From the NCBI GenBank assembly GCA_944323335.1, contig CALUSB010000001.1:1-64000 (forward strand): DNA of 64,000 nucleotides, in the 5' to 3' direction. This document shows, one piece after another, positions 1 through 64,000 of this stretch. The stretch comes from Candidatus Gastranaerophilales bacterium. Its GTDB lineage: Bacteria; Cyanobacteriota; Vampirovibrionia; Gastranaerophilales; Gastranaerophilaceae. The translations under genes and the position numbers were made by a program. The stretch's first letter is position 1; the number at the start of each line of letters is the position of its first letter. A model generated the notes under the pieces. It was given only the letters and a program-made list of their open reading frames with translations, ran no database searches and was not told the DNA's origin.

Positions 1-211
1 TCTATACAACATAGTGCCTCTTTTTTTATTATAAATTTTTGTAAAATTATAATATTTTTTATAATAATTTTTAAATATAAAATCTGACATAAAAGCTCTC
101 TACATAAAGCTTTTAGTGACTATTTACATATACGCAATAACTAAAATTACTCAAGTATTTCTGGTGATTTTCAAAATAAAAATGTTTGATATTATATGTA
201 TATCTAAACCA

Positions 212-248
212 AGGCTTTCCTAGTCCCCATATACGTTTTAAGCCTTAA
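212..248 (+). other. possible hairpin upstream of the first small ORF
   Basis: A 7-bp inverted repeat (AAGGCTT at the left, AAGCCTT at the right) encloses about 22 bases and ends about 25 bases before the start of a 43-codon ORF. It could be a 5' UTR fold. No riboswitch consensus was recognised and nothing else was seen in bases 1-274, which are very AT-rich. Confidence 0.25.
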
Positions 249-274
249 TAATATAAGTGAGGAATTGAGTATTT

Positions 275-406
275 ATGGAAAAGTTGAGTAAACTTGTCGC
301 ATTTTTTGCAAATTTTAAAAAAATAACTTTCTCTAATATTCTTACCACATTTGCTTTTTGGCTGCTTAAGAGAGTTTTTAATAAATATTTAAAAGGCAAA
401 AATTAA
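275..406 (+). CDS. small basic amphipathic protein, 43 aa, unknown
   Basis: A 43-codon reading frame opens with ATG, with a GAGG-like ribosome site about 12 bases upstream. The product is rich in Lys, Phe and Leu, with one hydrophobic stretch (about residues 18-32, FSNILTTFAFWLL) followed by a basic tail. It precedes the LuxR-type HTH gene and the endolysin, so a small phage membrane protein such as a holin-like peptide is conceivable, but nothing beyond size and composition supports that. It may also be a chance ORF. Confidence 0.35.
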   Translation: MEKLSKLVAFFANFKKITFSNILTTFAFWLLKRVFNKYLKGKN

Positions 407-479
407 CCACGGAAAATACATTTATTTTTTTCAATTAGTAACTGATATGAATAAACTCAATAACAAGAGAGGAAAAATA

Positions 480-761
480 ATGAGGCTAACAAACCGCGAA
501 GCGCAGGTGATGTCGCTGCTTTGCAGCGGTCTTAAAGACCGTGCCATAGCAAACACTCTGAATCTTAGCGTAAGAACCGTTCAAAATTACCTCGCAAGAA
601 TCTACATCAAATACCATGCGAAAAACAGAACTCAGGCGGTGTCTAAATTTTTAAACATTCACGGAAAATTAGTATTGGATTTAATTTCAGGAGAAAAAAA
701 TGAAAAGGATAATTCTTCATTGGACTGGAGGGAAATACACTCCCTCGTCAACGGATTTTGA
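480..761 (+). CDS. stand-alone LuxR/GerE-type helix-turn-helix regulator
   Basis: The 93-residue product is almost entirely a LuxR C-terminal HTH domain (about residues 3-58: LTNREAQVMSLL, then IANTLNLSVRTVQNYL). It has no receiver or ligand-binding domain. The ATG at 480 is preferred over an upstream ATG at 447, because GAGAGG lies just before 480. The last 62 bases overlap the start of the amidase gene, so the two are probably translated together. A DNA-binding role in prophage control is inferred. Small HTH proteins of this type also occur in phage late regions as transcription activators. Confidence 0.75.
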   Translation: MRLTNREAQVMSLLCSGLKDRAIANTLNLSVRTVQNYLARIYIKYHAKNRTQAVSKFLNIHGKLVLDLISGEKNEKDNSSLDWREIHSLVNGF

Positions 762-1185
762 GCACTATCATTTTTTAGTTGATAAGTGCGGGGATATTTT
801 AAAAGGAAAATACACCCCCGAGGACAATTTAAACTGCAATGACGGCAAATATGCCGCCCACTGCGGAGGTTTTAATACAGGCTCAATAGGACTTAGCATT
901 TGTGCCATGTGGGGCTATCAAAGTCCAAAACATATAGGCGACTACCCTTTTGTAAGAGTGCAAGGTGAGGCAGCCTGGTCATATTGCGCGACACTGCTTA
1001 AAAAATACAATCTAAAGCCCTCAAAAGACACTGTTATGACACATTATGAAGTAGGAAAAATGCTCCCTAAATCTACAAGTGCAGGCAAAATTGATATTAC
1101 ATATATCCCCTACGAGCCGACTATAAGCGCGGATGAAGCAGGAGATTACATAAGAAATAAAGTAAGGTGGTACTATGAGCGATAA
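700..1185 (+). CDS. phage endolysin, N-acetylmuramoyl-L-alanine amidase (Amidase_2 fold)
   Basis: The 161-residue protein matches the T7-lysozyme/PGRP amidase family, which cuts the bond between muramic acid and the stem peptide. Likely zinc ligands are H7 (in ILHWTGG), H115 (in MTHYEVG) and D132; K130 in GKID is the usual active-site lysine. The central GSIGLSICAM block matches the family core. There is no signal peptide, so release would need a holin, and none is certain here. It overlaps the HTH gene upstream and the neck-protein gene downstream, consistent with one late transcript. Confidence 0.88.
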   Translation: MKRIILHWTGGKYTPSSTDFEHYHFLVDKCGDILKGKYTPEDNLNCNDGKYAAHCGGFNTGSIGLSICAMWGYQSPKHIGDYPFVRVQGEAAWSYCATLLKKYNLKPSKDTVMTHYEVGKMLPKSTSAGKIDITYIPYEPTISADEAGDYIRNKVRWYYER

Positions 1186-2710
1186 TAAACTTGCGTTTTA
1201 TGACTTCTCAGGCGGTATAAACACAAACGCCACAAAGGTAATGCTTGGTTACGGAGCAAAAAAACTCAACTGGGATGACAGTTACAACGTAGAACTGTAC
1301 AAAAATCAAGGCGTTGAGAGAATGATGGGTAATCAAACATACTTAGATGATGACACAACTGACGAGTGCTCAATTGTAGGCATATATGAATACCCTAAAT
1401 CAACAGACGGCTTTATATATGCCCGCTCGGACGGAAAAATCAAATACTATAATTACCTTACAAGAACATCTGAGGTAATTTTTGATTATGAAAAAGAAAT
1501 AACATCTGCCGATTTTACCCTGTATCTTGACGGTGTAATATTTTATGCCGGAGGATGCGAGGCTTATTATTATAACTCTTCAATGAGCGGAGAAAAAGTA
1601 AAACCGCTTAATATAAAAGATACAAATGAAAACGACATTGTACCTGATGCAATTTGTACATTTGCAGGACGTATCTGGATTGGTTCAAAATCAACACTTT
1701 ACTTTAGCGCGCTTGGCAGATATGATGACTGGGAAAGCCCGAATGACGCAGGTTACATCTCAAATTTTCACTCTTCGGTAACAAAAATATCGGCACTTGC
1801 TCTATACTGCGGAAACCTTGCTATATTTAAGCCAGACGGTGTATATCTGCTCTCAGGCACATCACCTGATAATTTTAGCGTTATAAAGTTTGCAGATAAA
1901 GGTGTTCAAGCTCCAAAAGCAGTATGCACTTGCAACAATAAACAATACTTCTTTAATGCAGACGGGCTTTTTGCGCTATCTCAAGTAGGCGAACTCTCGC
2001 AAATAATGATGAGCGGAAATATAGCCTACCCTGTAGAAAGCTCTTTTAAAGACATGGACACAAACCGCATAAGTGAAGCTTTTTGCGTGCCGTATGAAAA
2101 GAAAAATCAAATATGGTTTTATCTTCCATACAATGATGACAAGTATTTTAAAACCATTATGGTTTACGATTTTGCTAATGATTGCTGGACAAAAAGAATA
2201 GAAGAGCAGGAAATTACCTGTGCGACAAACGTAAACTATCAAATAATATCGGGCTGTTCAAACGGCAAAATACTTATGGAAAATATAGGCAGTACATTTG
2301 ACGGATTACCTATTAAATTCAGCTTTTCTACACCTTTTTTCCACCTTGGCAAACCATCTGAGAGAAAAATTGTGGAAGATTTTGCACTTCTGCTCGATGA
2401 AACAGGAGAAAATCGCTTTAAGTTCAGCGTTTCAAAGGATTTTATAAAAGAGATAAAAACAGACCACGAGTATATTAAAACAACTCAAACAGGTGCTCTC
2501 ATATGGGCAAGCGAAGATGAACCAAAAAACAACTACAACTGTTTTGAAACAGCATACAACCCCATTTGGGCACATTCATACCAGAGCACTGTAGGAGTGC
2601 AGATATTTGATTCTAACCTTAGTGTGGCAATTCACATCGAAGGGGAAGAGGAAAATGACGGTTTTAAACTTGTCGGAATAGAATTTAAGGAGCTTTTAAA
2701 TGACTTCTAG
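1175..2710 (+). CDS. phage neck/tail hub protein, P22 gp10-like beta-propeller (putative)
   Basis: The 511-residue protein has no signal peptide or membrane segment. Its opening SGGINTNATK and the repeated aromatic, Gly-rich blocks (for example FAGRIWIGSKSTLYFS and NLAIFKPDGVYLLSG) resemble the stabilisation or hub proteins that close the portal of short-tailed phages. The assignment rests on pattern and position: it sits between the endolysin and a small adaptor-like gene, in a region that also encodes portal, capsid and terminase. It overlaps the amidase gene by 11 bases and the next gene by 11 bases. Confidence 0.6.
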   Translation: MSDNKLAFYDFSGGINTNATKVMLGYGAKKLNWDDSYNVELYKNQGVERMMGNQTYLDDDTTDECSIVGIYEYPKSTDGFIYARSDGKIKYYNYLTRTSEVIFDYEKEITSADFTLYLDGVIFYAGGCEAYYYNSSMSGEKVKPLNIKDTNENDIVPDAICTFAGRIWIGSKSTLYFSALGRYDDWESPNDAGYISNFHSSVTKISALALYCGNLAIFKPDGVYLLSGTSPDNFSVIKFADKGVQAPKAVCTCNNKQYFFNADGLFALSQVGELSQIMMSGNIAYPVESSFKDMDTNRISEAFCVPYEKKNQIWFYLPYNDDKYFKTIMVYDFANDCWTKRIEEQEITCATNVNYQIISGCSNGKILMENIGSTFDGLPIKFSFSTPFFHLGKPSERKIVEDFALLLDETGENRFKFSVSKDFIKEIKTDHEYIKTTQTGALIWASEDEPKNNYNCFETAYNPIWAHSYQSTVGVQIFDSNLSVAIHIEGEEENDGFKLVGIEFKELLNDF

Positions 2711-2936
2711 TAACAATGAAATTAACTACGAATATCAGCAAATGCTTGGAGCTCACGCCATTTGGACAAAAAGCTCCGTCTTTGCCGACTTTAGCATAAA
2801 AATCAGCGCAAACAAGTTGCTTGATGACTTAAAAGGCAGTCAAAGAGGCAAAAAACTCGCCTCAAAAATATATCTTGAGGGTTTAGACAGATTTGTCTGC
2901 CGGGGGTTTAAATACGAATTTTTAGGTTTTGTATAA
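2700..2936 (+). CDS. small phage protein of unknown function, 78 aa
   Basis: The protein is soluble, has no recognised domain and is strongly basic in its second half. The gene overlaps the neck-protein gene by 11 bases and ends just before the next gene, so it belongs to the late structural transcript. Its size and position would suit a head-tail joining protein, but the sequence itself gives no proof. Confidence 0.6.
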   Translation: MTSSNNEINYEYQQMLGAHAIWTKSSVFADFSIKISANKLLDDLKGSQRGKKLASKIYLEGLDRFVCRGFKYEFLGFV

Positions 2937-2946
2937 AGGAGGAAAA

Positions 2947-3609
2947 ATGAGCACAGAAAACACTTCGCAACTAAAGCCAACTTACTTTGATATCTTTAAA
3001 AAGGTACTAAATGAACTGAGCTGGAGAGAAGTTTCAAGTTTTGAAGAAATAGAAAAAAGCGAACACAAAAGAGTTCTAAACCTTATTAATATGACAAACT
3101 CGGATGTTTTAAGCTCATATATTTGGGACTTTCAAATTGAAAAACAAGAAATAGAAGTCAAACAAGATGAAACAACTATTATGAGCGACTTTGGCGGAAG
3201 AATTATCTCTGTATGGGAAAATTCAAACAAATACAGGTACATTCACCCGACACAACTAAATCCCAAAACTTCAAACAGGGTTGATATTTATTCAAATATC
3301 GGAAATTTAATCATAACAACACCGCAAAAACACAAAAGAAAGCTAAGTATAATCTATGTTTCAGAGCTCTACGCCCAAGATGCGGAAGGTAATAAAAAAG
3401 CAATAATGCAAAACAGTGACGACACAAGCATATTGCCGCTGCCGTATATGGAGCAAATTCTTGTTTACGGCACATTAATAAGGGTTAAAGCAAACCCGTC
3501 TTTTGCAAAATTTAACTACTGGAGAACCCTATACTACAGCGCCATAACAAACCTTAGAGCAACAGGAGCTAAGTCAAGCGAAGATACTCCAAGAATCACT
3601 TTTGGTTAG
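2947..3609 (+). CDS. phage head-tail adaptor-like protein (putative gp4/tail tubular A type)
   Basis: The start at 2947 is chosen because AAAGGAGG lies directly upstream; an ATG at 2929 lies before that site. The 220-residue product begins with a helical section (FDIFKKVLNELSWREV) followed by a segment rich in W, Y and acidic residues. This is the layout seen in gp4 and gp11 tail-completion proteins of podoviruses. Position next to the hub-like protein supports the call, but no motif is decisive. It is followed by an oppositely oriented membrane-protein gene whose stop codon nearly meets its own. Confidence 0.5.
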   Translation: MSTENTSQLKPTYFDIFKKVLNELSWREVSSFEEIEKSEHKRVLNLINMTNSDVLSSYIWDFQIEKQEIEVKQDETTIMSDFGGRIISVWENSNKYRYIHPTQLNPKTSNRVDIYSNIGNLIITTPQKHKRKLSIIYVSELYAQDAEGNKKAIMQNSDDTSILPLPYMEQILVYGTLIRVKANPSFAKFNYWRTLYYSAITNLRATGAKSSEDTPRITFG

Positions 3610-4076
3610 TAAGATTTTGTAAAATTCAAAATAACAAAAGTTACGCTATTTGAAAATATTATAAGGAACAGGCAGAAAAGTACCACCGTAAGGAACTTTT
3701 GAAAATCAGAAAACACAACTGCTTTTTTGTTTTTCTTAGCTTCCTGAAATGCCTGATATTCTTTCCTGTAAGGGTTAAAAGGAAGCATATTTTCCATTTC
3801 TTCTAAAACCTTAGAATATTTAATCTTTATTAAAAACTGATAACTGTCAAGGTTTAACCACCACATAACACAAATAGCCATACCAACAACAGAGCCTACT
3901 ACAAGAGGCATAAGCGAAGGCGTGAGAGCGTTAAAGATATACAAAAGCAAAAACAAAACTAAGGACAAAACAAGATAAAACCTGTTTGTCTGGAAGTTTC
4001 TTGTTGTAAATTCCTCTTTTGATTGTGAATAAATCCTGTACTGTTCTAAAACAAGAAATTTTTCGTCATTTTGCAT
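3606..4076 (-). CDS. antisense two-helix membrane protein, RipA-like family (putative)
   Basis: This is a minus-strand gene inside a plus-strand phage structural operon. The ATG at 4076 is preferred because a GGAG site precedes it; the longer frame to 4127 would overlap the next gene's start. The 156-residue product has an N-terminal helix (LEQYRIYSQSKEEF), two membrane segments (about residues 34-75), a conserved-looking W-x-x-x-x-SY stretch and a C-terminal cytoplasmic LEEMENMLP segment. A third hydrophobic stretch closes the protein. The pattern resembles the RipA family of oligomeric membrane proteins, often found in mobile or defence regions. A role in superinfection exclusion is only a guess. 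Confidence 0.6.
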   Translation of the reverse strand: MQNDEKFLVLEQYRIYSQSKEEFTTRNFQTNRFYLVLSLVLFLLLYIFNALTPSLMPLVVGSVVGMAICVMWWLNLDSYQFLIKIKYSKVLEEMENMLPFNPYRKEYQAFQEAKKNKKAVVFSDFQKFLTVVLFCLFLIIFSNSVTFVILNFTKSY

Positions 4077-4126
4077 ATCAACATTCTCCGACTTAAAAAT
4101 ACCACAAATTAGCAAATGAGGCAACA

Positions 4127-4669
4127 ATGAAAATAGATAAACTAAAAGACTTATTCGAAATAAATTTTGAAAAACCGACTCTGGTTGATTTACCCGAAGT
4201 CTTTAAATACTGCAATAAATACCATTACCGCCTGTTTGACGATAATTTTTACTACATAAATTTATCGACAAGCGAAAAATTCATTAAATTTGTCAGAAAT
4301 TTTAAAGACGCGATTTATTGCATAAAACTAGGTAAAGAAGACCGTTTTGGAGGGTTTTTCTACCTTTATAACAGAAAAAAAACACCCTTTGGTGCAACAG
4401 ACACAAGCGTTACATTTTGCATAGCAAGACCCTACTGGGGTTTTGGCTCGTATTTAATAGCAAAAAAGGGTATCAAATTTTTATTTGAAAAAATGAAAGT
4501 GAGAAAGCTCACAATTGAAATAGTGGGCGAAAACACTCTTGCAAGAAGCCTTATAGAAAAACTCGGGTTTGAATTTGAAGCAAGGTTGAAAGACGAATGC
4601 TATAAGTTCAACAAACCCTGCCATCTATACGTATTTTCGATATTTAATCCCGCACTACAGTGCGGATAA
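4127..4669 (+). CDS. GNAT-family N-acetyltransferase
   Basis: The 180-residue protein shows the GNAT core: a beta-strand region ending in FCIARPYWGFGSYLIAKKG (acetyl-CoA-binding region, with Q/R-x-x-G-x-G/A altered to Y-W-G-F-G-S) and the family's NTLARSLIEKLGF motif. Acetyl transfer to an amine is the expected activity; the substrate is unknown. The gene lies immediately upstream of the major capsid gene. GNAT genes occur within virion modules of several podoviruses, so modification of a virion protein is possible. GAGGC lies 5 bases before the ATG. Confidence 0.75.
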   Translation: MKIDKLKDLFEINFEKPTLVDLPEVFKYCNKYHYRLFDDNFYYINLSTSEKFIKFVRNFKDAIYCIKLGKEDRFGGFFYLYNRKKTPFGATDTSVTFCIARPYWGFGSYLIAKKGIKFLFEKMKVRKLTIEIVGENTLARSLIEKLGFEFEARLKDECYKFNKPCHLYVFSIFNPALQCG

Positions 4670-4695
4670 GCAGATAAAAAAGAAAGGAAGAAACC

Positions 4696-5550
4696 ATGTC
4701 ACAACAAACCAACTACAGCAGCTTGATTGTCAGCACTTGGAGTAAAAAGATTAACGCGGGTTTAGATAAAACCTGTACAATGCTACAGTGTGTAAACCGT
4801 GACTATCAGGCAGAAGCCGACAACGGCACAAGCGAAATTAAAATCGCAACACCTGAAAGCGTTGCAACAGGAGCATACACAGGTACTCTGCCTGCTTACA
4901 GTGCAGCAACCGTATCAAGCAAAACTCTTAAACTTGACCAAAGCTTATACTTTGCTTTCAGTGTTCCCGATATCGTTCAGGCCCAAACTAATGTGCAGCT
5001 GACAGATACAATTCTTACAAAAGCACAGAAGGCAATTGACGAGGGTATAGACAAATATATTTTCACAATGCACCAGTACGCAGATAGCGCAAACATTATC
5101 GAAGGCGAATCAACAACAGCTATTACCCTTGATAAAACAAATGTATATTCTCACTTTGTATCTCTTGCGAAATTACTTAAAAACTCAGGCGCTATAACTC
5201 CTCAAAAACAAGGCTGGGTTGTAGTTCACCCCGATGTAGAAGAAATTCTTTTACTTTGCGAACAATTCTCAGGCTCATCCAATGAATCGGATAAAGCTAA
5301 AAAAGAAGGTTCAATAGGCAGAATAGCAGGTCTTGATGTATTTGTAAGCAACAACGTAGGAAAAGGCGAAGACGAAGGTTATATCATCATGGCAGGTACA
5401 ACAGACGGTATTACATACGCTTCTCAGTTAAAGAAATTTGAACAAATAAGAGCCGAGCAGTCATTTGACACGGTTGTAAGAGGATTATACACATTTGGTG
5501 CAGTTGCACTTAATCCTAAAGCACTTGCAGTCTTAAAATGTGAAATATAG
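4696..5550 (+). CDS. phage major capsid protein (HK97-fold/P22-like)
   Basis: The 284-residue protein has the layout of a phage coat protein: an N-terminal arm, a helix rich in Q, K and A (about residues 97-125, TDTILTKAQKAIDEGIDKYIF), a spine-like helix near QGWVVVHPDVEEILLLCEQF, a conserved IAGLDVFVSNNV stretch and a C-terminal RGLYTFGAVALNPKALAVL strand. AAAGGAAG precedes the ATG. It lies next to a scaffold-like gene and in the same region as portal and terminase, which supports the assignment. Its stop codon abuts a repeat element. Confidence 0.85.
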   Translation: MSQQTNYSSLIVSTWSKKINAGLDKTCTMLQCVNRDYQAEADNGTSEIKIATPESVATGAYTGTLPAYSAATVSSKTLKLDQSLYFAFSVPDIVQAQTNVQLTDTILTKAQKAIDEGIDKYIFTMHQYADSANIIEGESTTAITLDKTNVYSHFVSLAKLLKNSGAITPQKQGWVVVHPDVEEILLLCEQFSGSSNESDKAKKEGSIGRIAGLDVFVSNNVGKGEDEGYIIMAGTTDGITYASQLKKFEQIRAEQSFDTVVRGLYTFGAVALNPKALAVLKCEI

Positions 5551-5878
5551 ATACGAGCTCGCTCTCATTGGACGCATCGCGTCACAATTCGAGCTTCGCA
5601 TAGTCCAGTGTCGCATAAGCCCACCGCCTCATCGGCGCTGTGCATATGCTCACATCCTCAAGACTCGCTCGCTCTCATTGGACGCATCGCGTCACAATTC
5701 GAGCTTCGCTCGGGTATGGTTCGTGCTTTGTGCCAAGCTCCTCGCTTGCCACATACGCACTTCACACACCAAAGACTCACTCGCTCTCAGCGCGCACAGT
5801 CGTGCAGCGCTTCGAGCTTCGCTCGTAAGCGTAGTGCAGAAGCCTTGCTCATCGCAAGTCATCTGCACCGGCTTCGCC
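5551..5878. repeat. dispersed GC-richer mosaic repeat, copy 1
   Basis: About 330 bases of clearly higher GC interrupt the capsid-scaffold spacing. An exact 43-bp segment occurs twice (5557-5599 and 5667-5709). A 129-bp core (5700-5828) matches 54226-54354 on the same strand with about nine mismatches and no gaps. A following 50-bp module (5829-5878) resembles 54174-54223. Short palindromes such as CGAGC-TTC-GCTCG recur. Open frames across it are not believable genes. It is followed by eight A residues and a hairpin. Confidence 0.85.
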
Positions 5879-5901
5879 AAAAAAAAGTCCCCGAGGGGGA
5901 C
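5879..5901 (-). terminator. hairpin with T8 in minus orientation, at the end of repeat copy 1
   Basis: Read on the minus strand, GTCCCC-CTC-GGGGAC is followed by eight T residues, the form of a rho-independent terminator. No minus-strand gene lies upstream to need one, so it more likely travels with the repeat element. The same hairpin-T8-repeat arrangement occurs at the second copy. Confidence 0.55.
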
Positions 5902-5933
5902 GTTTGTAAAACTAGGTTAAAGGAAGGGATAAG

Positions 5934-6572
5934 ATGAAAGATAATATGGTCCAAGAACTTTTGCTAAGAGCGCTTCTTGCCAAGCAGCCCGCAACAGGAA
6001 CACCAAGCACTAATACCAACCAACGTCAAAATGCATCGTTTAGTACACAGAACAACTCAAGAGAAGTTCTTACGGCTCTCTTAAAGTCCTTGTACTTAAA
6101 TAATGCCCCAAAACAAACAGCTTCTAACACAAATAATACAAATATTAACACAACGCCTCAAACACCCGTTAAGGCTCAAATTCAGGCTGATAAACCCGTT
6201 GTTTTTGAAGAATTTATGAAACAAAACCCTGATTTTTTCAACGGCAGAGAAGTATTATTTGAATATTTAAACTCACTTGGTGCAAATTTTGACAAAGAAG
6301 AACTGGATAAAATCGCACAAATCGTGAAAAGAATGGAAGAAGACGCAATCAAACGCTTTTGCGCCCAAAACCCTAAGTATGCAAACTTTTTGCAACAGGA
6401 AAATTCAAAATTTTTAAACAAACTTGAAAATAACGGCAAAAGCGAAATTGACGGCAGCCTAAAAAGCCGCCGATACTATAGCGCAAGTGACATCGACTCT
6501 ATGACAACAGATGAATTTCTAAAGCATGAAGATGAAATTAACGCACAAATAATGGATTTAATCCGCAGCTAA
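5934..6572 (+). CDS. phage scaffolding protein (putative)
   Basis: The 212-residue protein is polar and low in complexity at its N terminus (runs of N, T and Q to about residue 80), then helical (PVVFEEFMKQNPDFF, DKIAQIVKRMEEDAIKRF). It ends with a compact acidic motif (about residues 183-208) containing DIDSMTTDEF and EDEINAQI. This shape, and its place between capsid and terminase genes, fit a scaffold whose C terminus binds coat protein. The same terminal motif recurs in the product of the gene at 10977. AAAGGAAGGG lies upstream of the ATG. Confidence 0.65.
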   Translation: MKDNMVQELLLRALLAKQPATGTPSTNTNQRQNASFSTQNNSREVLTALLKSLYLNNAPKQTASNTNNTNINTTPQTPVKAQIQADKPVVFEEFMKQNPDFFNGREVLFEYLNSLGANFDKEELDKIAQIVKRMEEDAIKRFCAQNPKYANFLQQENSKFLNKLENNGKSEIDGSLKSRRYYSASDIDSMTTDEFLKHEDEINAQIMDLIRS

Positions 6573-6582
6573 CGACTCCTTG

Positions 6583-6624
6583 CCTCGGGTAGTCTTGATT
6601 TTCGAGGCTGCCTGAGGTTTTTTT
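6583..6624 (+). terminator. rho-independent terminator after the scaffold gene
   Basis: A long imperfect stem starting CCTCGGGTAG pairs with GAGGCTGCCTGAGG across a short loop and is followed by seven T residues. It splits the prophage transcript between the capsid/scaffold genes and the terminase/portal genes, implying a separate promoter before the small terminase gene. Confidence 0.75.
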
Positions 6625-6632
6625 AAAAATCG

Positions 6633-6655
6633 GATAAAAAAAAGGGGTCGAAACC
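6633..6655 (-). terminator. short hairpin with A-run, minus-orientation terminator-like
   Basis: GGGG-TCGAAA-CCCC is preceded on the plus strand by a run of A residues, so on the minus strand it reads as hairpin plus T-run. With the terminator just upstream it may insulate the two halves of the prophage. The rest of the gap up to 6745 is AT-rich and probably holds the promoter of the terminase genes, but no clear -35/-10 pair was settled on. Confidence 0.4.
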
Positions 6656-6745
6656 CCATTCGCATACTAGCCGAAGCATTAACAACAAGTTTATTGTACA
6701 TAACTTATCTGTAAAAATCAATTACTTTATTAAGAAATATTAAAA

Positions 6746-7150
6746 ATGGATAAAGATAATATAAATATTAATCAAAAAAAATTTCTGGAGAATTATGCCA
6801 GAACACTAGATGCAGAGCACAGTGCGCACCTTGCAGGATACAAGAATAAAAACTCTGTTACAAATGTAAAAAAAATCCTCGATGACCCGAAAAAAATAAA
6901 TTTCTTAAACAAAATAATAAAACAAAGTGCGCAAAAACTCGAAATCACAAAGGCATTTGTTGTTCAGAAATACTTAAAAATCATTGAATATGCGTTTTTT
7001 GAAGATGAAAACGGCCTAAAAGAGCCTCAACTTGCGCTAAGAGCACTTGACGGACTCTGCAAACAGCTCGGGGGCAACAGGCATGAAGAATTAAAAAATA
7101 AAAAATCCATATTTGAAAACATAGAAGGGCTCGACCCTGATAAAATTTAA
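6746..7150 (+). CDS. phage terminase small subunit
   Basis: The 134-residue protein opens with the Terminase_2 pattern (QKKFLENYARTLDAEHSAHLAGY), a helix-turn-helix that recognises the packaging site, followed by KILDDPKKINFLNKII and a central helix for ring formation. Family length is usually about 130-170 residues. It precedes the portal gene by 12 bases; the large terminase follows the portal instead of directly following it, an unusual arrangement. Confidence 0.8.
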   Translation: MDKDNININQKKFLENYARTLDAEHSAHLAGYKNKNSVTNVKKILDDPKKINFLNKIIKQSAQKLEITKAFVVQKYLKIIEYAFFEDENGLKEPQLALRALDGLCKQLGGNRHEELKNKKSIFENIEGLDPDKI

Positions 7151-7162
7151 GAAAGGCAGACT

Positions 7163-8866
7163 ATGAAAAATACTGAATTTGAGCAGATAAAGCTCAGTGA
7201 TTTGGAACTTGAAGAAATAAAAAATAAAATCATAAACAAGTTCGACAATTTGCACGAAAAAAGACGAAACCAACTCTCGCACATAAAAAGCATAAAAAAC
7301 GCCATATACTCATCACACAGCCACAGTGAACTCGGCACAAAAAAGCTCTCCCTGCCTGACGCGTGGGAGCAGGCAACAACCCTTAAAGCACATTTGCTTG
7401 AGGCAATATCTTCTTATCCCGAGGGGCTTTTTGATGTTTCTGAAGCAGATAACTCAAGCTCTGAGCGCGCTAACAATCACAAAATATTTTTATGCAGGGC
7501 GCTTGAGAAGATGAAATTCTCGCAAAAACTTGAAGAAATAATAGATAAACTTATTGAAACAGGAGAAATAATCCTCTTTGTGGGCTGGGAAACAAGATGG
7601 AGAAAAAGGCGCATTGCTACAACTCTTTATGAAAAAATCCAAAACCCCATGCTTGATTCTTTTAAAATCATTAAAGAAAAAACCTATGAAGGCGCATCAC
7701 TAAAGATTATACCCTCGCATGACTTTGTTTTTGATACAAATAGGGCGCAAAACTGGGACGCATGCCCTAAAATTCAAAGAAGCTGGATGGAAGTAAATGA
7801 AATCCTTGAAAATAAAGAAAACTTCACCATAAATGACACCGTTAAATGCGAGCTTGAAACCCTGCTTGAGCGCTCAAAAAAAGACAAAGACACAACAGGC
7901 GTATCTGACGGACTTGTTGAAGTATTAAAATTTTGGGGAAATATCAGACTTGAATCCGGTAAAATTTTAAAAAACCGCCTTATTGTTGTTGTAGGAAGAG
8001 TTGCCGTAGTTCAAAACGAAGCAAATCCCTATATAAGCTGCCCCTATATCTATGCAAACATAACTCAAGACCCCGCAACAAAGCGCGGTTTAAGCCCGTT
8101 ATCGCCCATTTTACCCGTACTTGAGGCGGCAGGCGAGATTATGCAGACACAAATTTTAGGTCATAAACTCGTGTCCAATCCTCCGTTTTTAGCACCAAGA
8201 GGGGCATTCCACGGAGAGATAGAAGTAAAACCGGGTAAAATAATTGAATACGACCCCTCGCTTTTACCTCAAATGCCTCAACCGCTTAATTTTAGCGCCA
8301 TGCTTGGCGGCTGGGAATTTATTAAATTCTTTAAAAGCCAGATTGAAAGCGCCACAGGCGTATTTGAAAATATGGCAGGGCAATTGCAGCCTCTTGAGCG
8401 CAGCGCAACTGAAATAAACTACAGCGCAAACGGTCAAAGTGCACGTCTTAACTGGCTTGTAGATTCTATAAACAGAAAAATTATTATACCGCTTTTAGAA
8501 AAAACAGCCCTTACAAACGCAAACTTTATGCTTGAAAATACAAAAATAAGCACAGAAGTTGAAGGTAAAGCAGTAACTATAGAAATTACCCCCGATGTCA
8601 GAGAGGGCAATTTTATCTACAGATACTCCGACAGAAAAACAACTCTGGCTAAAAACAACAAATTTAAAGAAATAGAAAAAACAATCTCAGAATTTGCAAA
8701 AGTAAGCTCGCTTGCCGAAAAAATCAACTGGGAAGAATGTTTTAAATACGCACTAAGCAGCCTTGGAGTAGAAAATACATCAAAATTTCTTTTGAATAAC
8801 AACGATGTAAAAACCGCTCAGAACTCTTCTTTAGGGGGCAATGAAAATGAAATACAAACTCCTTAA
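7163..8866 (+). CDS. phage portal protein
   Basis: The 567-residue protein fits the podovirus portal family: a conserved-looking LPDAWEQATTLKAHLLEAI near residue 65, a GWETRWRKRR segment, and a long C-terminal half with SPLSPILPVLEAAGEIMQTQ and the clip/stem-like region around GVFENMAGQLQPLERSATEI. It would form the dodecameric DNA gate at one capsid vertex. It is flanked by the small and large terminase genes. AAGAAAGG lies before the ATG, and its end overlaps terL by 26 bases. Confidence 0.8.
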   Translation: MKNTEFEQIKLSDLELEEIKNKIINKFDNLHEKRRNQLSHIKSIKNAIYSSHSHSELGTKKLSLPDAWEQATTLKAHLLEAISSYPEGLFDVSEADNSSSERANNHKIFLCRALEKMKFSQKLEEIIDKLIETGEIILFVGWETRWRKRRIATTLYEKIQNPMLDSFKIIKEKTYEGASLKIIPSHDFVFDTNRAQNWDACPKIQRSWMEVNEILENKENFTINDTVKCELETLLERSKKDKDTTGVSDGLVEVLKFWGNIRLESGKILKNRLIVVVGRVAVVQNEANPYISCPYIYANITQDPATKRGLSPLSPILPVLEAAGEIMQTQILGHKLVSNPPFLAPRGAFHGEIEVKPGKIIEYDPSLLPQMPQPLNFSAMLGGWEFIKFFKSQIESATGVFENMAGQLQPLERSATEINYSANGQSARLNWLVDSINRKIIIPLLEKTALTNANFMLENTKISTEVEGKAVTIEITPDVREGNFIYRYSDRKTTLAKNNKFKEIEKTISEFAKVSSLAEKINWEECFKYALSSLGVENTSKFLLNNNDVKTAQNSSLGGNENEIQTP

Positions 8867-10136
8867 AACCCAGAAGAAATTTCTCGAAGTGCCGCACAAT
8901 GAAGAACTCGACGTATGCGTATATCAAGGAGGATTCGGCTCAGGTAAAACCTGGGCCGGGTCACTTTTAGGGACACTTTTGTGCTTAAAGTTCCCCGGCA
9001 TAAACGGACTTTGCGGGGCACAGACTTATTCTCTTGTGCGTGACACAACGCTTGAAGCCTATTTTGAACATTTTGACAACTTTGAACTTCAGGAGGGCAA
9101 CGACTGGCAGTTTATAAAATCTCAGCAAAAAATAGTATTTAAAAACGGCTCAAATATACTCTTCAGGCACTTTGACGAACCAAACAAACTAAAATCTCTC
9201 AACCTCGGCTTTGCAGAAATTGAGGAGATGTCAGATATCCCTGAGGCAACTTTTAAAATGCTTTTGGGGCGTATGCGCCAGAAAAAAAAGAAAAACTGGC
9301 GGGATTTTAAATACAGAATTTTTGGACACACCAACCCTCAAAGCAGAAGAGGCTGGATATATAAAAATTTTTATGAAAACAAAAAACCCAACTGGCGGCT
9401 TGTTTTGGCACCGTCAACGGAAAATATCTATCTGCCAAAGGATTTTTGCGAAAATCTAAAAAGCGCATATGATGAAAATTATTACAAAAAAAACGTCTTG
9501 GGCGAATTTGAAGAGGACAATTGCCCCCTTGTTGTACCTAACTTTTCAAAAGAAAATATAGAAAAAATAAACTATCTGGAATTTTGCGACCTGCATATAT
9601 CCTGCGACTTTAACGTAGACCCGATGTGCTGGTTATTGGCTCACATTGACAATCACAGAGTATATTTCTTTGATGAAATTGTCCTTGAGAACACCACAAC
9701 AACAAAAACCTGTGAAGAATTCGCCAGAAGATACCCTAACCACAAAGGCAAAATAATCATAAACGGCGACGCCTCGGGCGATAATCGCACTTGTGTAAGC
9801 GAGTATACAAATTACATGCTGATAAGAAACTTTTTTGCCCAGAGAATGAAAAGGAATGTAGAATTTCACCTAAGGCAGTTTAACCCGCCTATTAAAAACA
9901 GAGTAGCGGCATTTTGCTCCATGATGCAAACCATGGACAGACAAAGACACATATTAATTGACCCGAAGTGCGAAAAATTGATATACAACCTGAACAATCT
10001 AAAATACCGAGAGGGCGGCTCTAATATTGATATACCGACATATTGGGCAATTAAAAACAACAAAGAGCTAAAATACCTCTCTCACCCGTTTGATGCCGCC
10101 AGCTACCTTGTAGAGTACTATTTTCCAATTACTTAG
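8841..10136 (+). CDS. phage terminase large subunit (packaging ATPase/nuclease)
   Basis: The 431-residue motor protein has an N-terminal ATPase with Walker A GGFGSGKT (about residues 30-37) and Walker B-like LGFAEIEEM, plus the coupling region GHTNPQSRRGW. The C-terminal RNase H-like nuclease shows the acidic sites SCDFNVDP, INGDASGD and HPFDAASY. It cuts concatemers and drives DNA into the prohead through the portal. A second ATG at 8847 has better spacing from the GGGGG upstream, so the true start may be two codons later. No truncation is visible. Confidence 0.92.
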   Translation: MKMKYKLLKTQKKFLEVPHNEELDVCVYQGGFGSGKTWAGSLLGTLLCLKFPGINGLCGAQTYSLVRDTTLEAYFEHFDNFELQEGNDWQFIKSQQKIVFKNGSNILFRHFDEPNKLKSLNLGFAEIEEMSDIPEATFKMLLGRMRQKKKKNWRDFKYRIFGHTNPQSRRGWIYKNFYENKKPNWRLVLAPSTENIYLPKDFCENLKSAYDENYYKKNVLGEFEEDNCPLVVPNFSKENIEKINYLEFCDLHISCDFNVDPMCWLLAHIDNHRVYFFDEIVLENTTTTKTCEEFARRYPNHKGKIIINGDASGDNRTCVSEYTNYMLIRNFFAQRMKRNVEFHLRQFNPPIKNRVAAFCSMMQTMDRQRHILIDPKCEKLIYNLNNLKYREGGSNIDIPTYWAIKNNKELKYLSHPFDAASYLVEYYFPIT

Positions 10137-10147
10137 AAAGGAATTAT

Positions 10148-10390
10148 ATGAATATAGAAAACTATCTTGAATTTGCACCGATTTTAATTGTAATAATACT
10201 TTTTGCCGCGCAGACAAAGATTTTTGTCACCCCTGAGGCACTTGAGAAAAAGCACAGAGAAATTATGAACGAATGCCAGAAGCGTTTTGCCTCTGTTATC
10301 TACATTGAAGAGTTAAAAAATCAGTGGGGCGAGATTAAAGAAAAAATAGATAAAATTTATGATTACTTCCTGCACATCCACGGTGATTAG
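10148..10390 (+). CDS. small single-pass membrane protein with coiled coil, phage-associated
   Basis: The 80-residue protein has one membrane segment (about residues 9-21, FAPILIVIILFAA) followed by a charged helical region (ALEKKHREIMNECQKRF to LKNQWGEIKEKIDKIYDYF). That layout resembles spanin or lysis-accessory proteins, or a minor virion protein; the sequence alone cannot decide. It follows terL by 11 bases with AAAGGA upstream. The last 73 bases of the gene lie within a 93-bp direct repeat that recurs at 11680-11772. Confidence 0.6.
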   Translation: MNIENYLEFAPILIVIILFAAQTKIFVTPEALEKKHREIMNECQKRFASVIYIEELKNQWGEIKEKIDKIYDYFLHIHGD

Positions 10391-10410
10391 GGCAAGGTGT
10401 ATTTATAAAT
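10318..10410 (+). repeat. 93-bp exact direct repeat, copy 1
   Basis: This segment, covering the 3' end of the 80-aa gene and 20 bases beyond its stop codon, is identical to 11680-11772. It marks the left edge of a duplicated accessory block. The second copy carries no start codon for the gene, so it is a duplicated tail and not a second gene. Confidence 0.95.
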
Positions 10411-10456
10411 AAAACGGATAAAATATTCAGAGTTTTTATATCTGTTTTAGAAAATA
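10409..10456 (-). pseudogene. remnant of a third membrane-protein gene
   Basis: Sixteen bases (10409-10424) match 11834-11849, near the 3' end of the intact membrane gene at 11765-12145. The next stretch (10417-10456) matches 12010-12050, near that gene's middle, with a few mismatches and one indel. The two source segments share GGATAAAAT/GGATAACAT at the join. This is what an internal deletion between short repeats in a former copy of that gene would leave. Confidence 0.6.
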
Positions 10457-10459
10457 GCC

Positions 10460-10828
10460 TTATATGGCAAACCAGAAGGGATTAACAAAAGGTAGAAGAG
10501 CAATCCCAAAGTAAAACAAAATAACATGGACAACCTCCAATATTTCATTTTTAAAGCTTATACACCCGCCCTGTTTTTTAAACTTCACTCTCACAAAAAG
10601 CTCAATCAAAAAACAAGCAAGCAAAAACACGGCCAGATAGACAAATCCGAGAAAAAGAATTGCTATAGGCAGCGCTGATATTGTCATGTACATGCCTTCA
10701 TCCAAATTATTTATCCTCGCGAACTCTACATCTTGATAATATTTCGCCACAACGAACCTTAACGCTGCAAATCCAGCATAACTCGACATAGAAAGCAGAT
10801 TGAGAGATATGTAATTATGCATTTTCAT
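10460..10828 (-). CDS. multi-pass small membrane protein A (possible immunity protein)
   Basis: The ATG at 10828 is chosen because it aligns with the start of the related gene at 12145, with the same upstream ATTGTT context; the longer frame to 10855 is less likely. The 122-residue product has about four hydrophobic segments, a central FLIELFVR motif and a C-terminal FYFGIALLPF segment. These correspond to AIIELIIR and FFWLGIFLI in the downstream relative. The gene is divergent from the 28-aa/222-aa pair. Immunity or membrane-exclusion function is inferred from this arrangement only. Confidence 0.65.
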   Translation of the reverse strand: MKMHNYISLNLLSMSSYAGFAALRFVVAKYYQDVEFARINNLDEGMYMTISALPIAILFLGFVYLAVFLLACFLIELFVRVKFKKQGGCISFKNEILEVVHVILFYFGIALLPFVNPFWFAI

Positions 10829-10840
10829 AACAATAACAAT

Positions 10841-10869
10841 ATTGTATATAAGCAAACAAAATATTACAA
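10841..10869 (-). promoter_or_regulatory. candidate promoter for membrane protein A
   Basis: On the minus strand TTGTAA (10864-10869) and TACAAT (10841-10846) are separated by 17 bases. The -10 box lies 12 bases before the chosen ATG, leaving almost no leader and no Shine-Dalgarno site. The relative downstream has the same arrangement. Confidence 0.45.
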
Positions 10870-10893
10870 CTTATATTTAAGGAGGGAAACATT

Positions 10894-10980
10894 ATGGAAA
10901 ATAAAACTGAACAATTATTTAATGCTTTGCATATGCTTAAGAATATTGACGAAGCCGAAAGACAAATTAAAAAGAAATGA
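10894..10980 (+). CDS. 28-aa leader ORF coupled to the DUF6973-like gene
   Basis: An AAGGAGGG site sits 7-14 bases before this ATG. The 28-codon product is charged and helical (EQLFNALHMLKNIDEAERQIKKK). Its TGA overlaps the next ATG as ATGA, so the next gene, which has no site of its own, is probably translated by coupling. A minus-one frameshift on the A-rich end would instead fuse the two. Either way the strong ribosome site belongs to this short frame. Confidence 0.6.
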   Translation: MENKTEQLFNALHMLKNIDEAERQIKKK

Positions 10981-11645
10981 TTAAAAAATCAATTGAATAC
11001 AGTAAACCGTTAAACTACAAATTGGGCAAACCCAATAGCCCCACTTGGAATAGTGAAGCAGACGCTTTTAAACATGCATTTATGTCTGCAATGCTTTCTA
11101 AGAGATATTCAATACCTATTTCGAATATAATAGGCACATGGCATGAATTTCAAAATTCAATGAATAATGCGCCTAAAGCCGAAAATAATATGGACCTTTG
11201 GAACAACAGAGTTGGCAGAAACATATGGAAAGAAGTGAAAAAAGACCTAAAGGGTTACGAAAATAGTTTTAACGATAAGTTTATAGAGGACTATACGGCA
11301 ATAAAAATTGTCGAAAAAATGCGAGAAGGGAAACTTATAACATCGCCTGATGATTCAAGGGTTTTTGCACAAGATAATGTTAAAAACAAAGGTGTCTATA
11401 CGGGAGGTGCCGCCCCCATAAATGACGGTAATACATTCTTTGCTACAGAAGACATAGCAAAAATGTCAACAGATGAATTTATCGCTGTAGAAGACATAAT
11501 AAATAATCAAATAAAAAACAAAATAGCAATCCCAAAATCTGAAGCAAATCAAGGAGTGACACAAGGAGCATACATCTACATAAGCGGATATACAAGAGAT
11601 GATGGCACAAAAGTAAGCGGATACTACAGAAGAAGGCAACACTAA
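10977..11645 (+). CDS. DUF6973-like protein with scaffold-type motif; candidate capsid cargo/effector
   Basis: The 222-residue protein has three visible parts. Residues 26-82 (EADAFKHAFMSAML, then WHEFQN and MDLWNNRVGR) resemble the DUF6973 family, with conserved H33, H56, E57, D73 and N77 that look catalytic. Residues 155-180 (TEDIAKMSTDEF, EDIINNQIK) match the C-terminal motif of the scaffold protein at about half the positions. Residues 203-219 carry a G-Y-x-R-x-D-G-T-x-V-x-G-Y-x-R motif seen in phage proteins. There is no signal peptide. A packaged or delivered enzyme is inferred; the activity is unknown. Confidence 0.6.
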   Translation: MIKKSIEYSKPLNYKLGKPNSPTWNSEADAFKHAFMSAMLSKRYSIPISNIIGTWHEFQNSMNNAPKAENNMDLWNNRVGRNIWKEVKKDLKGYENSFNDKFIEDYTAIKIVEKMREGKLITSPDDSRVFAQDNVKNKGVYTGGAAPINDGNTFFATEDIAKMSTDEFIAVEDIINNQIKNKIAIPKSEANQGVTQGAYIYISGYTRDDGTKVSGYYRRRQH

Positions 11646-11675
11646 AAAGCCCCCGCAAAAATGAGGGGGCTATAT
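11638..11675. repeat. 38-bp exact repeat carrying a terminator hairpin, copy 1
   Basis: It is identical to 12227-12264. It contains GCCCCC at 11649-11654 and GGGGGC at 11665-11670, with five A residues just left of the stem, so it forms a terminator for minus-strand transcription from the 11765-12145 gene. It also lies directly after the 222-aa gene. The repeat marks the right edge of the first accessory unit. Confidence 0.85.
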
Positions 11676-11679
11676 TTAT

Positions 11680-11772
11680 AAATCAGTGGGGCGAGATTAA
11701 AGAAAAAATAGATAAAATTTATGATTACTTCCTGCACATCCACGGTGATTAGGGCAAGGTGTATTTATAAAT
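11680..11772 (+). repeat. 93-bp exact direct repeat, copy 2
   Basis: It is identical to 10318-10410 with an offset of 1362 bases. Here it overlaps the 3' end of the minus-strand membrane gene by 8 bases and carries only a headless tail of the 80-aa phage gene. It shows that the accessory block arose or moved by duplication or by recombination between phages. Confidence 0.95.
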
Positions 11773-12145
11773 TAAGCAAACAAAACAAAAACAGTGGTGA
11801 AATTAAGAATATTCCCAGCCAAAAAAAGAAAATATAAAACGGATAAAATTTATCGGGAATTTTATTGATAATAGTAAACTCTGTTTTGTTTATTTTTCTT
11901 ATAATAAGTTCAATGATTGCAAGAGCAGTAAAAGCTATAAAAACAAAAATGGCAGCAATTACTAAAATACCTGTAAAAATAGCGGTATAATACCCAGACA
12001 TTTCAGGATGGATAACATATTCAGGGTTTTTTATATCTGTTTTAGAGTATATAAATAAAAAATACATAAATGCAAGCGCATAAGGATACCCTAAGGCGGA
12101 AAGTATATTTGCACAGGCTGATTTTGTAATATTATTTATTTTCAT
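11765..12145 (-). CDS. multi-pass small membrane protein B, relative of protein A
   Basis: The 126-residue protein has about four hydrophobic segments and shares layout with protein A: M-K-x-x-N start, a central helix ending AIIELIIR, and a C-terminal FFWLGIFLISPLF segment. No enzyme motif is visible. The 38-bp hairpin repeat lies downstream. Unlike protein A, it has no intact plus-strand partner; bases 12146-12226 hold only an AAGAGAGGAAAA remnant of a leader. An orphan immunity gene is one reading; a phage membrane exclusion protein is another. Confidence 0.65.
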   Translation of the reverse strand: MKINNITKSACANILSALGYPYALAFMYFLFIYSKTDIKNPEYVIHPEMSGYYTAIFTGILVIAAIFVFIAFTALAIIELIIRKINKTEFTIINKIPDKFYPFYIFFFWLGIFLISPLFLFCLLNL

Positions 12146-12151
12146 AACAAT

Positions 12152-12180
12152 ATTATATGCAGATAGTTAAAATGTCACAA
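12152..12180 (-). promoter_or_regulatory. candidate promoter giving a leaderless transcript for membrane protein B
   Basis: On the minus strand TTGTGA (12175-12180) and a perfect TATAAT (12152-12157) are 17 bases apart. Only 6 bases separate the -10 box from the ATG, so transcription would begin at or next to the start codon. No ribosome site is present, which agrees with a leaderless message. Confidence 0.55.
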
Positions 12181-12226
12181 TAGTAATAATAAGAGAGGAA
12201 AAACACCCTTTTATAGAGAATAAATT

Positions 12227-12264
12227 AACACTAAAAAGCCCCCGCAAAAATGAGGGGGCTATAT
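12227..12264. repeat. 38-bp exact repeat carrying a terminator hairpin, copy 2
   Basis: It is identical to 11638-11675. On the minus strand the hairpin plus T5 follows the tpsB stop codon at 12275 and probably ends that transcript. It is the last phage-type sequence before the two-partner secretion genes, so the prophage or accessory block appears to end near here. No attachment-site core was identified. Confidence 0.8.
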
Positions 12265-12274
12265 ATCAATTATA

Positions 12275-14044
12275 CTACAGGATGTTTGATGTAATTGTGA
12301 AGTGAACACGGCAGTTCGATGCACCCTCAGGCTTATCGCCGATAGGAATACCGATATAGACGTTACCTGACAAGTATTTTGTCAATCTTACGATAAGACC
12401 GCCGCCCACACTCATCATATAATTAGGACCGTATGTGCTTGTTCCGACATTACCAAACCAACCTGCATCATAGAACGCTGCCCATTGAATAGAATCATCG
12501 ATAAATCTTAGTTTTTCAGGCAAAATTCTGTTCAAGAAAGGAATGTGTGACCTTAATTCTAAAGACGCGGTTACACCGTAGTCATTAAGGAAGAAACCTT
12601 CTTCATAACCACGAACGGTAGAAATACCGCCAAATTGCATTTTTTCAGACGGGTACAAACCGTGGCTTGCCCATTGACCGCCTGCTTGGATAATTGCCAT
12701 AGACCTCATAGGTAAAATTTGAAGTCTTGAGATATTTGCGTTAACTTTTACGAATTTGTTTGTAGGCAGCCAGTCATAGTGGTAGCCGTCATACTCGTCA
12801 GATGCACCCATAATAGGCAAACCGACGCTTGCACCGATGTTACCGAACCATTTACCGTAAAAGTCATCTTTGATATTTGTTAAGTTAACCCTTAAGGCTC
12901 TTGTTTTGTAATCATACAGAGTGAGTTTTTGTTCACCGATTGTAGTTTTAGTGTTTCTGATATCTAAAGAAATATCACCGTATAATTTATAGTTTTCTGT
13001 TTTTACCAAACGTCTTGAAACACCGCCGAAGAAGTTGTGTGAACTACCTTTGATATCAAGGTCTTTCAAATCTTCGCCCATTGTAACACCACTGTAACTG
13101 TATCCTAAGTTGATTTTTGTTTCATGGCGACCAACAGGGATAGAATAGAAAACACCTTGGCTGACTGAACGTCTTGCAAGTGATGTTGTTGACAATAATT
13201 TGTCACCCCAGCCGGTCAGGTTATACATACCTGCAAAAAATACCGCACGGTTCAAACCGATAGCGTCACGACCTTGGTTATCAAAACGGAAGTCAAAGTC
13301 AATCGGGAATCTGTCTTTCATCTGCAAAGTTAAGTCCGTGTATTGAGCAGATTCTTCATTATCATTCATAGAAACTTGTGCTTTCATATACCTTGAAGCA
13401 TTCATTTCTCTTAGGGTTTCTTGAATATCAAGTACGTTTAATACTTTGTCTGTTTCAATGTTTTTATCTTTTAAATATGTAGCTCGGACAAATTTGTCTC
13501 TTGCCCATTTATTACCCTCAATTTCAACCTTACCGTATTTACCTTCCATAATAACTATTTCTACGTTACCGTCTTGAACTTTTTGAGGGGGAAGATAGGC
13601 AATTGTTGAAATGTAACCTCTTTGTTGATAAAACTCCGTAACCATATTGGCATAACCGATAAGGTCGTTGATTGTAACTTCCTGACCGATTTTTTCACAA
13701 ATCAAGTCCATCAACTGTTCTTCGGTAAATTGAGTATTACCTGTAAATTTGATTGAATTAAGTTTAAAACTCACCTCTTTGTTGGGAAGTTTGTCAACTT
13801 CTTCTTTCATTTTTTTATTCATTTCAATAACTTCGCGGCCTCTTTCATGCTCTTCGAGGTTCTCACGAGTTCTGTGTTCATATTCTTTTAACTGAATTAA
13901 GTTTGTTTGGTCAACGACACCGGGGTCAAAGTTACCGACACCCATACCGCCTTCCATCGGCAAAGACAACGATGGGGAAACAGAAAATAAAAAGCCTGCC
14001 AAAAGCAAAAACACATCCAGCTTTTTAAGTTTAAAATTGCGCAT
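12275..14044 (-). CDS. TpsB/FhaC/ShlB-family outer-membrane transporter
   Basis: The 589-residue protein has a signal peptide (about residues 1-28), a charged helical linker, one or two POTRA domains (about residues 92-240; FKLNSIKFTGNTQFTEEQL, then GYISTIAYLPPQKVQDGNVEI) and a C-terminal beta-barrel. The family L6-loop motif V-R-G-Y is present in GGISTVRGYEEG. It would export the exoprotein encoded divergently at 14410 across the outer membrane. It ends in a short aromatic-poor FTITSNIL strand. The length is typical of TpsB proteins. Confidence 0.92.
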   Translation of the reverse strand: MRNFKLKKLDVFLLLAGFLFSVSPSLSLPMEGGMGVGNFDPGVVDQTNLIQLKEYEHRTRENLEEHERGREVIEMNKKMKEEVDKLPNKEVSFKLNSIKFTGNTQFTEEQLMDLICEKIGQEVTINDLIGYANMVTEFYQQRGYISTIAYLPPQKVQDGNVEIVIMEGKYGKVEIEGNKWARDKFVRATYLKDKNIETDKVLNVLDIQETLREMNASRYMKAQVSMNDNEESAQYTDLTLQMKDRFPIDFDFRFDNQGRDAIGLNRAVFFAGMYNLTGWGDKLLSTTSLARRSVSQGVFYSIPVGRHETKINLGYSYSGVTMGEDLKDLDIKGSSHNFFGGVSRRLVKTENYKLYGDISLDIRNTKTTIGEQKLTLYDYKTRALRVNLTNIKDDFYGKWFGNIGASVGLPIMGASDEYDGYHYDWLPTNKFVKVNANISRLQILPMRSMAIIQAGGQWASHGLYPSEKMQFGGISTVRGYEEGFFLNDYGVTASLELRSHIPFLNRILPEKLRFIDDSIQWAAFYDAGWFGNVGTSTYGPNYMMSVGGGLIVRLTKYLSGNVYIGIPIGDKPEGASNCRVHFTITSNIL

Positions 14045-14409
14045 TTTAATTCCTTTTCATACTTTTTTGAGTGGTATTATAGTAATACACTATGTTAATA
14101 ATAATATATAATGGTGATGACAGCAATAAATCATATTAATGATTTATTTTAAGGGACATTTTCCAGCATATTTTAAAAACATTCCTTTATCAACACACCT
14201 ATTAAAATATGTAAATAATATTTTTTGCCCTTAAGAATAAAAAACCTGCTTGATTTATAATTAACAGTACTTTCCGGGAGTGGCAAGGTAAAGTTTTGTA
14301 AAATTTTGAAATATTTCTCCATATTCCTGCAATTATTTACTTTCACATGTTTTTTTATAAATATCGGAATATTATATACGCAATATATACTTAGAAGAAA
14401 GGAAACATA
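14045..14409. promoter_or_regulatory. divergent promoter region between tpsB and tpsA
   Basis: This 365-base AT-rich gap must hold the start sites of both secretion genes. A perfect 10-bp inverted repeat with a 4-base loop (AATAAATCAT-ATTA-ATGATTTATT) lies at 14125-14148, about 80 bases before tpsB. It lacks a T-run and looks more like an operator than a terminator. AGAAAGGA lies before the tpsA ATG. No confident -35/-10 pair was fixed for either gene, and no RNA gene was recognised. Confidence 0.5.
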
Positions 14410-17400
14410 ATGAAACTTAAGCACAAAAAATTAACTTCAATGTTGATTTTACTCAGTTTTTTAAGTTACATGCCCCTATCAACAACAACTGCAATGGCTA
14501 TTGATGCAGGCACATTGCCAACATTAGATAACTCAATTAACGGTTCTGTAACAACTGACGGCAACAGAATGGATGTTACAGTTCAAGGCGGTTCAGGTAC
14601 CGTTGGTCAGTTTGACTGGAAAGACTTTAACGTAGGTTCAGGTGCTCACGTTAACTTTGGTTTTACAGCTAACTCACAAACATCTCTAAACCGTGTACTT
14701 GCATCAGGCGGTCTTTCACAAATCTACGGTAAATTAACAAACTCTTGCGCAGGCGGTGACTGTTCAAGCTATATGGGTACAGGTAAAGTTATCTTGATTA
14801 ACCCTAACGGTATATTATTCGGTAACGGTGCAACTGTAGACTTAAACTCATTTACAGCTACAACTTTTGACCTTAAAGGTGCTAAAAACCTCAGCGACTT
14901 ATCACCCGCTGAACTTGAAGCATACAAAGCTCAAATCAACGTAGTTAACGGTCTTCCTGCCGATATGGTTACAAACGCTCAATTCATCAGAGACGGCGTT
15001 TTGGCAACTAAAGACGGTGCTTCAGTAACTGTTGACGGCGCTAAAATGAACATTGACAAATCTCTTGCTCTTGCAGCAGATAATGTTAATATCTACAAAG
15101 GTTCTTTAATCCAAACAAATCTTAACCCCAACTACGGCGGCGGACAAAATGCTGCAAATCATGACCAATCATTCTCAAATGTTAGAATAGTTACAAGCGA
15201 CGGTGTTAACTTTACATACCAATTAAACGGTAACATCAAAAACCACAAAGCAAATTCCAGCAGCAACCCCAAAGTTGCAAACAACATAAACATTGACGGC
15301 GCTACAATTAAATCAGGCGCAGTAACTATTGAAAACGCAGGAACAAAATCAGGTTCTAACGTAAATATTAAAAATTCAATCGTTAAAGGTTACAAACTTG
15401 TTAACAACGAATACGGCGACATCATTATTAAAGGTAAAGAAGATGTAACAATCGCTGATTCACACCTACAAACAAACAATACTTCAATCAAATCAAACAA
15501 AGATACATACTCACAAAACGGCGGCAGAATTGCAATAAGCGCAGGCAACAATGTAAAATTAACAAATACAAAAATTGAATCTGCATACTCCGGCAAAAAC
15601 TTCTCAGGCGGCAGCACAGGTTCTAACGCAGGCGATATTACAATTGCAGCTAACAAAGGCAATGTAACAACTGAAAATACAAATGTTCACGCTAAAGGCA
15701 ACTTACTTGTTGCAGCAGCAGGCAAAATAAACGCTAAAGATTCAACTCTAAGAGCAAGAAACTACTCTTCTCACGATGACAACGCAGCAAACCTTCTTAA
15801 AAAAGTTGAATTAACTGCAAACAATGGCGTAACTCTTGACAATACTTACACAGAATCTTCAGACTACACAACAGTATACACACCCGGTAACATCACTGTT
15901 AAAAACGGTTCCGTAATGTATTCACCCAATAAAGCACTTAACCTATACGGTGCAAACACAACAATCGCCGATTCAACTCTTGTATACAACGGCTTAAACT
16001 TCGTTCATCCATCAGGTATGGTAAACAATGTTACAATTTCAGGCACAACAGCACTTAACGATAAAACTCCATATGCTGACGGTTTAAAACTTTCTACAAA
16101 CGGTAACTTAACAATTGACGGTAACAGCCTTCTAAAAAGAGGTTTCAGCGCAACAGTTGATGAAGATACACTTGATATGAACGTAACTTTAGGTGAAACT
16201 TCAAATCAAGATAGCATCACTCTTGAATCAACAGGCGGCAAAGTTACAATCAAAAACGGTTCAGATATCAAAACAAACAAAGGCGACTTTACAGCAAAAG
16301 CTGTTGACAGCGCAAAAGGTGAAGTATTCGTACAAAACTCAAAAATCGCTGCAGCAGGCAACATTAACTTAACACAAGCATTAACTCACAATGCAGGTAC
16401 TCACATCACAAAAGATTCAGCTCTAAGCGCTAAAAATATCAACATCACAACTAAAAACGCAGACGCTGACATCAACGCAGACATTGATAACTTTGCTAAC
16501 TTAAGCTACAGCGAACGCTTAGCACTTAACGCAGGCAGAGATAACAACATCACAGGCACAGGCAACCTAAATGCTCAAAGAGTTGACTTCAATGCTACAA
16601 GAAACAACAACATCAACATTAAAGGCAACGTAACAACTGATGATGTAGTATTCAACGGTCACGTTAACAACATCACAGCTACAGGCAACGTAACTCTTAA
16701 AAACTCAACAATAAAAGCTAAAGATACAGCAGCTCCTGAAAATACAAAAACAAACATCAACGCAGGCGGCAACTTTACAACTGACAAAACAGTTCTAAAA
16801 GTAAACGGTACAAAACTTATCGCTAACGCTGATAAAGACACAGACATCGTATTAGCAGGCGCTAACAACAAAAAAGCAGGTATCGAAATCAACGCAAAAT
16901 ACACAAGTGACCAACTTTCAAACAAAACAGTTACAATCAACGCAGCTGATAACGTACTTGCAATATCAAAAATCAAATCAGGCAACTTGAACCTTGACTC
17001 AAACGATACATTCCTTGCAGCTCTTACTAACTTAACATCATCAGACTTAGAAGGTGTTACAGAAGATGCATCAGGAAGAGCATACATTGAAGTAGCTAAC
17101 TGGGGTAAATTCAACCTCGACCCGATGGATGAATACACAACAGACTTCACTCAATCTGACTACTTCACATACACTGACCACTTTGTTCCCGGCAAACGCC
17201 AACCTGAAGCAGGTAATGCAATCGATACGTTCAAAAAACACTTCATCGAATTCGATTCAAACGGTGTAACTGAAAAATTCCTACTTGTTTACGAAAAACC
17301 ATTCGGATGCGAAGAACCCCCTGTAGTAAATCCTCCGGAAGATAACTTCGACCCCGGCATCAGCAGCGACCTTGACAGCTTAATCAACCAATTACGTTTA

Positions 17401-17550
17401 CCTCGTCAATTGGAACCCACTTCAAGAGTAGCACCAATCGCTAACAACACTACAGACCCAACATCAGGTATTGTTAACGCAGCTGCAAGAATAGAAGTTG
17501 ATGAAAACGCTACAACTACAAAAGACGATGAAGATGAATTTAAAATTTAG
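14410..17550 (+). CDS. TpsA exoprotein, filamentous haemagglutinin-type beta-helix protein
   Basis: The 1046-residue protein has a signal peptide ending near AMA-IDAG (about residue 31), then the TPS secretion domain with NPNGILFGNGA at about residue 133, and a cysteine pair in SCAGGDC. A long Asn/Thr/Lys-rich region of short repeats follows (patterns such as NVTTENTNV and GNINLTQ), expected to fold as a right-handed beta-helix. The C terminus has one Cys and a Pro-rich stretch before an acidic tail. It is the substrate of the divergent TpsB. Adhesion is likely; no haem-binding, protease or toxin domain was recognised. Confidence 0.9.
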   Translation: MKLKHKKLTSMLILLSFLSYMPLSTTTAMAIDAGTLPTLDNSINGSVTTDGNRMDVTVQGGSGTVGQFDWKDFNVGSGAHVNFGFTANSQTSLNRVLASGGLSQIYGKLTNSCAGGDCSSYMGTGKVILINPNGILFGNGATVDLNSFTATTFDLKGAKNLSDLSPAELEAYKAQINVVNGLPADMVTNAQFIRDGVLATKDGASVTVDGAKMNIDKSLALAADNVNIYKGSLIQTNLNPNYGGGQNAANHDQSFSNVRIVTSDGVNFTYQLNGNIKNHKANSSSNPKVANNINIDGATIKSGAVTIENAGTKSGSNVNIKNSIVKGYKLVNNEYGDIIIKGKEDVTIADSHLQTNNTSIKSNKDTYSQNGGRIAISAGNNVKLTNTKIESAYSGKNFSGGSTGSNAGDITIAANKGNVTTENTNVHAKGNLLVAAAGKINAKDSTLRARNYSSHDDNAANLLKKVELTANNGVTLDNTYTESSDYTTVYTPGNITVKNGSVMYSPNKALNLYGANTTIADSTLVYNGLNFVHPSGMVNNVTISGTTALNDKTPYADGLKLSTNGNLTIDGNSLLKRGFSATVDEDTLDMNVTLGETSNQDSITLESTGGKVTIKNGSDIKTNKGDFTAKAVDSAKGEVFVQNSKIAAAGNINLTQALTHNAGTHITKDSALSAKNINITTKNADADINADIDNFANLSYSERLALNAGRDNNITGTGNLNAQRVDFNATRNNNINIKGNVTTDDVVFNGHVNNITATGNVTLKNSTIKAKDTAAPENTKTNINAGGNFTTDKTVLKVNGTKLIANADKDTDIVLAGANNKKAGIEINAKYTSDQLSNKTVTINAADNVLAISKIKSGNLNLDSNDTFLAALTNLTSSDLEGVTEDASGRAYIEVANWGKFNLDPMDEYTTDFTQSDYFTYTDHFVPGKRQPEAGNAIDTFKKHFIEFDSNGVTEKFLLVYEKPFGCEEPPVVNPPEDNFDPGISSDLDSLINQLRLPRQLEPTSRVAPIANNTTDPTSGIVNAAARIEVDENATTTKDDEDEFKI

Positions 17551-17570
17551 TTCATAATCTGAATCAAGAA

Positions 17571-17599
17571 AACGCCCTCCAAAAAGAGGGCGTTTTTAT
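17571..17599 (+). terminator. rho-independent terminator after tpsA
   Basis: The stem AACGCCCTC pairs with GAGGGCGTT around a short A-rich loop and is followed by a T-rich tract. It lies 20 bases after the tpsA stop codon. Confidence 0.85.
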
Positions 17600-17664
17600 A
17601 TTGTAAAAATCTCATACAAATGATAGTATTTATTTTAAAAAATATTTGATATAAAATATCTGTA

Positions 17665-19770
17665 ATGCAAAAAGGAAAATTACAAAAAAGACTATTAATA
17701 CCCCTGTTTTGTCTGTCTTTATCCCTTCCCTTAAGTGCAAATGCCCAGTTTGCAACAACTAACTGCACAGCAGGCCAAAAGGAAGGATGGGGCGCAGGCA
17801 AGATTTATTCTCTTGAAAAAGAACTGCGTCAAAATGAAGACCCTGACACAATAAAACAATACGTAAATACTCAAAAAAGACGCTCAACATATTTTAAGGT
17901 ATTTAAAAGAGACAATATAGAAGCATGCGATAATCTGCGCTCGGCTCTGTATTTTCTAAGAAGAAATAAAAACTCAAGCGAATATAAAAGCACGCTTGAT
18001 AAACTAAATACTCTGATTGAAAAATCAGGCTTCCAAAATGACGATTTTAACAGACTTGAAGTAGCAAAAAACCTCTACCTTGAGTGCGAATGGTATGCAA
18101 GTGCGTATGAGTTTGAAGAACTGATTGAAAAAGGCTTTGAGTGCGCTGTTTGCTATGAATATTTAGGAGATATCGAACAGAGAATAAATAAAAACAGAGA
18201 AGCATCTCTTAAATACTACAAAAAATCCCTTGAGTACAATCCGGATAACGCTTCAGCGTTATTTAAAGTGGCAACTGTGCTAAACAGTATGAACAAAGGC
18301 GACTTGGCCCTTGAATACTACACAAAAGCAATAAATCTTACAGACGACCCTGAAATATTAAAAAAAGGTATCAGCGTTTTTACCCGTGCCGTCAGAAGCA
18401 AACCAAGAAACGCCAATTTGTATGAAATTCTTGGCGCAACGTATGAAAAAACAGGCGATTACAAAAAAACATACGAACTTTATCAAAGAGCAATTTCACT
18501 TAACCCTAGAGACATATTCTTGAAATACCGTCTTGGCGGACTTTTATATGAAACAAAACAGTATCCGCAGGCTACAAGAATATACGATAGCATTTTAAGA
18601 GATAATCTCTATGAATCTCAAATCCGTGCAGGCAAAGCAAAAAGTCTGCTTGCCCTCGGACAGACAAACGCTGCTCTTAAAGAATATCAGGTAATTCTTG
18701 CCATATATCCCGATTCAAAACAGGCAAAATACGGAATATATGAGATTTTTAAAGGCAAAAAAGACCTTGATTTTATAATAGATAATTTTTACCCCTTAAA
18801 TGAAGATTTTAAGCCCTCAAGCGAGTTTTACTCTGATTTTGCAGAGCTTTTAACAAGTCTTGATAACAACGATGACGCTATAAGCCTTTATAAAAAGGCT
18901 ATCGCCAAAGATTCCAAAAATGCAAAAGCGTACTTAAAGCTTTATGAGATATACGAACTTGCAGGAGAGGACTCTGAGGCTCATGAACTGATTAAAAAAG
19001 CATATAAAAATCTCCCTGACAACGAGGAGATTAAAAAAGTTTTTTTTTATCTCAACAAAAACACGCAAACAAAAAAGGACGACTTAGCACTTCATTATTT
19101 AAAAGAAAAACAATGGGCTAAGGCAATTAAAATATACGAGCAGATTGAGCCTAAAACGAGTCAAATCTACACCACTATGGCAAGCTGCTATAAGAACTTA
19201 AAAAATTACAAAAAATCTGTTGAATACTATAAAAAAGCCCTCACGCTTGATGATAAACAGTCTGATACTTATTATTCTCTGGCTCTTGTTTATCTTGAAC
19301 AAAAAAGCCCGAAGCTGGCTCAGACAATGTTATCTAAAGCGGTTGAAATTGACCCTAAAAATGTTAAAGCAATAAAGCTTCTAAACTACCTGAGCGGTCA
19401 GATTGTAACAGATATTTTAAATGAAGCTTATAATTATTATGAGAAAAAACAATATGAAAAAGCCATAAATGTGATGAACGAAGCTGCTAAACGCTTTGCG
19501 CAAGACCCTCAGGTGTATTATTACAGAGGCATAATACTTGAAGCCATGGGATTATATCCTCAAGCTATTAAAGATTATAAATCATCGGTAAGATTAAGCA
19601 GGGGCTTTGGTTTAGGATACTATTCAATGGCAAAAGCATATGAGAAAATAAACAGAGGCCGAGATGCCCTTGAAGCGTATGAAAAATACCTTGCAACCGA
19701 CCCTCGAGAAGAAGAGCTTATAAAAGAAGCACAGAAAAAAGTCATAGAACTCGGCGAAAAATATTACTAA
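17665..19770 (+). CDS. secreted or envelope TPR-repeat protein
   Basis: The 701-residue protein has a signal peptide (about residues 1-28, ending SANA-QFA). It then carries many tetratricopeptide repeats, for example ASLKYYKKSLEYNPDNASAL, DYKKTYELYQRAISLNPRD and YKKSVEYYKKALTLDDKQ. A cysteine-containing N-terminal section (TNCTAGQKEGWGAG) precedes the repeats. TPR arrays are protein-binding scaffolds, and export implies work in the periplasm or at the outer membrane. It lies just upstream of kdsB (9-base gap). A TadD-like pilotin role is possible but the Tad cluster is elsewhere. Confidence 0.75.
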   Translation: MQKGKLQKRLLIPLFCLSLSLPLSANAQFATTNCTAGQKEGWGAGKIYSLEKELRQNEDPDTIKQYVNTQKRRSTYFKVFKRDNIEACDNLRSALYFLRRNKNSSEYKSTLDKLNTLIEKSGFQNDDFNRLEVAKNLYLECEWYASAYEFEELIEKGFECAVCYEYLGDIEQRINKNREASLKYYKKSLEYNPDNASALFKVATVLNSMNKGDLALEYYTKAINLTDDPEILKKGISVFTRAVRSKPRNANLYEILGATYEKTGDYKKTYELYQRAISLNPRDIFLKYRLGGLLYETKQYPQATRIYDSILRDNLYESQIRAGKAKSLLALGQTNAALKEYQVILAIYPDSKQAKYGIYEIFKGKKDLDFIIDNFYPLNEDFKPSSEFYSDFAELLTSLDNNDDAISLYKKAIAKDSKNAKAYLKLYEIYELAGEDSEAHELIKKAYKNLPDNEEIKKVFFYLNKNTQTKKDDLALHYLKEKQWAKAIKIYEQIEPKTSQIYTTMASCYKNLKNYKKSVEYYKKALTLDDKQSDTYYSLALVYLEQKSPKLAQTMLSKAVEIDPKNVKAIKLLNYLSGQIVTDILNEAYNYYEKKQYEKAINVMNEAAKRFAQDPQVYYYRGIILEAMGLYPQAIKDYKSSVRLSRGFGLGYYSMAKAYEKINRGRDALEAYEKYLATDPREEELIKEAQKKVIELGEKYY

Positions 19771-19779
19771 GGAAAAAAT

Positions 19780-20508
19780 ATGGAAAAGACAGTCATCATA
19801 ATACCTGCAAGATACTCATCAACAAGGCTTAAGGGCAAATTGCTTATGGAAGTAGGAAACAAGCCCATTATTCAATGGGTCTGGGAAGCAGCCAAAAAGT
19901 CAAAACTTGCCGATGAAGTTATTATAGCGACTGATTCCGAGCTTATATTAAACAAAGCTCTTGAATTTGGCGCAAAGGCTGAAATGACATCATCCGAGCA
20001 TAAATCAGGCTCGGATAGAATCTGCGAAGTAGCTAAACGCCACGAAGAGTTTAAATATATTTTAAATATGCAGGGAGATGAACCGCAAATTACTCCCGAG
20101 GTTATAGACCTTGCTATATCCACTCTAAAAGAGGGTAATTGTGATATTTCAACTCTTGTAAGACAAATAACAGACCCTGAGCAGATTAATGACCCAAACT
20201 GTGTAAAGTGTGTATTTGATAACGATTTTAAAGCACTTTATTTTTCCCGCTGCCCTATACCCTATCCCAGAAACCCGCAAGAAGCTAAATATTACGCACA
20301 TATTGGCATATACGGATACAAAAGAGAGTCCCTGCTTAAAATGACATCTCTTGAACAATCAGACATTGAAAAAGCAGAAAGCCTCGAACAGCTGCGTGCA
20401 CTTAAAAACTCAATGACAATAAAAGTAGCTCTTACAAAACTAAATCCTATTGGGATAGACACCCAACAGGATTTAGATAAATTTATTAACTCGCAAAAGA
20501 CTAACTAG
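19780..20508 (+). CDS. kdsB: 3-deoxy-manno-octulosonate cytidylyltransferase (CMP-KDO synthetase)
   Basis: The enzyme activates KDO with CTP for the inner core of lipopolysaccharide. The 242-residue length is typical. Recognisable motifs are the N-terminal nucleotide-binding IIPARYSSTRLKGKLL, IIATDSE, the QGDEPQI loop and RCPIPYPR; the region around HIGIYGYKRE is also conserved. Its presence indicates a KDO-containing outer membrane. It is probably cotranscribed with the TPR gene upstream, and its stop codon directly abuts that of the converging pilin gene. Confidence 0.93.
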   Translation: MEKTVIIIPARYSSTRLKGKLLMEVGNKPIIQWVWEAAKKSKLADEVIIATDSELILNKALEFGAKAEMTSSEHKSGSDRICEVAKRHEEFKYILNMQGDEPQITPEVIDLAISTLKEGNCDISTLVRQITDPEQINDPNCVKCVFDNDFKALYFSRCPIPYPRNPQEAKYYAHIGIYGYKRESLLKMTSLEQSDIEKAESLEQLRALKNSMTIKVALTKLNPIGIDTQQDLDKFINSQKTN

Positions 20509-20748
20509 TTACCGCTTCTGACACTTAGAGTTTGCGCTGTCCCAAGTGTAACCGGTTCCTAAGCCCTTGCAATAAGTTTCAGCTGCGTTTTCTGTCGTAG
20601 TTTCAACGTCGTCACCAACACCAGTTACTGCAGTATTTACCTTTTGCCCCAAGAATTGCAATGCAGTAATAGCAATTACCGTAACCAATGCAAGGATAAG
20701 AGCATACTCTACCAAACTCTGTGCTTTACTTTTCTTTGCGAATTTCAT
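20509..20748 (-). CDS. Flp-type pilin
   Basis: The 79-residue prepilin has a short basic leader (MKFAKKSKA) and then QSLVEYALILALVTVIAITAL, with the essential Glu at position +5 of the mature protein. The residue before the cleavage site is Ala and not the usual Gly. The C-terminal part has two Cys (TYCKGLG and SKCQKR) that could form a disulphide loop, uncommon in short Flp pilins. It probably builds the fibre assembled by the Tad genes at 35.5-42.3 kb. TAAGGAA precedes the ATG. Confidence 0.85.
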   Translation of the reverse strand: MKFAKKSKAQSLVEYALILALVTVIAITALQFLGQKVNTAVTGVGDDVETTTENAAETYCKGLGTGYTWDSANSKCQKR

Positions 20749-20777
20749 TAAAATATTCCTTATTACTTTCTAACTGT

Positions 20778-20805
20778 ATTTTACCATATTTTTATTTTAT
20801 GTAAA
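20778..20805 (-). promoter_or_regulatory. candidate promoter of the pilin gene
   Basis: On the minus strand TTTACA (20800-20805) and TAAAAT (20778-20783) are separated by 16 bases, about 30 bases before the pilin ATG. This would allow the pilin to be made as its own short, abundant transcript. Confidence 0.5.
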
Positions 20806-20810
20806 TAATT

Positions 20811-21998
20811 TTACATATATCTGATTCCTGCTTCATCCAGTCTTTTAAATGCCTCTTTCAATCTTTCTGCAGGTTGTACTATAGATACTCTGAAATGGTC
20901 ATCGCTATACTCGCCAAAAGCAATACCGGGAGTAAACATAACGCCTGTTTTAAACAATACTTCTTTACAAAATTCCTTAGATTGTCTGCCTGTTGGAACT
21001 TTTAGCCAAAAATACATAGTAGCGGAGCTTCTTTTCATATGCCAGCCAAGTTTATTAAAGCCCTGTGCGACTATTTCACGACGAGAATTATACTTGTCCA
21101 TAATTTCCCGAACATATTTATAATCCATCTCAAGAGCAGCTATACAAGCGTCTTGCACAATTGAAGATGTACCGTAGTCAATGTTAGACTTCATAGCATA
21201 TAAAACATCTATAAACTCTTTATTACCAACGGCAAAGCCTGCTCTCCAGCCTGCCATATTAAATGTTTTTGAGAATGAATGAAACTCAATTGCTATATCT
21301 TTAGCACCCTCAATATTAAAGATGCTTAAGGGACGATAGTTATCATAGCAAACTTCCCCGTAAGCTAAATCTGATACAAGCAAGATATTATATTTTTTAC
21401 AATATGCCACCATTTTTTCCAAAAATTCTCTTGGAGCAGTAGCGCCCGTTGGGTTATTCGGATAATTTATAAAAAACATTTTTGCTTTTCTTGCAATATC
21501 CTCAGGAATTGAATCAAGGTCGGGAAGATAGTCGTTTTCATCAGTCAAAGGAACATGATACACTTGCGCGCCTGCTACCCAGCTTCCGCGAGAAAGTACG
21601 GGATAATAAGGGTCAGGAACTATGTTTATGTCCCCCGGGTCAGAATAAGCCATTGCAATGTTTGCAAGACCCTCTTTTTCACCGATTAGAGTCTGAACTT
21701 CTTTTATCGGGTCAATATCTACGTTGTATCTGTCTTTCATCCACTTTGCAATAGCACGTCTAAAATCATCTTTACCTCTAAAGCTCGGGTAGCCATGGCT
21801 TTCCGGCATTTGGATAGATTTTAGCGCAGCGTCTACTACAGGTTTTGGAGTAGCACCGTCAGGGTTACCTATACCAAGGTCAATAAGGTCAATACCCTGT
21901 GCACGAGCCTCATCTTTCCACTCGTTAAGTTCGGCAAAGATATATTTTGGTATTTCTAAAATTCTTTTTGAGGGTTTAATTTTATATAAAGTTTCCAT
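20811..21998 (-). CDS. dapL: LL-diaminopimelate aminotransferase
   Basis: This is a fold-type I PLP enzyme of 395 residues. The PLP lysine is K244 in SFSKTFNMAGWRAGF; other cofactor and substrate sites are NYPNNPTGA, DLAYGEV and the C-terminal FRVSIVQP arginine. It best matches the DapL type that converts tetrahydrodipicolinate directly to LL-DAP, the route of lysine and peptidoglycan synthesis known in cyanobacteria, chlamydiae and plants. A general alanine/aspartate aminotransferase is the alternative. GGAG lies before the ATG. Confidence 0.82.
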   Translation of the reverse strand: METLYKIKPSKRILEIPKYIFAELNEWKDEARAQGIDLIDLGIGNPDGATPKPVVDAALKSIQMPESHGYPSFRGKDDFRRAIAKWMKDRYNVDIDPIKEVQTLIGEKEGLANIAMAYSDPGDINIVPDPYYPVLSRGSWVAGAQVYHVPLTDENDYLPDLDSIPEDIARKAKMFFINYPNNPTGATAPREFLEKMVAYCKKYNILLVSDLAYGEVCYDNYRPLSIFNIEGAKDIAIEFHSFSKTFNMAGWRAGFAVGNKEFIDVLYAMKSNIDYGTSSIVQDACIAALEMDYKYVREIMDKYNSRREIVAQGFNKLGWHMKRSSATMYFWLKVPTGRQSKEFCKEVLFKTGVMFTPGIAFGEYSDDHFRVSIVQPAERLKEAFKRLDEAGIRYM

Positions 21999-22043
21999 TT
22001 TATTCTCCTTAATCTAAATATTTTATCATTATAAATTTTTATT

Positions 22044-23033
22044 TCACTCAACTATATTAAGTATCTCATTTGCTTTTGAAATTATGTTGTATCGCTCATA
22101 AATGAGCTTTCTCGCTCGCGCGCTTACTTTTTTACGCTCAAGCGGGTTATTTAGGTAATATTTTATTTTATCAACTAAATCGTTTTTATCTTCATAGCAA
22201 ACAACTGCATCTTCTAAATCAAGATTTTTAATATCATCCCTCTTATCACACAGTAAAAATCCGCCGCAAGCAAGGACTTCAAAGGTTCGATAGTTAAGAG
22301 AGCTCTCGCCTTGAAGATTTATATTAAGGTTGATTTTTGACATATTATAAACCCTTGAGAGGGAATTTTGCTCTGATATAAAGCCGCAAAAAGAATTTTT
22401 ATAATTTAAAAGTTCATTGTCGTTAAGATATTTTTTCATCTGCTCTACACTTGTTTCAAAGTGCTTTGGATATGAAAAAATCTTTAATTTATCTGGAAAA
22501 TTTTTAATAACAACACTTAAAATCTCTTGTCTTACATCACTTAAGGGGCGGCCTAAAAAAGTTATATCGTATTTTTTTTCTAAATCTAAATCTTTATAAA
22601 TATCGCAATCAACACAGATGGGGAAATATTTTGACTTTGTATTTTTAAAATCGTTTAAGTATTTTTTGTCCCAAAAAATAAGCTCGATGTTTCGCTTGTG
22701 ATTATCTATAAACTGTTCAAATTTTTCTTTTAAGCTCAAATCCCCTGATAGCGAGTAGTTTGATGAAGGATTATCCGCAAAGTAGTGAATGAGTTTTATA
22801 TTTTTATTCAATTTTATGAGATTTTGCACAAAATTAAGCGCATCATCATTTATCATATAGCCGTAATCATAAGAAAGTACAAAATCAAAATCACACACAG
22901 GGAGGCTTTTTAGCTCTCTTACATCAACAAAAGTCGTATTGTGAGCATTGTTGTTATCAAAGCCCTTTTTAAAACCCTTTAAAATGAGCTCTCCTGCGAT
23001 ACTTATAGGTGATATGATTAAAATATTTGCCAT
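22044..23033 (-). CDS. CgeB-like glycosyltransferase
   Basis: The 329-residue protein has two Rossmann-like halves. The C-terminal half shows the retaining-transferase pattern of the CgeB/DUF3880 group: YDITFLGRPLSDVRQEIL, then LNINLQGESSLNYRTFEVLACGGFLLCD with the donor-binding Glu, and a last helical DKIKYYLNNPLERKKVSA. It would add a sugar to a surface glycan or protein. The donor and acceptor cannot be read from sequence. It sits alone between dapL and rpsP on the same strand. Confidence 0.78.
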   Translation of the reverse strand: MANILIISPISIAGELILKGFKKGFDNNNAHNTTFVDVRELKSLPVCDFDFVLSYDYGYMINDDALNFVQNLIKLNKNIKLIHYFADNPSSNYSLSGDLSLKEKFEQFIDNHKRNIELIFWDKKYLNDFKNTKSKYFPICVDCDIYKDLDLEKKYDITFLGRPLSDVRQEILSVVIKNFPDKLKIFSYPKHFETSVEQMKKYLNDNELLNYKNSFCGFISEQNSLSRVYNMSKINLNINLQGESSLNYRTFEVLACGGFLLCDKRDDIKNLDLEDAVVCYEDKNDLVDKIKYYLNNPLERKKVSARARKLIYERYNIISKANEILNIVE

Positions 23034-23053
23034 TTTATCCTAAAAATTTTATA

Positions 23054-23085
23054 TAAAAAAATTGAGCCTCGATTTGAGGCTCAAT
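23054..23085 (-). terminator. terminator after rpsP
   Basis: On the minus strand the stem TTGAGCCTC-AAATC-GAGGCTCAA is followed by a T-rich tract. It lies about 20 bases after the rpsP stop codon and separates it from the glycosyltransferase gene. Confidence 0.85.
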
Positions 23086-23103
23086 AAAGTGTTCTTTTCG
23101 ATA

Positions 23104-23493
23104 TTATTCTCTAGCTTCACCCGCCTCAACTTGTGCCTCGTCTGCTGCCGCAGCTTCTTGCGCCGCTGCCGCTTGGGCTTCAGCTTCTTTTTGGGCTTCA
23201 AGTTTGGCTTGAGCTTTTTTAGATAGTTTCACTGTTTCTTTTTTGTTATAAATTAATTTACCTTCTTCATCACAGTTTTTCATAAGGTAAGTAACTGTAG
23301 CTGTAGGTTGAGCACCTTTTTTTACCCATTCTTGTGCTGAAGCTAAGTTTAATTTCATTTCTTTTGTCTTGGGGTTGTAATGTCCAAGTTCTTCTATAGG
23401 TGCGCCTTCTCTTTTGCAGCGACCGTCAATAACCACTATACGGTAAGTGGGGTTCTTTTTATATCCTAGTCTTTTTAGTCTAATCTTAACCAC
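23104..23493 (-). CDS. rpsP: 30S ribosomal protein S16
   Basis: The first 85 or so residues match S16 (KIRLKRLGYKKNPTYRIVV, EELGHYNPKTKEMKLN). A further 45 residues form an Ala/Glu/Gln-rich tail after KKAQAKLEAQKEAEAQ, an extension found in some S16 proteins and likely helical. The start is GTG at 23493, with AAGGAGA upstream. It lies downstream of ffh in the common bacterial ffh-rpsP neighbourhood. Confidence 0.95.
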   Translation of the reverse strand: MVKIRLKRLGYKKNPTYRIVVIDGRCKREGAPIEELGHYNPKTKEMKLNLASAQEWVKKGAQPTATVTYLMKNCDEEGKLIYNKKETVKLSKKAQAKLEAQKEAEAQAAAAQEAAAADEAQVEAGEARE

Positions 23494-23606
23494 TTCTTTT
23501 TCTTATCTCCTTAAGTCATTAGTAATTGATTATAAGATAATCAAAACACAAGCAAGATTTATTTGCAAGCAAATTTACTAAATTTACTTGACATTTTAAA
23601 AAAAGT

Positions 23607-24974
23607 TTATCTAAAACGTCCGTTTCGTGGCATTTTGCCCATAAGTGCAGATTTGCCGCCTTTTTTAAATGCCTGCTTTAAACCGCCTAAACCCTGCATC
23701 ATCTTTCTCATTTGTTCAAATTGAGAAACAAAAGCGTTAAGCTCGTTTAGCTCCAAGCCTGCCCCGCGCGCTATTCTTTTTTTCCTTGAAGCATTTAACA
23801 ACTCAGGGTTTCTGCGCTCCTCAGGCGTCATAGAGGATATAAAAACCTCCATTTTTTTAAACTGTTTTTCACCCTCGTGAGAAATTTTTTGTCTGTCGTC
23901 TTTATTTAACCCCGGGATTGGCAGCATGCCCAAAATACCCTCAAACGAGCCGAGCATTTTTATTTGTTTTTGAATTTTTAGAAAATCAACAAAACTAAAC
24001 TGCGCTTTTAAAAACTTTTCTTCAAGTTTTTTTGCTTCTTCAACATCAATATTCTGCTGAGCTTTTTCAACAAGAGAAACAATATCACCCATGCCTAATA
24101 TTCTTGATGCCATTCTATCGGGGTAAAAATCTTCAAGCGGTTCGATTTTTTCACCCATACCGACAAGTTTAATTGCTTTTTTTGTCGAATAAACAACACT
24201 GAGCGCGCAACCGCCCTTTGTATCGCCGTCAAGCTTGGTTAGGATTATACCTGTTATACCTAACTGCTCGTCAAAGTTTCTTGCTACATCAATCGCCTCT
24301 TGACCTGTCATAGAGTCAATTACAAGAAGTTTTTCGTTAAGCGGGTACATTCTCTCAAGCAAAAGCAGCTCTGCCATCATGGATGTATCAATCTGCAAGC
24401 GCCCTGCAGTATCAAGGATTAAAACAGTATTTTGATTTTCTTTTGCATAAGCTATAGCGCTATCTACGATTTTTCTGACATCTTTTTCATCATCAAGAGA
24501 AAAGAAATCAAGATTGTTTTCCTTACATAGTGTCTTTAGCTGCAAAATAGCAGCGGGTCTGTACACATCACATGCTACAAGCAGGGGCTTTTTACCTTCT
24601 TTTTTAAGCTTTAAACCAAGCTTTGCAGAGCTTGTCGTTTTACCTGAACCCTGCAAGCCAAGCATCATAATAAAAGATGGATTAGTGTCAAGATTTAGAG
24701 GGGATTTTTCCTTGCCCAAAAGCTCAACAAGCTCATCGTTAACGATTTTTATGAGCATTTGAGAGGGGTTAACGCTTTTTATGACCTCTTGACCCTGTGC
24801 TTTATCTTTTATGTTTGAAACAAAAGACTTTACAACATTAAGCGAAACATCCGCCCCTAAAAGCGCACGGCGAATTTCACGAAGGGCATCTTGCATATTT
24901 TCTTCACTTAAGTGAGAATTGCCCGCGGTTTTTTTAATAATTTCCTGAAGCCTTTGTGATAGAGAATCAAACAT
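23607..24974 (-). CDS. ffh: signal recognition particle GTPase
   Basis: This 455-residue protein binds the SRP RNA and nascent membrane proteins. The N domain is helical, the G domain has G1 GLQGSGKTT (about residues 106-114), VACDVYRPAAI, DTAGRLQ and TKLDGDTKGG. The methionine-bearing M domain covers about residues 310-440, with GMLPIPG and the RNA-binding GLELNELNAFVSQFEQM region. The length and order are normal. No SRP RNA gene was recognised in the window. Confidence 0.96.
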   Translation of the reverse strand: MFDSLSQRLQEIIKKTAGNSHLSEENMQDALREIRRALLGADVSLNVVKSFVSNIKDKAQGQEVIKSVNPSQMLIKIVNDELVELLGKEKSPLNLDTNPSFIMMLGLQGSGKTTSSAKLGLKLKKEGKKPLLVACDVYRPAAILQLKTLCKENNLDFFSLDDEKDVRKIVDSAIAYAKENQNTVLILDTAGRLQIDTSMMAELLLLERMYPLNEKLLVIDSMTGQEAIDVARNFDEQLGITGIILTKLDGDTKGGCALSVVYSTKKAIKLVGMGEKIEPLEDFYPDRMASRILGMGDIVSLVEKAQQNIDVEEAKKLEEKFLKAQFSFVDFLKIQKQIKMLGSFEGILGMLPIPGLNKDDRQKISHEGEKQFKKMEVFISSMTPEERRNPELLNASRKKRIARGAGLELNELNAFVSQFEQMRKMMQGLGGLKQAFKKGGKSALMGKMPRNGRFR

Positions 24975-25010
24975 AACTAAATTTTACTATAAAAAATATT
25001 TTAGTAAAAT

Positions 25011-25781
25011 TTAGCCCTGATGAGTTTGGACTTTACTTTCATTAGCAGGAGCGGCAACTTGTGCAGGTGTGTCCTTTTGAGCTTTTCCCTTTGTAAATTT
25101 TGAAGCAAAATTTGCTAAGACATCAGAGAAAATCATTGTCGTAATACCTGCCATAATGGCCGTACCTATGATTTTTGCGCTTTGTGTCTTTTTAGCGCAT
25201 TTTTTAGCTATTGCAACAATATCTTCTTTTGAGCGGTTTTTTCTTGCAGTTTTAAAGAAATCTTCAACTTTTTGAGTAGCGGTTTTCATAATATTTTCAA
25301 GCGCATCGTCAGAATTTTTTACCGCGGTTTTTACTTCTTCATCGCTTACGGAGTTGTTTTTAAGATAATTTTTTATTTTATCAATAGCAGTTTCTTTTGT
25401 GAATTCGGCATTATCGGCTATCTTCTCACCAAGTGCGCCCAGTGCCTCTTTTATGCCCTGAACGCTTTTTGAAAATTCATCGGGCTTTGATTTTTCAATT
25501 GTTTCAAGCACAGATTGAAGATATTTATTATTTTCTTGTTTTGCTATAAGCTCTGCAGCATTATTTATGGCATCTGCCATACCGTTTTCATTTGTTTTAA
25601 GATAGTGGTCTGCAATCTCTGCAGCTATCTTTTTATGAGAAACAGGAGCTGCAAGAGAAACTGCCTTACCCGCAACGCCTCCTATAGCACCGCCTATGAG
25701 CATTTTTCTACCTTGGTCTAACATAGCACTTGCCATAGTTGTACTTTGAGAACCGGCACTTTGAGTATTATTTACAGACAT
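25011..25781 (-). CDS. helical protein with two glycine-rich hydrophobic segments, unknown
   Basis: This 256-residue product was not recognised. It opens with a Ser/Gln-rich tail, then a Gly-zipper-like hydrophobic segment (IGGAIGGVAGKAVSLA, about residues 31-46). A long, charged helical middle is rich in Lys, Glu and Asn. A second hydrophobic segment (IIGTAIMAGITTMIF, about residues 204-218) precedes a polar tail. No signal peptide is present. It lies between ffh and the DUF512 gene on the same strand with GGAG before the ATG. Confidence 0.65.
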   Translation of the reverse strand: MSVNNTQSAGSQSTTMASAMLDQGRKMLIGGAIGGVAGKAVSLAAPVSHKKIAAEIADHYLKTNENGMADAINNAAELIAKQENNKYLQSVLETIEKSKPDEFSKSVQGIKEALGALGEKIADNAEFTKETAIDKIKNYLKNNSVSDEEVKTAVKNSDDALENIMKTATQKVEDFFKTARKNRSKEDIVAIAKKCAKKTQSAKIIGTAIMAGITTMIFSDVLANFASKFTKGKAQKDTPAQVAAPANESKVQTHQG

Positions 25782-25840
25782 AAAAGCTCCTTAGAAAATA
25801 ACCTTCATACTTATTAAAAACACAAAATCCTAAAATATTG

Positions 25841-27130
25841 TTATAAGGAGTTAATTATATTTAGTATTTCTTCAAATTTGTAACAATCATTTATTACAAT
25901 AAAGTCGGTTTTTGGAAATTTTTTTCCTAAATCGCTTATTTTTACGCCGTCTAAGAACTCATCCGTTCCCTCTCTTAGCATTACAGATGGAATAATAGCG
26001 TTTTCTACCTTATTTTCTCTAATTGCGCGCTCAATATCAAAACCTGTCACAAGCCCTGTAACATTTATCTTATCGCCAAAAAATTTATTTTTAACATCAA
26101 TAACCTCAAACTCAAGCCCCTCGACATTTATTTCTTTTTTAAATTCCATAAATATCTTAGCTGCGCTTGAACCTGTTAAAAGAGTGAGTTTTTTAGGGGT
26201 TTTAAGTTTCTTTTTAAGTTTCTTTTTACACTTTTTAAAATCATCGGCTAAAAGCCTTATAGCCCCCACACCGTCTTCAATTTGAGAAAATTTTCCGTAG
26301 TATTTTCTATCGGGAATTTCTCTTTTTGCAATTAAAAAGAACTCATCAGATGCCATGGCTATATTTTTTTTCATTTGTTTGTTAAATTCATCAATTGAAT
26401 CAATCACAAAATCCGCCACTTTTTTATCAACGGTTTTTAAATTTTCTTTTCTGAATTTTGAAACACCGACAGGCACAACTGCAAGCGAGTTTAGGATTTT
26501 TTTAAATTTTTTAAGATCGTCTAATGTTCTTAAAAACTCATCGCCGTCGTTGTAATCAGGGCACAGGACAATCTGCGCGTGGATTTTAATATCGTTTTTC
26601 TTTAATCTTTCTAAATCATCCATAATCCTTTTGGCATTTGGATTATTAAGCATTTTTGAGCGTAGAGTGGGATTTGTAGTATGAATTGAAACAAAGATAG
26701 GCGATGGGTGAAACTGTTCAAGGCGCTGCCAGTCTTTTTCTTTCATGTTTGTTAAGGTAACATAAGTCCCTTGAAGATAAGAAAGCCGCCAGTCATCGTC
26801 TTTTACGTATAAGCTGGGTCTAAGACCTTTTGGCTGCTGGTCAACAAAGCAAAAAATACACCTGTTGCAGCACGGCTTTACCCTGTCAAAAACGGCACTT
26901 TCAAAGCTTATTCCAAGGTCGTCCTCTAAGTCCTTTTCTATTTCAAAAATCTCTTCTTCGCCGTTTTTGTGCCTTACATAAAGCTCAATTTCTTCATCTT
27001 GCACAAGAAAACTGTAGTCTATAATATCCCTTGGAACACTACCGTTAATTGAAACTATTTCATCTCCCGAAATTAGCCCCAGCTCATCTGATATAGAGTC
27101 TTTTTGAACATCTGAAATAATAATTTTCAT
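25841..27130 (-). CDS. PDZ and radical-SAM-like DUF512 iron-sulphur oxidoreductase
   Basis: The 429-residue protein has an N-terminal PDZ-like domain (about residues 1-65, SISDELGLISGDEIVSINGS), a cysteine cluster of CxxxCxxC form (C87, C91, C94 in CCNRCIFC) and a radical-SAM-like barrel with VSIHTTNPTLR. A C-terminal DUF512 region follows with LTGSSAAKIF and GLVTGFD. It matches the family known as a cyanobacterial FeS oxidoreductase, also seen in some clostridia. Its substrate is unknown. The gene overlaps padR by 4 bases. Confidence 0.87.
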   Translation of the reverse strand: MKIIISDVQKDSISDELGLISGDEIVSINGSVPRDIIDYSFLVQDEEIELYVRHKNGEEEIFEIEKDLEDDLGISFESAVFDRVKPCCNRCIFCFVDQQPKGLRPSLYVKDDDWRLSYLQGTYVTLTNMKEKDWQRLEQFHPSPIFVSIHTTNPTLRSKMLNNPNAKRIMDDLERLKKNDIKIHAQIVLCPDYNDGDEFLRTLDDLKKFKKILNSLAVVPVGVSKFRKENLKTVDKKVADFVIDSIDEFNKQMKKNIAMASDEFFLIAKREIPDRKYYGKFSQIEDGVGAIRLLADDFKKCKKKLKKKLKTPKKLTLLTGSSAAKIFMEFKKEINVEGLEFEVIDVKNKFFGDKINVTGLVTGFDIERAIRENKVENAIIPSVMLREGTDEFLDGVKISDLGKKFPKTDFIVINDCYKFEEILNIINSL

Positions 27131-27618
27131 AACAAATCCAAAATCCTCTGCGCTTCATCGGCTCTTTGCGCAGCTATATTTTTTTGAGCCTCGCTTAGGT
27201 TGTTATAAGGATTTTTTAGCGCCTCAAGTGTCCTACCTTTAAATAAAATCAGGTGATTTTGAATATTTTTTGTAAATTCTTCTTTTTCATTATCGGATAA
27301 AACATCCGAGCAAAAAATCGCTATTCTTGCGTTGTTTAAAATATGAGAGGGATTGGTGAAATCAAAAGATAAAAGCAGGTTTTTTAAGTGATTTCTGCCT
27401 ACAGGGGTAATGGAGCAGAGTTTAGATGACATACCGCCTTGCGACATTTTATCCTCAAGCTCGATGCAGCCGAGCTTTTGGAGTCTTTTTATTGCAGGGT
27501 TAACCGTGCCTAAGCTCGATTTTAGAAACGCAAAAAACATTTCATCCATTATTTTTGAAATTTTGTAAATTGTGGCATCATACCTGCACAATATGTATAA
27601 AATAACAATCTCGCTCAT
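27127..27618 (-). CDS. PadR-family transcriptional regulator
   Basis: The 163-residue product has the winged-helix core of PadR regulators (EIVILYILCRYDATIYKI, SLGTVNPAIKRLQKLGCIE, LCSITPVGRNHLKNLL). A helical C-terminal dimerisation part follows. The ATG at 27618 is preferred over a TTG two codons upstream. It shares the short divergent gap with uppS, in which a perfect palindrome occurs, and overlaps the oxidoreductase gene downstream, so it may control both itself and that gene. The ligand is unknown. Confidence 0.75.
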   Translation of the reverse strand: MSEIVILYILCRYDATIYKISKIMDEMFFAFLKSSLGTVNPAIKRLQKLGCIELEDKMSQGGMSSKLCSITPVGRNHLKNLLLSFDFTNPSHILNNARIAIFCSDVLSDNEKEEFTKNIQNHLILFKGRTLEALKNPYNNLSEAQKNIAAQRADEAQRILDLL

Positions 27619-27673
27619 AATCAAGATAATTTTATCACAAATTTTGTTGTTATTAAATTTATTTAATTTATAA

Positions 27674-27687
27674 TTTAACTAGTTAAA
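27674..27687. promoter_or_regulatory. 14-bp perfect palindrome, candidate PadR operator
   Basis: TTTAACTAGTTAAA lies in the gap between padR and uppS, about 17 bases before the uppS start. It is a complete dyad in an AT-rich gap, so some chance occurrence is expected, but its place fits an autoregulatory site. Confidence 0.35.
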
Positions 27688-27703
27688 ATACGGGGATTAA
27701 GAT

Positions 27704-28432
27704 TTGTTATCTACTCTTGAAAATACAGATATAAATGAGATTGTAAAAAAGACAAACCTCAAACACATTGCAATTATTATGGATGGCAACAGGCGCTGGG
27801 CGAAAGAAAATATGCTGCCGTCAGCCATGGGGCACAAAAAAGGCGTTGACGCCCTTAAAAAAACCCTTAAAGCTGCTCATAAATTTGGCGTAAAGTACCT
27901 TACTTTATACGCTTTTTCTACCGAAAACTGGAATCGAAAGCAGGAAGAGGTTGACTTTTTAATGAACCTGCTTGCAAGCACCATAAAATCTCAGCTTGAT
28001 GAATTGCACCAAAATGACGTTAAACTGAAGTTTATCGGATATCTAAAAGCCCTAAACCCCCAGCTGCAAGAGATTTTAGCCGATGCCGAAGAAAAAACCA
28101 AAAACAATAACGGTGTAAATCTTCAAATAGCAATTAACTACGGCGCAAGAAACGAGATAACAAACGCCATAAAAGATATGATAAATCAAGGCGTTAGCGC
28201 GCAGGATGTAGATGAAGAACTTGTTTCAAAATTCCTTTATACATCAGATATTCCTGACCCTGACTTACTTATAAGAACAGGCGGAGAAATGAGAATAAGC
28301 AACTACTTACTCTGGCAGATAGCATACAGTGAATTATACGTTACAAAAATGTACTGGCCCGAGTTTGACGAAGAAGCACTTAAAAACTCAATTCTTGAAT
28401 TTGCAAAAAGACAACGCAGATGGGGCGGTTAG
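27704..28432 (+). CDS. uppS: isoprenyl (undecaprenyl) diphosphate synthase
   Basis: This cis-prenyltransferase makes the lipid carrier for peptidoglycan and surface glycans. The catalytic Asp is in HIAIIMDGNRRWA (D27); further motifs are the YLTLYAFSTENW block, VNLQIAINYGAR, and DPDLLIRTGGEMRISNYLLW with the closing CTP-like basic residues. Length 242 is normal. The start is TTG at 27704 with GGGGA upstream. It overlaps nothing and leads into rdgB 1 base after its stop. Confidence 0.94.
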   Translation: MLSTLENTDINEIVKKTNLKHIAIIMDGNRRWAKENMLPSAMGHKKGVDALKKTLKAAHKFGVKYLTLYAFSTENWNRKQEEVDFLMNLLASTIKSQLDELHQNDVKLKFIGYLKALNPQLQEILADAEEKTKNNNGVNLQIAINYGARNEITNAIKDMINQGVSAQDVDEELVSKFLYTSDIPDPDLLIRTGGEMRISNYLLWQIAYSELYVTKMYWPEFDEEALKNSILEFAKRQRRWGG

Positions 28433-28433
28433 T

Positions 28434-29024
28434 ATGCTACAAATCGTACTTGCAACGGGAAATAAACATAAAGTTGAAGAAATAAATCAGGTATCTGTGC
28501 CCTTTGGAGTAGAGTTTGTACTGCCTGATGAGGGTTTTAACCCGATTGAGGACGGCTCAACCTTTGAAGAAAACTCTTATGCCAAAGCTCTTGCAGCGGC
28601 ACAGTGCGAAAAAAGCGGCAGAAAGTACTTTATGGCTGATGATTCGGGTCTTTGCACAGACTTTCTAAACGGCGCACCGGGTCTTAAAAGTGCAAGATAT
28701 GCACCAAGTGCCAATGAGCGCATTGAAAAACTTCTATGTGCACTAAAAGACGCTAAAGAATCCGAGCGCGGAGCAAAGTTTGTCTGCTCGCTTGTTTTAA
28801 TAAACAAAACAGGAGAAGTATTAAACAAAACAAACGGCATATGCAAAGGTAAAATCGCTCACCAAAAAAGCGGCGAGGGCGGCTTTGGCTATGACCCCAT
28901 ATTTATTGTAGAAAATATTAACAAAACCATGGCGTCACTGAGTGAAGATGAGAAAAATCGCATATCACACAGGGGCAGAGCACTTATGGATATGTTAATG
29001 TGGATTAAATGTTCAAATCTATGA
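28434..29024 (+). CDS. rdgB: XTP/dITP pyrophosphatase (HAM1/RdgB)
   Basis: The enzyme removes non-canonical purine nucleotides such as dITP and XTP. The ATG at 28434 begins the conserved MLQIVLATGNKHKVEEI, so the longer upstream frame is not used. Other motifs are FMADDSGLCTDFLNGAPG, SARYA, and GFGYDPIFIVE with SHRGRAL at the end. The protein has 196 residues, the usual size. It starts 1 base after the uppS stop codon and is likely cotranscribed. Confidence 0.94.
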   Translation: MLQIVLATGNKHKVEEINQVSVPFGVEFVLPDEGFNPIEDGSTFEENSYAKALAAAQCEKSGRKYFMADDSGLCTDFLNGAPGLKSARYAPSANERIEKLLCALKDAKESERGAKFVCSLVLINKTGEVLNKTNGICKGKIAHQKSGEGGFGYDPIFIVENINKTMASLSEDEKNRISHRGRALMDMLMWIKCSNL

Positions 29025-29070
29025 AAAATATAGTATAATTTCATGTGAGGATAGAATTTAAGGGTTATAG

Positions 29071-30837
29071 ATGTCAAAACTTGCCACAGATGTTCAAGTC
29101 ACCCAAACCACGGAGATTAGAGATTTTCTCTTAAAGACTTTTGATAGTATTTTAGATGACACAAAAATTCTAAAAACATCAAAAATCGAACAATGCCATA
29201 AAAAGGCAATCTCTCTTAAGGCATTTGACCTTGTTTCAATTTCTATGTCACTAATAGGCTACATCGGCTACAGGTGGAATCAGGAAAGATACTATAAAAC
29301 CTTAAATATCCTAAATGACGCACACTACCTTGCAAACTCTTCAAATTCCCTGCTTGCGCTTAAAATTAATATGTATCTTATGGCACAGATTGAATTTTTT
29401 GAACAAAATTACTCTCAATCGCTTGAACTTATAGAGGCGGCGCTGCATATAAAACTTGAAGATACGCTTGATTTTGATGAAAAAATTCAAAATTCAAAAA
29501 CAAAAATAGAAAAGCATAACAAACAAAGGGTTATATCCTCCGCCCCGCCAAGTTTTATACCTGAAAATAATCGGCAGGAAGACCCTCTTATTGCACTTCT
29601 TAAAGTCGGAAGAACGATAGCTGTTGAAACCAATATAGATACACTTTTGACTATTATCGCGCAAGAAATCAAACAAGCGCTTAACGCTGACAGGTGCACG
29701 GTATTTTTGCTTGATGAAGAAAAACACGAACTCTGGTCTAAGGTAGCTTTAGGGCTTGAAATGCAAGAAATTCGCTTCGCCTCTAACTTAGGTCTTGCAG
29801 GGCACGTTGCGACAACCGGCGAGACGGTAAATATAAAAGACGCATACACCGACAAGCGTTTTAATAAAGAAATAGATATGCAAACAGGATATAAAACAAA
29901 AACTATCCTCTGTATGCCTATTCGTAACCTCAGCCACCAGATTGTGGGGGTTTTTCAGGTTTTAAACAAAAAAGACGGCGAATTTACTAACAAAGATGAA
30001 GATTTACTTATTGCAATAGGTTCTTCGGCAGGCATCGCGCTTGAAAATGCAAATTTATTTAACAAGCAAAAAATCCTAATCGAAGAGCAAAAGCAGCTAT
30101 TCTCAAGCTTCATAGACACGCTTTCAGCCTCTATCGATGCTCGCGACAAGATTACCTCAGGTCACTCAAAAAGAGTCACCATGTACGCTTCTTTAATCTG
30201 TGATGAGCTTGATATGAACGAGAAAGAAAAAGAAGTCATAAAACACGCCTCACTTTTGCATGATATAGGAAAAATAGGCATAAAAGACTCTATTCTTCAA
30301 AAAGAGGGCAAGCTGACTCCTGAAGAATACGACCACATCAAGCTGCATGCTAATATGACCCATGATATTTTAGGCAAAATCTACGTTTCAAAAGAATTTG
30401 AAAATGTAGCTCAAATTGCCTCATCTCATCATGAAAAATACGACGGAACGGGTTATTTCTTGGGTTTAAAAGGAGACGATATCCCTCTTGGCGGCAGAAT
30501 TCTTGCGGTATCGGACGTTTTTGACGCCATAACATCAAAAAGGCACTACCGTTCAAAAATGAAAATCGACGACGCCATAAAAGTCCTTATAGACGGCTCA
30601 AATAAGCATTTTGATAAAAAAATTGTTGACGTGTTTTTATCTATTACATGTGATAAAATAATACATGTATTAACCTGCGACTTTAATCTTGAAATTGCAC
30701 AGAATGACAAATTACTTCTTGAAAAGTACAAATTAGCTGATTTGTATGCAATTTTACAAAAGGAAGAAGAAGGCGAATCTCACGAAAAAACAGTTGCGCA
30801 GGTCTTTAGTAAATATTATAATTTCACCCAGAACTAA
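29071..30837 (+). CDS. GAF and HD-GYP domain protein (putative cyclic-di-GMP phosphodiesterase)
   Basis: The 588-residue protein has a helical, TPR-like N-terminal part (about residues 45-150), a GAF sensor domain (about 185-330; GLAGHVATTGETVNI) and a C-terminal HD-GYP domain. H397-D398 in HASLLHDIGKIG and the HHEKYDGTGY stretch (453-462) are the family signature, here GTGY where GYP is typical. Hydrolysis of cyclic-di-GMP is the family activity; the change at GYP leaves this uncertain. A TATAAT sequence lies at 29034-29039. No membrane segment is visible. Confidence 0.85.
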   Translation: MSKLATDVQVTQTTEIRDFLLKTFDSILDDTKILKTSKIEQCHKKAISLKAFDLVSISMSLIGYIGYRWNQERYYKTLNILNDAHYLANSSNSLLALKINMYLMAQIEFFEQNYSQSLELIEAALHIKLEDTLDFDEKIQNSKTKIEKHNKQRVISSAPPSFIPENNRQEDPLIALLKVGRTIAVETNIDTLLTIIAQEIKQALNADRCTVFLLDEEKHELWSKVALGLEMQEIRFASNLGLAGHVATTGETVNIKDAYTDKRFNKEIDMQTGYKTKTILCMPIRNLSHQIVGVFQVLNKKDGEFTNKDEDLLIAIGSSAGIALENANLFNKQKILIEEQKQLFSSFIDTLSASIDARDKITSGHSKRVTMYASLICDELDMNEKEKEVIKHASLLHDIGKIGIKDSILQKEGKLTPEEYDHIKLHANMTHDILGKIYVSKEFENVAQIASSHHEKYDGTGYFLGLKGDDIPLGGRILAVSDVFDAITSKRHYRSKMKIDDAIKVLIDGSNKHFDKKIVDVFLSITCDKIIHVLTCDFNLEIAQNDKLLLEKYKLADLYAILQKEEEGESHEKTVAQVFSKYYNFTQN

Positions 30838-30849
30838 AGAAAATAATTA

Positions 30850-32517
30850 ATGAAATATTATAGCTCAATATTACTGTGTATTTTTATGCTAAGCGGCGCT
30901 ATGCAAGCATTTGCCGCAAGCGACAGTCTGCTTGAATTTCAAAAATCAAATGTCCCCGTGTCAAATACAACACCAAAAGAGTCTAAAGGCGGGACTTTCA
31001 GCCTTACAACGATTATGGACAATTTTTTAAATATTCAGCAGGATGAAAACAAAAACCTTGATGAATCAGAAAAACAAAGACTTGCGTTTGTTTCTGCCAC
31101 AAAAAAATTCAATCAGGGTAATGTTGTAGTAGCCTATGATGAGTTTAATACGCTTTTAGAATCCATTAACAGTGACTATGCTCTTGTTATTTTTGCAAAG
31201 AGCATGTATGAAATAGGCTTCTTTTCAATAGGGACAAAGAGTCTTGAAAAAATTCGCCACAAAAAATTTCTGGATAATATGACCCAAGAGCTCAAAAAAT
31301 GCTATCTGCCCTCATACGCTCTTGATAAAAACGAAGAAATATATCTGGCTAAAGCCTACTCATCAATTCACTATGACAATTTAGCGCAAGAAACCGCTTT
31401 TGACCTGAATAAAAACACCTCCCTTACGGATAAATCGGATTATGCCAACTTTATCCTCTCTCAAGCCATGAGCAAGTCAAGACAATATTCTCAGGCATTA
31501 ATTTTCATAAATAAAGCCTCTTTAATGAACCCAAGTAACGTATCTTATGACATTTTTAAGATAAAAACACTTATTGCACTAAAGAAAAACAAAGATGCGC
31601 TTAAATTAATCGAACAAATGCAAGAAACAAACAAGGATGAATACATCTTTAAAAACACGGTTTTAGTTTTAAAAGAATCAGTTCTTGCAAACCTTTCCAA
31701 TGATGAAAAAGACAAAAAATACCACCTTACCATGAAAACTTTTCTTGAGGGCAACTATCAAAAAGCAATTCAAGATTGTAAAAACATCATAAGTTTTGAC
31801 AAAAAAAATTATAAAATCCTGACACTTCTTGCAATGGGGCAGTTTATTACAAATGACCCGGATAACGCAAAGAAAAACTACCTTGCAAGCTATAAAATAA
31901 ACAAAAACTATGCGCCGACTCTAAGCGGTCTGGGCGATGTTAAATTTGTGGAATATGACCTTGAGGGTGCACTTAAATACTACAAAAAAGCCCTCTCTCA
32001 AGACCCGACCGACCAGACAAGCGCTATTAAGATGGCACTTATTTACAAAAATGATTCAAAATACTCAAAAGACTTAAAAAATCTTGAGAAAAAACTTGCA
32101 AAAATGAACCCCTCGCCCTTCTTGTCTTATCATTCAATAGCTGCAACAATAGCAAAAAACAATAAAAACCTGAGAAAAGAATACATAAGACGCGCAACCG
32201 TTATAAATCCTTTGTATGAAAACGGCTGGGTAGCTTTTTTAAACCTTGAATTGGACAATAAAAACTTTGAAGAGGCAAAAAATTTCTTGTATATGATTTC
32301 TTTTTCAAATCAGACAAATTACACTTACTTTTACCTAAATGCGCTCTATGACATAGCTTTAGGCAGAACAAACTCGGCTATTGTAAACCTTAAAAACTGT
32401 CTGAGTTTAAATCCTGATTTTGAAGATGCAAACAAAAAGCTTATAAAATTAATACCGAATGAAATAAAACCGCAAACCCCTAAACAAGAGGATATTACAG
32501 GTCAGCAGGCGTTGTGA
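30850..32517 (+). CDS. secreted TPR-repeat protein
   Basis: The 555-residue protein has a signal peptide (about residues 1-24, ending AFAA-SDS) and several TPR-like helical repeats, for example YQKAIQDCKNIISFDKKNY and LEGALKYYKKALSQDPTD. A polar linker precedes the repeats. The exact role is not recognised; periplasmic scaffolding is likely. It follows the HD-GYP gene by 12 bases. Its 3' end overlaps the converging ispD gene by 23 bases. Confidence 0.75.
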   Translation: MKYYSSILLCIFMLSGAMQAFAASDSLLEFQKSNVPVSNTTPKESKGGTFSLTTIMDNFLNIQQDENKNLDESEKQRLAFVSATKKFNQGNVVVAYDEFNTLLESINSDYALVIFAKSMYEIGFFSIGTKSLEKIRHKKFLDNMTQELKKCYLPSYALDKNEEIYLAKAYSSIHYDNLAQETAFDLNKNTSLTDKSDYANFILSQAMSKSRQYSQALIFINKASLMNPSNVSYDIFKIKTLIALKKNKDALKLIEQMQETNKDEYIFKNTVLVLKESVLANLSNDEKDKKYHLTMKTFLEGNYQKAIQDCKNIISFDKKNYKILTLLAMGQFITNDPDNAKKNYLASYKINKNYAPTLSGLGDVKFVEYDLEGALKYYKKALSQDPTDQTSAIKMALIYKNDSKYSKDLKNLEKKLAKMNPSPFLSYHSIAATIAKNNKNLRKEYIRRATVINPLYENGWVAFLNLELDNKNFEEAKNFLYMISFSNQTNYTYFYLNALYDIALGRTNSAIVNLKNCLSLNPDFEDANKKLIKLIPNEIKPQTPKQEDITGQQAL

Positions 32518-33121
32518 TTTTTTTATTTCCCGCAGTATTTTCAAAAATGTAAACACTTTCGCCTAATGCCTCTATCATGCTCGAATCATCCGTAAAAGAA
32601 TCAGAGCCCCTGAATTTTTTGTGCGCCTCCATAATCAAATCATAATAAAAAGCTTGCGGAGTTTGGGCTTGAAAGACTTTTTTTCTGTCGATAGTTTTTT
32701 CTATTATCCCTTTTTCATTTGTAATTTTAATAGTGTCAATTGCAAATACACCGCTGCAGACGGCGTTTTTTTCTTTCACTTCTTCAATTATTTTTAAAAT
32801 ATCACTCTGCTCAATAAACGGCCTTGCCCCGTCATGAATTAATACATAATCGTTGTATTTACAAAGGCAAAGGGCGTTATAGACACTTTCTTGGCGGGTT
32901 TTACCAAAGGGAGCAAAGGTGATTTTTTCTCTGTCATATACGCTGCTTGACTCTATAAAATCTCTTGTAGACTTGGTTGTTGGAATAATTATTTCATCCG
33001 ACACGTTTAAAAATTTTGATATCGTATGCTCAATAACGCTCATTGAGCCTATTTTTACAAGAAGTTTATTTTCTCCAAATCGCGAAGATAAGCCTCCGGC
33101 GGTGATTATAGTGCTAATCAA
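32495..33121 (-). CDS. ispD: 2-C-methyl-D-erythritol 4-phosphate cytidylyltransferase
   Basis: The enzyme carries out the CTP-dependent third step of the MEP isoprenoid pathway. The 208-residue protein has the N-terminal loop IITAGGLSSRFGENKLL, then HDGARPF and the FQAQTPQAFYYDLI block with TDDSSMIEALG. It lacks the IspF half, so it is not the fused form. Its start overlaps the end of thiL by 8 bases; it is the last gene of the long minus-strand string. Confidence 0.92.
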   Translation of the reverse strand: MISTIITAGGLSSRFGENKLLVKIGSMSVIEHTISKFLNVSDEIIIPTTKSTRDFIESSSVYDREKITFAPFGKTRQESVYNALCLCKYNDYVLIHDGARPFIEQSDILKIIEEVKEKNAVCSGVFAIDTIKITNEKGIIEKTIDRKKVFQAQTPQAFYYDLIMEAHKKFRGSDSFTDDSSMIEALGESVYIFENTAGNKKITTPADL

Positions 33122-34010
33122 AGTGCAAAAACTCCTCTCGTTTTTCTTCTTTTATGTTTTTACCGTCTATTAAAATCTCTCCTGAATTATTTGCTATACC
33201 TGCTTCAATAAGTTCAGGCGAATTTATTCTTTTAAAATCTTCTTTTGAAATAGCGCAAACAAGAGAGTAATCCTCTCCGCCAAAGAGCACTTCCTGTCTT
33301 GTAACACCGTTTAATTTTGGGATTTTATCATAACTTAGTTCAAAACCCACGTTTGAGCTTTTTTTAATCCACTCTAAAGCGTTAACAAGCCCATCTGATG
33401 AGTCCATCATAGCGTAAGGTTCAAGCGCTTTTTGAGAAATCAGCTCAGACACTCTATATTGAATTTTCGGGTCAAGATGCGCTCTTGTAAACTCGTTATC
33501 GGCACAAGGATTTTCTAAAAGCATTTTTAAACCCCTTGCACTTGAGCCGAAATTTCCGCAAAGAGCCAGAATATAGCCCTCTTTTGCATTTTTTCTTGAA
33601 GAGATATTTCTGTTTTTTGTATCACCCATAATTGTTATGGAAATTGTAAGCTTATCCCCTCCTGTTAAATCTCCGCCAATAATTTTTACACCGTATTTTA
33701 AGGCACATTCATTTAGTGACTTATAAAACTCCTTGGTAAAATCCTCATCCAGCTTACCGCAAAGACAAACAAGAGCGTACTTAGGAATAGCGCCTGAAGC
33801 CAGAATATCACTTATATTAACCTTTAGAGCCTTTTTTGCAAGCGCATAAGGAGATATAAAAGAAAGGTCAAAATGCACCCCTTCAACAAGCGAATCGGCG
33901 CTCACGCAAAGGTTAAAGTCCTTCAGATGCGCGCAATCATCCCCCAAATAACTTGAATCGGTAAGGGAATTTTTTATAATTTCTATAAATTTTAACTCTT
34001 TATTTTGCAT
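33114..34010 (-). CDS. thiL: thiamine-monophosphate kinase
   Basis: The 298-residue kinase phosphorylates thiamine phosphate to thiamine diphosphate. Motifs are SSYLGDDCAHL, SADSLVEGVHFDL near the N terminus, GGDLTGGDKLTISITIMG, the RAHLDPKIQYR stretch and MDSSDGLVNALEW, then GGEDYSLVCAI. These are ATP and Mg sites of the PurM/ThiL superfamily. It lies between aroQ and ispD with a 2-base gap to aroQ. Confidence 0.92.
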   Translation of the reverse strand: MQNKELKFIEIIKNSLTDSSYLGDDCAHLKDFNLCVSADSLVEGVHFDLSFISPYALAKKALKVNISDILASGAIPKYALVCLCGKLDEDFTKEFYKSLNECALKYGVKIIGGDLTGGDKLTISITIMGDTKNRNISSRKNAKEGYILALCGNFGSSARGLKMLLENPCADNEFTRAHLDPKIQYRVSELISQKALEPYAMMDSSDGLVNALEWIKKSSNVGFELSYDKIPKLNGVTRQEVLFGGEDYSLVCAISKEDFKRINSPELIEAGIANNSGEILIDGKNIKEEKREEFLHFD

Positions 34011-34012
34011 AC

Positions 34013-34450
34013 TTATTTAAGCGCTTCATAAAGCCCGAGAAGTGCCATTTTGTAGCCTGTTTTTGAAAAACCGGCAACTTGTCCTAAGCACTTTGGCGCG
34101 ATATAGGAGTTATGTCTGAACTCTTCTCTTGAATAAACATTACTCAAGTGCACCTCAACAGTTTTAATGTTGACGGAAGCTATGGCGTCTGCTATTGCAA
34201 CGCTTGTGTGAGTGTAAGCGGCAGGGTTTATTATTATGCCGTCAAATTTATCAAGAGCATTTTGAATTTTATCCACAATTTCGCCCTCAAAATTTGATTG
34301 AAAAAACTCAAGGTCAATAGAAAAATCAAGCTCGCGCGCGTATTGCTTAAGCTCTTTTTCAATATCATCAAGCGTAAAAGAGCCGTATATTTCAGGTTCT
34401 CTAACACCAAGCATATTAAGGTTCGGGCCGTTTATTACAAGAATTTTCAA
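34013..34450 (-). CDS. aroQ: 3-dehydroquinate dehydratase, type II
   Basis: The third step of the shikimate pathway. The 145-residue dodecamer subunit shows all family motifs: [17 protein letters not shown] with the catalytic Tyr, [28 protein letters not shown] and [17 protein letters not shown] with the catalytic His region. It lies between ribD and thiL on the same strand; GGAG lies before the ATG. Confidence 0.95.
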
Positions 34451-34465
34451 ATCATTCTCCTTTTT

Positions 34466-35533
34466 TTAATCATCATAGCGGAATTTTGCTTTTATTAAAA
34501 TATCTTCTTCAACTTTTTCCATATCGCAAAATTCTAATTTATAGCACTCGTTTATTTTATATACACCTAAATTCCCTACAAAATCAAGCCCTGAGCCAAA
34601 AATTTTGGGAGAAACAAATTTATAAATCTCATCCGCCATCTCTTGTTTTACAATAGTTGTGAGTATGGTTTTACCGGTTTCAACAAGTATTGAGTAAATA
34701 CCGTAGTCGTAGAGCTTAAAAAATAAATCTCTGAAATTTGCAAACGCTATAGGAATAACATTTTTTGGAAAATCCCTGTCCATATTATTTGTAGCAAGAA
34801 AAACCCTTGCCCCGTCTTCCCTAAATACTTGATAATCAAAGGGAATTTTGCCGTGTCTGTCAATAATTATCCTATCAGGCGTTCTCTCACCCTTTATTCT
34901 GCAGGTAAGAGCAGGGTTATCCGCAAGAACAGTACCTGAGCCGCTTAAAATTGCAAAGCTTTTTGCTCTCAATTTTTGTACATATTCTCTTGAGGCTTCG
35001 CCTGTTATCCACTTTGACTCACCACCTTGAGTTACTATTTTTGAATCAAATGTGGTTGCAATTTTTACAAGAACGTAAGGCAGTTTTTTTGTAATATTTT
35101 TAATAAATACCTTATTTAACTCTTTGCACTCATCTTCTAAAACACCTGTTATAACCTCAATACCAGCGTTTTTAAGTTTCATAACACCTTGAGAGCACAC
35201 AAGAGGATTGGGGTCATACATACCTATAACTACTTTTTTAAAACCTTTTTCAATAATTAAATCCGCGCACGGAGGGGTTTTACCCTGATGCGTACAAGGT
35301 TCAAGATTAACTATAAGAGTTTTATCCGAAAAATCACAATCAGGGGCAGCAAGTATGGCATTTCTTTCTGCGTGGTTTTCACCGTATTTTTCATGCACTC
35401 CCTGTGATATTATTTTATCTTCTTTTTCATCATAAACAATTGCCCCCACCATAGGGTTTGGCGCAACCTCAAAGCGATATTTTTGAGCTTGCTCTATACA
35501 TAACCTCATTAATTCTTCGTATTTTTTCATCAT
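34466..35533 (-). CDS. ribD: bifunctional riboflavin deaminase/reductase
   Basis: The 355-residue enzyme carries out two riboflavin steps. The N-terminal deaminase has the zinc motif H-A-E in ENHAERNAIL and PCTHQGKTPPC. The C-terminal reductase (about residues 148-355) has KIATTFDSKIVTQGGESKWI and SGSGTVLADNPALTCR. It starts 1 base after tadC ends, so it is probably transcribed with the pilus genes. No FMN riboswitch was seen; the other rib genes are not in the window. Confidence 0.93.
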   Translation of the reverse strand: MMKKYEELMRLCIEQAQKYRFEVAPNPMVGAIVYDEKEDKIISQGVHEKYGENHAERNAILAAPDCDFSDKTLIVNLEPCTHQGKTPPCADLIIEKGFKKVVIGMYDPNPLVCSQGVMKLKNAGIEVITGVLEDECKELNKVFIKNITKKLPYVLVKIATTFDSKIVTQGGESKWITGEASREYVQKLRAKSFAILSGSGTVLADNPALTCRIKGERTPDRIIIDRHGKIPFDYQVFREDGARVFLATNNMDRDFPKNVIPIAFANFRDLFFKLYDYGIYSILVETGKTILTTIVKQEMADEIYKFVSPKIFGSGLDFVGNLGVYKINECYKLEFCDMEKVEEDILIKAKFRYDD

Positions 35534-35534
35534 A

Positions 35535-36422
35535 TTAACCTGCCATGTTCTCCATAATTTTTATTACAGCCGGATAAAGAATAACTATAAACAAAGCCGG
35601 CAAAAGAAACAGTATCATTGGAATTGTCATCTTTGCACTTGCGCTTTGTACAAGCTCTTCTATTCTTTGTTTTTTCCTTGTGCGAAGAGTATCACAGTAC
35701 ACTCTTAAAGACTGAGCGACACTTGTACCCATTTTTTCCGATTGAACAAGCATGGCGCAAAAAGACTGTAAATCCTGACTGTTTACCCTTTTTGTCATGT
35801 TTTTAAGCGCCTCTTCACGCGCAAGGCCTGACATTACATCTTTTGAAAGTCTGGTAAACTCAGCACTTACCGCTTTTGACAGACCGCTAAACTCCTGCGC
35901 CACACGCTCAATAGCACCATCTATGCCTAAACCCGCTTCAACGCATACTGAGAGCAAATCAACAGCGTCCGGGAAAAATCTTATAAATTCTTTTTGTTTC
36001 TTTTTTATAATCCCTAAAAGCCTGTATTCAGGGTATTTGTAAGTCATATAGCATATAAGAAGCGCACAGGACACACTTGTCATATTAAAAGACAAAAACA
36101 AAACAATAGCACAAAATATAACCGCTATTAAAAGAGAGAAAAGCCTTTTGTTTTCAAATTCCAAAACATCATCGTCACCTGACGCTAAGCCAAGGGATAA
36201 GAGCATATTGTGGATTTTATTTTTTGTGACTTTATTTGAAATACTTTTTTTTGAATACGGTCTTAAATAATCGGCAAAAAAAGTATATATGCTGCCTTTT
36301 TTCTTTTTACCTCCGGTTTTTTTCAACCTTTCTCGCACAAAATTATCGTCGCTTTGAGAAAAAACATAAACGACATAACCAAAATATAATCCTATTATTA
36401 TCGGTAATATTTCAGGCGGCAA
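35535..36422 (-). CDS. tadC: Tad pilus inner-membrane platform protein TadC
   Basis: The 295-residue protein is of the GspF/TadC family. It has an N-terminal membrane segment, a pair of segments near residues 91-127, a cytoplasmic part (FFPDAVDLLSVCVEAGLGID, EEALKNMTKRV) and a C-terminal segment (PMILFLLPALFIVILYPAV). It forms, with TadB, the platform on which TadA acts. It is directly upstream of ribD and downstream of tadB (10-base gap). Confidence 0.9.
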   Translation of the reverse strand: MPPEILPIIIGLYFGYVVYVFSQSDDNFVRERLKKTGGKKKKGSIYTFFADYLRPYSKKSISNKVTKNKIHNMLLSLGLASGDDDVLEFENKRLFSLLIAVIFCAIVLFLSFNMTSVSCALLICYMTYKYPEYRLLGIIKKKQKEFIRFFPDAVDLLSVCVEAGLGIDGAIERVAQEFSGLSKAVSAEFTRLSKDVMSGLAREEALKNMTKRVNSQDLQSFCAMLVQSEKMGTSVAQSLRVYCDTLRTRKKQRIEELVQSASAKMTIPMILFLLPALFIVILYPAVIKIMENMAG

Positions 36423-36432
36423 ATATCTCTCC

Positions 36433-37398
36433 TTAGATTTCTATAGTTATAATTTTTTTAATCATATAGACACCCAAAAGCAAAAGCACAACAGATAACA
36501 ATAAAGCGGAGTTGCCCTGTTGAGTATTTAAAAGCGGCTGCATATAATCAGGCGAGAGCACAAAAAGTATCCCCGATATTGCAGGAGGAACACATATCAG
36601 CATAAAACCCGAAAATCTGGCTTGCGCCGTCTGCGCCTTTAATTGACCTGCCATTTTAAAGCGCTCTCTTATGGTGACTGATAACCCGTCTAAAATTTTT
36701 GCCAGATTACCGCCCACTTCTCTTTGTAAAATTACTGCCGTTATAAAAAACTTAAGGTCAATATTATCGGGAACAGTTTTTGCTAAAGACAGTATTGCCT
36801 GCTTTGAATCAGAACCCACTGCAAGTTCATCAAGTGCAGATTTAAAAACACCCGAAACAGGCATTGGCATTTCTTTTGTAATAACTTCAAAAGAACTGTA
36901 TATAGAATGCCCCGCCCTAAGCGAATTTGAAAGTAAATCCAAAGTATCGGGCAGCTGCCTTGCAAAAGCCGCACTTCTTAAATTTGCTTTGAATTTTAAT
37001 ACACTATATGGTATAAAAAGCCCGATTAATGAGAGAGGAAGCAGCTTTGGCGAAGTTATAAGCAGCACCATAGCAAAAGGAACAGTACACATAATGCTTA
37101 CTATAATGTAAGTATCAATTTCCATATTAACACCGGAGAGTGCTATCTGGTCTTTGATTTTTTCAATTATCTTAAGGTTATTCAGATGCTTTGCAAAAAG
37201 TTTGTAGCGAAAATTATTGTACAAAAAAGCAAATTCATCATCCTCAGGATTAGCCAAACTCTTCTGCGTGCCTCTGTTTTTTATATCTTCAAGCCTTTTT
37301 TGCAAAATAGGCTGTTTTGGTATTCTTATTGAAAACATATTTACAAGCAGAACAAAACTCAAAAAACCAAGCAGTATTGATATTAAAAAAGGGTTCAT
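36433..37398 (-). CDS. tadB: Tad pilus inner-membrane platform protein TadB
   Basis: The 321-residue protein begins with a membrane segment (FLISILLGFLSFVLLVNMF), has a second pair (about residues 100-135) and the TadB/GspF cytoplasmic block QLPDTLDLLSNSLRAGHSIY and LQREVGGNLAKILDGLSVTIRERF. A C-terminal pair of segments follows. It overlaps tadA by 4 bases (ATG within the tadA stop region), which suggests translational coupling. Confidence 0.92.
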   Translation of the reverse strand: MNPFLISILLGFLSFVLLVNMFSIRIPKQPILQKRLEDIKNRGTQKSLANPEDDEFAFLYNNFRYKLFAKHLNNLKIIEKIKDQIALSGVNMEIDTYIIVSIMCTVPFAMVLLITSPKLLPLSLIGLFIPYSVLKFKANLRSAAFARQLPDTLDLLSNSLRAGHSIYSSFEVITKEMPMPVSGVFKSALDELAVGSDSKQAILSLAKTVPDNIDLKFFITAVILQREVGGNLAKILDGLSVTIRERFKMAGQLKAQTAQARFSGFMLICVPPAISGILFVLSPDYMQPLLNTQQGNSALLLSVVLLLLGVYMIKKIITIEI

Positions 37399-38897
37399 CG
37401 CTTAAGCCTCTTTAATAAATCAACATTCAGGGTAGTGCCTTTATTTACTATCTCTTCGCGGGCCTTATTTTGCTCAAGGGCTACGGGAGAAGACGGTGCA
37501 GGAGATTTTGTACCGTTTTTAGACAAATATGTATGCCTGTAGTTCCTGTCAAAAATTTGAGGGTTAATATCAATACCCTTAGCTATTATTTTGTCCAAGA
37601 ATTTTGGTCTTATACCCGTTGATGAGTGCATACCCATAACGGTATTTACGCCTGTTCCTGTTTGCTCCCACACAAAAATATCCTGCATGGTAATGACGTC
37701 ACCTTCCATACCGACAATTTCAGATACTTTTGTGACTTTTCTTGAGCCGTCAGAGAGCCTTGATGCTTGAATTACAATATTTATAGCAGAGGCTATCTGG
37801 CTTTTTATGTTTCTCTCAGGCAAATCAATACCCGAGAACATTACCATAGTTTCAAGTCTTGATAGCGCATCTCTGGGAGAATTAGCGTGAAGTGTAGTTA
37901 AAGAGCCGTCATGACCCGTGTTCATAGCTTGCAACATATCAAGAGTTTCAGCACCACGGCACTCTCCGATTATAATCCTATCGGGGCGCATCCTAAGACT
38001 GTTTATAACTAAGTCTCTTGCCGTTACCTGACCCTCACCCTCAATGTTTGGAGGTCTTGTTTCAAGACGCACAATATGCTCTTGTTGCAAAGATAACTCA
38101 GCGGAGTCTTCAATCGTTATTATGCGCTCACCGTTTGGAATTTTAGCGGATAAACTGTTCAGAAGAGTTGTTTTACCTGCACCTGTTCCGCCGCTTATTA
38201 TGATATTTAACCTTGCAGCAACAGCAGCTTCAAGCACTTGAGCCATTTCAGTTGAAATTGAGCCCCACTTTAAAAGACTCTCCATTGTACCTGAATCAGC
38301 ACGAAAACGCCTTATTGAAAGAGAAGGGCCGTCAACCGCAAGTGGAGGAATGATAGCATTTACCCTTGAACCGTCAGGCAAACGAGCATCCACCATAGGG
38401 GATTTTTCATCTATTCTTCTTCCCACCTTGGAGACAATTCTCTCAATTATGTTTTTTAAGTGGTAATTATCTTTAAAAGTAACGGATGTCTTATATAGCT
38501 TACCGTTTCTTTCAACATAGACATTTTTTGCACCGTTTACCAAAATATCACTGACACTCGGGTCTGATAAAAGCGGGTCAAGAGGGCCAAAACCTTTTGC
38601 CTCTTGGATTATCTCTCTTATTAATCTGTCTCGTTCAATCTTGTTTAGCGGTGTAGAGCGAAAATTTGTAGATATTTGATATTCAATAAACTGTTTTATA
38701 AGGTTTTTTTGTTCAACATCAGAATACTGGCTCCAGTTAGGAGTAGTATTAACTTTATCTATTAAAAGCGCATGCAGCTTTTCTTTTAATTCGCTAAATT
38801 CCTCACTTAAAGGAAGCTCCATCATAAAAGAGTTTTCTTTAACTTCTTGAGTGTCTATTTTTTTTGAACTGCTGTTTAATCTATCCTTAAGTGACAA
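37395..38897 (-). CDS. tadA: Tad pilus assembly ATPase TadA/CpaF
   Basis: The 500-residue hexameric ATPase powers pilus extension and perhaps retraction. Walker A GGTGAGKTT is at residues 236-244; the Asp box is ITIEDSAEL, with RMRPDRIIIGECRGAE as Walker B, and HDGSLTTLHANSPRDAL as the His box. The N-terminal domain (about 60-200) contains GPLDPLLSDPSVSDILVNG. It follows tadZ with no gap and overlaps tadB. Confidence 0.96.
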   Translation of the reverse strand: MSLKDRLNSSSKKIDTQEVKENSFMMELPLSEEFSELKEKLHALLIDKVNTTPNWSQYSDVEQKNLIKQFIEYQISTNFRSTPLNKIERDRLIREIIQEAKGFGPLDPLLSDPSVSDILVNGAKNVYVERNGKLYKTSVTFKDNYHLKNIIERIVSKVGRRIDEKSPMVDARLPDGSRVNAIIPPLAVDGPSLSIRRFRADSGTMESLLKWGSISTEMAQVLEAAVAARLNIIISGGTGAGKTTLLNSLSAKIPNGERIITIEDSAELSLQQEHIVRLETRPPNIEGEGQVTARDLVINSLRMRPDRIIIGECRGAETLDMLQAMNTGHDGSLTTLHANSPRDALSRLETMVMFSGIDLPERNIKSQIASAINIVIQASRLSDGSRKVTKVSEIVGMEGDVITMQDIFVWEQTGTGVNTVMGMHSSTGIRPKFLDKIIAKGIDINPQIFDRNYRHTYLSKNGTKSPAPSSPVALEQNKAREEIVNKGTTLNVDLLKRLKR

Positions 38898-40106
38898 TTA
38901 TTTCTTCTCCTTTTTTTTGAATAAACCCAAAAAGCCCGACTCCTCACGTTTTGTTTGTTTTGTTGCCGAATAAGTATAGTTATCTGACAAAAGCGCAGCC
39001 AGCTCTCTAAAGGCCTTTGCAATGTTTGACTGGTGATTAATATCGCTTGCGGGCATACCTTTGTTTATGGCATTTATGATTGTAAAGTAGTTGTTTGGTA
39101 TTTTGTAATAAACACTATGCCCCAAAACATCCTCAACATCTTCTATTTTTATTTCATCATTTTCCATGTACCTGTTGATAATGAGTTTTATTTTATCTTT
39201 TTGATACCCAAGACGCTTAAAAAGGTCAAAGCATCTTTGGCAGTTTCTTACTGAGGGCAAATTCAAAATTGCAACAAGCAGTATTAAATCAGAATTATCA
39301 AGTGCAGTAATGGTTTTGCCGTCAAAAGAGCTTGTTGTGTCTATAATAACATAGGAAAACACACTCCTTAGAACATTTATAAGAGTTGTAATATTCTCAC
39401 TTGTTATAATTTCCGCCTGCTCTAAATCCGGAGGGTCAGCAAGCACATAAAGTGAAGTATTTTTGTATTTTTCAAGAGTTGAGAGCAAAAATGTCTCATC
39501 AATCCTCTCAAGGTTATTTACAACATAAGATGTATCAAAAGCGGGATTTAGGTCAAGAAAAGTAGTGACATCACCCATTTGAAAATTCAAATCTACAAGC
39601 GCTACTCTTTCGTTTGTAAGACTTGCAAGTTCAAAAGCAAGATTTGTCGCAATTGAAGTTTTTCCGATACCGCCTTTGTTTGAAAAAGTAGTTATAACCT
39701 TGCATTTTGTTGTGTCATTAATGTTGCCTAAAATGAGGTCTTTAATTTTTTCAACCGATTCTATAAAATCATTTTCTATAAGAGGCTTTAGAAGAAATTC
39801 TCTTGCACCTGCGCGAAGTGATTTTATAACAAGTTCAGAGTCCATATCATAAGCAAGGACAATGATTTTTGCGTTCCTTAAATTCTTTGAAAGCTTAACT
39901 ATAACATCGAGCGTTAACTGAGTTCTTTGCGATATATCAACAATTATAAGATTAGGATGCATTTCGACAATTTCAGCATAAGAGTTAATAGCATCTTGAA
40001 ATTCGCCTACTATGTTTATGTCTTCGACTTTTCTTAGAAAATTCCCCACAAGCTCTCTGCTTGTTTCATCCGAATCTATAATAACTGTATCTATCTTTAT
40101 GCTCAT
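38898..40106 (-). CDS. tadZ: Tad localisation protein TadZ/CpaE
   Basis: The 402-residue protein has an N-terminal receiver-like domain (D57 in LIIVDIS and K107 in LLKPL are kept, so phosphorylation is possible). The C-terminal ParA-like ATPase has the deviant Walker A KGGIGKT (144-150) and DLNFQMGDV. TadZ proteins position the pilus machine at the cell pole. The C-terminal tail is basic (TKQTKREES, LFKKKEKK). The gene is tightly packed between cpaC and tadA. Confidence 0.92.
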   Translation of the reverse strand: MSIKIDTVIIDSDETSRELVGNFLRKVEDINIVGEFQDAINSYAEIVEMHPNLIIVDISQRTQLTLDVIVKLSKNLRNAKIIVLAYDMDSELVIKSLRAGAREFLLKPLIENDFIESVEKIKDLILGNINDTTKCKVITTFSNKGGIGKTSIATNLAFELASLTNERVALVDLNFQMGDVTTFLDLNPAFDTSYVVNNLERIDETFLLSTLEKYKNTSLYVLADPPDLEQAEIITSENITTLINVLRSVFSYVIIDTTSSFDGKTITALDNSDLILLVAILNLPSVRNCQRCFDLFKRLGYQKDKIKLIINRYMENDEIKIEDVEDVLGHSVYYKIPNNYFTIINAINKGMPASDINHQSNIAKAFRELAALLSDNYTYSATKQTKREESGFLGLFKKKEKK

Positions 40107-40111
40107 ATTGC

Positions 40112-41440
40112 TTAAATACTCTCTATCTGCGGTGCATCAACTATTTTTGGAGTAATAAAAATCATTAACTCCGTGTCATTTTTCTTATCTTCAATTGTTT
40201 TAAATAAAACTCCTATAACGGGAATATCACCTAAAAGCGGAACTTGGTTGTTTGTTTTTGAACTTGAATTATTCAAAAGCCCTGCTATTATAAGCGTTTC
40301 CCCGTCCATAAGCTCAACTGTTGTTTCGACTTTTCTGGTTTTAAACCCGGGGATTACAACGGCGTTTTGAGTATCCATAACCCCTGAAGAGCGGTCTATT
40401 TCACTAACTTCAGGCGCAAGCTTAAGTTTTATTCTGTTTGTTTTTTCCATAATTGTAGGAGTAAAGTTCAATATTACCCCTGTTTTTTTAAACTCATAAG
40501 CAATTTGCCCGTATTGACCCATGTTAGACGGAACGGGAACTTCAGAACCAACATTAAAACTTGCCTCTTCGCCATCCACCGCAAGGAGCTTAGGCTCTGC
40601 CAAAATCTGCGCGTCGCCTTTTAGCTCTGCTGCTTGCAAATCAATTGCAAAATTTCCCGACTTATCCGCAAAAATATATTTAACGCCGTTATCTACAACA
40701 ACACGAGAAATTTTACCCACAACATTTGTCGCAGAACCGTTCATTGAGCTTATATGTTGATTTTTTGCATCACTTCCGATAGTAAAGCCCGTCCCCAGGT
40801 TTCTTGTGAAATTTTTTGTAACCTCGGCTACCTTAACTTCAAGCAGCACCTGCTTTGTAGCACTTTCTGCCATATCAACAAGGTTAATATTGTAAGCTTT
40901 TGCAAGTTCTTTTATTTTTTCTCTTGTTGCAGTTGTACTTACTTTACCTGATAAAACAGCCCCATTGTCGTTAAAAATTATTGATATATCTTCATTTGGC
41001 GCGATATAGTCTACCGCTTTTAAAAACTCATCAACATCCTGACGAATTACAAGGTTGTAAAAAACGGGAACATTATCCTTACCCCAGAAAATTAAACTTG
41101 TAGAGCCTGTTTTTTTACCATTTACCATAAGCTGCTTGGATGAGAGTATAACGATATCTGCAAGATTAGGGTCAGCAAGGGAAATTCTTTTTACCGGTGT
41201 ATCAAAATTTAAAATCTGAGATTTGCCCACTACCCCATATAGCTTTTCGTTGTTATCCTTTAGGGCATTTTTAACAATCATAGAGTCATTATAGTTTTGA
41301 GTTGAAGAATTTTCCCACGGAGCATCAATACTAATTGAGCTGGGTAAAATATCCCTGTATGCGCCCTGTGCAGAGACACTTTGGCATAAAAATGCGCAGA
41401 ATAAGAAAAATATGAAATTTTTTATGTGTTTTTTTACCAT
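40112..41440 (-). CDS. cpaC: Tad outer-membrane secretin CpaC/RcpA
   Basis: The 442-residue protein has a signal peptide (ending SVSAQG), an N-terminal pilus-secretin domain (residues about 60-130; KRISLADPNLADIVILS, SLIFWGKD), a BON-like region and the secretin core (about 195-440; VLLEVKVAEVTKNFTRNLG, PLLGDIPVIGVLFK, ELMIFITPKIV). It would form the outer-membrane pore for the Flp pilus. cpaB ends at the base before its first codon. Confidence 0.94.
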   Translation of the reverse strand: MVKKHIKNFIFFLFCAFLCQSVSAQGAYRDILPSSISIDAPWENSSTQNYNDSMIVKNALKDNNEKLYGVVGKSQILNFDTPVKRISLADPNLADIVILSSKQLMVNGKKTGSTSLIFWGKDNVPVFYNLVIRQDVDEFLKAVDYIAPNEDISIIFNDNGAVLSGKVSTTATREKIKELAKAYNINLVDMAESATKQVLLEVKVAEVTKNFTRNLGTGFTIGSDAKNQHISSMNGSATNVVGKISRVVVDNGVKYIFADKSGNFAIDLQAAELKGDAQILAEPKLLAVDGEEASFNVGSEVPVPSNMGQYGQIAYEFKKTGVILNFTPTIMEKTNRIKLKLAPEVSEIDRSSGVMDTQNAVVIPGFKTRKVETTVELMDGETLIIAGLLNNSSSKTNNQVPLLGDIPVIGVLFKTIEDKKNDTELMIFITPKIVDAPQIESI

Positions 41441-42307
41441 CTACTGCGGTGCTCCGATAATTACTCTTTTATCCCCTGAAATAAACTCTATTTCTCCCGC
41501 ACTCTGGGCTTGTGCTCTAACAACGGGCACATCTTCGATCTGTTTTTTATGAGCAGAAGAAACATTCCTTTTTGGAGGCTCATCATATGTTATATCAGAA
41601 ACCTCAACAAGCTCTGGCGGTGCGCTATCAGGCATTTGAGAAAGTGCAAGAGGAGAGCTTGCACTGAATCTGTAGCCTGTTTTTTCATGCCTGTTTCTCT
41701 GAATTAAAACTGCCTTATCGCTGCTTGCCGCAGTTATAAAAGCAGGCACATCAGAGTCTCTTATCTCAAGCATAACGTATTTTTTGCCCTCATTTGGAGC
41801 ATCAATTATGCTTAAGATTTTAACATCTTGCGCCTGAATTGCATTTTTGGCAAAGTAGATATCCACATTTGCCCCCTCTTTTGCAAACGGCGGAAGAGTT
41901 TCAAGACCGACACCCAACGCTCTGTAGCCGCTTCTTGGCTCACCTTGCGCCATATCCATATCAGATGCCTTAAAATAATCCTCAACAATAGGAGAATCCG
42001 CCTTAATGTCTTTGATGGCAGTGAGCCCCGAGATTTTTGACGCGTTTTCAACCGCGCCTTCTATTTCAATGGGGAATTGCTTTGTTGTGAGATTATCAGC
42101 TTGTATTTTATCACCTTTTTTAATGTCTGTTTTTGCAACGACATACATAATTTTTTTAATGGGGGCGCTTTGGCTTGTTTGAGTGAGTTTTTTTAAGTTA
42201 TCGTTTTCTATTTTCAGCTTAACAATAACCTGATAGGAGATGACAGCGATTGCCACCCCTACAATTATTGAAATTATAAGCTGATTTTTATTCTTTTTTA
42301 TACTCAT
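41441..42307 (-). CDS. cpaB: Tad pilus assembly protein CpaB/RcpC
   Basis: The 288-residue protein has an N-terminal membrane anchor (LIISIIVGVAIAVISYQVIV), a SAF domain (about residues 52-120; VVAKTDIKKGDKIQADNLTT) and the RcpC region with GYRALGVGLETLPPFAKEGANVD. The C-terminal part is a Pro/Ser-rich linker and a short conserved-looking FISGDKRVIIG. It starts the Tad gene run and helps the secretin. A 55-base gap separates it from pncC upstream, where a promoter could lie. Confidence 0.87.
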   Translation of the reverse strand: MSIKKNKNQLIISIIVGVAIAVISYQVIVKLKIENDNLKKLTQTSQSAPIKKIMYVVAKTDIKKGDKIQADNLTTKQFPIEIEGAVENASKISGLTAIKDIKADSPIVEDYFKASDMDMAQGEPRSGYRALGVGLETLPPFAKEGANVDIYFAKNAIQAQDVKILSIIDAPNEGKKYVMLEIRDSDVPAFITAASSDKAVLIQRNRHEKTGYRFSASSPLALSQMPDSAPPELVEVSDITYDEPPKRNVSSAHKKQIEDVPVVRAQAQSAGEIEFISGDKRVIIGAPQ

Positions 42308-42362
42308 AAACTCACAAGCATCCGCTTACATTTTACATTATTTTCCCCATTAAGAAAAATCA

Positions 42363-42893
42363 TTAAGTTTCTTTACATTTTGCAATATTTTCTTCCAAAA
42401 ATCCAACAAGATTTAAAAGAGCATTTTTTGCTATATCCTTTTTTATTACTACTCTTTTATTTTCAATATCCGCTTGGGCAAAAGAGGAGTTAAACTTGAC
42501 GACTTTTATAATTTCACCCTTATTACACTTTATGCCAAAACCCATATAACACAGCCCGACAGGCTTAAGTTCACTGCCCCCGTCAGGCCCTAGAAGTCCT
42601 GTTGTAGCAATAGTTACGGGCTCGTATTCAAAAAGCCCCTGCGCCATTTCATATGCCGTTTGCTGACTTACTGCGCCAAAGTTATCAAGAGTTTCTTTTT
42701 TAACTTTTAAAAACCTCATCTTTGCTTCATTTGAATAAGTTACAAAGTTCTGCTCAATAAAATTGCTTGCGCCTGCAACATCCGTCAAATAAGAACTCAC
42801 TAAACCGCCCGTGCATGACTCTGCACAGGCGATTTTTAGACTGTTTTGAATAAGTATTGTTTTTATTTTCTCAACTATTTCTTCTGTTTCCAT
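42363..42893 (-). CDS. pncC: CinA C-terminal domain protein (nicotinamide-nucleotide amidase)
   Basis: The ATG at 42893 begins METEEIVEKIKTIL; the longer frame reaching 42950 would overlap the next gene. The 176-residue product has the family motifs CAESCTGGLVSSYLTDVAGAS and TTGLLGPDGGSELKPVG with YMGF. It hydrolyses NMN to nicotinic acid mononucleotide. It is the stand-alone form without the N-terminal CinA domain. The gene lies 7 bases after the secreted-protein gene. Confidence 0.88.
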   Translation of the reverse strand: METEEIVEKIKTILIQNSLKIACAESCTGGLVSSYLTDVAGASNFIEQNFVTYSNEAKMRFLKVKKETLDNFGAVSQQTAYEMAQGLFEYEPVTIATTGLLGPDGGSELKPVGLCYMGFGIKCNKGEIIKVVKFNSSFAQADIENKRVVIKKDIAKNALLNLVGFLEENIAKCKET

Positions 42894-42900
42894 ATTCCAC

Positions 42901-43596
42901 CTAAGATAGCGGTACATCAAGCGGTTCAAGAAGAATAATGTCAAAAACAATGCCTTGGTCTATCACTACATCGTTTCCTTTTCTAAACAAGTCAAAGACA
43001 CTATCCCCTACAAGATAAACAGCGCCCCCGATTGTACCGCCCACAGCTGCTATCGGCGTTACAAGAAATCTTCCTCCGGGGAATAATTCATCTCCTGATT
43101 TTATACCCCATTTTGTAGTTTTTGAAATTATATTACCGCTTTTTTTAGTGTTTCTTTTTAATTCATCCCAATAATTACCGCCCCCTGAAATTGCTCCGTC
43201 AGGAAGTATTTCAAAGTTTGAACAAACTGCAGCGCTTATGGGAAGCTGCTTACCCTGACCTGTTACCACATGGTCAAAAGTTAAATACAAAAGCGCACTT
43301 CTTGAGAGGCGTCCTGTTGTTTTATATTTTTCAACTGTTCCTCTTACAAAAGAACCCGAGGGTAAAACCGTTCTGCCATCAACTTTAACATCGCTTGTAA
43401 GCTTCGCGCTGAACATATCGCCCTCTTGGACATTTGATGTCGATACCGGCTCTGCCATTACAAGGTTTAATTTTGTTCCCTTCGGCAGTCTTCTTGTTTG
43501 AATATCAGCTTTTATCTGATAAGCAAACCCTGATTGCAAAAGCCCCATGGAAAGTATTGCAGTAAGTATAAAAAGCGTGTAAAAAAACTTTTTCAT
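42901..43596 (-). CDS. secreted protein, unknown, with a TrbI-like beta region
   Basis: The 231-residue protein has a signal peptide (about residues 1-25, ending GFAY). Its next 100 residues (LPKGTKLNLVMAEPVST, EGDMFSAKLTSDVKVDGRTVLPSGSFVRGTVEKY) resemble beta-barrel regions of TrbI/VirB10-type and other envelope proteins. A Gly-rich hydrophobic helix (VTPIAAVGGTIGGAVYLVG) lies near the C terminus. The function is unknown. Its start codon overlaps the end of the YhaM-like gene by one base. Confidence 0.7.
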   Translation of the reverse strand: MKKFFYTLFILTAILSMGLLQSGFAYQIKADIQTRRLPKGTKLNLVMAEPVSTSNVQEGDMFSAKLTSDVKVDGRTVLPSGSFVRGTVEKYKTTGRLSRSALLYLTFDHVVTGQGKQLPISAAVCSNFEILPDGAISGGGNYWDELKRNTKKSGNIISKTTKWGIKSGDELFPGGRFLVTPIAAVGGTIGGAVYLVGDSVFDLFRKGNDVVIDQGIVFDIILLEPLDVPLS

Positions 43597-44447
43597 TAAT
43601 TTTTCTCCGTATTTTTTAACTCTCTTACATTTATTTTTCCAAACTTTGCCGATAAGTCATCTATGTGATGAACAATGTAGTAAAACGGCTCTAAATCTTT
43701 CTCAGAAAGGTCAATCATAGCCCCCCATTCGGCTCTTCCGTGGTGAGAAGCTATCATTTTTGCGATATTTTTAAAACCCTCTTTCATGCAAAGCGTATAG
43801 CCGTATTGAGAGTGGCTTATCCAGTCTTTTTTAAATTCTTCGTTATAGTCTATAAAACCTGTCTCGAGGTCAATTTTATATTCAAAAATTTTACCTATAT
43901 CATGCAAAATGCAGGCGCTATAAAGCTCTTCTTTATCAACTTTTGAATTAAGTTTCGGATACACAACTTTTGCAAAGTCCAAACATTCTAAAGTATGTAC
44001 CAAAAGTCCGCCTATATAATTGTGATGCATAGCTTTTGCAGCGGGCGCGATTTTTATAGAGTCTTTATTTTCTTTTAAAATGTTTAGTACAAAGTCTTTT
44101 AGTTTTTGATTTTCAAAAGTTTCCACAAAAGAAATAAGCTCAAGGTATTTTTCATCTCTTTGCTTGTCATCCAAGCCGCATAGCGCCTCTTCGACAAGCT
44201 CTAAGTTATTTACAAGACAGTTGTTATACTTTTCGTTATAGCTTGCAGTCAGTATTTTTACAATATTTCCTGTCTTAAAAATCTTACTCTCAAGACGATT
44301 TAGGGTTTCTTCCCACAAAATACAGTTTAATATGGAAGAATCAGTTGTGTTTCTAAGCTGGAGCTTACCCATCTTAGTCCCCGCTTTTGTATCCCCCACT
44401 ATAAAATTTAAAACTTCATATTGTGCATTTAAGTCTGGCATTTTCAA
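43596..44447 (-). CDS. YhaM-like 3'-5' exoribonuclease (OB-fold and HD domain)
   Basis: The 283-residue protein has an N-terminal OB-fold (about residues 1-90; GTKMGKLQLRNTTDSSILNC) and a C-terminal HD domain with HHNYIGGLLVHTLEC, HDIGKIFEYK and a further SHHGRAEWGA. This is the arrangement of the YhaM/Cbf1 family, which degrades single-stranded RNA and DNA. Details of the substrate cannot be read. It lies between the membrane protein at 44483 and the secreted-protein gene. Confidence 0.82.
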   Translation of the reverse strand: MKMPDLNAQYEVLNFIVGDTKAGTKMGKLQLRNTTDSSILNCILWEETLNRLESKIFKTGNIVKILTASYNEKYNNCLVNNLELVEEALCGLDDKQRDEKYLELISFVETFENQKLKDFVLNILKENKDSIKIAPAAKAMHHNYIGGLLVHTLECLDFAKVVYPKLNSKVDKEELYSACILHDIGKIFEYKIDLETGFIDYNEEFKKDWISHSQYGYTLCMKEGFKNIAKMIASHHGRAEWGAMIDLSEKDLEPFYYIVHHIDDLSAKFGKINVRELKNTEKN

Positions 44448-44482
44448 ATTTTATTATAAAAAATACTTTTTGTAAAGTTTTA

Positions 44483-45346
44483 TTAATTAGCATCATCAAC
44501 CTTATTACAGGTTAATTTTACAAGGGTTTGATTGTTAATCTCGCCGCCGATTAGCATAATAATTGATGTGTAATAAAGCCAAACCATTAAAATCGCAAAA
44601 GTACCGATTGTTCCGTACACTCTGTTATACGTACCAAGCTCGTTTACATAAAGAGAAAAAAGCCAAGAACCCAACAACCAAAACACGCAGAAAAACAAAG
44701 CCCCCGGCACTACACTTTTTCTTTTTACGGAAAAATCCCTTGCAGGCAGAACATAGTAGTTTATTAAAGCAAGTATAAAAAGTAAGATAAACGCCACGGG
44801 CCAACGTCCTATAAGCAAGGTGTTAACTACATTTTGAGGCATATGTATATGATTTGCGACAAAATTTAAAATCACTTTACCAAAGATAATAAGGTTTACC
44901 GATATAAAAAGGAAAAAAGTATCCACAAAAACCATAAGCACGGAGAGTAGTCTTGTTTTTATAAAACTTCTGTTTTCCTGAATTTTATTTGCTCTGTTGA
45001 GCCCTTTTATAATCACCGCTATGGCATTTGAGGTTAAAAATAAGGTCACAAGAAAACCGATTATCGCCATTATACCGCCGTTTTGAAAGAGTATAACCTC
45101 TTTTAAGACACTTCTGAATAAATCACTCACCCCATGGGGCGTAAACGCTGAAATAGCATATATTACCTTATCTACAAAAAATTTCTTACCCAGCCAGCCA
45201 AAAACCGCCATTAAAAAAAGCATAAAAGGGAAAATCCCTAAAACAAGCATAAAAGCCATCTCAGAGGCAGCTCCGGGGAAATCTTCCTCTATTATTGAAT
45301 TTTTTAAATTAATAACATACTCTTTTAAAAGTTTTATCATTCTCAA
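44483..45346 (-). CDS. YihY/BrkB-family inner-membrane protein
   Basis: The 287-residue protein has about six membrane segments and the family features: an N-terminal AASEMAFMLVLGIFPFMLFLMAVFGWLG, a long region before the NAIAVIIKGLNRANKI stretch, and YGTIGTFAILMVWLYYTSIIMLIGGEINNQ near the C terminus. The family was once called tRNA-processing ribonuclease BN, which is now considered wrong. Its molecular role is not established. It starts 3 bases after the NrnA gene ends. Confidence 0.87.
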   Translation of the reverse strand: MRMIKLLKEYVINLKNSIIEEDFPGAASEMAFMLVLGIFPFMLFLMAVFGWLGKKFFVDKVIYAISAFTPHGVSDLFRSVLKEVILFQNGGIMAIIGFLVTLFLTSNAIAVIIKGLNRANKIQENRSFIKTRLLSVLMVFVDTFFLFISVNLIIFGKVILNFVANHIHMPQNVVNTLLIGRWPVAFILLFILALINYYVLPARDFSVKRKSVVPGALFFCVFWLLGSWLFSLYVNELGTYNRVYGTIGTFAILMVWLYYTSIIMLIGGEINNQTLVKLTCNKVDDAN

Positions 45347-45349
45347 TTC

Positions 45350-46306
45350 CTACAGATGTTTTTTAATTTCATCAATCAAAAGCTCAACTGCCTCATAAAC
45401 AGGCTTTCTTATAGTGCAGCCCGCAGCTCTTATATGTCCTCCGCCGCCGAATTTTTTTACAATTTCTGTCACGTCTTTTTCTTTTGAGCGGAGTGAAACT
45501 TTTGTTGTGTTATTGGATGATTCTTTTAAAACACAGGCAAATTCAACGGTTTTTATGGAGCGTAAATTCTCACAAATCCCCTCTGTGTGCTCATCTTGAG
45601 CACCAAACTTTTCCATATCACTCTTTGTAACCGTTGTATAGACAATTTTGTCATCACACAAAAACTTTGCATTAGTCACACAATGCGCCTGAAACATAAC
45701 CATAGCCTTTGCTTTTAAGTCATAGCACTTTCTTGCAATATCTGATGTATTAACCCCCAGTTTTGCAAGGTCAGCTGCAATTTCAAGAGTTCTCGGCGTT
45801 ACGGTTTCATACTTAAAACACCCGGTATCTGTTAAAATAGACACATACAGGCAATTTGCCATCTTGAGAGTGATTTTTTTACCTGATTGTAAAAACATCT
45901 CATAAAGCACTTCGCCAGCGCTTGAAAGTCCGCCTTTTACAAGGTTATATCGGGCAAAGCCTCTGTTTGTTTTGTGGTGGTCAATGTTAATTGTGACTTT
46001 TGCATTGTTAAAAATATCTCTGGCATTCTCTACTACTCTATCAATTGACGCTACATCAATGCAGATAACCGTATCGTAGATATTTTGAACATTTTCAAGA
46101 GTTTTTGCTTTATCTAAATAAGGCAAAAAAGTATAAGTATCAGGGCAGCTTTTACCTCCCGAAAGCTGCAGAAGAATATCCGCCTTATCACCAATGTATG
46201 ATTTAAGAGTACAAGCGCAGCCCAGCGTATCCCCGTCAGGGTTAACATGCGTTATGATTAGAATTTTTTTTGCTCTCTCTATTAAATCAAAAATCTTTTC
46301 TTCCAT
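45350..46306 (-). CDS. DHH-family phosphoesterase, NrnA-like oligoribonuclease/PAP phosphatase
   Basis: The 318-residue protein has an N-terminal DHH domain (ITHVNPDGDTLGCACTL, VICIDVASID, NIDHHKTNRGFA) and a C-terminal DHHA1 domain with the GGGHIRAAGC motif. It removes the last nucleotides of short RNAs and, in many relatives, dephosphorylates pAp. The DHH motif residues that bind Mn are intact. It follows the TPR gene on the same strand, with a 40-base gap. Confidence 0.88.
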   Translation of the reverse strand: MEEKIFDLIERAKKILIITHVNPDGDTLGCACTLKSYIGDKADILLQLSGGKSCPDTYTFLPYLDKAKTLENVQNIYDTVICIDVASIDRVVENARDIFNNAKVTINIDHHKTNRGFARYNLVKGGLSSAGEVLYEMFLQSGKKITLKMANCLYVSILTDTGCFKYETVTPRTLEIAADLAKLGVNTSDIARKCYDLKAKAMVMFQAHCVTNAKFLCDDKIVYTTVTKSDMEKFGAQDEHTEGICENLRSIKTVEFACVLKESSNNTTKVSLRSKEKDVTEIVKKFGGGGHIRAAGCTIRKPVYEAVELLIDEIKKHL

Positions 46307-46346
46307 GTTTGAAAGATTAGCACAAAAAATATTTCACTTGCAATTT

Positions 46347-46883
46347 TTAAAATGCTCTTTTTACGTTTTTTAAACTGATGACGCTGTCTTTGTAAAAAGT
46401 AAGAAAAGAATAGCTGCTCTTAAGCTCACAGGCATAAGTTGAGCTTAAAATTTTAAGAGCGTTTTTAAAAAGTTTCAATGCGCTTAGCGGCTTATTGATA
46501 TTTAAAAGCAAATCTATTTTTAAACGATACAGAGAAAACATTTTTTCACTATCGCCGAGTCCGACATTTAAAGCGCTTTTTTCGCAAAAATCTAAAGCTT
46601 TTGAATATTCCCCCTTTTGAGAATAACAGTATGCAAGCTTTGAAGTAATCTCAAAATCACTTTCTCCCATATCATAAAGCTTTTGCCAGATATTGAGCGC
46701 TTGAGTTATTTTATCTTCCAAAATAAGCATTCTGCCTTTCAACCTGAGTGCTTTTTTGTGTTTTGGAGACTCTTTTAGGGCGTATTCGACGTATTTGTGC
46801 GCCTTTTTATTGTCTTCAATATAAAAAAATGTATCGTAGGCTATTTTATAGTATTTTTCCGCTAAAAAATTTATAACTTGCAT
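46347..46883 (-). CDS. TPR-like cytoplasmic protein
   Basis: The 178-residue protein is made of helical repeats (KAHKYVEYALKESPKHKKAL, KITQALNIWQKLYDMGESD, EYSKALDFCEKSALNVGLG) typical of TPR proteins. No signal peptide or membrane segment is present. The gene heads the minus-strand string that continues to ispD. The partner is unknown. Confidence 0.7.
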   Translation of the reverse strand: MQVINFLAEKYYKIAYDTFFYIEDNKKAHKYVEYALKESPKHKKALRLKGRMLILEDKITQALNIWQKLYDMGESDFEITSKLAYCYSQKGEYSKALDFCEKSALNVGLGDSEKMFSLYRLKIDLLLNINKPLSALKLFKNALKILSSTYACELKSSYSFLTFYKDSVISLKNVKRAF

Positions 46884-47102
46884 ATTTTTAATAATTTATA
46901 AAATCTTCACAAGCTACATTGTATAGACTTATAGGCACACAGGGCTAGTATATTTTTACAAAAAGGTCGAAAACATGACAGGGTGCATGATTTGCATGAA
47001 ATTACAAATCGTTACATTAAGGCATGAATTTTAAAAAAGTTTTAAGATATAATTAATAGAAATTAAATTTTTAAAAATATTATTGGTTGGAGGTACAAAA
47101 AG
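46884..47102. promoter_or_regulatory. divergent gap before the ribonucleotide reductase gene
   Basis: The 219-base AT-rich gap holds a TATAAT at 47048-47053 and a GGAGG site before the GTG start of nrdJ. No recognisable B12 riboswitch box or NrdR box was seen. A promoter for the TPR gene on the minus strand must also lie here. Confidence 0.4.
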
Positions 47103-49190
47103 GTGAATTCCCTTAGCGAAAGTGCAAACGATTCAGGGTTGTCGTTATCAAAAAATGCCATCAAGGTTTTAGAAAAAAGGTACTTAAAGAGAGGTTTAGA
47201 CGGAGAAGTTGTTGAAAGTCCCGCGGATTTATTCCACAGGGTTGCAGATACCATAGCCTCTGCAGACAGACAGTTTGGTGCAAGTGATGAAGAAGTAAGT
47301 AAAACTGCGCAAGAATTTTATGAAATGATTACAAACTGCTACTTTATGCCAAACTCTCCCACGCTTATGAACGCAGGAAGAGAGCTGGGACAATTGAGTG
47401 CTTGCTTTGTATTGCCGGTTGAAGACTCGCTTGAGGGAATTTTTGAAACTATAAAAAATACCGCTCTAATACACAAATCAGGCGGCGGTACAGGTTTTTC
47501 TTTTGCAAGATTAAGACCTAAAAATGACGTAGTACACTCTACTATGGGCGTATCATCGGGGCCTGTTTCTTTTATGGAAGTATTTAACGCAGCAACCGAA
47601 GCCGTTAAACAAGGCGGTACAAGACGCGGCGCTAATATGGGTATACTTAGAATCGACCACCCCGATATTTTAGAGTTCATTCACTGCAAAGATGACCTTA
47701 GTAAACTGAACAACTTTAACATCTCAATTGCGGTAACTGATGAATTTATGCGCGCTGTTGAAGAAGACAGAGACTTTGAACTTGTTCACCCTAATACAAA
47801 ACAGTGTGTCAAAAAAGTCAGAGCAAGGGAAATCTTTGACATAATAACAAAAGGCGCGTGGAGCTCAGGCGAACCGGGTATTATCTTTATTGACAGAATA
47901 AATGAAGATAACCCGACACCTGCGTTAGGTGAAATTGAATCTACAAACCCATGCGGCGAAGTTCCGCTTTTACCTTATGAGGCTTGTAACTTAGGTTCAA
48001 TTAACCTTGCAAAAATGATTAAACAAAACCCCGCAGGCGGCTTAGATGTTGACTGGAGCAAGCTTGCAAGCGTTACAAGAAGCGCTATTCACTTCTTAGA
48101 TAACGTAATTGTAGTTAATAACTACCCGCTGCCTCAAATAGCTGAAATGGTCAGCAATATCAGAAAAATCGGCCTTGGAGTTATGGGCTTAGCCGATATG
48201 CTTATGAAACTCGGTATTCCTTATAACACTGAAGAAGGCTGCAACTTGGGCGCTAAAGTGATGGAATTTATCGATTACCATTCAAAGGCCCAAAGTATTA
48301 ACCTGAGCGAAACAAGAGGTAAATTCAAAGGCTTTGACGAAAGTGTTTATGCTCGTCCTGATTATCTGTATAACAAATACAAAGGAAAATCCGCAGGCGT
48401 TATCATTGATGAAATGTGGAAAGACCTTGATAACAGAATTGCAAAGTCAGGTATCAGAAACGCTACCACAACTTGCATTGCACCAACAGGTACAATATCA
48501 ATGATAGCAGGTGCTTCAGGCGGTATTGAACCCCTGTTTGGTCTTGTATTTAAACGTAACATCATGGACGGTACTATTCTTCTTGAAGTTAACCCGGTTT
48601 TTGAAAACTATGCAAAAGAAAAAGGTTTCTACAGTGAAGAATTAATGGAAGAAATCGCAAAGACAGGCTCAATAGCTCACATTGACGGTATTGACGAGCA
48701 AACCAAAAAAATCTTTGCAACAGCTCATGACGTTTCTCCCGAAGCGCACATCATGATGCAGGCGGCATTTCAACTTCACACGGATAACGCAGTTTCAAAA
48801 ACAATTAACTTTGTTGAAAGCGCTACTGTTGAAGATGTTGCAAAAGCCTACATGCTTGGCTTTAAGGCAGGTCTTAAGGGCTTAACCGTTTATCGTAACA
48901 ACTCCAGATGGTCACAACCTATGGTAGTGGATAAAGTTAAGACAAGAGAAGAAAAAGAAGCAGAAATGAAAGCTCAGCAAGAAAACGCTCAAGAAGTTTC
49001 AAGTCAAACTCAAAGCGTCAGCCTGCCCGAGTTTAAAGAAGAACATAAAGAATTGGAAACTATAGGGGAGAGAGTGGATGAAAACGGTGTAACACTTAAA
49101 ACCGTTGTATGTCCCGAATGCGGCAACTCAATCGAAATGGCAGAAGGCTGCTTTATATGCCTTAACTGCGGATACTCGGGTTGCAGCTAA
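47103..49190 (+). CDS. nrdJ: adenosylcobalamin-dependent ribonucleotide reductase (class II)
   Basis: The 695-residue enzyme makes deoxyribonucleotides without oxygen. Motifs are LSACFVLPVEDSLEG with the first active-site Cys, SGGGTGFSFARLRP, NPCGEVPLLPYEACNLGSINL with the catalytic Cys, and APTGTISMIAGASGGIEP. A C-terminal zinc-ribbon-like segment (CPECGNSIE, CFICLNCGYSGCS) ends the protein. The start is GTG at 47103 with GGAGG upstream. Need for cobalamin is inferred from the family; no B12 synthesis gene is in the window. Confidence 0.94.
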   Translation: MNSLSESANDSGLSLSKNAIKVLEKRYLKRGLDGEVVESPADLFHRVADTIASADRQFGASDEEVSKTAQEFYEMITNCYFMPNSPTLMNAGRELGQLSACFVLPVEDSLEGIFETIKNTALIHKSGGGTGFSFARLRPKNDVVHSTMGVSSGPVSFMEVFNAATEAVKQGGTRRGANMGILRIDHPDILEFIHCKDDLSKLNNFNISIAVTDEFMRAVEEDRDFELVHPNTKQCVKKVRAREIFDIITKGAWSSGEPGIIFIDRINEDNPTPALGEIESTNPCGEVPLLPYEACNLGSINLAKMIKQNPAGGLDVDWSKLASVTRSAIHFLDNVIVVNNYPLPQIAEMVSNIRKIGLGVMGLADMLMKLGIPYNTEEGCNLGAKVMEFIDYHSKAQSINLSETRGKFKGFDESVYARPDYLYNKYKGKSAGVIIDEMWKDLDNRIAKSGIRNATTTCIAPTGTISMIAGASGGIEPLFGLVFKRNIMDGTILLEVNPVFENYAKEKGFYSEELMEEIAKTGSIAHIDGIDEQTKKIFATAHDVSPEAHIMMQAAFQLHTDNAVSKTINFVESATVEDVAKAYMLGFKAGLKGLTVYRNNSRWSQPMVVDKVKTREEKEAEMKAQQENAQEVSSQTQSVSLPEFKEEHKELETIGERVDENGVTLKTVVCPECGNSIEMAEGCFICLNCGYSGCS

Positions 49191-49198
49191 AAACTTTT

Positions 49199-49228
49199 TA
49201 AGCCGGCAAAAGCCGGCTTAGTTTTTTT
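49199..49228 (+). terminator. rho-independent terminator after nrdJ
   Basis: TAAGCCGGC and GCCGGCTTA form a 9-bp stem around a short A loop, followed by a run of T residues. It lies 8 bases after the nrdJ stop codon and before the PIG-L-like gene. Confidence 0.9.
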
Positions 49229-49243
49229 AAAATCGGATTAAAA

Positions 49244-49969
49244 ATGGAAAATTTTTTATACAATCTTAAAATGAAATACAACAAATTTGTCTTCAGGTTG
49301 CTGAATCAAACAAAAACACCTGCAAGACAATTTAGAGTAAAAATAGAAACAAAATGCCTTGTCCTCTCGCCCTACATTGGTTCAGAAACCTTGGGGCTTG
49401 GAGGTCTTATAGCACAATATCCTAAAAACTTTGAAGTGCTCGCGCTTACAAACGGCTCTTCCGTTTTAAAAAATTTAAGCCGAATTGAATCCATAAACAC
49501 AAAAAAAGAGCAGTTCTATAATGTTATGAAACATGCCAGAGTAAAGGGGTATAAGATTTTTGACATAAACTCAGGCGAGCTTAAAAACGAATACAAAAAA
49601 ATAGCTAAAATCGATATAAGCGAGGCTGATTTTATATTTATACCAAATCCGTTTGACTCTAACCCTGATACAATAGCGCTCATTGAGCACTTTAAAAAGA
49701 TTTTAAAAGTAAAAGAACACAAAAAAACTCTGCAAATACTTATGTATGAAAGCGATTGCCCTCTATCTTACATTGACTATTTTGCAGACATTACAAACAT
49801 TTCATCCACAAAAAAACAGATGCTTGATATTTACTACAACAATGATGAAAAATTAATCTCAGGCATTATAGGGCTAAACAGATTTCGTGCCATAAAACAA
49901 AATGCGGGCTACTGCGAAGGGTTTGCAGGATTTTTTGTTCAAGATTTTCTAAAACTGCCCCTGCTGTAG
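49244..49969 (+). CDS. PIG-L/LmbE-like protein with altered zinc site (probable pseudoenzyme)
   Basis: The 241-residue protein keeps the fold pattern of PIG-L deacetylases: CLVLSPYIGSETLGLGGLIA (about residues 38-57), EVLALTNGS, and a following R-x-E helix (RIESINTKKEQFYNVMKHA). The usual H-P-D-D-E zinc/catalytic motif reads Y44-I-G-S-E48, and the second H-P-D-H motif reads S-N-P-D-T. It has lost the metal ligands, so deacetylase activity is doubtful. The C-terminal part is divergent. The role is unknown; it lies between nrdJ and rubredoxin. Confidence 0.6.
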   Translation: MENFLYNLKMKYNKFVFRLLNQTKTPARQFRVKIETKCLVLSPYIGSETLGLGGLIAQYPKNFEVLALTNGSSVLKNLSRIESINTKKEQFYNVMKHARVKGYKIFDINSGELKNEYKKIAKIDISEADFIFIPNPFDSNPDTIALIEHFKKILKVKEHKKTLQILMYESDCPLSYIDYFADITNISSTKKQMLDIYYNNDEKLISGIIGLNRFRAIKQNAGYCEGFAGFFVQDFLKLPLL

Positions 49970-49978
49970 AGCATAAAG

Positions 49979-50011
49979 TATAATTGTATTGAAACTATTT
50001 TATTGTATAAT
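49979..50011 (+). promoter_or_regulatory. candidate -10 elements for the rubredoxin gene
   Basis: Two TATAAT sequences (49979-49984 and 50006-50011) lie 30 and 57 bases before the rubredoxin start. No convincing -35 box with normal spacing accompanies either, so use of these sites is tentative. Confidence 0.35.
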
Positions 50012-50040
50012 TAATAAGACAATAAAATGGAGGAACAACT

Positions 50041-50202
50041 ATGGACAAATACCTATGCACAGTGTGCGGCTGGGAATACGACCCTCAAGCAGGCGACCCT
50101 GCTAACGATGTAGCTGCAGGAACAGCTTTTGAAGACCTTCCTGAAGATTGGTTGTGCCCAATTTGCGGAGTAGGTAAAGACCAGTTTGAAAAAGTGTTAT
50201 AA
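50041..50202 (+). CDS. rubredoxin
   Basis: The 53-residue protein has the iron site C6-x-x-C9-G-W and C39-P-x-C42-G, with the usual Tyr/Trp core ([14 protein letters not shown]). Electron donor to the flavodiiron protein encoded 58 bases downstream is the usual role of such pairs. A GGAGG site precedes the ATG. It is smaller than common gene-finder cut-offs but clearly real. Confidence 0.93.
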
Positions 50203-50211
50203 TTTTTTACT

Positions 50212-50233
50212 AAGGGCGTATCTTACGCCCTTA
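50212..50233 (+). terminator. hairpin between rubredoxin and flavodiiron genes
   Basis: TAAGGGCGTA and TACGCCCTTA form a stem around a very small loop just after the rubredoxin stop codon. No T-run follows, so it is more likely an attenuator or transcript-stabilising hairpin than a full stop, leaving cotranscription with the flavodiiron gene possible. Confidence 0.45.
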
Positions 50234-50260
50234 GCGTATTAAAATAGTCGAGGGGAAAAT

Positions 50261-51442
50261 ATGAAACTGATTAAAGATAACGTATATTACTGCGGCGTAG
50301 CCGATTTTGGCAGAAGAATTTTTGACCAGCTTATACCGCTGCCAAACGGAACAACATATAATTCATACTACATTGAAGGTTCGCAAAAGCGTGCTCTTAT
50401 AGACACATCCTATTCAAAAACCATTAAAGAATTTTTGGATAAATTAAACGGCAAGGGCGAATTTATTGACTACGTTATCGCAAATCATGCCGAAGGCGAC
50501 CACTCTGAGGCTTTAGTCAAAGTACTTCAAATGAACCCTAATGCAAAAGTTGTCACAAACAAAAAATGCTCAGAGCTTTTAGTTGACCAATACGGTATTC
50601 CTCAGGAAAAATTTCATATAGTAAATGAGGGCGATGAAATATCACTTGGCAACAAAACCCTGAGATTTCACCTTACCCCTTGGGTTCACTGGCCCGATAC
50701 GATGTTTACTCATCTTGTTGAAGATAATATCTTATTTACTTGCGACTATCTTGGCGCACACATTACCTATGAACACGGAAACATCTTTGCCGAAGAAACT
50801 CAAGAGTATCTGCTCAGTGCAAAAAGATACTACGCCGAGATTATGATGCCCTTTAGGCCTCATTGCAAAAAATACCTTGAAAAAGTAAGACAAATTAACC
50901 CCTCAATAATCTGCCCGAGCCACGGGGGAATTTATAAAAATCCTGATTTTATACTTGATGCATATCAAGAGTGGACTTGTGATACACCAAAAAATAAAGT
51001 CGTTATTCCTTACGTTTCAATGTATCAAAACACAGAGCGTATGGTAGACAGGCTTGTTGAAAAACTAAGAGAAGAAAATGTCGAAGTACATAAGTTTGAC
51101 TTAATTTCAGATGATATAGGCGATTTAGCGGTTGAACTTGTTGATGCGGCAACGGTTGTATTCGGTGCATCAATGGTGCTTGCAATGCCTCATCCTTACG
51201 CATTTTTTGGAGTTTATTTAACAAATGCCCTAAGACCCAATGTTAAATTTATGTCTATAATAGGTTCATACGGCTGGGGCGGTAACTTGGTCGGCAAAAT
51301 CGAAGAAAATACAAACCTCCTGCAGGTAGAAAAACTTGACTATATAACATTTAAAGGCAGAGCAAAACAAGAAGATATTGAGAGAGTTGACGCACTTGCT
51401 CATACTATAGCTAAAAAACACAAAGAAATAGGCGCAAGATAA
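50261..51442 (+). CDS. A-type flavodiiron protein (O2/NO reductase, FprA-like)
   Basis: The 393-residue enzyme has an N-terminal metallo-beta-lactamase-like diiron domain. Its ligands are H76, E78, D80 and H81 (in HAEGDHSEAL), H143 (WVHWPDTM), D162 and H221 (PSHGGIYK). The C-terminal flavodoxin domain (about residues 245-390) has VSMYQNTERMVDRLVEKL and GSYGWGGNL. It reduces O2 to water, or NO, with electrons from rubredoxin, protecting anaerobes. The downstream MGL-like gene overlaps its last base. Confidence 0.94.
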   Translation: MKLIKDNVYYCGVADFGRRIFDQLIPLPNGTTYNSYYIEGSQKRALIDTSYSKTIKEFLDKLNGKGEFIDYVIANHAEGDHSEALVKVLQMNPNAKVVTNKKCSELLVDQYGIPQEKFHIVNEGDEISLGNKTLRFHLTPWVHWPDTMFTHLVEDNILFTCDYLGAHITYEHGNIFAEETQEYLLSAKRYYAEIMMPFRPHCKKYLEKVRQINPSIICPSHGGIYKNPDFILDAYQEWTCDTPKNKVVIPYVSMYQNTERMVDRLVEKLREENVEVHKFDLISDDIGDLAVELVDAATVVFGASMVLAMPHPYAFFGVYLTNALRPNVKFMSIIGSYGWGGNLVGKIEENTNLLQVEKLDYITFKGRAKQEDIERVDALAHTIAKKHKEIGAR

Positions 51443-52704
51443 TGAAAAAACTCAGACTGTCTGCAAATGAAATAATTAAAGAAGCCGAAAGTGAAGTCAA
51501 AAAGTATTTTGACAAAATTGATGAAATCTGCGACTACAATCAGGAAAAAGTTCTTCGCGCCTTCCAAAAAAATAAAATAGGCGAGGAGCATTTCTACACC
51601 GTAACAGGCTACGGACACGATGATATGGGGCGCGAGGCTTTAGATAATGTCTTTGCTGATGTTTTTAAGGCACAAAAAGCAATAGTGCGCCCGCATTTTG
51701 TGTCAGGCACACACACTCTTGCCTGTGTACTTTTTGGCATTTTAAGGTATCAAGATACTCTAATGTCAGTTGCAGGAAAACCCTATGACACGCTGGATGA
51801 AATAATAGGCCACTCACGAGAGGGTGAGCACCCCGAGTGCTCGCTTAAAGGGCACGGTGTAGACTACATTGAAGTACCCTTAATCGATGATACGCTTGTT
51901 GATTATGGAGCTATTTCAAGAAGAATTACACCAAATACTAAAATGGCTCTTATTCAACGCTCAAGAGGATATAGCCTTAGACACTCAATTTCTATAAGAG
52001 AAATTGAGCAGATAGTTCTGACGATTAAAGAAAAAAACCCTGATACAATTTGCTTTGTAGATAACTGCTACGGGGAATTTGTGGAAGATAGAGAACCGCT
52101 TGAAGTAGGCGCTGATATTATTGCAGGCAGCCTTATTAAAAACCCCGGCGGCGGCATAGTTGAAGCGGGAGGCTATATTGCAGGCAGAGCAGACCTTGTG
52201 GATATGTGCGCAAATCGCCTTACAGCACCGGGTATAGGTTCTGAGGGCGGAGCAATGTTTAATCAGACAAGAGTAATGCTGCAAGGGTTCTTTATGGCAC
52301 CGTCAGTTGTAGCACAAGCCCATAAAGGGGCACGCCTTGCGGCAAAAGTATTTGAAACAATAGGTTTTAAAACTCACCCCCGCTCAAGAGAAGACAGAAC
52401 AGATTTAATTCAAACGGTTAAATTTGAAAACCCCGAGGCTCAGGCAGCATTTTGCAGAGCACTTCAAAAATACTCTCCTGTTGAGAGCTACCTCACCCCT
52501 ATACCCGATGGTGTCCCGGGGTATGATGATAAGCTCATCATGGCAGGCGGAAGCTTTATAGAGGGCTCAACGCTTGAACTTTCAGCAGACGGGCCCGTAA
52601 GGCCTCCTTATGCGGTTTATATGCAAGGGGGGCTTAATTACTCGCATGTAAAAATTGCACTCAAAGGCATAATTGAAGAGTTAAAAAACATTAATCCTGC
52701 TTAA
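51442..52704 (+). CDS. methionine gamma-lyase family (YnbB-type) PLP protein
   Basis: The 420-residue fold-type I PLP enzyme shows RPHFVSGTHTLACVLFGILR, CFVDNCYGEF with the PLP Asp, and the lysine region GSLIKNPGGGIVEAGGYIAG. It matches the family once annotated as aluminium resistance protein and now usually called methionine gamma-lyase family. The actual substrate is not known. Its ATG overlaps the flavodiiron stop codon. Its end overlaps radA, which converges, by 14 bases. Confidence 0.87.
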   Translation: MKKLRLSANEIIKEAESEVKKYFDKIDEICDYNQEKVLRAFQKNKIGEEHFYTVTGYGHDDMGREALDNVFADVFKAQKAIVRPHFVSGTHTLACVLFGILRYQDTLMSVAGKPYDTLDEIIGHSREGEHPECSLKGHGVDYIEVPLIDDTLVDYGAISRRITPNTKMALIQRSRGYSLRHSISIREIEQIVLTIKEKNPDTICFVDNCYGEFVEDREPLEVGADIIAGSLIKNPGGGIVEAGGYIAGRADLVDMCANRLTAPGIGSEGGAMFNQTRVMLQGFFMAPSVVAQAHKGARLAAKVFETIGFKTHPRSREDRTDLIQTVKFENPEAQAAFCRALQKYSPVESYLTPIPDGVPGYDDKLIMAGGSFIEGSTLELSADGPVRPPYAVYMQGGLNYSHVKIALKGIIEELKNINPA

Positions 52705-54091
52705 AAGCTTGAATTATAGCATCAGTCAGCTTTGTAACCTGAATGGTTTTTATCTGCAATTTTTCAATTTTTTGAGCAATATTTTTGTTTACTTTTGGAA
52801 TTATTGCATACTCAAAACCAAGCTTTTGAGCCTCCTTGAGGCGCTTTTCAAGGTTATCCGTGGCTCTTATTTCTCCTGAGAGACCAATTTCACCAATCAT
52901 AACGGTTTTATTTTTAAGAGGAATGTCTCTTGCGCAGCTTAAAACCGCAAGCGCCACGCCCAAATCAGCCGCCGGCTCAATAATATCAATACCGCCAATT
53001 ACATTTATATAAACATCTTGTTTTGATAAATTCAGACCCACTCTTTTTTCAAGCACTGCAAGTATTTGAAGCAATCTGTTATACTCAATGCCCCTTGCAA
53101 CACGTCTTGGATTAGGATATGGAGTAGAGCCCGTCAGGGCTTGAATTTCAAGCAGTAAAACCCTTGTACCCTCAAGCGTTGCGATAATTGAGCAGCCGCA
53201 GCTTGAAGTATCAGAGGGATTTAAAAACAATTCAGACGGGTTTAGAACTTCATTTAGTCCGTCATCTTCCATATTAAAAACACCCACCTCAGATGTCGTT
53301 CCAAAGCGGTTTTTAATAGAGCGCAAAATCCTATAGCTTTTATATCTGTCGCCCTCAAAGTTTATAACGCAATCAACCATGTGCTCTAAAACCTTTGGCC
53401 CGGCTATGTTTCCCTCTTTTGTCACATGACCGATTATAACCGTTGTAATATTTTTTTGTTTAGCGATATGCATTAAAATATTTGTGCACTCTCTAATCTG
53501 AGAAACAGAACCCGATGAGCTTGTAATCTGAGAGGAATACACTGCCTGAATAGAGTCCACAACCAAAAAATCGGGCTTAATTTCATCAATTTGTTTTATA
53601 ACTTCTTCAAGGCAGTTTTGATTTGTGACATATAAATTCTCAGCATCCGCCCCAAGCCTTTGCGCCCTTAATTTAACCTGCTGGGGAGATTCTTCCGCGC
53701 AAATATACAGCGCACAAATCGGGTCTTTATTTTCTTTTTTGGAGCATAAATTTTTGCAAGTTTGCAAAATAAGAGTAGACTTACCGATACCGGGGTCGCC
53801 TGCCAGCAATACAAGAGAGCCCGCCACAAAACCGCCGCCTAAAACTCTGTCAAACTCTTGCATATCGGTTTTGAGGCGAATTTTTTCATCATTTTCTATA
53901 TCTTTTATTTTCTTTGCGGATAAATCAACATTTAAAATAACCGAAGATGAATTTGTCTTAGCTGCAGTCGGCTCTTGCACGACTTCTTCGCAAAATGTCG
54001 CAAAGTTATTGCAATCAGGACATCTGCCAAGGTATGAAAAACTCTCATACCCGCAAGATTGACACACCCATTTAGTTTTTGTTTTAGCCAT
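52691..54091 (-). CDS. radA: DNA repair protein RadA
   Basis: This DnaB-like, RecA-related branch-migration ATPase has 466 residues. The N-terminal zinc finger is C-Q-S-C plus CPDC (about residues 10-31). The RecA core has Walker A GDPGIGKST and the RadA motif KNRFG in IKNRFGTTSEVG. The Lon-protease-like C-terminal domain covers about 290-460. The second copy of the dispersed repeat lies directly upstream of its start, from 54111. Confidence 0.95.
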   Translation of the reverse strand: MAKTKTKWVCQSCGYESFSYLGRCPDCNNFATFCEEVVQEPTAAKTNSSSVILNVDLSAKKIKDIENDEKIRLKTDMQEFDRVLGGGFVAGSLVLLAGDPGIGKSTLILQTCKNLCSKKENKDPICALYICAEESPQQVKLRAQRLGADAENLYVTNQNCLEEVIKQIDEIKPDFLVVDSIQAVYSSQITSSSGSVSQIRECTNILMHIAKQKNITTVIIGHVTKEGNIAGPKVLEHMVDCVINFEGDRYKSYRILRSIKNRFGTTSEVGVFNMEDDGLNEVLNPSELFLNPSDTSSCGCSIIATLEGTRVLLLEIQALTGSTPYPNPRRVARGIEYNRLLQILAVLEKRVGLNLSKQDVYINVIGGIDIIEPAADLGVALAVLSCARDIPLKNKTVMIGEIGLSGEIRATDNLEKRLKEAQKLGFEYAIIPKVNKNIAQKIEKLQIKTIQVTKLTDAIIQAFKQD

Positions 54092-54110
54092 AGAGTAATT
54101 TTAGCACAAA

Positions 54111-54352
54111 ACTTGCCACATGCGCACTTCACACACCTTAGACTCGCTTGCTCTCAGCGCGCACAGTCGTGCTCGTAGTGCACGGACTTGCTTAAAGCAA
54201 GTCCTATCGCACCGGCTCACGCCTTCGAGCTGCGCTCGGGTACGGTTCGTGCTTTGTGCCAAGCTCTTCACTTGCCACATGCGCACTTCACACACCATAG
54301 ACTCGCTTGCTCTCAGCGCGCACAGTCGTGCTGCGCTTCGAGCTTCGCTCGT
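54111..54352. repeat. dispersed GC-richer mosaic repeat, copy 2
   Basis: A 63-bp segment occurs twice with one mismatch (54111-54173 and 54270-54332). The 129-bp core 54226-54354 matches 5700-5828 and a 50-bp module (54174-54223) resembles 5829-5878, here placed before the core and not after it. The element lies between flagellin and radA, upstream of radA. It is not coding in any frame that looks like a protein. The strand is the same as copy 1. Confidence 0.85.
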
Positions 54353-54378
54353 AAAAAAAAGGACCGGTTTCCCGATCC
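54353..54378 (-). terminator. terminator of the flagellin transcript, abutting repeat copy 2
   Basis: On the minus strand GGATCGG-GAAA-CCGGTCC is followed by eight T residues. It lies about 60 bases after the flagellin stop codon. The T-run directly meets the repeat element, the same arrangement as at copy 1. Confidence 0.8.
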
Positions 54379-54438
54379 ACTGTATTGCCATCACCAGTTA
54401 GATTGTTTTTTATCTACTTAGCTTTTTTGTTGTAAATC

Positions 54439-55299
54439 CTATATCAGAGACAGTGCAATTGACGGTTGTTGATTTGCCTGTGTCAATAGTGAAGCTGATG
54501 CCTGTTGAAGAATTTGATATTTAGTGTAATTTGATGACTCTTCACCGATATCAGCATCCATTATTCTTGATTTTGCTGCAAGCAGGTTTTCATTTTGAAT
54601 ATCCAAACTATCAATAGCAGAGTTCAATCTGTTTGTTATAGCACCTATAGTACCTCTTCTTGTTGAAATTTCCTTAATACCGACATCAATTTGGTCCAGC
54701 ATTGTTCTAAAATCAGCATCAGCTATAATATCACCACCATCTATGAATTTTATGGCTTGACCTACTCTTCCGGTAAGTACAGATACCGTAGCTTCCGTAA
54801 ATACACCATCTACTTCGATAGTATTTGTAGCCTTATCTGATTGAGCACCTATTTGCAGAACCAAAGGGTCAGCTCCGCCTGTAGGGAAAAGTTGAAATTC
54901 ATTAAACTTTGCGCCGTTTGAAATCCTATCTATTTCTGCCGTTCTTTCCACAACTTCATCTTCCATTGCTTGAACTTCTTCAGCGCTATAACCGCCGTTC
55001 ATAGCTTGAAGAGTCAAGTCACGTATTCTTAAAAGATGTTCTTGGATTACATCTAAGTTTCCTTCTGCTGTTTGCAACAGGTTAATACCTGTTTGTGCGT
55101 TATTTTGAGCAACAACCGAACCTCTTTGTTGTGCTTCTAAGCCCTTTGCAATTACAAGCCCTGCAGCATCATCAGCCGCTTGATTAATTTTTAAACCTGT
55201 AGTTAAGCGCTCAACTGCCTTTGACATGCTGGTTGTAGCGTGGTTTAAATTTCTTTGTACTTTAAGTGAATCGACATTTGTGTTTACAACAATAGCCAT
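54439..55299 (-). CDS. flagellin
   Basis: The 286-residue protein starts at the ATG at 55299, where AAAGGAG precedes it; the longer frame is not needed. The D0/D1 N-terminal region is clear (NTNVDSLKVQRNLNHATTSM, LTTGLKINQAADDAAGLVIA, then RIRDLTLQAMNGG), and the C-terminal D1/D0 helices are RGTIGAITNRLNSAI and ILQQASASLLTQANQQPSIAL. The central domain is short. It would form the flagellar filament, but no other flagellar gene occurs in the window. Confidence 0.9.
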   Translation of the reverse strand: MAIVVNTNVDSLKVQRNLNHATTSMSKAVERLTTGLKINQAADDAAGLVIAKGLEAQQRGSVVAQNNAQTGINLLQTAEGNLDVIQEHLLRIRDLTLQAMNGGYSAEEVQAMEDEVVERTAEIDRISNGAKFNEFQLFPTGGADPLVLQIGAQSDKATNTIEVDGVFTEATVSVLTGRVGQAIKFIDGGDIIADADFRTMLDQIDVGIKEISTRRGTIGAITNRLNSAIDSLDIQNENLLAAKSRIMDADIGEESSNYTKYQILQQASASLLTQANQQPSIALSLI

Positions 55300-55556
55300 A
55301 AGTAGACTCCTTTCAATTGACGGCACAAATCCTTTTTGCCGTTTTCTAACTAATATGTGATGGTGTAACTATTTTTTAATGAGGCAATTTACAATCTTTT
55401 AAAAAAGTAATTGGTGATTGACTACATTGTTAATATACAAGGTTTTCAACCCCTTTAGAATTATAGGAAAGTTAGAATTTCTTCATACCGAAGTATAATT
55501 TATTGAGCAAAAATCTTATGTGCGCTATAATTGACTAAAAAGTTTGGAATGGAATA
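55300..55556. promoter_or_regulatory. divergent region between flagellin and dnaB
   Basis: A candidate promoter for dnaB has TTGAGC at 55503-55508 and TATAAT at 55526-55531, spacing 17 bases. No sigma-28 flagellar promoter consensus was recognised upstream of flagellin. A short CGGCA/TGCCG hairpin lies in the flagellin leader at about 55321-55341. Confidence 0.5.
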
Positions 55557-56912
55557 ATGGCAACACAAGTTAAAGAAAATATCTCAAAAAGGCTTCCCCC
55601 GCACAATTCAGATGCAGAAAAGGCGGTTTTGGGGGCAATATTAATAAACCCTTTGAGCATGAACAGGGTAGTTGAAATTCTTGAGGCGGACTTTTTTTAT
55701 TCACCGTCAAACAGAATGATATATGATGCGATGTTTACACTCTACAACCAAAATAAACCCGTAGATGCCCTAAGTGTCAGCGATTATTTTCAATCCAAAA
55801 ACAGGCTTGATGACATAGGCGGAGCAGAGTATTTAAGCGATTTGATGAGTGATACCGTACTTAGTTCAAACATCGAATACTACGCAAATATTATCAAAGA
55901 AAATGCCATAAAAAGAAAGCTCATAAACGCAGGCTCAAACATTATTGAGCAAACGTACAAAAACTCTGACGCTCAGGAATCTCTTGAAGCGGCTGAAAAG
56001 TTTATTTTTGATATAGCACAGCAAAAAAGTTCGCAAGAAATTGAGCAGTTGACTAATTTACTTATGGAAACCGTTGAAAAAATCGAGTACCGCTGTGCAA
56101 ATAAAGGCTCGTACACGGGTGTACCAAGCGGGTATGTGGATTTGGATAATTTAACCGCGGGGTTTCAAAAATCCGACTTTGTAGTGCTTGCAGCACGTCC
56201 GTCTATGGGAAAAACTGCTTTTGCGCTTAACATCGCTCAAAACATAGCAATAAGGCAAAATGTTCCTGTTGTTATATTTTCTCTTGAAATGTCAAAGATA
56301 CAGCTCGCGCAAAGGGTAGTTTGCGCTGAGGCTGAAGTTGACGCGCAAAGGGTAAGAACAGGGGAACTTCAGGCAAATGAGTGGGAAAAAATAACAAATG
56401 TCATGAACGAACTTCACCAAGCTCCTTTATTTATTGACGATTCGGCGGGGGTAAGTATTTCTGATATAAGAGCAAAATGCCGCAGATTAAAAATGAAATA
56501 CCCTGATTTAGGGCTTATTTTGATAGATTATCTTCAACTAATCGAAGATAGAAGCTCAAACGACCGTAACCAGCAGATTTCAACCATATCAAGGGGTCTA
56601 AAAGGCATAGCGCGTGAGCTTGATGTACCCATCATTGCCCTGTCGCAGCTATCACGTAAAGTGGAAGACAGAACAGACAAGCGCCCCATGCTATCTGACC
56701 TTCGTGAATCAGGAGCTATTGAGCAGGACGCAGACGTTGTAATGTTTATTTATCGTGAAGAGTATTATGACAAAGAAAACCCCGAACTAAAAAACAAAGC
56801 TCAAATAATTGTCGCAAAACAAAGAAACGGCCCGACAGGAAGTTTTGAGCTCATATTCCAAGGCTCAACAACAAAATTCAAAAACAAAGTAAATCCTAAT
56901 TTGAATGTATAA
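55557..56912 (+). CDS. dnaB: replicative DNA helicase
   Basis: The 451-residue hexameric helicase has an N-terminal domain (about residues 12-110; NSDAEKAVLGAILINP) for primase interaction and a RecA-type C-terminal domain. Walker A is AARPSMGKTAFALNIA and Walker B is LGLILIDYLQLIED; the SRGLKGIARELDVPIIALSQL and SDLRESGAIEQDADVV motifs follow. The length is normal and no intein interrupts it. A terminator follows its stop. Confidence 0.96.
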   Translation: MATQVKENISKRLPPHNSDAEKAVLGAILINPLSMNRVVEILEADFFYSPSNRMIYDAMFTLYNQNKPVDALSVSDYFQSKNRLDDIGGAEYLSDLMSDTVLSSNIEYYANIIKENAIKRKLINAGSNIIEQTYKNSDAQESLEAAEKFIFDIAQQKSSQEIEQLTNLLMETVEKIEYRCANKGSYTGVPSGYVDLDNLTAGFQKSDFVVLAARPSMGKTAFALNIAQNIAIRQNVPVVIFSLEMSKIQLAQRVVCAEAEVDAQRVRTGELQANEWEKITNVMNELHQAPLFIDDSAGVSISDIRAKCRRLKMKYPDLGLILIDYLQLIEDRSSNDRNQQISTISRGLKGIARELDVPIIALSQLSRKVEDRTDKRPMLSDLRESGAIEQDADVVMFIYREEYYDKENPELKNKAQIIVAKQRNGPTGSFELIFQGSTTKFKNKVNPNLNV

Positions 56913-56944
56913 AAAAACTCCCTTAAAAAGGGAGTTTTTATTTT
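56911..56944. terminator. bidirectional terminator between dnaB and gpsA
   Basis: AAAAACTCCC and GGGAGTTTTT form a stem with a short TTAAAAA loop, with A-run on one side and T-run on the other. It serves both converging genes; it overlaps the 3' end of gpsA by 7 bases. Confidence 0.85.
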
Positions 56945-57945
56945 CTGCTAAATGTCTCTTCCGCTTTAAGCTCACGGGACATAAGATTCATAAATATTTC
57001 TTTTGAATTTTCTTTTGAATAAACAGCCTCATAAATCGCATGGGATATAGGTGTGTCGATATTTAATTTCTCTGACAACTCACAAATCGCCTTTGAAGTT
57101 TTAACACCTTCTGCAACTGACCCGAGTTCTGCTAAAATATCATCAATTTTTTTGCCTTTTGCAAGCATTCTGCCAACGGTATGGTTTCGGCTCAGAGGGC
57201 TAGAACAGGTAGCTATTAAATCACCCATGCCTGATAAACCCCAAAATGTCGAGGGTTTTGCACCAAGGGCAGTACCAACGCGCACGATTTCTGCCATACC
57301 CCTTGTCAAGATAGCTCCTTTTGCGTTATCGCCCATATTAAGCTCTGATATAAACCCTGCAGCTATTGCAATGACGTTTTTTAAACTTCCGCCAAACTCT
57401 ACACCTATAACATCGTCATTTGTGTAAAGTCTGAATCTTCCATCAACATTCAGGCTCTGTTGGACAAATTTTGCCACCATGAAATCGTCAGATGCGACAG
57501 ACGCCGCCGTAGGCTGTCCCTCAAGCACTTCACGAGCTAAAGTGGGGCCTGATAAAACGGCAAATTTTTGATTGGGCAGAACTTCTTTTATAACTTCACT
57601 CATGCGCTTTAATGACGGCAGCTCAAGCCCTTTTGAAGTATTAACCAAAATCTGCTCGTCTTTAATACCCGCCTCTTTTAGCTGCTCACAAACAACCCTT
57701 ATGGCAGAAGTTGAAACAACCAAAAGAATAATATCAGCGCCATCAATGGCACTTTTTAGGTCATGAGTTATATTTACCTTTTCATCAAGTTCAACACAAA
57801 AAGGGACTTTAGACCTTTTGTGCAAAAGCAAATCTTCTGATAAGTCCTGTTTTCTTGACCATCCCCAAACTTCATCAAACTGCGAAGTAAGGAGTTTTGT
57901 CAAAACCAAACCCCAACAACCTAAACCTAAAACAGCAAGTTTCAT
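56938..57945 (-). CDS. gpsA: NAD(P)-dependent glycerol-3-phosphate dehydrogenase
   Basis: The enzyme makes sn-glycerol 3-phosphate for phospholipids. The 335-residue protein begins with the Rossmann fold LAVLGLGCWGLVL. It then shows VNTSKGLE, SGPTLAREVLEGQPTAASVA, the catalytic region with Lys in GSLKNVIAIAAG and the NDVIGVEFGG motif. The start ATG at 57945 gives a normal N terminus. The small protein gene lies 3 bases upstream on the same strand. Confidence 0.94.
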   Translation of the reverse strand: MKLAVLGLGCWGLVLTKLLTSQFDEVWGWSRKQDLSEDLLLHKRSKVPFCVELDEKVNITHDLKSAIDGADIILLVVSTSAIRVVCEQLKEAGIKDEQILVNTSKGLELPSLKRMSEVIKEVLPNQKFAVLSGPTLAREVLEGQPTAASVASDDFMVAKFVQQSLNVDGRFRLYTNDDVIGVEFGGSLKNVIAIAAGFISELNMGDNAKGAILTRGMAEIVRVGTALGAKPSTFWGLSGMGDLIATCSSPLSRNHTVGRMLAKGKKIDDILAELGSVAEGVKTSKAICELSEKLNIDTPISHAIYEAVYSKENSKEIFMNLMSRELKAEETFSRK

Positions 57946-57948
57946 TTA

Positions 57949-58137
57949 CTAAATTAATCCCATCAACTTCAAATCTCGAGCAATTTTCTTATCGAACATG
58001 CTCGCATAAGCCAAATCTTGGCAAGCATTGCCTGTATAATTTCTGACAGAGTGAGATTTTTGTTTAATTAAAGATTGACCCTTTGTGGAAATAGCATTAT
58101 TTTTACCGTAATTTAACATTATTGGCGCTATTTTCAT
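57949..58137 (-). CDS. small basic protein of 62 residues, unknown
   Basis: The ATG is preceded by AAAGGAG and the frame ends 4 bases before gpsA, so translation is likely. The product is basic (many K, R) and contains NACQDLAYASMF and a start MKIAPIMLNYGKNN. Similar short openings (M-K/Q-I-x-P/S-I) recur in proteins of Gastranaerophilales in my recollection, but this is not proof. It has no signal peptide or membrane segment. Confidence 0.5.
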   Translation of the reverse strand: MKIAPIMLNYGKNNAISTKGQSLIKQKSHSVRNYTGNACQDLAYASMFDKKIARDLKLMGLI

Positions 58138-58209
58138 TAGGGCTCCTTTCTACAGGCTTAACGGAACAATTTTATCACAATTCAAATCTCATAGCAATAA
58201 GAAATTTGT

Positions 58210-59007
58210 CTAATTTTTTGAATTGATAATATAGAGTAAAATACCTGCAAACACTGCAAGATTTAGGGACTCTACATCGTTATTTGTCATTAGTGTCACA
58301 TGCTCATCCGCCATGCTTAACAATTCGTTACATAATCCCGAAGCTTCAGAGCCGAGCATAACAACATAGGGTTTTTCATAGGTCGTATTCGTGCAATCTT
58401 TTGCACTTTTTCCCCATTTACCATAGGGTGCAACCGTTGATATAATTTTATGCGACTTTTTAATTTTTTGCATCAGACACATGTCTGAATTTAGTTTAAC
58501 TATGGGTATTTTAAAAATATTCCCCGCGCTTGAGCGTATAACTTTTGATGAAAATTCATCTACACAATCACCGAAAAGCAAAATCCCATCTACCCCGAAA
58601 GCACAGGCTGAGCGTATTATCGTGCCCAGGTTTCCGGCATCTTTTATGTTATCCAAAAGTAAGAGTTTTTCTTTTTTTAAAATATCTTCCAGCTTATAAT
58701 TTGGCTCTTTTGCAGCAGATAAAATATTTACGGGGCTTTTTGTGGATGAAATTTTCTCCATAACTTTATCATTTGCAAGATATAATTTTGCCTTTGTGTT
58801 TTTTTGAGCATGCTCTAAAAGCTTGATGTCATTACTTATTATGTACTTAAGTTCAATTGAGTGATTAAGCGCCTCAAAGACGGACTTTTCTCCCTCCAAA
58901 AGCATTAATCCCGAGTCTTTTCTGTATTTTTTTTGCTGCAGCTTTACGGTATCTTTTACAATTTCATTTTGAAGTGATGTAATTTCAAAAAATTTATTTT
59001 CCGACAT
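58210..59007 (-). CDS. SpoU-type (TrmH/RlmB) RNA 2'-O-methyltransferase
   Basis: The 265-residue protein has an N-terminal substrate-binding part (SLQNEIVKDTVKLQQKKYR) and a SPOUT knot domain: LLLLDNIKDAGNLGTIIRSACAFG (motif 1), SSKVIRSSAGNIFKIP (motif 2) and VVMLGSEASGLCNELLSMAD plus LNLAVFAGILLY (motif 3). It would methylate the ribose of an rRNA or tRNA. The target cannot be told from sequence. It starts within the end of the membrane glycosyltransferase gene (14-base overlap). Confidence 0.9.
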   Translation of the reverse strand: MSENKFFEITSLQNEIVKDTVKLQQKKYRKDSGLMLLEGEKSVFEALNHSIELKYIISNDIKLLEHAQKNTKAKLYLANDKVMEKISSTKSPVNILSAAKEPNYKLEDILKKEKLLLLDNIKDAGNLGTIIRSACAFGVDGILLFGDCVDEFSSKVIRSSAGNIFKIPIVKLNSDMCLMQKIKKSHKIISTVAPYGKWGKSAKDCTNTTYEKPYVVMLGSEASGLCNELLSMADEHVTLMTNNDVESLNLAVFAGILLYIINSKN

Positions 59008-60448
59008 AATATAAATCAGTTTTTCCTTTATTATAATGAGTAAATTTTACCTTATTTGAACCCCAAAATTCAATCACTTCTCTTGTATTAACAGCTTTAG
59101 GAAACTTAACAGAGCTTACCATAAACCAGTAGTTTTTATTCTCATCAAGCGTATTTAAAAGCATAAGATACTCATTTGCGCTATAGAACATTTTTTCTAC
59201 TTTTATATTTTCGCACACAAAAGAATACTTCGCACTGTAGTATAAAAACTGCGGCAAAGATGTCTGATTAAGCACTATGACGTCACCTTTTTTGTAATTT
59301 TCCTTTAATTTTAAAAACGTGTACAAGTCCTGCGAGGGTAAATTTTTCATAACTTTTTGCGAGGTAATTGCAGGATATATTGAAAAAATAACCAAAACTA
59401 TAAAAACCAAAAAGCCAAAGCGCTTTTTAAAAATAAATTCAAAACTCTTTGCAAAAAGAATTAAAAAAACAGGGGTCAAAAACAAGGTCATCCTGTCATA
59501 ATAAGGATAAATTCTCATATATGACAAAAACAAAAATACAAAATAAGGTGCCAACAAGAGGTAAAATTTGAACTTATTTTGCCTGTATAAAATAATTGCA
59601 CCCAAAATACAAATAATACCGAATAATATAGGCAAAAAGTATGGAAACTGAGGCAAAATAAACTTGTAAGGGTGGAAAATATAGAAAATATTATCCAAAA
59701 ACAAAGTCGTAAGGTTTGATAAATTTTGCTCGATATAACCATGTGACCATATTGAACTCATAAAAATTCTGGTTTTCTCTATTGCACTCATATGAAGCGC
59801 AAAAGGGATGAGATTAAGCATTTGCGGCAATAAAAACAAAAAATACTCTTTTTTATGTTTTTTTGTCTTTATAACAAGCGTTAAAAGAACTAACGCCGTG
59901 CCAATAGCGCAAATTGTTGAAGAATATGAGTACCAAAGCGCAAAAGCAAAGAAAAACCCGAGCAAAAGGGGCTTTTTAAATTTGAAAATCAAAACCAAAA
60001 GCAAAAGCGCCAAAGATAAAAATACATCAAGCGCATAGGGCTTAAACTCACCCGAGTAGTAGATTAAATTTGTATTTATTGCAAATAAAAACAGTGCAAA
60101 CAGTCTTGTTGTTTTATTTGATAGAAAATACTTTGAAAAGTAATAAAAAACAGGTATACAAAAAATTGACGTCACAAAAGGAATAAAGCGAAAAACGTAT
60201 TCAGACTTTGAAAAAAGGCTCACCAAGATTTTTGTCTCAAAAAGAAACATCGCAGGCGCACTCTGGTAGTATGAAAGCTCCCCAAAAAGAAAAGAAAAAG
60301 GATTGTCTGTGACATTTAGCGCAAGCGCCGCTTCATCAAACCAAAAGGGCCTGTTAAAAATATACAAATCAAGCCTCAACAAAAGCGCCAGAATAAAAAT
60401 TAAAACAAATGAAATATAAAATATTTTAGTTGATTTTATGCTCTTCAC
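58994..60448 (-). CDS. multi-pass membrane glycosyltransferase, GT39/ArnT-like
   Basis: The 484-residue protein has about eleven membrane segments and the acidic loop FNRPFWFDEAALALNV (about residues 31-46), which holds the catalytic Asp/Glu of the GT-C superfamily. A PMT/ArnT-like layout continues with YSGEFKPYALDVFLSLALL. It would use a lipid-linked sugar at the membrane outer face. Sugar and acceptor are unknown. The start is a GTG overlapping the M24 gene by 23 bases. A C-terminal soluble tail of about 90 residues follows. Confidence 0.82.
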   Translation of the reverse strand: MKSIKSTKIFYISFVLIFILALLLRLDLYIFNRPFWFDEAALALNVTDNPFSFLFGELSYYQSAPAMFLFETKILVSLFSKSEYVFRFIPFVTSIFCIPVFYYFSKYFLSNKTTRLFALFLFAINTNLIYYSGEFKPYALDVFLSLALLLLVLIFKFKKPLLLGFFFAFALWYSYSSTICAIGTALVLLTLVIKTKKHKKEYFLFLLPQMLNLIPFALHMSAIEKTRIFMSSIWSHGYIEQNLSNLTTLFLDNIFYIFHPYKFILPQFPYFLPILFGIICILGAIILYRQNKFKFYLLLAPYFVFLFLSYMRIYPYYDRMTLFLTPVFLILFAKSFEFIFKKRFGFLVFIVLVIFSIYPAITSQKVMKNLPSQDLYTFLKLKENYKKGDVIVLNQTSLPQFLYYSAKYSFVCENIKVEKMFYSANEYLMLLNTLDENKNYWFMVSSVKFPKAVNTREVIEFWGSNKVKFTHYNKGKTDLYYVGK

Positions 60449-62042
60449 AAAACTCTCTCCAGCCTAATTGCCACTCATCAAGCCATTTTTGCTCTTTTTT
60501 TGTCAGCAGATTTCTATCAATTAAATTCTCTTCAAATTCAAATTTTGAAAAAGACTTTCTCTCGCCTCTTTTTGTTACCCGGACACTATTTTCAAGTCTT
60601 ACGCCAAATTTGTGCGGTTTTTTTGAACAGTATAACCCCGGCTCAATTGTGTGAGCCATGTTATTTTGAAGAGGAAATTTTTTGTCTTTAAAGCTTGTAA
60701 TCACAGGCGGCATCTGATGCACGGGTATTCCTATGCCATGACCCAGTGCATGAGGGAACAAAAAGCCCTCTTTTTCATAAGGTTTTAAAATCTTTCTTGC
60801 GATTTTATCCAGCTCATCCCCGCTTGTAGCGCTTGAATGGTATGAGTGCAAAAACGCCCTTAGGACGGCTGTGTATATTTCTTTTTGTTTTTTATTGGCT
60901 TTATTTCCGCACAGAAAAACCCTTGTAATATCTGTTGCAAGCCCCTCTTCATAGTATCCGCCGCAATCAAGCAGGATTAAATCCCCGTTTTTTAAGATTT
61001 TATTTTTATCATAATTTGAATAATGTATGGAGGATGAATTATCGTCAAGCGCAAGAATAGTCTTGAAACTTGTGGTTTTTGCACCGTATTTCATAAGTTC
61101 ATGCTCAAAAATTTCCTTTAGTTCAAATTCGGACAAACCCGCTTTAATCTTGTTTTTAAAAGAATTAAGAGCCAAATCTAAGCGCAAAAAGGCACTTTTC
61201 AGGTGTTTTATTTCCGCTTTTTCTTTTATCGCCGCCATTTTAGCTATATAGTTTTTCTTTATTTTAACGGGTTTTAAAATTAGCTCATAGTCTTTTATGG
61301 TAATAGTTTCAGGGCTTATAAGCACATTTGATTTTATTTTCTTTATATATTTTTCAAATTCCTCTAAGGGTTCTTGAATAAGGTTTTCGGGCAGATTTTT
61401 TATCTTTTGGTCGCAGAAAAGAATACTCTTTTTTTCAAAATCTAAAAGCAATTTTGACTTAAAAGTAGAAATCTCACTCATCTGAAAACTTCTTAGATTT
61501 GTAAGGTATGCAATCTCTTCTAAAGACGTCACAAGCATATAGCGCTCTTTTATGTGTTTTTTTAGACTTTTTAATTTGTCGCAAAATTTCTTTGATGATG
61601 AAGTTAAAAATATTTCTTTTGAAAAATCTATATTTTTATTTTCACCAAAACCCTTAAAATCTTCATAAGTATAAACCTCGGGCAGATTTGCACGGAGTTT
61701 TTCAACAAAAGATAAAAGCGTAGTATTGCTTACATAAAGGGGTGAAGATTTGACTTTTTTTGCAATCATATTAACAAAACTCTCACCCTGCTTGAGTTTT
61801 ACCACTTCGACATTTTTACCCTCAGTTTCAAAATCAGCCTGCTCGTGGTATCTGGGGTCTACAAAAAGGGTAATTTTACCCTTGTCATCAATCAAAGCTT
61901 CACCTGCAGTACCTGAAAAACCCGTTAAAAGGTTAAGATTAGAGCCCTTATAGTGGCACATAAAATACTCATCCGAGCTTTTAGCTAAGGCGTAGCCTCC
62001 GTTTTTAAGAATTTTTTTATACTTCCTGCCCCAATCTTCCAT
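60426..62042 (-). CDS. Xaa-Pro aminopeptidase, M24 family
   Basis: The 538-residue enzyme has an N-terminal creatinase-like half (about residues 1-270) and a C-terminal pita-bread domain with metal ligands in LDCGGYYEEGLATDITRVF, HALGHGIGIPVHQMPPV, HTIEPGLY and GVRLENSVRVT. All five metal ligands appear intact. It cleaves the N-terminal residue before Pro. It is the longer M24B form. It starts 9 bases downstream of the YjbQ gene. Confidence 0.88.
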   Translation of the reverse strand: MEDWGRKYKKILKNGGYALAKSSDEYFMCHYKGSNLNLLTGFSGTAGEALIDDKGKITLFVDPRYHEQADFETEGKNVEVVKLKQGESFVNMIAKKVKSSPLYVSNTTLLSFVEKLRANLPEVYTYEDFKGFGENKNIDFSKEIFLTSSSKKFCDKLKSLKKHIKERYMLVTSLEEIAYLTNLRSFQMSEISTFKSKLLLDFEKKSILFCDQKIKNLPENLIQEPLEEFEKYIKKIKSNVLISPETITIKDYELILKPVKIKKNYIAKMAAIKEKAEIKHLKSAFLRLDLALNSFKNKIKAGLSEFELKEIFEHELMKYGAKTTSFKTILALDDNSSSIHYSNYDKNKILKNGDLILLDCGGYYEEGLATDITRVFLCGNKANKKQKEIYTAVLRAFLHSYHSSATSGDELDKIARKILKPYEKEGFLFPHALGHGIGIPVHQMPPVITSFKDKKFPLQNNMAHTIEPGLYCSKKPHKFGVRLENSVRVTKRGERKSFSKFEFEENLIDRNLLTKKEQKWLDEWQLGWREFCEEHKIN

Positions 62043-62051
62043 TTTTTCTCC

Positions 62052-62468
62052 TTAAGATAAAATCTGTACAATGACACTTCTTGTGCGAGGCTTGTTGTCA
62101 AAATCAACAAGTACTATCTGCTGCCAATTGCCAAGCTCAAGCTGACCTGCCGCAAGCGGTATTGTAATAGAGTTTCCAATCATAGCAGCCCTAATGTGCG
62201 CATGCCCGTTGCCGTCATGCCATTGTTTGTCATGCTCATAAACTTTATTTATAGGTGCAATATTCTCAAGCGCCTCCGGAAAATCTTTAACAAGACCGGG
62301 TTCATATTCAAGCGTTGTGACACTAACGGTTGAACCGGGGGAGTAAATGTGCACTATAGCGTTTTTTTCGCCGCCCAAGCGCACAATATCACTTACTTTA
62401 CTTGTAATATCAATGATATCGGTAAAACCGCGGGTTGAGAGTAAAAATTTTTCGTTACGAACAGGCAT
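62052..62468 (-). CDS. YjbQ/UPF0047 family protein
   Basis: The 138-residue protein matches the family throughout: TRGFTDIIDITSKVSDIV, AIVHIYSPGSTVSVTTLEYEPG, the NGHAHIRAAMIGNSITIPLAAGQLELG block and GNWQQIVLVDFD. Several members have weak thiamine phosphate synthase activity; the natural role is not certain. A His-rich H-x-H motif near residue 85 could bind a ligand. A hairpin lies between it and the pyrophosphatase gene. Confidence 0.9.
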   Translation of the reverse strand: MPVRNEKFLLSTRGFTDIIDITSKVSDIVRLGGEKNAIVHIYSPGSTVSVTTLEYEPGLVKDFPEALENIAPINKVYEHDKQWHDGNGHAHIRAAMIGNSITIPLAAGQLELGNWQQIVLVDFDNKPRTRSVIVQILS

Positions 62469-62489
62469 AAAAATCTTTCCTTTTAATAA

Positions 62490-62525
62490 CCAAACACGCT
62501 CCTTTTTAATTTAGAGCGTGTTTGG
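62490..62525 (-). terminator. hairpin after the membrane pyrophosphatase gene
   Basis: A 12-bp perfect stem (CCAAACACGCTC with GAGCGTGTTTGG) lies in the gap before the YjbQ gene. On the minus strand it is followed by only a weak T-rich stretch, so a terminator is likely but not certain. Confidence 0.55.
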
Positions 62526-62542
62526 ATTATAACTTTATTTTG

Positions 62543-64000
62543 CTAAATAAACAATGTCGCACAGACTAGGGCAACTATAGACATTAGTTTAATCAAAATA
62601 TTAAGCGAGGGGCCTGAAGTATCTTTAAACGGGTCACCAACGGTATCACCTACTACCGCTGCAGCATGTTCGCTTGAACCTTTGCCGCCAAGGTGTCCGC
62701 TTTCAATGTACTTTTTAGCATTATCCCAAGCACCGCCTGAGTTTGCCATCATAATTGCAAGGCAAACGCCTGACGCTATAGCGCCCATAAGCATACCGGC
62801 TAATGCCTGAGCTCCTGATGCTTTATCCGTAAATGCCGCAACTCCAAGACCCACAACAAGAGGAGCAACTATTGCAATAAGCCCCGGTAAAAACATTTCA
62901 TATATAGCACTTCTTGCTGATATATCAACGCATTTAGCATATTGAGGCTCGCATTTGCCTTCCATAATGCCTTTTAATTCTCTGAATTGACGTCTTACCT
63001 CATCTACCATTTTCTGAGCAGCACGACCGACGGCACCCATTGTAAGGGCGCAGAACAAGAAAGGAAGCACTGCACCAAAGAGCAATCCTGAATTTACGAA
63101 AGGATTTAGGATATCAACTTTATCAAGCTCTACAACCGTTGCAAATGCGCTTAAAAGCGCTATAGCAGTTAAAGCGGCTGAGCCTATGGCAAAACCTTTA
63201 CCTATCGCTGCGGTTGTATTTCCTACAGAGTCAAGCTTGTCTGTTCTTTCGCGGACTTCGCCCTCAAGATTTGCCATCTGAGCAATACCGCCTGCGTTAT
63301 CTGAAATAGGGCCGTAAGCATCTACCGCTACAATCATACCTACTACAGAGAGCATACCGACGGCAGCCATTGAAACCCCATAAATACCTAAAGTATAAGA
63401 GTTCAAACCGCCTGCAAGTATAAATGAAGCAATAATTGCCGCACATATAAGTATCAAAGGCAGGAATGTAGATATCATACCAACGCCAAGACCGGCTATA
63501 ATTGTGGTCGCAGGGCCTGTTTTTGTAGCTTCTGCGATAGATTTTGTCGGATTGTAATCATAGGATGTATAATATTCAGTTAAAAAGCCGATTAGCGAAC
63601 CTGTTATTATACCTGTCAAGATTGACCAGAAAATTCCCGTAAAATCAGGAACAAAATATTTAACTATAAAGTAAGATGCAGCAATTAAAAGCGCCATAGC
63701 GATAACAGTACCTCTTTGAAGAGCTGCCATAGGGTCTGAGTTTTCTTTTGTTCTTACAAAATTTATAGCAAAAATTGAAGAGAAAATACCCGCTGCAGCA
63801 ATCAACACAGGCAAGAACGCCCCTTGGAAATTAAGACAAATCGCACCAAGGGTAATAGCAGCAATTGTTGAACCTACATATGATTCAAACAAGTCCGCCC
63901 CCATGCCTGCAACGTCACCGACATTATCACCTACGTTATCCGCTATTACTGCAGGGTTTCTGTGGTCATCTTCGGGAATACCCGCTTCAACTTTACCTAC
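62543..64000 (-). CDS. hppA: membrane-bound proton/sodium-translocating pyrophosphatase (5' end beyond window)
   Basis: The 485 visible residues lack the N terminus, which lies beyond the window end; an ATG at 63904 lies within a conserved block and is not the true start. Motifs are [22 protein letters not shown] and [16 protein letters not shown], then [20 protein letters not shown], and [14 protein letters not shown] near the C terminus. Ala after GNTT and Gly three residues later match the potassium-dependent class. It couples pyrophosphate hydrolysis to H+ or Na+ export. Confidence 0.95.

What the first reader, a model, noticed from the sequence alone, without database searches (positions are those of the whole stretch)
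5551..5901. GC-richer mosaic repeat family shared by prophage and chromosome, attached to hairpin-T8 terminators
A 129-bp core is about 93 percent identical between 5700-5828 and 54226-54354 with no gaps, in the same orientation. Internal 43-bp and 63-bp duplications and a reordered 50-bp module make each copy a mosaic. The family contrasts with the AT-rich background. Its presence inside a phage head operon and before radA suggests a mobile or REP-like element, not a gene remnant.
Basis: seen in the sequence. Interest (0 to 1): 0.6.

Follow-up and report, generated by a model that had tools for sequence, protein, structure and literature searches.

The report
Hairpin repeat arrays beside transcription terminators
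Two GC-rich stretches in this gut-bacterium genome are arrays of short DNA hairpins, an undescribed REP-like repeat family of the Gastranaerophilales that sits right beside transcription terminators, changes its stem sequences while keeping them paired, and has no recognisable transposase.

Summary
5700-5828 and 54226-54354 match at 120 of 129 positions; the 43-bp and 63-bp repeats exist; both regions are 56-58% GC in a 37% GC window. They are non-coding arrays of two alternating imperfect hairpins: L (about 56 bp; frames GGTACGG..CACACACC or AGTCCAGTG..CACATCC) and S (about 50 bp, GCTCTC..TTCGAGC), plus an occasional third hairpin. The genome holds at least 14 L units at about 10 loci. The family occurs across genus Galligastranaerophilus and in several other genera of the same family. 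Stems are hypervariable but paired: S stems are 98.5% paired, with 53 double changes, no one-sided changes and almost no G-T pairs. About half of array ends abut the T-tract of an intrinsic terminator; the same sites are empty in sister species. Sister species differ by exact L+S units. S-tip types are shared between unlinked sites of one genome far more than between orthologous sites (P about 5e-5), so copies convert one another. No Y1 (RAYT-type) transposase is present, even in array-rich relatives. Best reading: a new REP/BIME/BOX-like palindromic repeat family, inserted at terminators by an unknown route and maintained by unit gain/loss and gene conversion. The phage copy is inherited vertically.

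The parts
5557..5599 (+). S hairpin unit, tip type S1 (left end truncated)
   Evidence: 100% repeat of 5667-5709; S profile hits
5602..5657 (+). L hairpin unit, frame B (AGTCCAGTGTCG..CTCACATCC)
   Evidence: the B+S unit is absent from sister species G003
5661..5712 (+). S hairpin unit, tip S1
5713..5770 (+). L hairpin unit, frame A (GGTAYGG..CACACACC)
5773..5825 (+). S hairpin unit, tip S2 (GCGCGCAC..GTGCAGCGC)
   Evidence: S2 tips found only in G000 and G003, at three unlinked sites each
5829..5878 (+). C hairpin module
   Evidence: fold
5879..5901 (-). A8 run plus GTCCCCGAGGGGGAC hairpin: terminator on the minus strand, conserved at the empty sites of relatives
54108..54111 (.). A4 left of the array, possible trace of insertion inside the A-run
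   Evidence: empty site L145 against occupied L140 and window
54112..54137 (+). right half of a frame-A L hairpin (array truncated at the hairpin loop)
54140..54238 (+). S unit (tip S2) with a C hairpin module (about 54174-54222) inserted in its right arm
54239..54296 (+). L hairpin unit, frame A; 54239-54351 is the 113-bp L+S unit absent from G003
54299..54351 (+). S hairpin unit, tip S2
54353..54378 (-). A8 run plus GGACCGGTTTCCCGATCC: terminator of the flagellin gene
   Evidence: Flagellin_N/C domains
4696..5550 (+). phage major head protein gene left of array 1
   Evidence: phrog_267 major head protein, E = 9e-35
5934..6572 (+). 212-aa gene of unknown family right of array 1
52691..54091 (-). 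radA-like gene left of array 2
   Evidence: KaiC/RadA-type ATPase, ChlI and Lon_C domains
54439..55326 (-). flagellin gene right of array 2

Best explanation
The feature is a member of an undescribed family of non-coding modular palindromic repeats of the Gastranaerophilales, similar in kind to REP/BIME and BOX elements. Each array is a head-to-tail chain of two alternating imperfect hairpins (L and S), with an optional third (C). Arrays enter intergenic space preferentially at the T-tract of intrinsic terminators (shown: occupied and empty orthologous sites; the enzyme is unknown). They then grow and shrink by whole L+S units (shown between sister species; recombination between the repeated S units is inferred). 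Copies within a genome exchange S tips, most simply by gene conversion through the conserved L/S frames (pattern shown, mechanism inferred). Hairpin formation itself is conserved (shown by covariation), more likely as DNA (cruciform or single strand) than as RNA because wobble pairs are almost absent (inferred). The likely effect on the host is that of other REP-like elements: mostly selfish or neutral, possibly insulating the ends of transcription units (inferred, untested).
For: Dispersed family: 5 matches in the own genome and matches in 18 further relatives; B frame in 16 of 383 order genomes with reversed control 0; A frame in genera g1, g3, g22, g25, g27, g30 and g37 of the same family, chance level outside it. 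Covariation: S stems 98.5% paired, 53 double changes, 0/500 shuffles as high, slides fall to 20-50%; L(B) 92.4% paired, 46 double changes. G-U share of pairs: S 0.6/1.6%, L 1.4/6.1% (two strands), against 11% in local tRNAs and 10-13% in shuffles. Terminator docking: 22 of 43 array-terminal S ends lie within 10 nt of an A-run, 24 of 43 if the two with a C module between are counted, at five distinct terminator sites with empty orthologues at three of them. Exact unit gain or loss: G000 = G003 + 113 bp at the flagellin site and + 110 bp at the head-gene site. Concerted tips: same class 17/26 within genome against 14/71 within site, P about 5e-5. Arrays fold better than shuffles: z = -6.1 as DNA, -9.8 as minus-strand RNA for array 1. 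Non-coding: unit lengths 110 and 113 shift the frame; the same peptide appears in different frames within one array.
Against: Copy number found (14 or more L units) is well below classical REPs (over 100 copies/genome, PMC2817692), though MAG contigs often end inside arrays so it is underestimated. No clear target-site duplication or fixed left boundary. About half of array ends are not at terminators. Array 2 folds only modestly better than shuffles as minus-strand RNA (z = -2.5). Sister species are not independent in the concerted-evolution test. Transcription and binding proteins are unknown.
Confidence: 0.72

Rival explanations
1. Classical REP/BIME mobilised by a RAYT or IS200/IS605-type Y1 transposase in the same genome.
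For: Imperfect hairpins with fixed irregularities, conserved unpaired flanks, two-hairpin units, extragenic location.
Against: No Y1_Tnp in the own genome, in 13 of 14 congeners or in 9 array-rich genomes of other genera, while the controls ring. No GTAG/CGTC tag on L or S. Units in the same orientation. Few copies.
Confidence: 0.1
2. A functional structured RNA (for example a 3' regulatory or attenuator RNA) read from the minus strand downstream of the terminators.
For: Minus-strand RNA folds very stably (z = -9.8); strong covariation; bottom-strand L folds are more stable than top (-24.0 against -18.0 kcal/mol).
Against: Each array starts after a strong terminator, so little RNA is expected. 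Gain, loss and swapping of units between sister species. Almost no wobble pairs. No Rfam match at gathering or relaxed thresholds. Empty sites in many congeners.
Confidence: 0.12
3. Group IIC-intron-like or other retroelement remnants, which also target terminator hairpins and T-tracts.
For: The T-tract side is fixed and the other end variable or truncated; reverse transcriptases occur in 9 of 15 congeners.
Against: No RT in G000, G003, G007 or G001, all of which have arrays; no group II intron match in Rfam; no conserved ribozyme-like core.
Confidence: 0.06
4. Remnants of a coding gene, or an assembly artefact.
For: Long open frames (126 and 109 aa) cross array 1; contigs tend to end in arrays.
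Against: Unit gain or loss of 110/113 bp shifts the frame, the same repeats appear in different frames, and different arrays occupy orthologous sites in separately assembled genomes.
Confidence: 0.02

Closest known systems
REP / BIME elements with RAYTs (PMC2817692, PMC3733652)
   Same: Extragenic imperfect palindromes, stems varying with complementarity kept, mosaic clusters, at ends of transcription units.
   Different: Hairpins of 50-60 bp rather than 20-40; no GTAG or CGTC tag on L or S; head-to-tail arrays instead of alternating orientation; far fewer copies found; no Y1/RAYT; G-T pairs nearly absent, whereas they are reported as frequent in GTAG REPs (PMC3733652).
BOX elements of Streptococcus pneumoniae (PMC3049150)
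   Same: Composite modular element with a variable number of internal units, strongly folded, dispersed between genes.
   Different: No sequence relation examined or expected; no boxA/boxC-type ends; hypervariable compensated stems; docking at terminator T-tracts.
attC sites / CALIN arrays of integrons
   Same: Arrays of imperfect hairpins with fixed irregularities and variable stems (from general knowledge).
   Different: No GTTRRRY/RYYYAAC core sites seen in the frames, no gene cassettes between the hairpins; integrase not tested.
Group IIC introns
   Same: Also insert just after a terminator hairpin and T-tract (from general knowledge).
   Different: No intron RNA, no RT in this genome.

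Membership tests
REP/BIME (RAYT-associated) | short extragenic palindromes dispersed in the genome | tested here: met
   L and S hairpins between genes at about 10 own-genome loci
REP/BIME (RAYT-associated) | high abundance (usually over 100 copies per genome, PMC2817692) | tested here: not met
   at least 14 L units in the own genome; draft assembly undercounts
REP/BIME (RAYT-associated) | terminal unpaired GTAG or CGTC tag | tested here: not met
   frames of L are GGTACGG/AGTCCAGTG; S has GCTCTC..TTCGAGC
REP/BIME (RAYT-associated) | alternating orientation in clusters | tested here: not met
   all L and S units of an array share orientation
REP/BIME (RAYT-associated) | cognate Y1/RAYT transposase in the genome or relatives | tested here: not met
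   0 hits in own genome and in array-rich relatives, controls positive
BOX-like composite repeat | modular ends plus variable number of internal units | tested here: inconclusive
   variable number of L+S units shown; no dedicated end modules; BOX sequences not compared
MITE | terminal inverted repeats and target site duplication | tested here: inconclusive
   no fixed left end; A4 on the left and A8 on the right at one site only
attC / integron array | R'/R'' boxes with GTTRRRY / RYYYAAC and gene cassettes | tested here: inconclusive
   no such boxes or cassettes seen by reading the units; no attC model was run
Group II intron | ribozyme RNA and intron-encoded RT | tested here: not met
   no Rfam match; no RVT_1 in own genome
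Any Rfam RNA family | match to a curated covariance model | tested here: not met
   only tRNAs found

The most novel reading that the evidence does not exclude
A repeat class that spreads without any transposase of its own, by a process acting on DNA hairpins and terminator T-tracts (for example replication-fork template switching or an unknown hairpin-recognising enzyme), with stems diversified as matched pairs and homogenised between loci.
Probability: 0.25. Interest if true: 0.75.

Novelty: new variant of a known kind. Interest (0 to 1): 0.5.

Why it matters
It adds a repeat family in a little-studied, mostly uncultured gut lineage, with unusually clear snapshots of its life cycle: empty sites, single-unit sites, unit gain or loss, and tip replacement at several loci. 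The near-total absence of wobble pairs offers a testable DNA-level (not RNA-level) reason for hairpin conservation, and the absence of a Y1 transposase challenges the idea that REP-like repeats need a RAYT.

Tried and rejected
Phage-borne mobility: no match in INPHARED, no relative of the head protein in IMG/VR by this search, and only one B-frame pattern hit in IMG/VR (L094), which I take as chance because about one such match is expected in a collection of that size and its interior differs from every family unit. Coding origin: frames do not survive unit gain or loss. Known RNA: Rfam negative at two thresholds. Y1 transposase: absent. Y2 transposase: no hit, but the control did not ring either, so uninformative. 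RT: present in some congeners but not correlated with arrays. MAFFT misaligned mixed-length L units, so covariation was counted on the 58-nt subset.

Full report
OBSERVATION. 5700-5828 and 54226-54354 are 120/129 identical without gaps. The 43-bp and 63-bp direct repeats exist. Both regions are 56-58% GC in a 37% GC window. Both end at an A8 run followed by a GC-rich hairpin, that is, an intrinsic terminator of the minus strand.

ANATOMY. Aligning copies from this and related genomes resolves the mosaic into modules. L is an imperfect hairpin of about 54-62 nt with one of two frames, GGTACGG..CACACACC (A) or AGTCCAGTGTCG..CTCACATCC (B). S is a hairpin of about 50 nt (GCTCTC - tip - TTCGAGC). 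C is an occasional third hairpin (TAGTGC..GCACCGGCTY). Arrays run S-(L-S)n, with all L and S units in one orientation. Array 1 (5557-5878) is S1-B-S1-A-S2-C. Array 2 (54112-54351) is half-A, S2 with C inserted in its right arm, A, S2.

STRUCTURE IS CONSERVED, SEQUENCE IS NOT. Over 17 distinct S units 98.5% of cells pair, with 53 double (compensatory) changes and no one-sided change; sliding the partner by 1-3 columns drops pairing to 20-50%, and none of 500 shuffles reaches the observed pairing or covariation. Over 16 distinct 58-nt B-type L units 92.4% pair, with 46 double changes. Mismatches and bulges recur at fixed places across units with entirely different stems. In minimum-energy folds of 90 distinct L and 47 distinct S units, G-U makes up 1.4%/6.1% and 0.6%/1.6% of pairs (two strands), against 11% in tRNAs from the same loci and 10-13% in shuffled units. 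For comparison, PMC3733652 reports G-T pairs as frequent in GTAG-type REPs. My inference is that the hairpin is kept at the DNA level. The caveat is that tips also move as whole blocks, which preserves pairing automatically; the small matched changes inside one tip type (for example AGCAGTGC/GCACTAGCT against AGCGGTGC/GCACCAGCT) are not explained that way.

DISTRIBUTION. The own genome (1.67 Mb draft) has array loci on contigs C1 (two), C7, C10, C12, C21 (two), C36 (both ends), C45 and C48. The full 331-bp query hits 13 of 14 congeners and five genomes of other genera of the family. The B frame is found in 16 of 383 genomes of the order with no reversed-pattern match. The A frame is found in seven genera of the same family, while matches elsewhere in the phylum are at the level of the control and lack the hairpin. 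Public names of the congeners' records place the genus as Candidatus Galligastranaerophilus. No INPHARED phage matches. The single IMG/VR pattern hit is taken as chance.

SITES. At the head-protein site, relatives L042-L047 and L049 have no array (the stop codon lies at or close to AAAAAAA-GTCCCC..GGGAC), L048 has one S unit, L041 a remnant, and L039, L040 and the window have larger arrays. At the flagellin terminator, G012 (L145) is empty (GCAT-AAAAAAAA-GGATCGG) where G003 and G000 read AAAA-array-AAAAAAAA-GGACCGG beside the same radA start. A third terminator (CGGCTC..GAGCCG-T8) is empty in G002, G004, G008 and G011 and occupied in eight congeners. Two more terminators carry arrays. Of 43 array-terminal S ends, 22 abut an A-run directly and two more do so through a C module. 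So the T-tract side is a preferred, fixed boundary, while the other end varies. This is shown for about five independent sites only, so the preference is real but rests on a modest number of events.

DYNAMICS. The window's array 2 equals the G003 array plus exactly one 113-bp A+S unit, and array 1 equals the G003 array plus one 110-bp B+S unit. Direction (gain or loss) is not resolved. Tip type S2 occurs only in G000 and G003, at three unlinked sites in both, where G009 has S1 at all three. Over 27 site-genome cells, tip classes agree in 17/26 within-genome pairs against 14/71 within-site pairs (permutation within sites P about 5e-5). Sister species are not independent, so this P is optimistic, but the direction is clear: copies in one genome homogenise one another. 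Gene conversion through the conserved frames is the simplest account.

MECHANISM AND PARTNERS. No Y1 transposase is found in the own genome, in 13 of 14 congeners or in nine array-rich genomes of other genera, with working controls. A Y2 search was uninformative. Reverse transcriptases occur in 9 of 15 congeners but not in four genomes that carry arrays. Rfam gives only tRNAs. How a first unit arrives at a T-tract is therefore open; unit number and tip exchange need only the host's recombination.

THE PHAGE CONTEXT. Flanking genes are phage: major head protein, terminase small and large subunits, connector. The same gene order, including a minus-strand gene at 3606-4127, is conserved at about 44-100% protein identity in the 11 sister loci, and the scan of IMG/VR found no relative of the head protein. 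The operon is thus inherited vertically within the genus, and the array there is one more terminator-adjacent site, not evidence of phage transport.

CODING AND ARTEFACT. Long open frames cross array 1, but units of 110 and 113 bp shift the frame and the same peptide appears in different frames within one array. Different arrays at orthologous sites in separately assembled genomes exclude a single misassembly.

COMPARISON WITH KNOWN KINDS. Definitions used for REP/BIME come from PMC2817692 and PMC3733652, and for BOX from PMC3049150. The family shares with REP/BIME the extragenic, imperfect, stem-variable palindromes in mosaic clusters, and with BOX the composite build with a variable number of internal units. 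It lacks the GTAG/CGTC tag, the alternating orientation, the abundance and the RAYT that define REP/BIME.

VERDICT. A new palindromic repeat family that works like REP/BIME or BOX elements but fails several defining tests of REP/BIME. It is therefore filed as a new variant of a known kind, not as a REP. Any role at transcript ends is inference.

Noticed in passing
window 700-10136; L039-L049: Podovirus-like head/packaging operon (endolysin, head, connector, terminase) syntenic in 11 sister species with an embedded minus-strand gene (3606-4127) and no IMG/VR relative of its head protein found: a vertically inherited, possibly domesticated or GTA-like prophage.
   Followed up: partly
window 5887-5933 and L041-L049: The hairpin and the following stretch GTAAAACTAGGTTAAAGGAAGGGATAAG before the 212-aa gene are almost invariant across the genus; as a minus-strand terminator in a plus-strand operon this is odd and may mark an antisense or small RNA.
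   Followed up: no
window 54353-54420; L139-L152: The flagellin 3' UTR (AACAATCTAACTGGTGATGGCAATACAGTGGATCGG..CCGATCC-T8) is far more conserved than the coding end, suggesting a 3'UTR-derived small RNA.
   Followed up: no
L027, L030, L055 and orthologues: A conserved stretch of about 90 nt ending in the CGGCTCGATGC..GCATTGAAGCCG terminator, with no Rfam match: candidate small RNA of the genus.
   Followed up: partly
L009, L079, L087: A further module (GTGCCCACAAACTCTTAGTGAG..CTTAGAGTTTGGAAATGCCCTTGGGG) sits inside the loop of S hairpins, i.e. a hairpin nested in a hairpin.
   Followed up: partly
L009, L011, L029, L051, L143, L150: Other palindromic repeats in congeners: GTCACCCTGAACTCGTTTCAGGGTCT and GATGCTGAAATAAATTCAGCATGAC, plus GCTCCTGTGG..TACGTCGCC and CCGCCTGTGCAAT..CAACGGCGG modules with variable tips.
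   Followed up: no
L179-L184; G002:C1:337293: Reverse transcriptases of about 390-410 aa in 8 congeners, one within about 1 kb of the flagellin terminator site in G002; type (retron, DGR or other) not determined.
   Followed up: no
window 14410-17550: 1046-aa protein with a TPS secretion domain (two-partner secretion exoprotein).
   Followed up: no
G000 C36, C45, C48; L010, L024, L028, L059: Contigs of these draft genomes often end inside the arrays, so repeats break assemblies and copy numbers are underestimates.
   Followed up: partly
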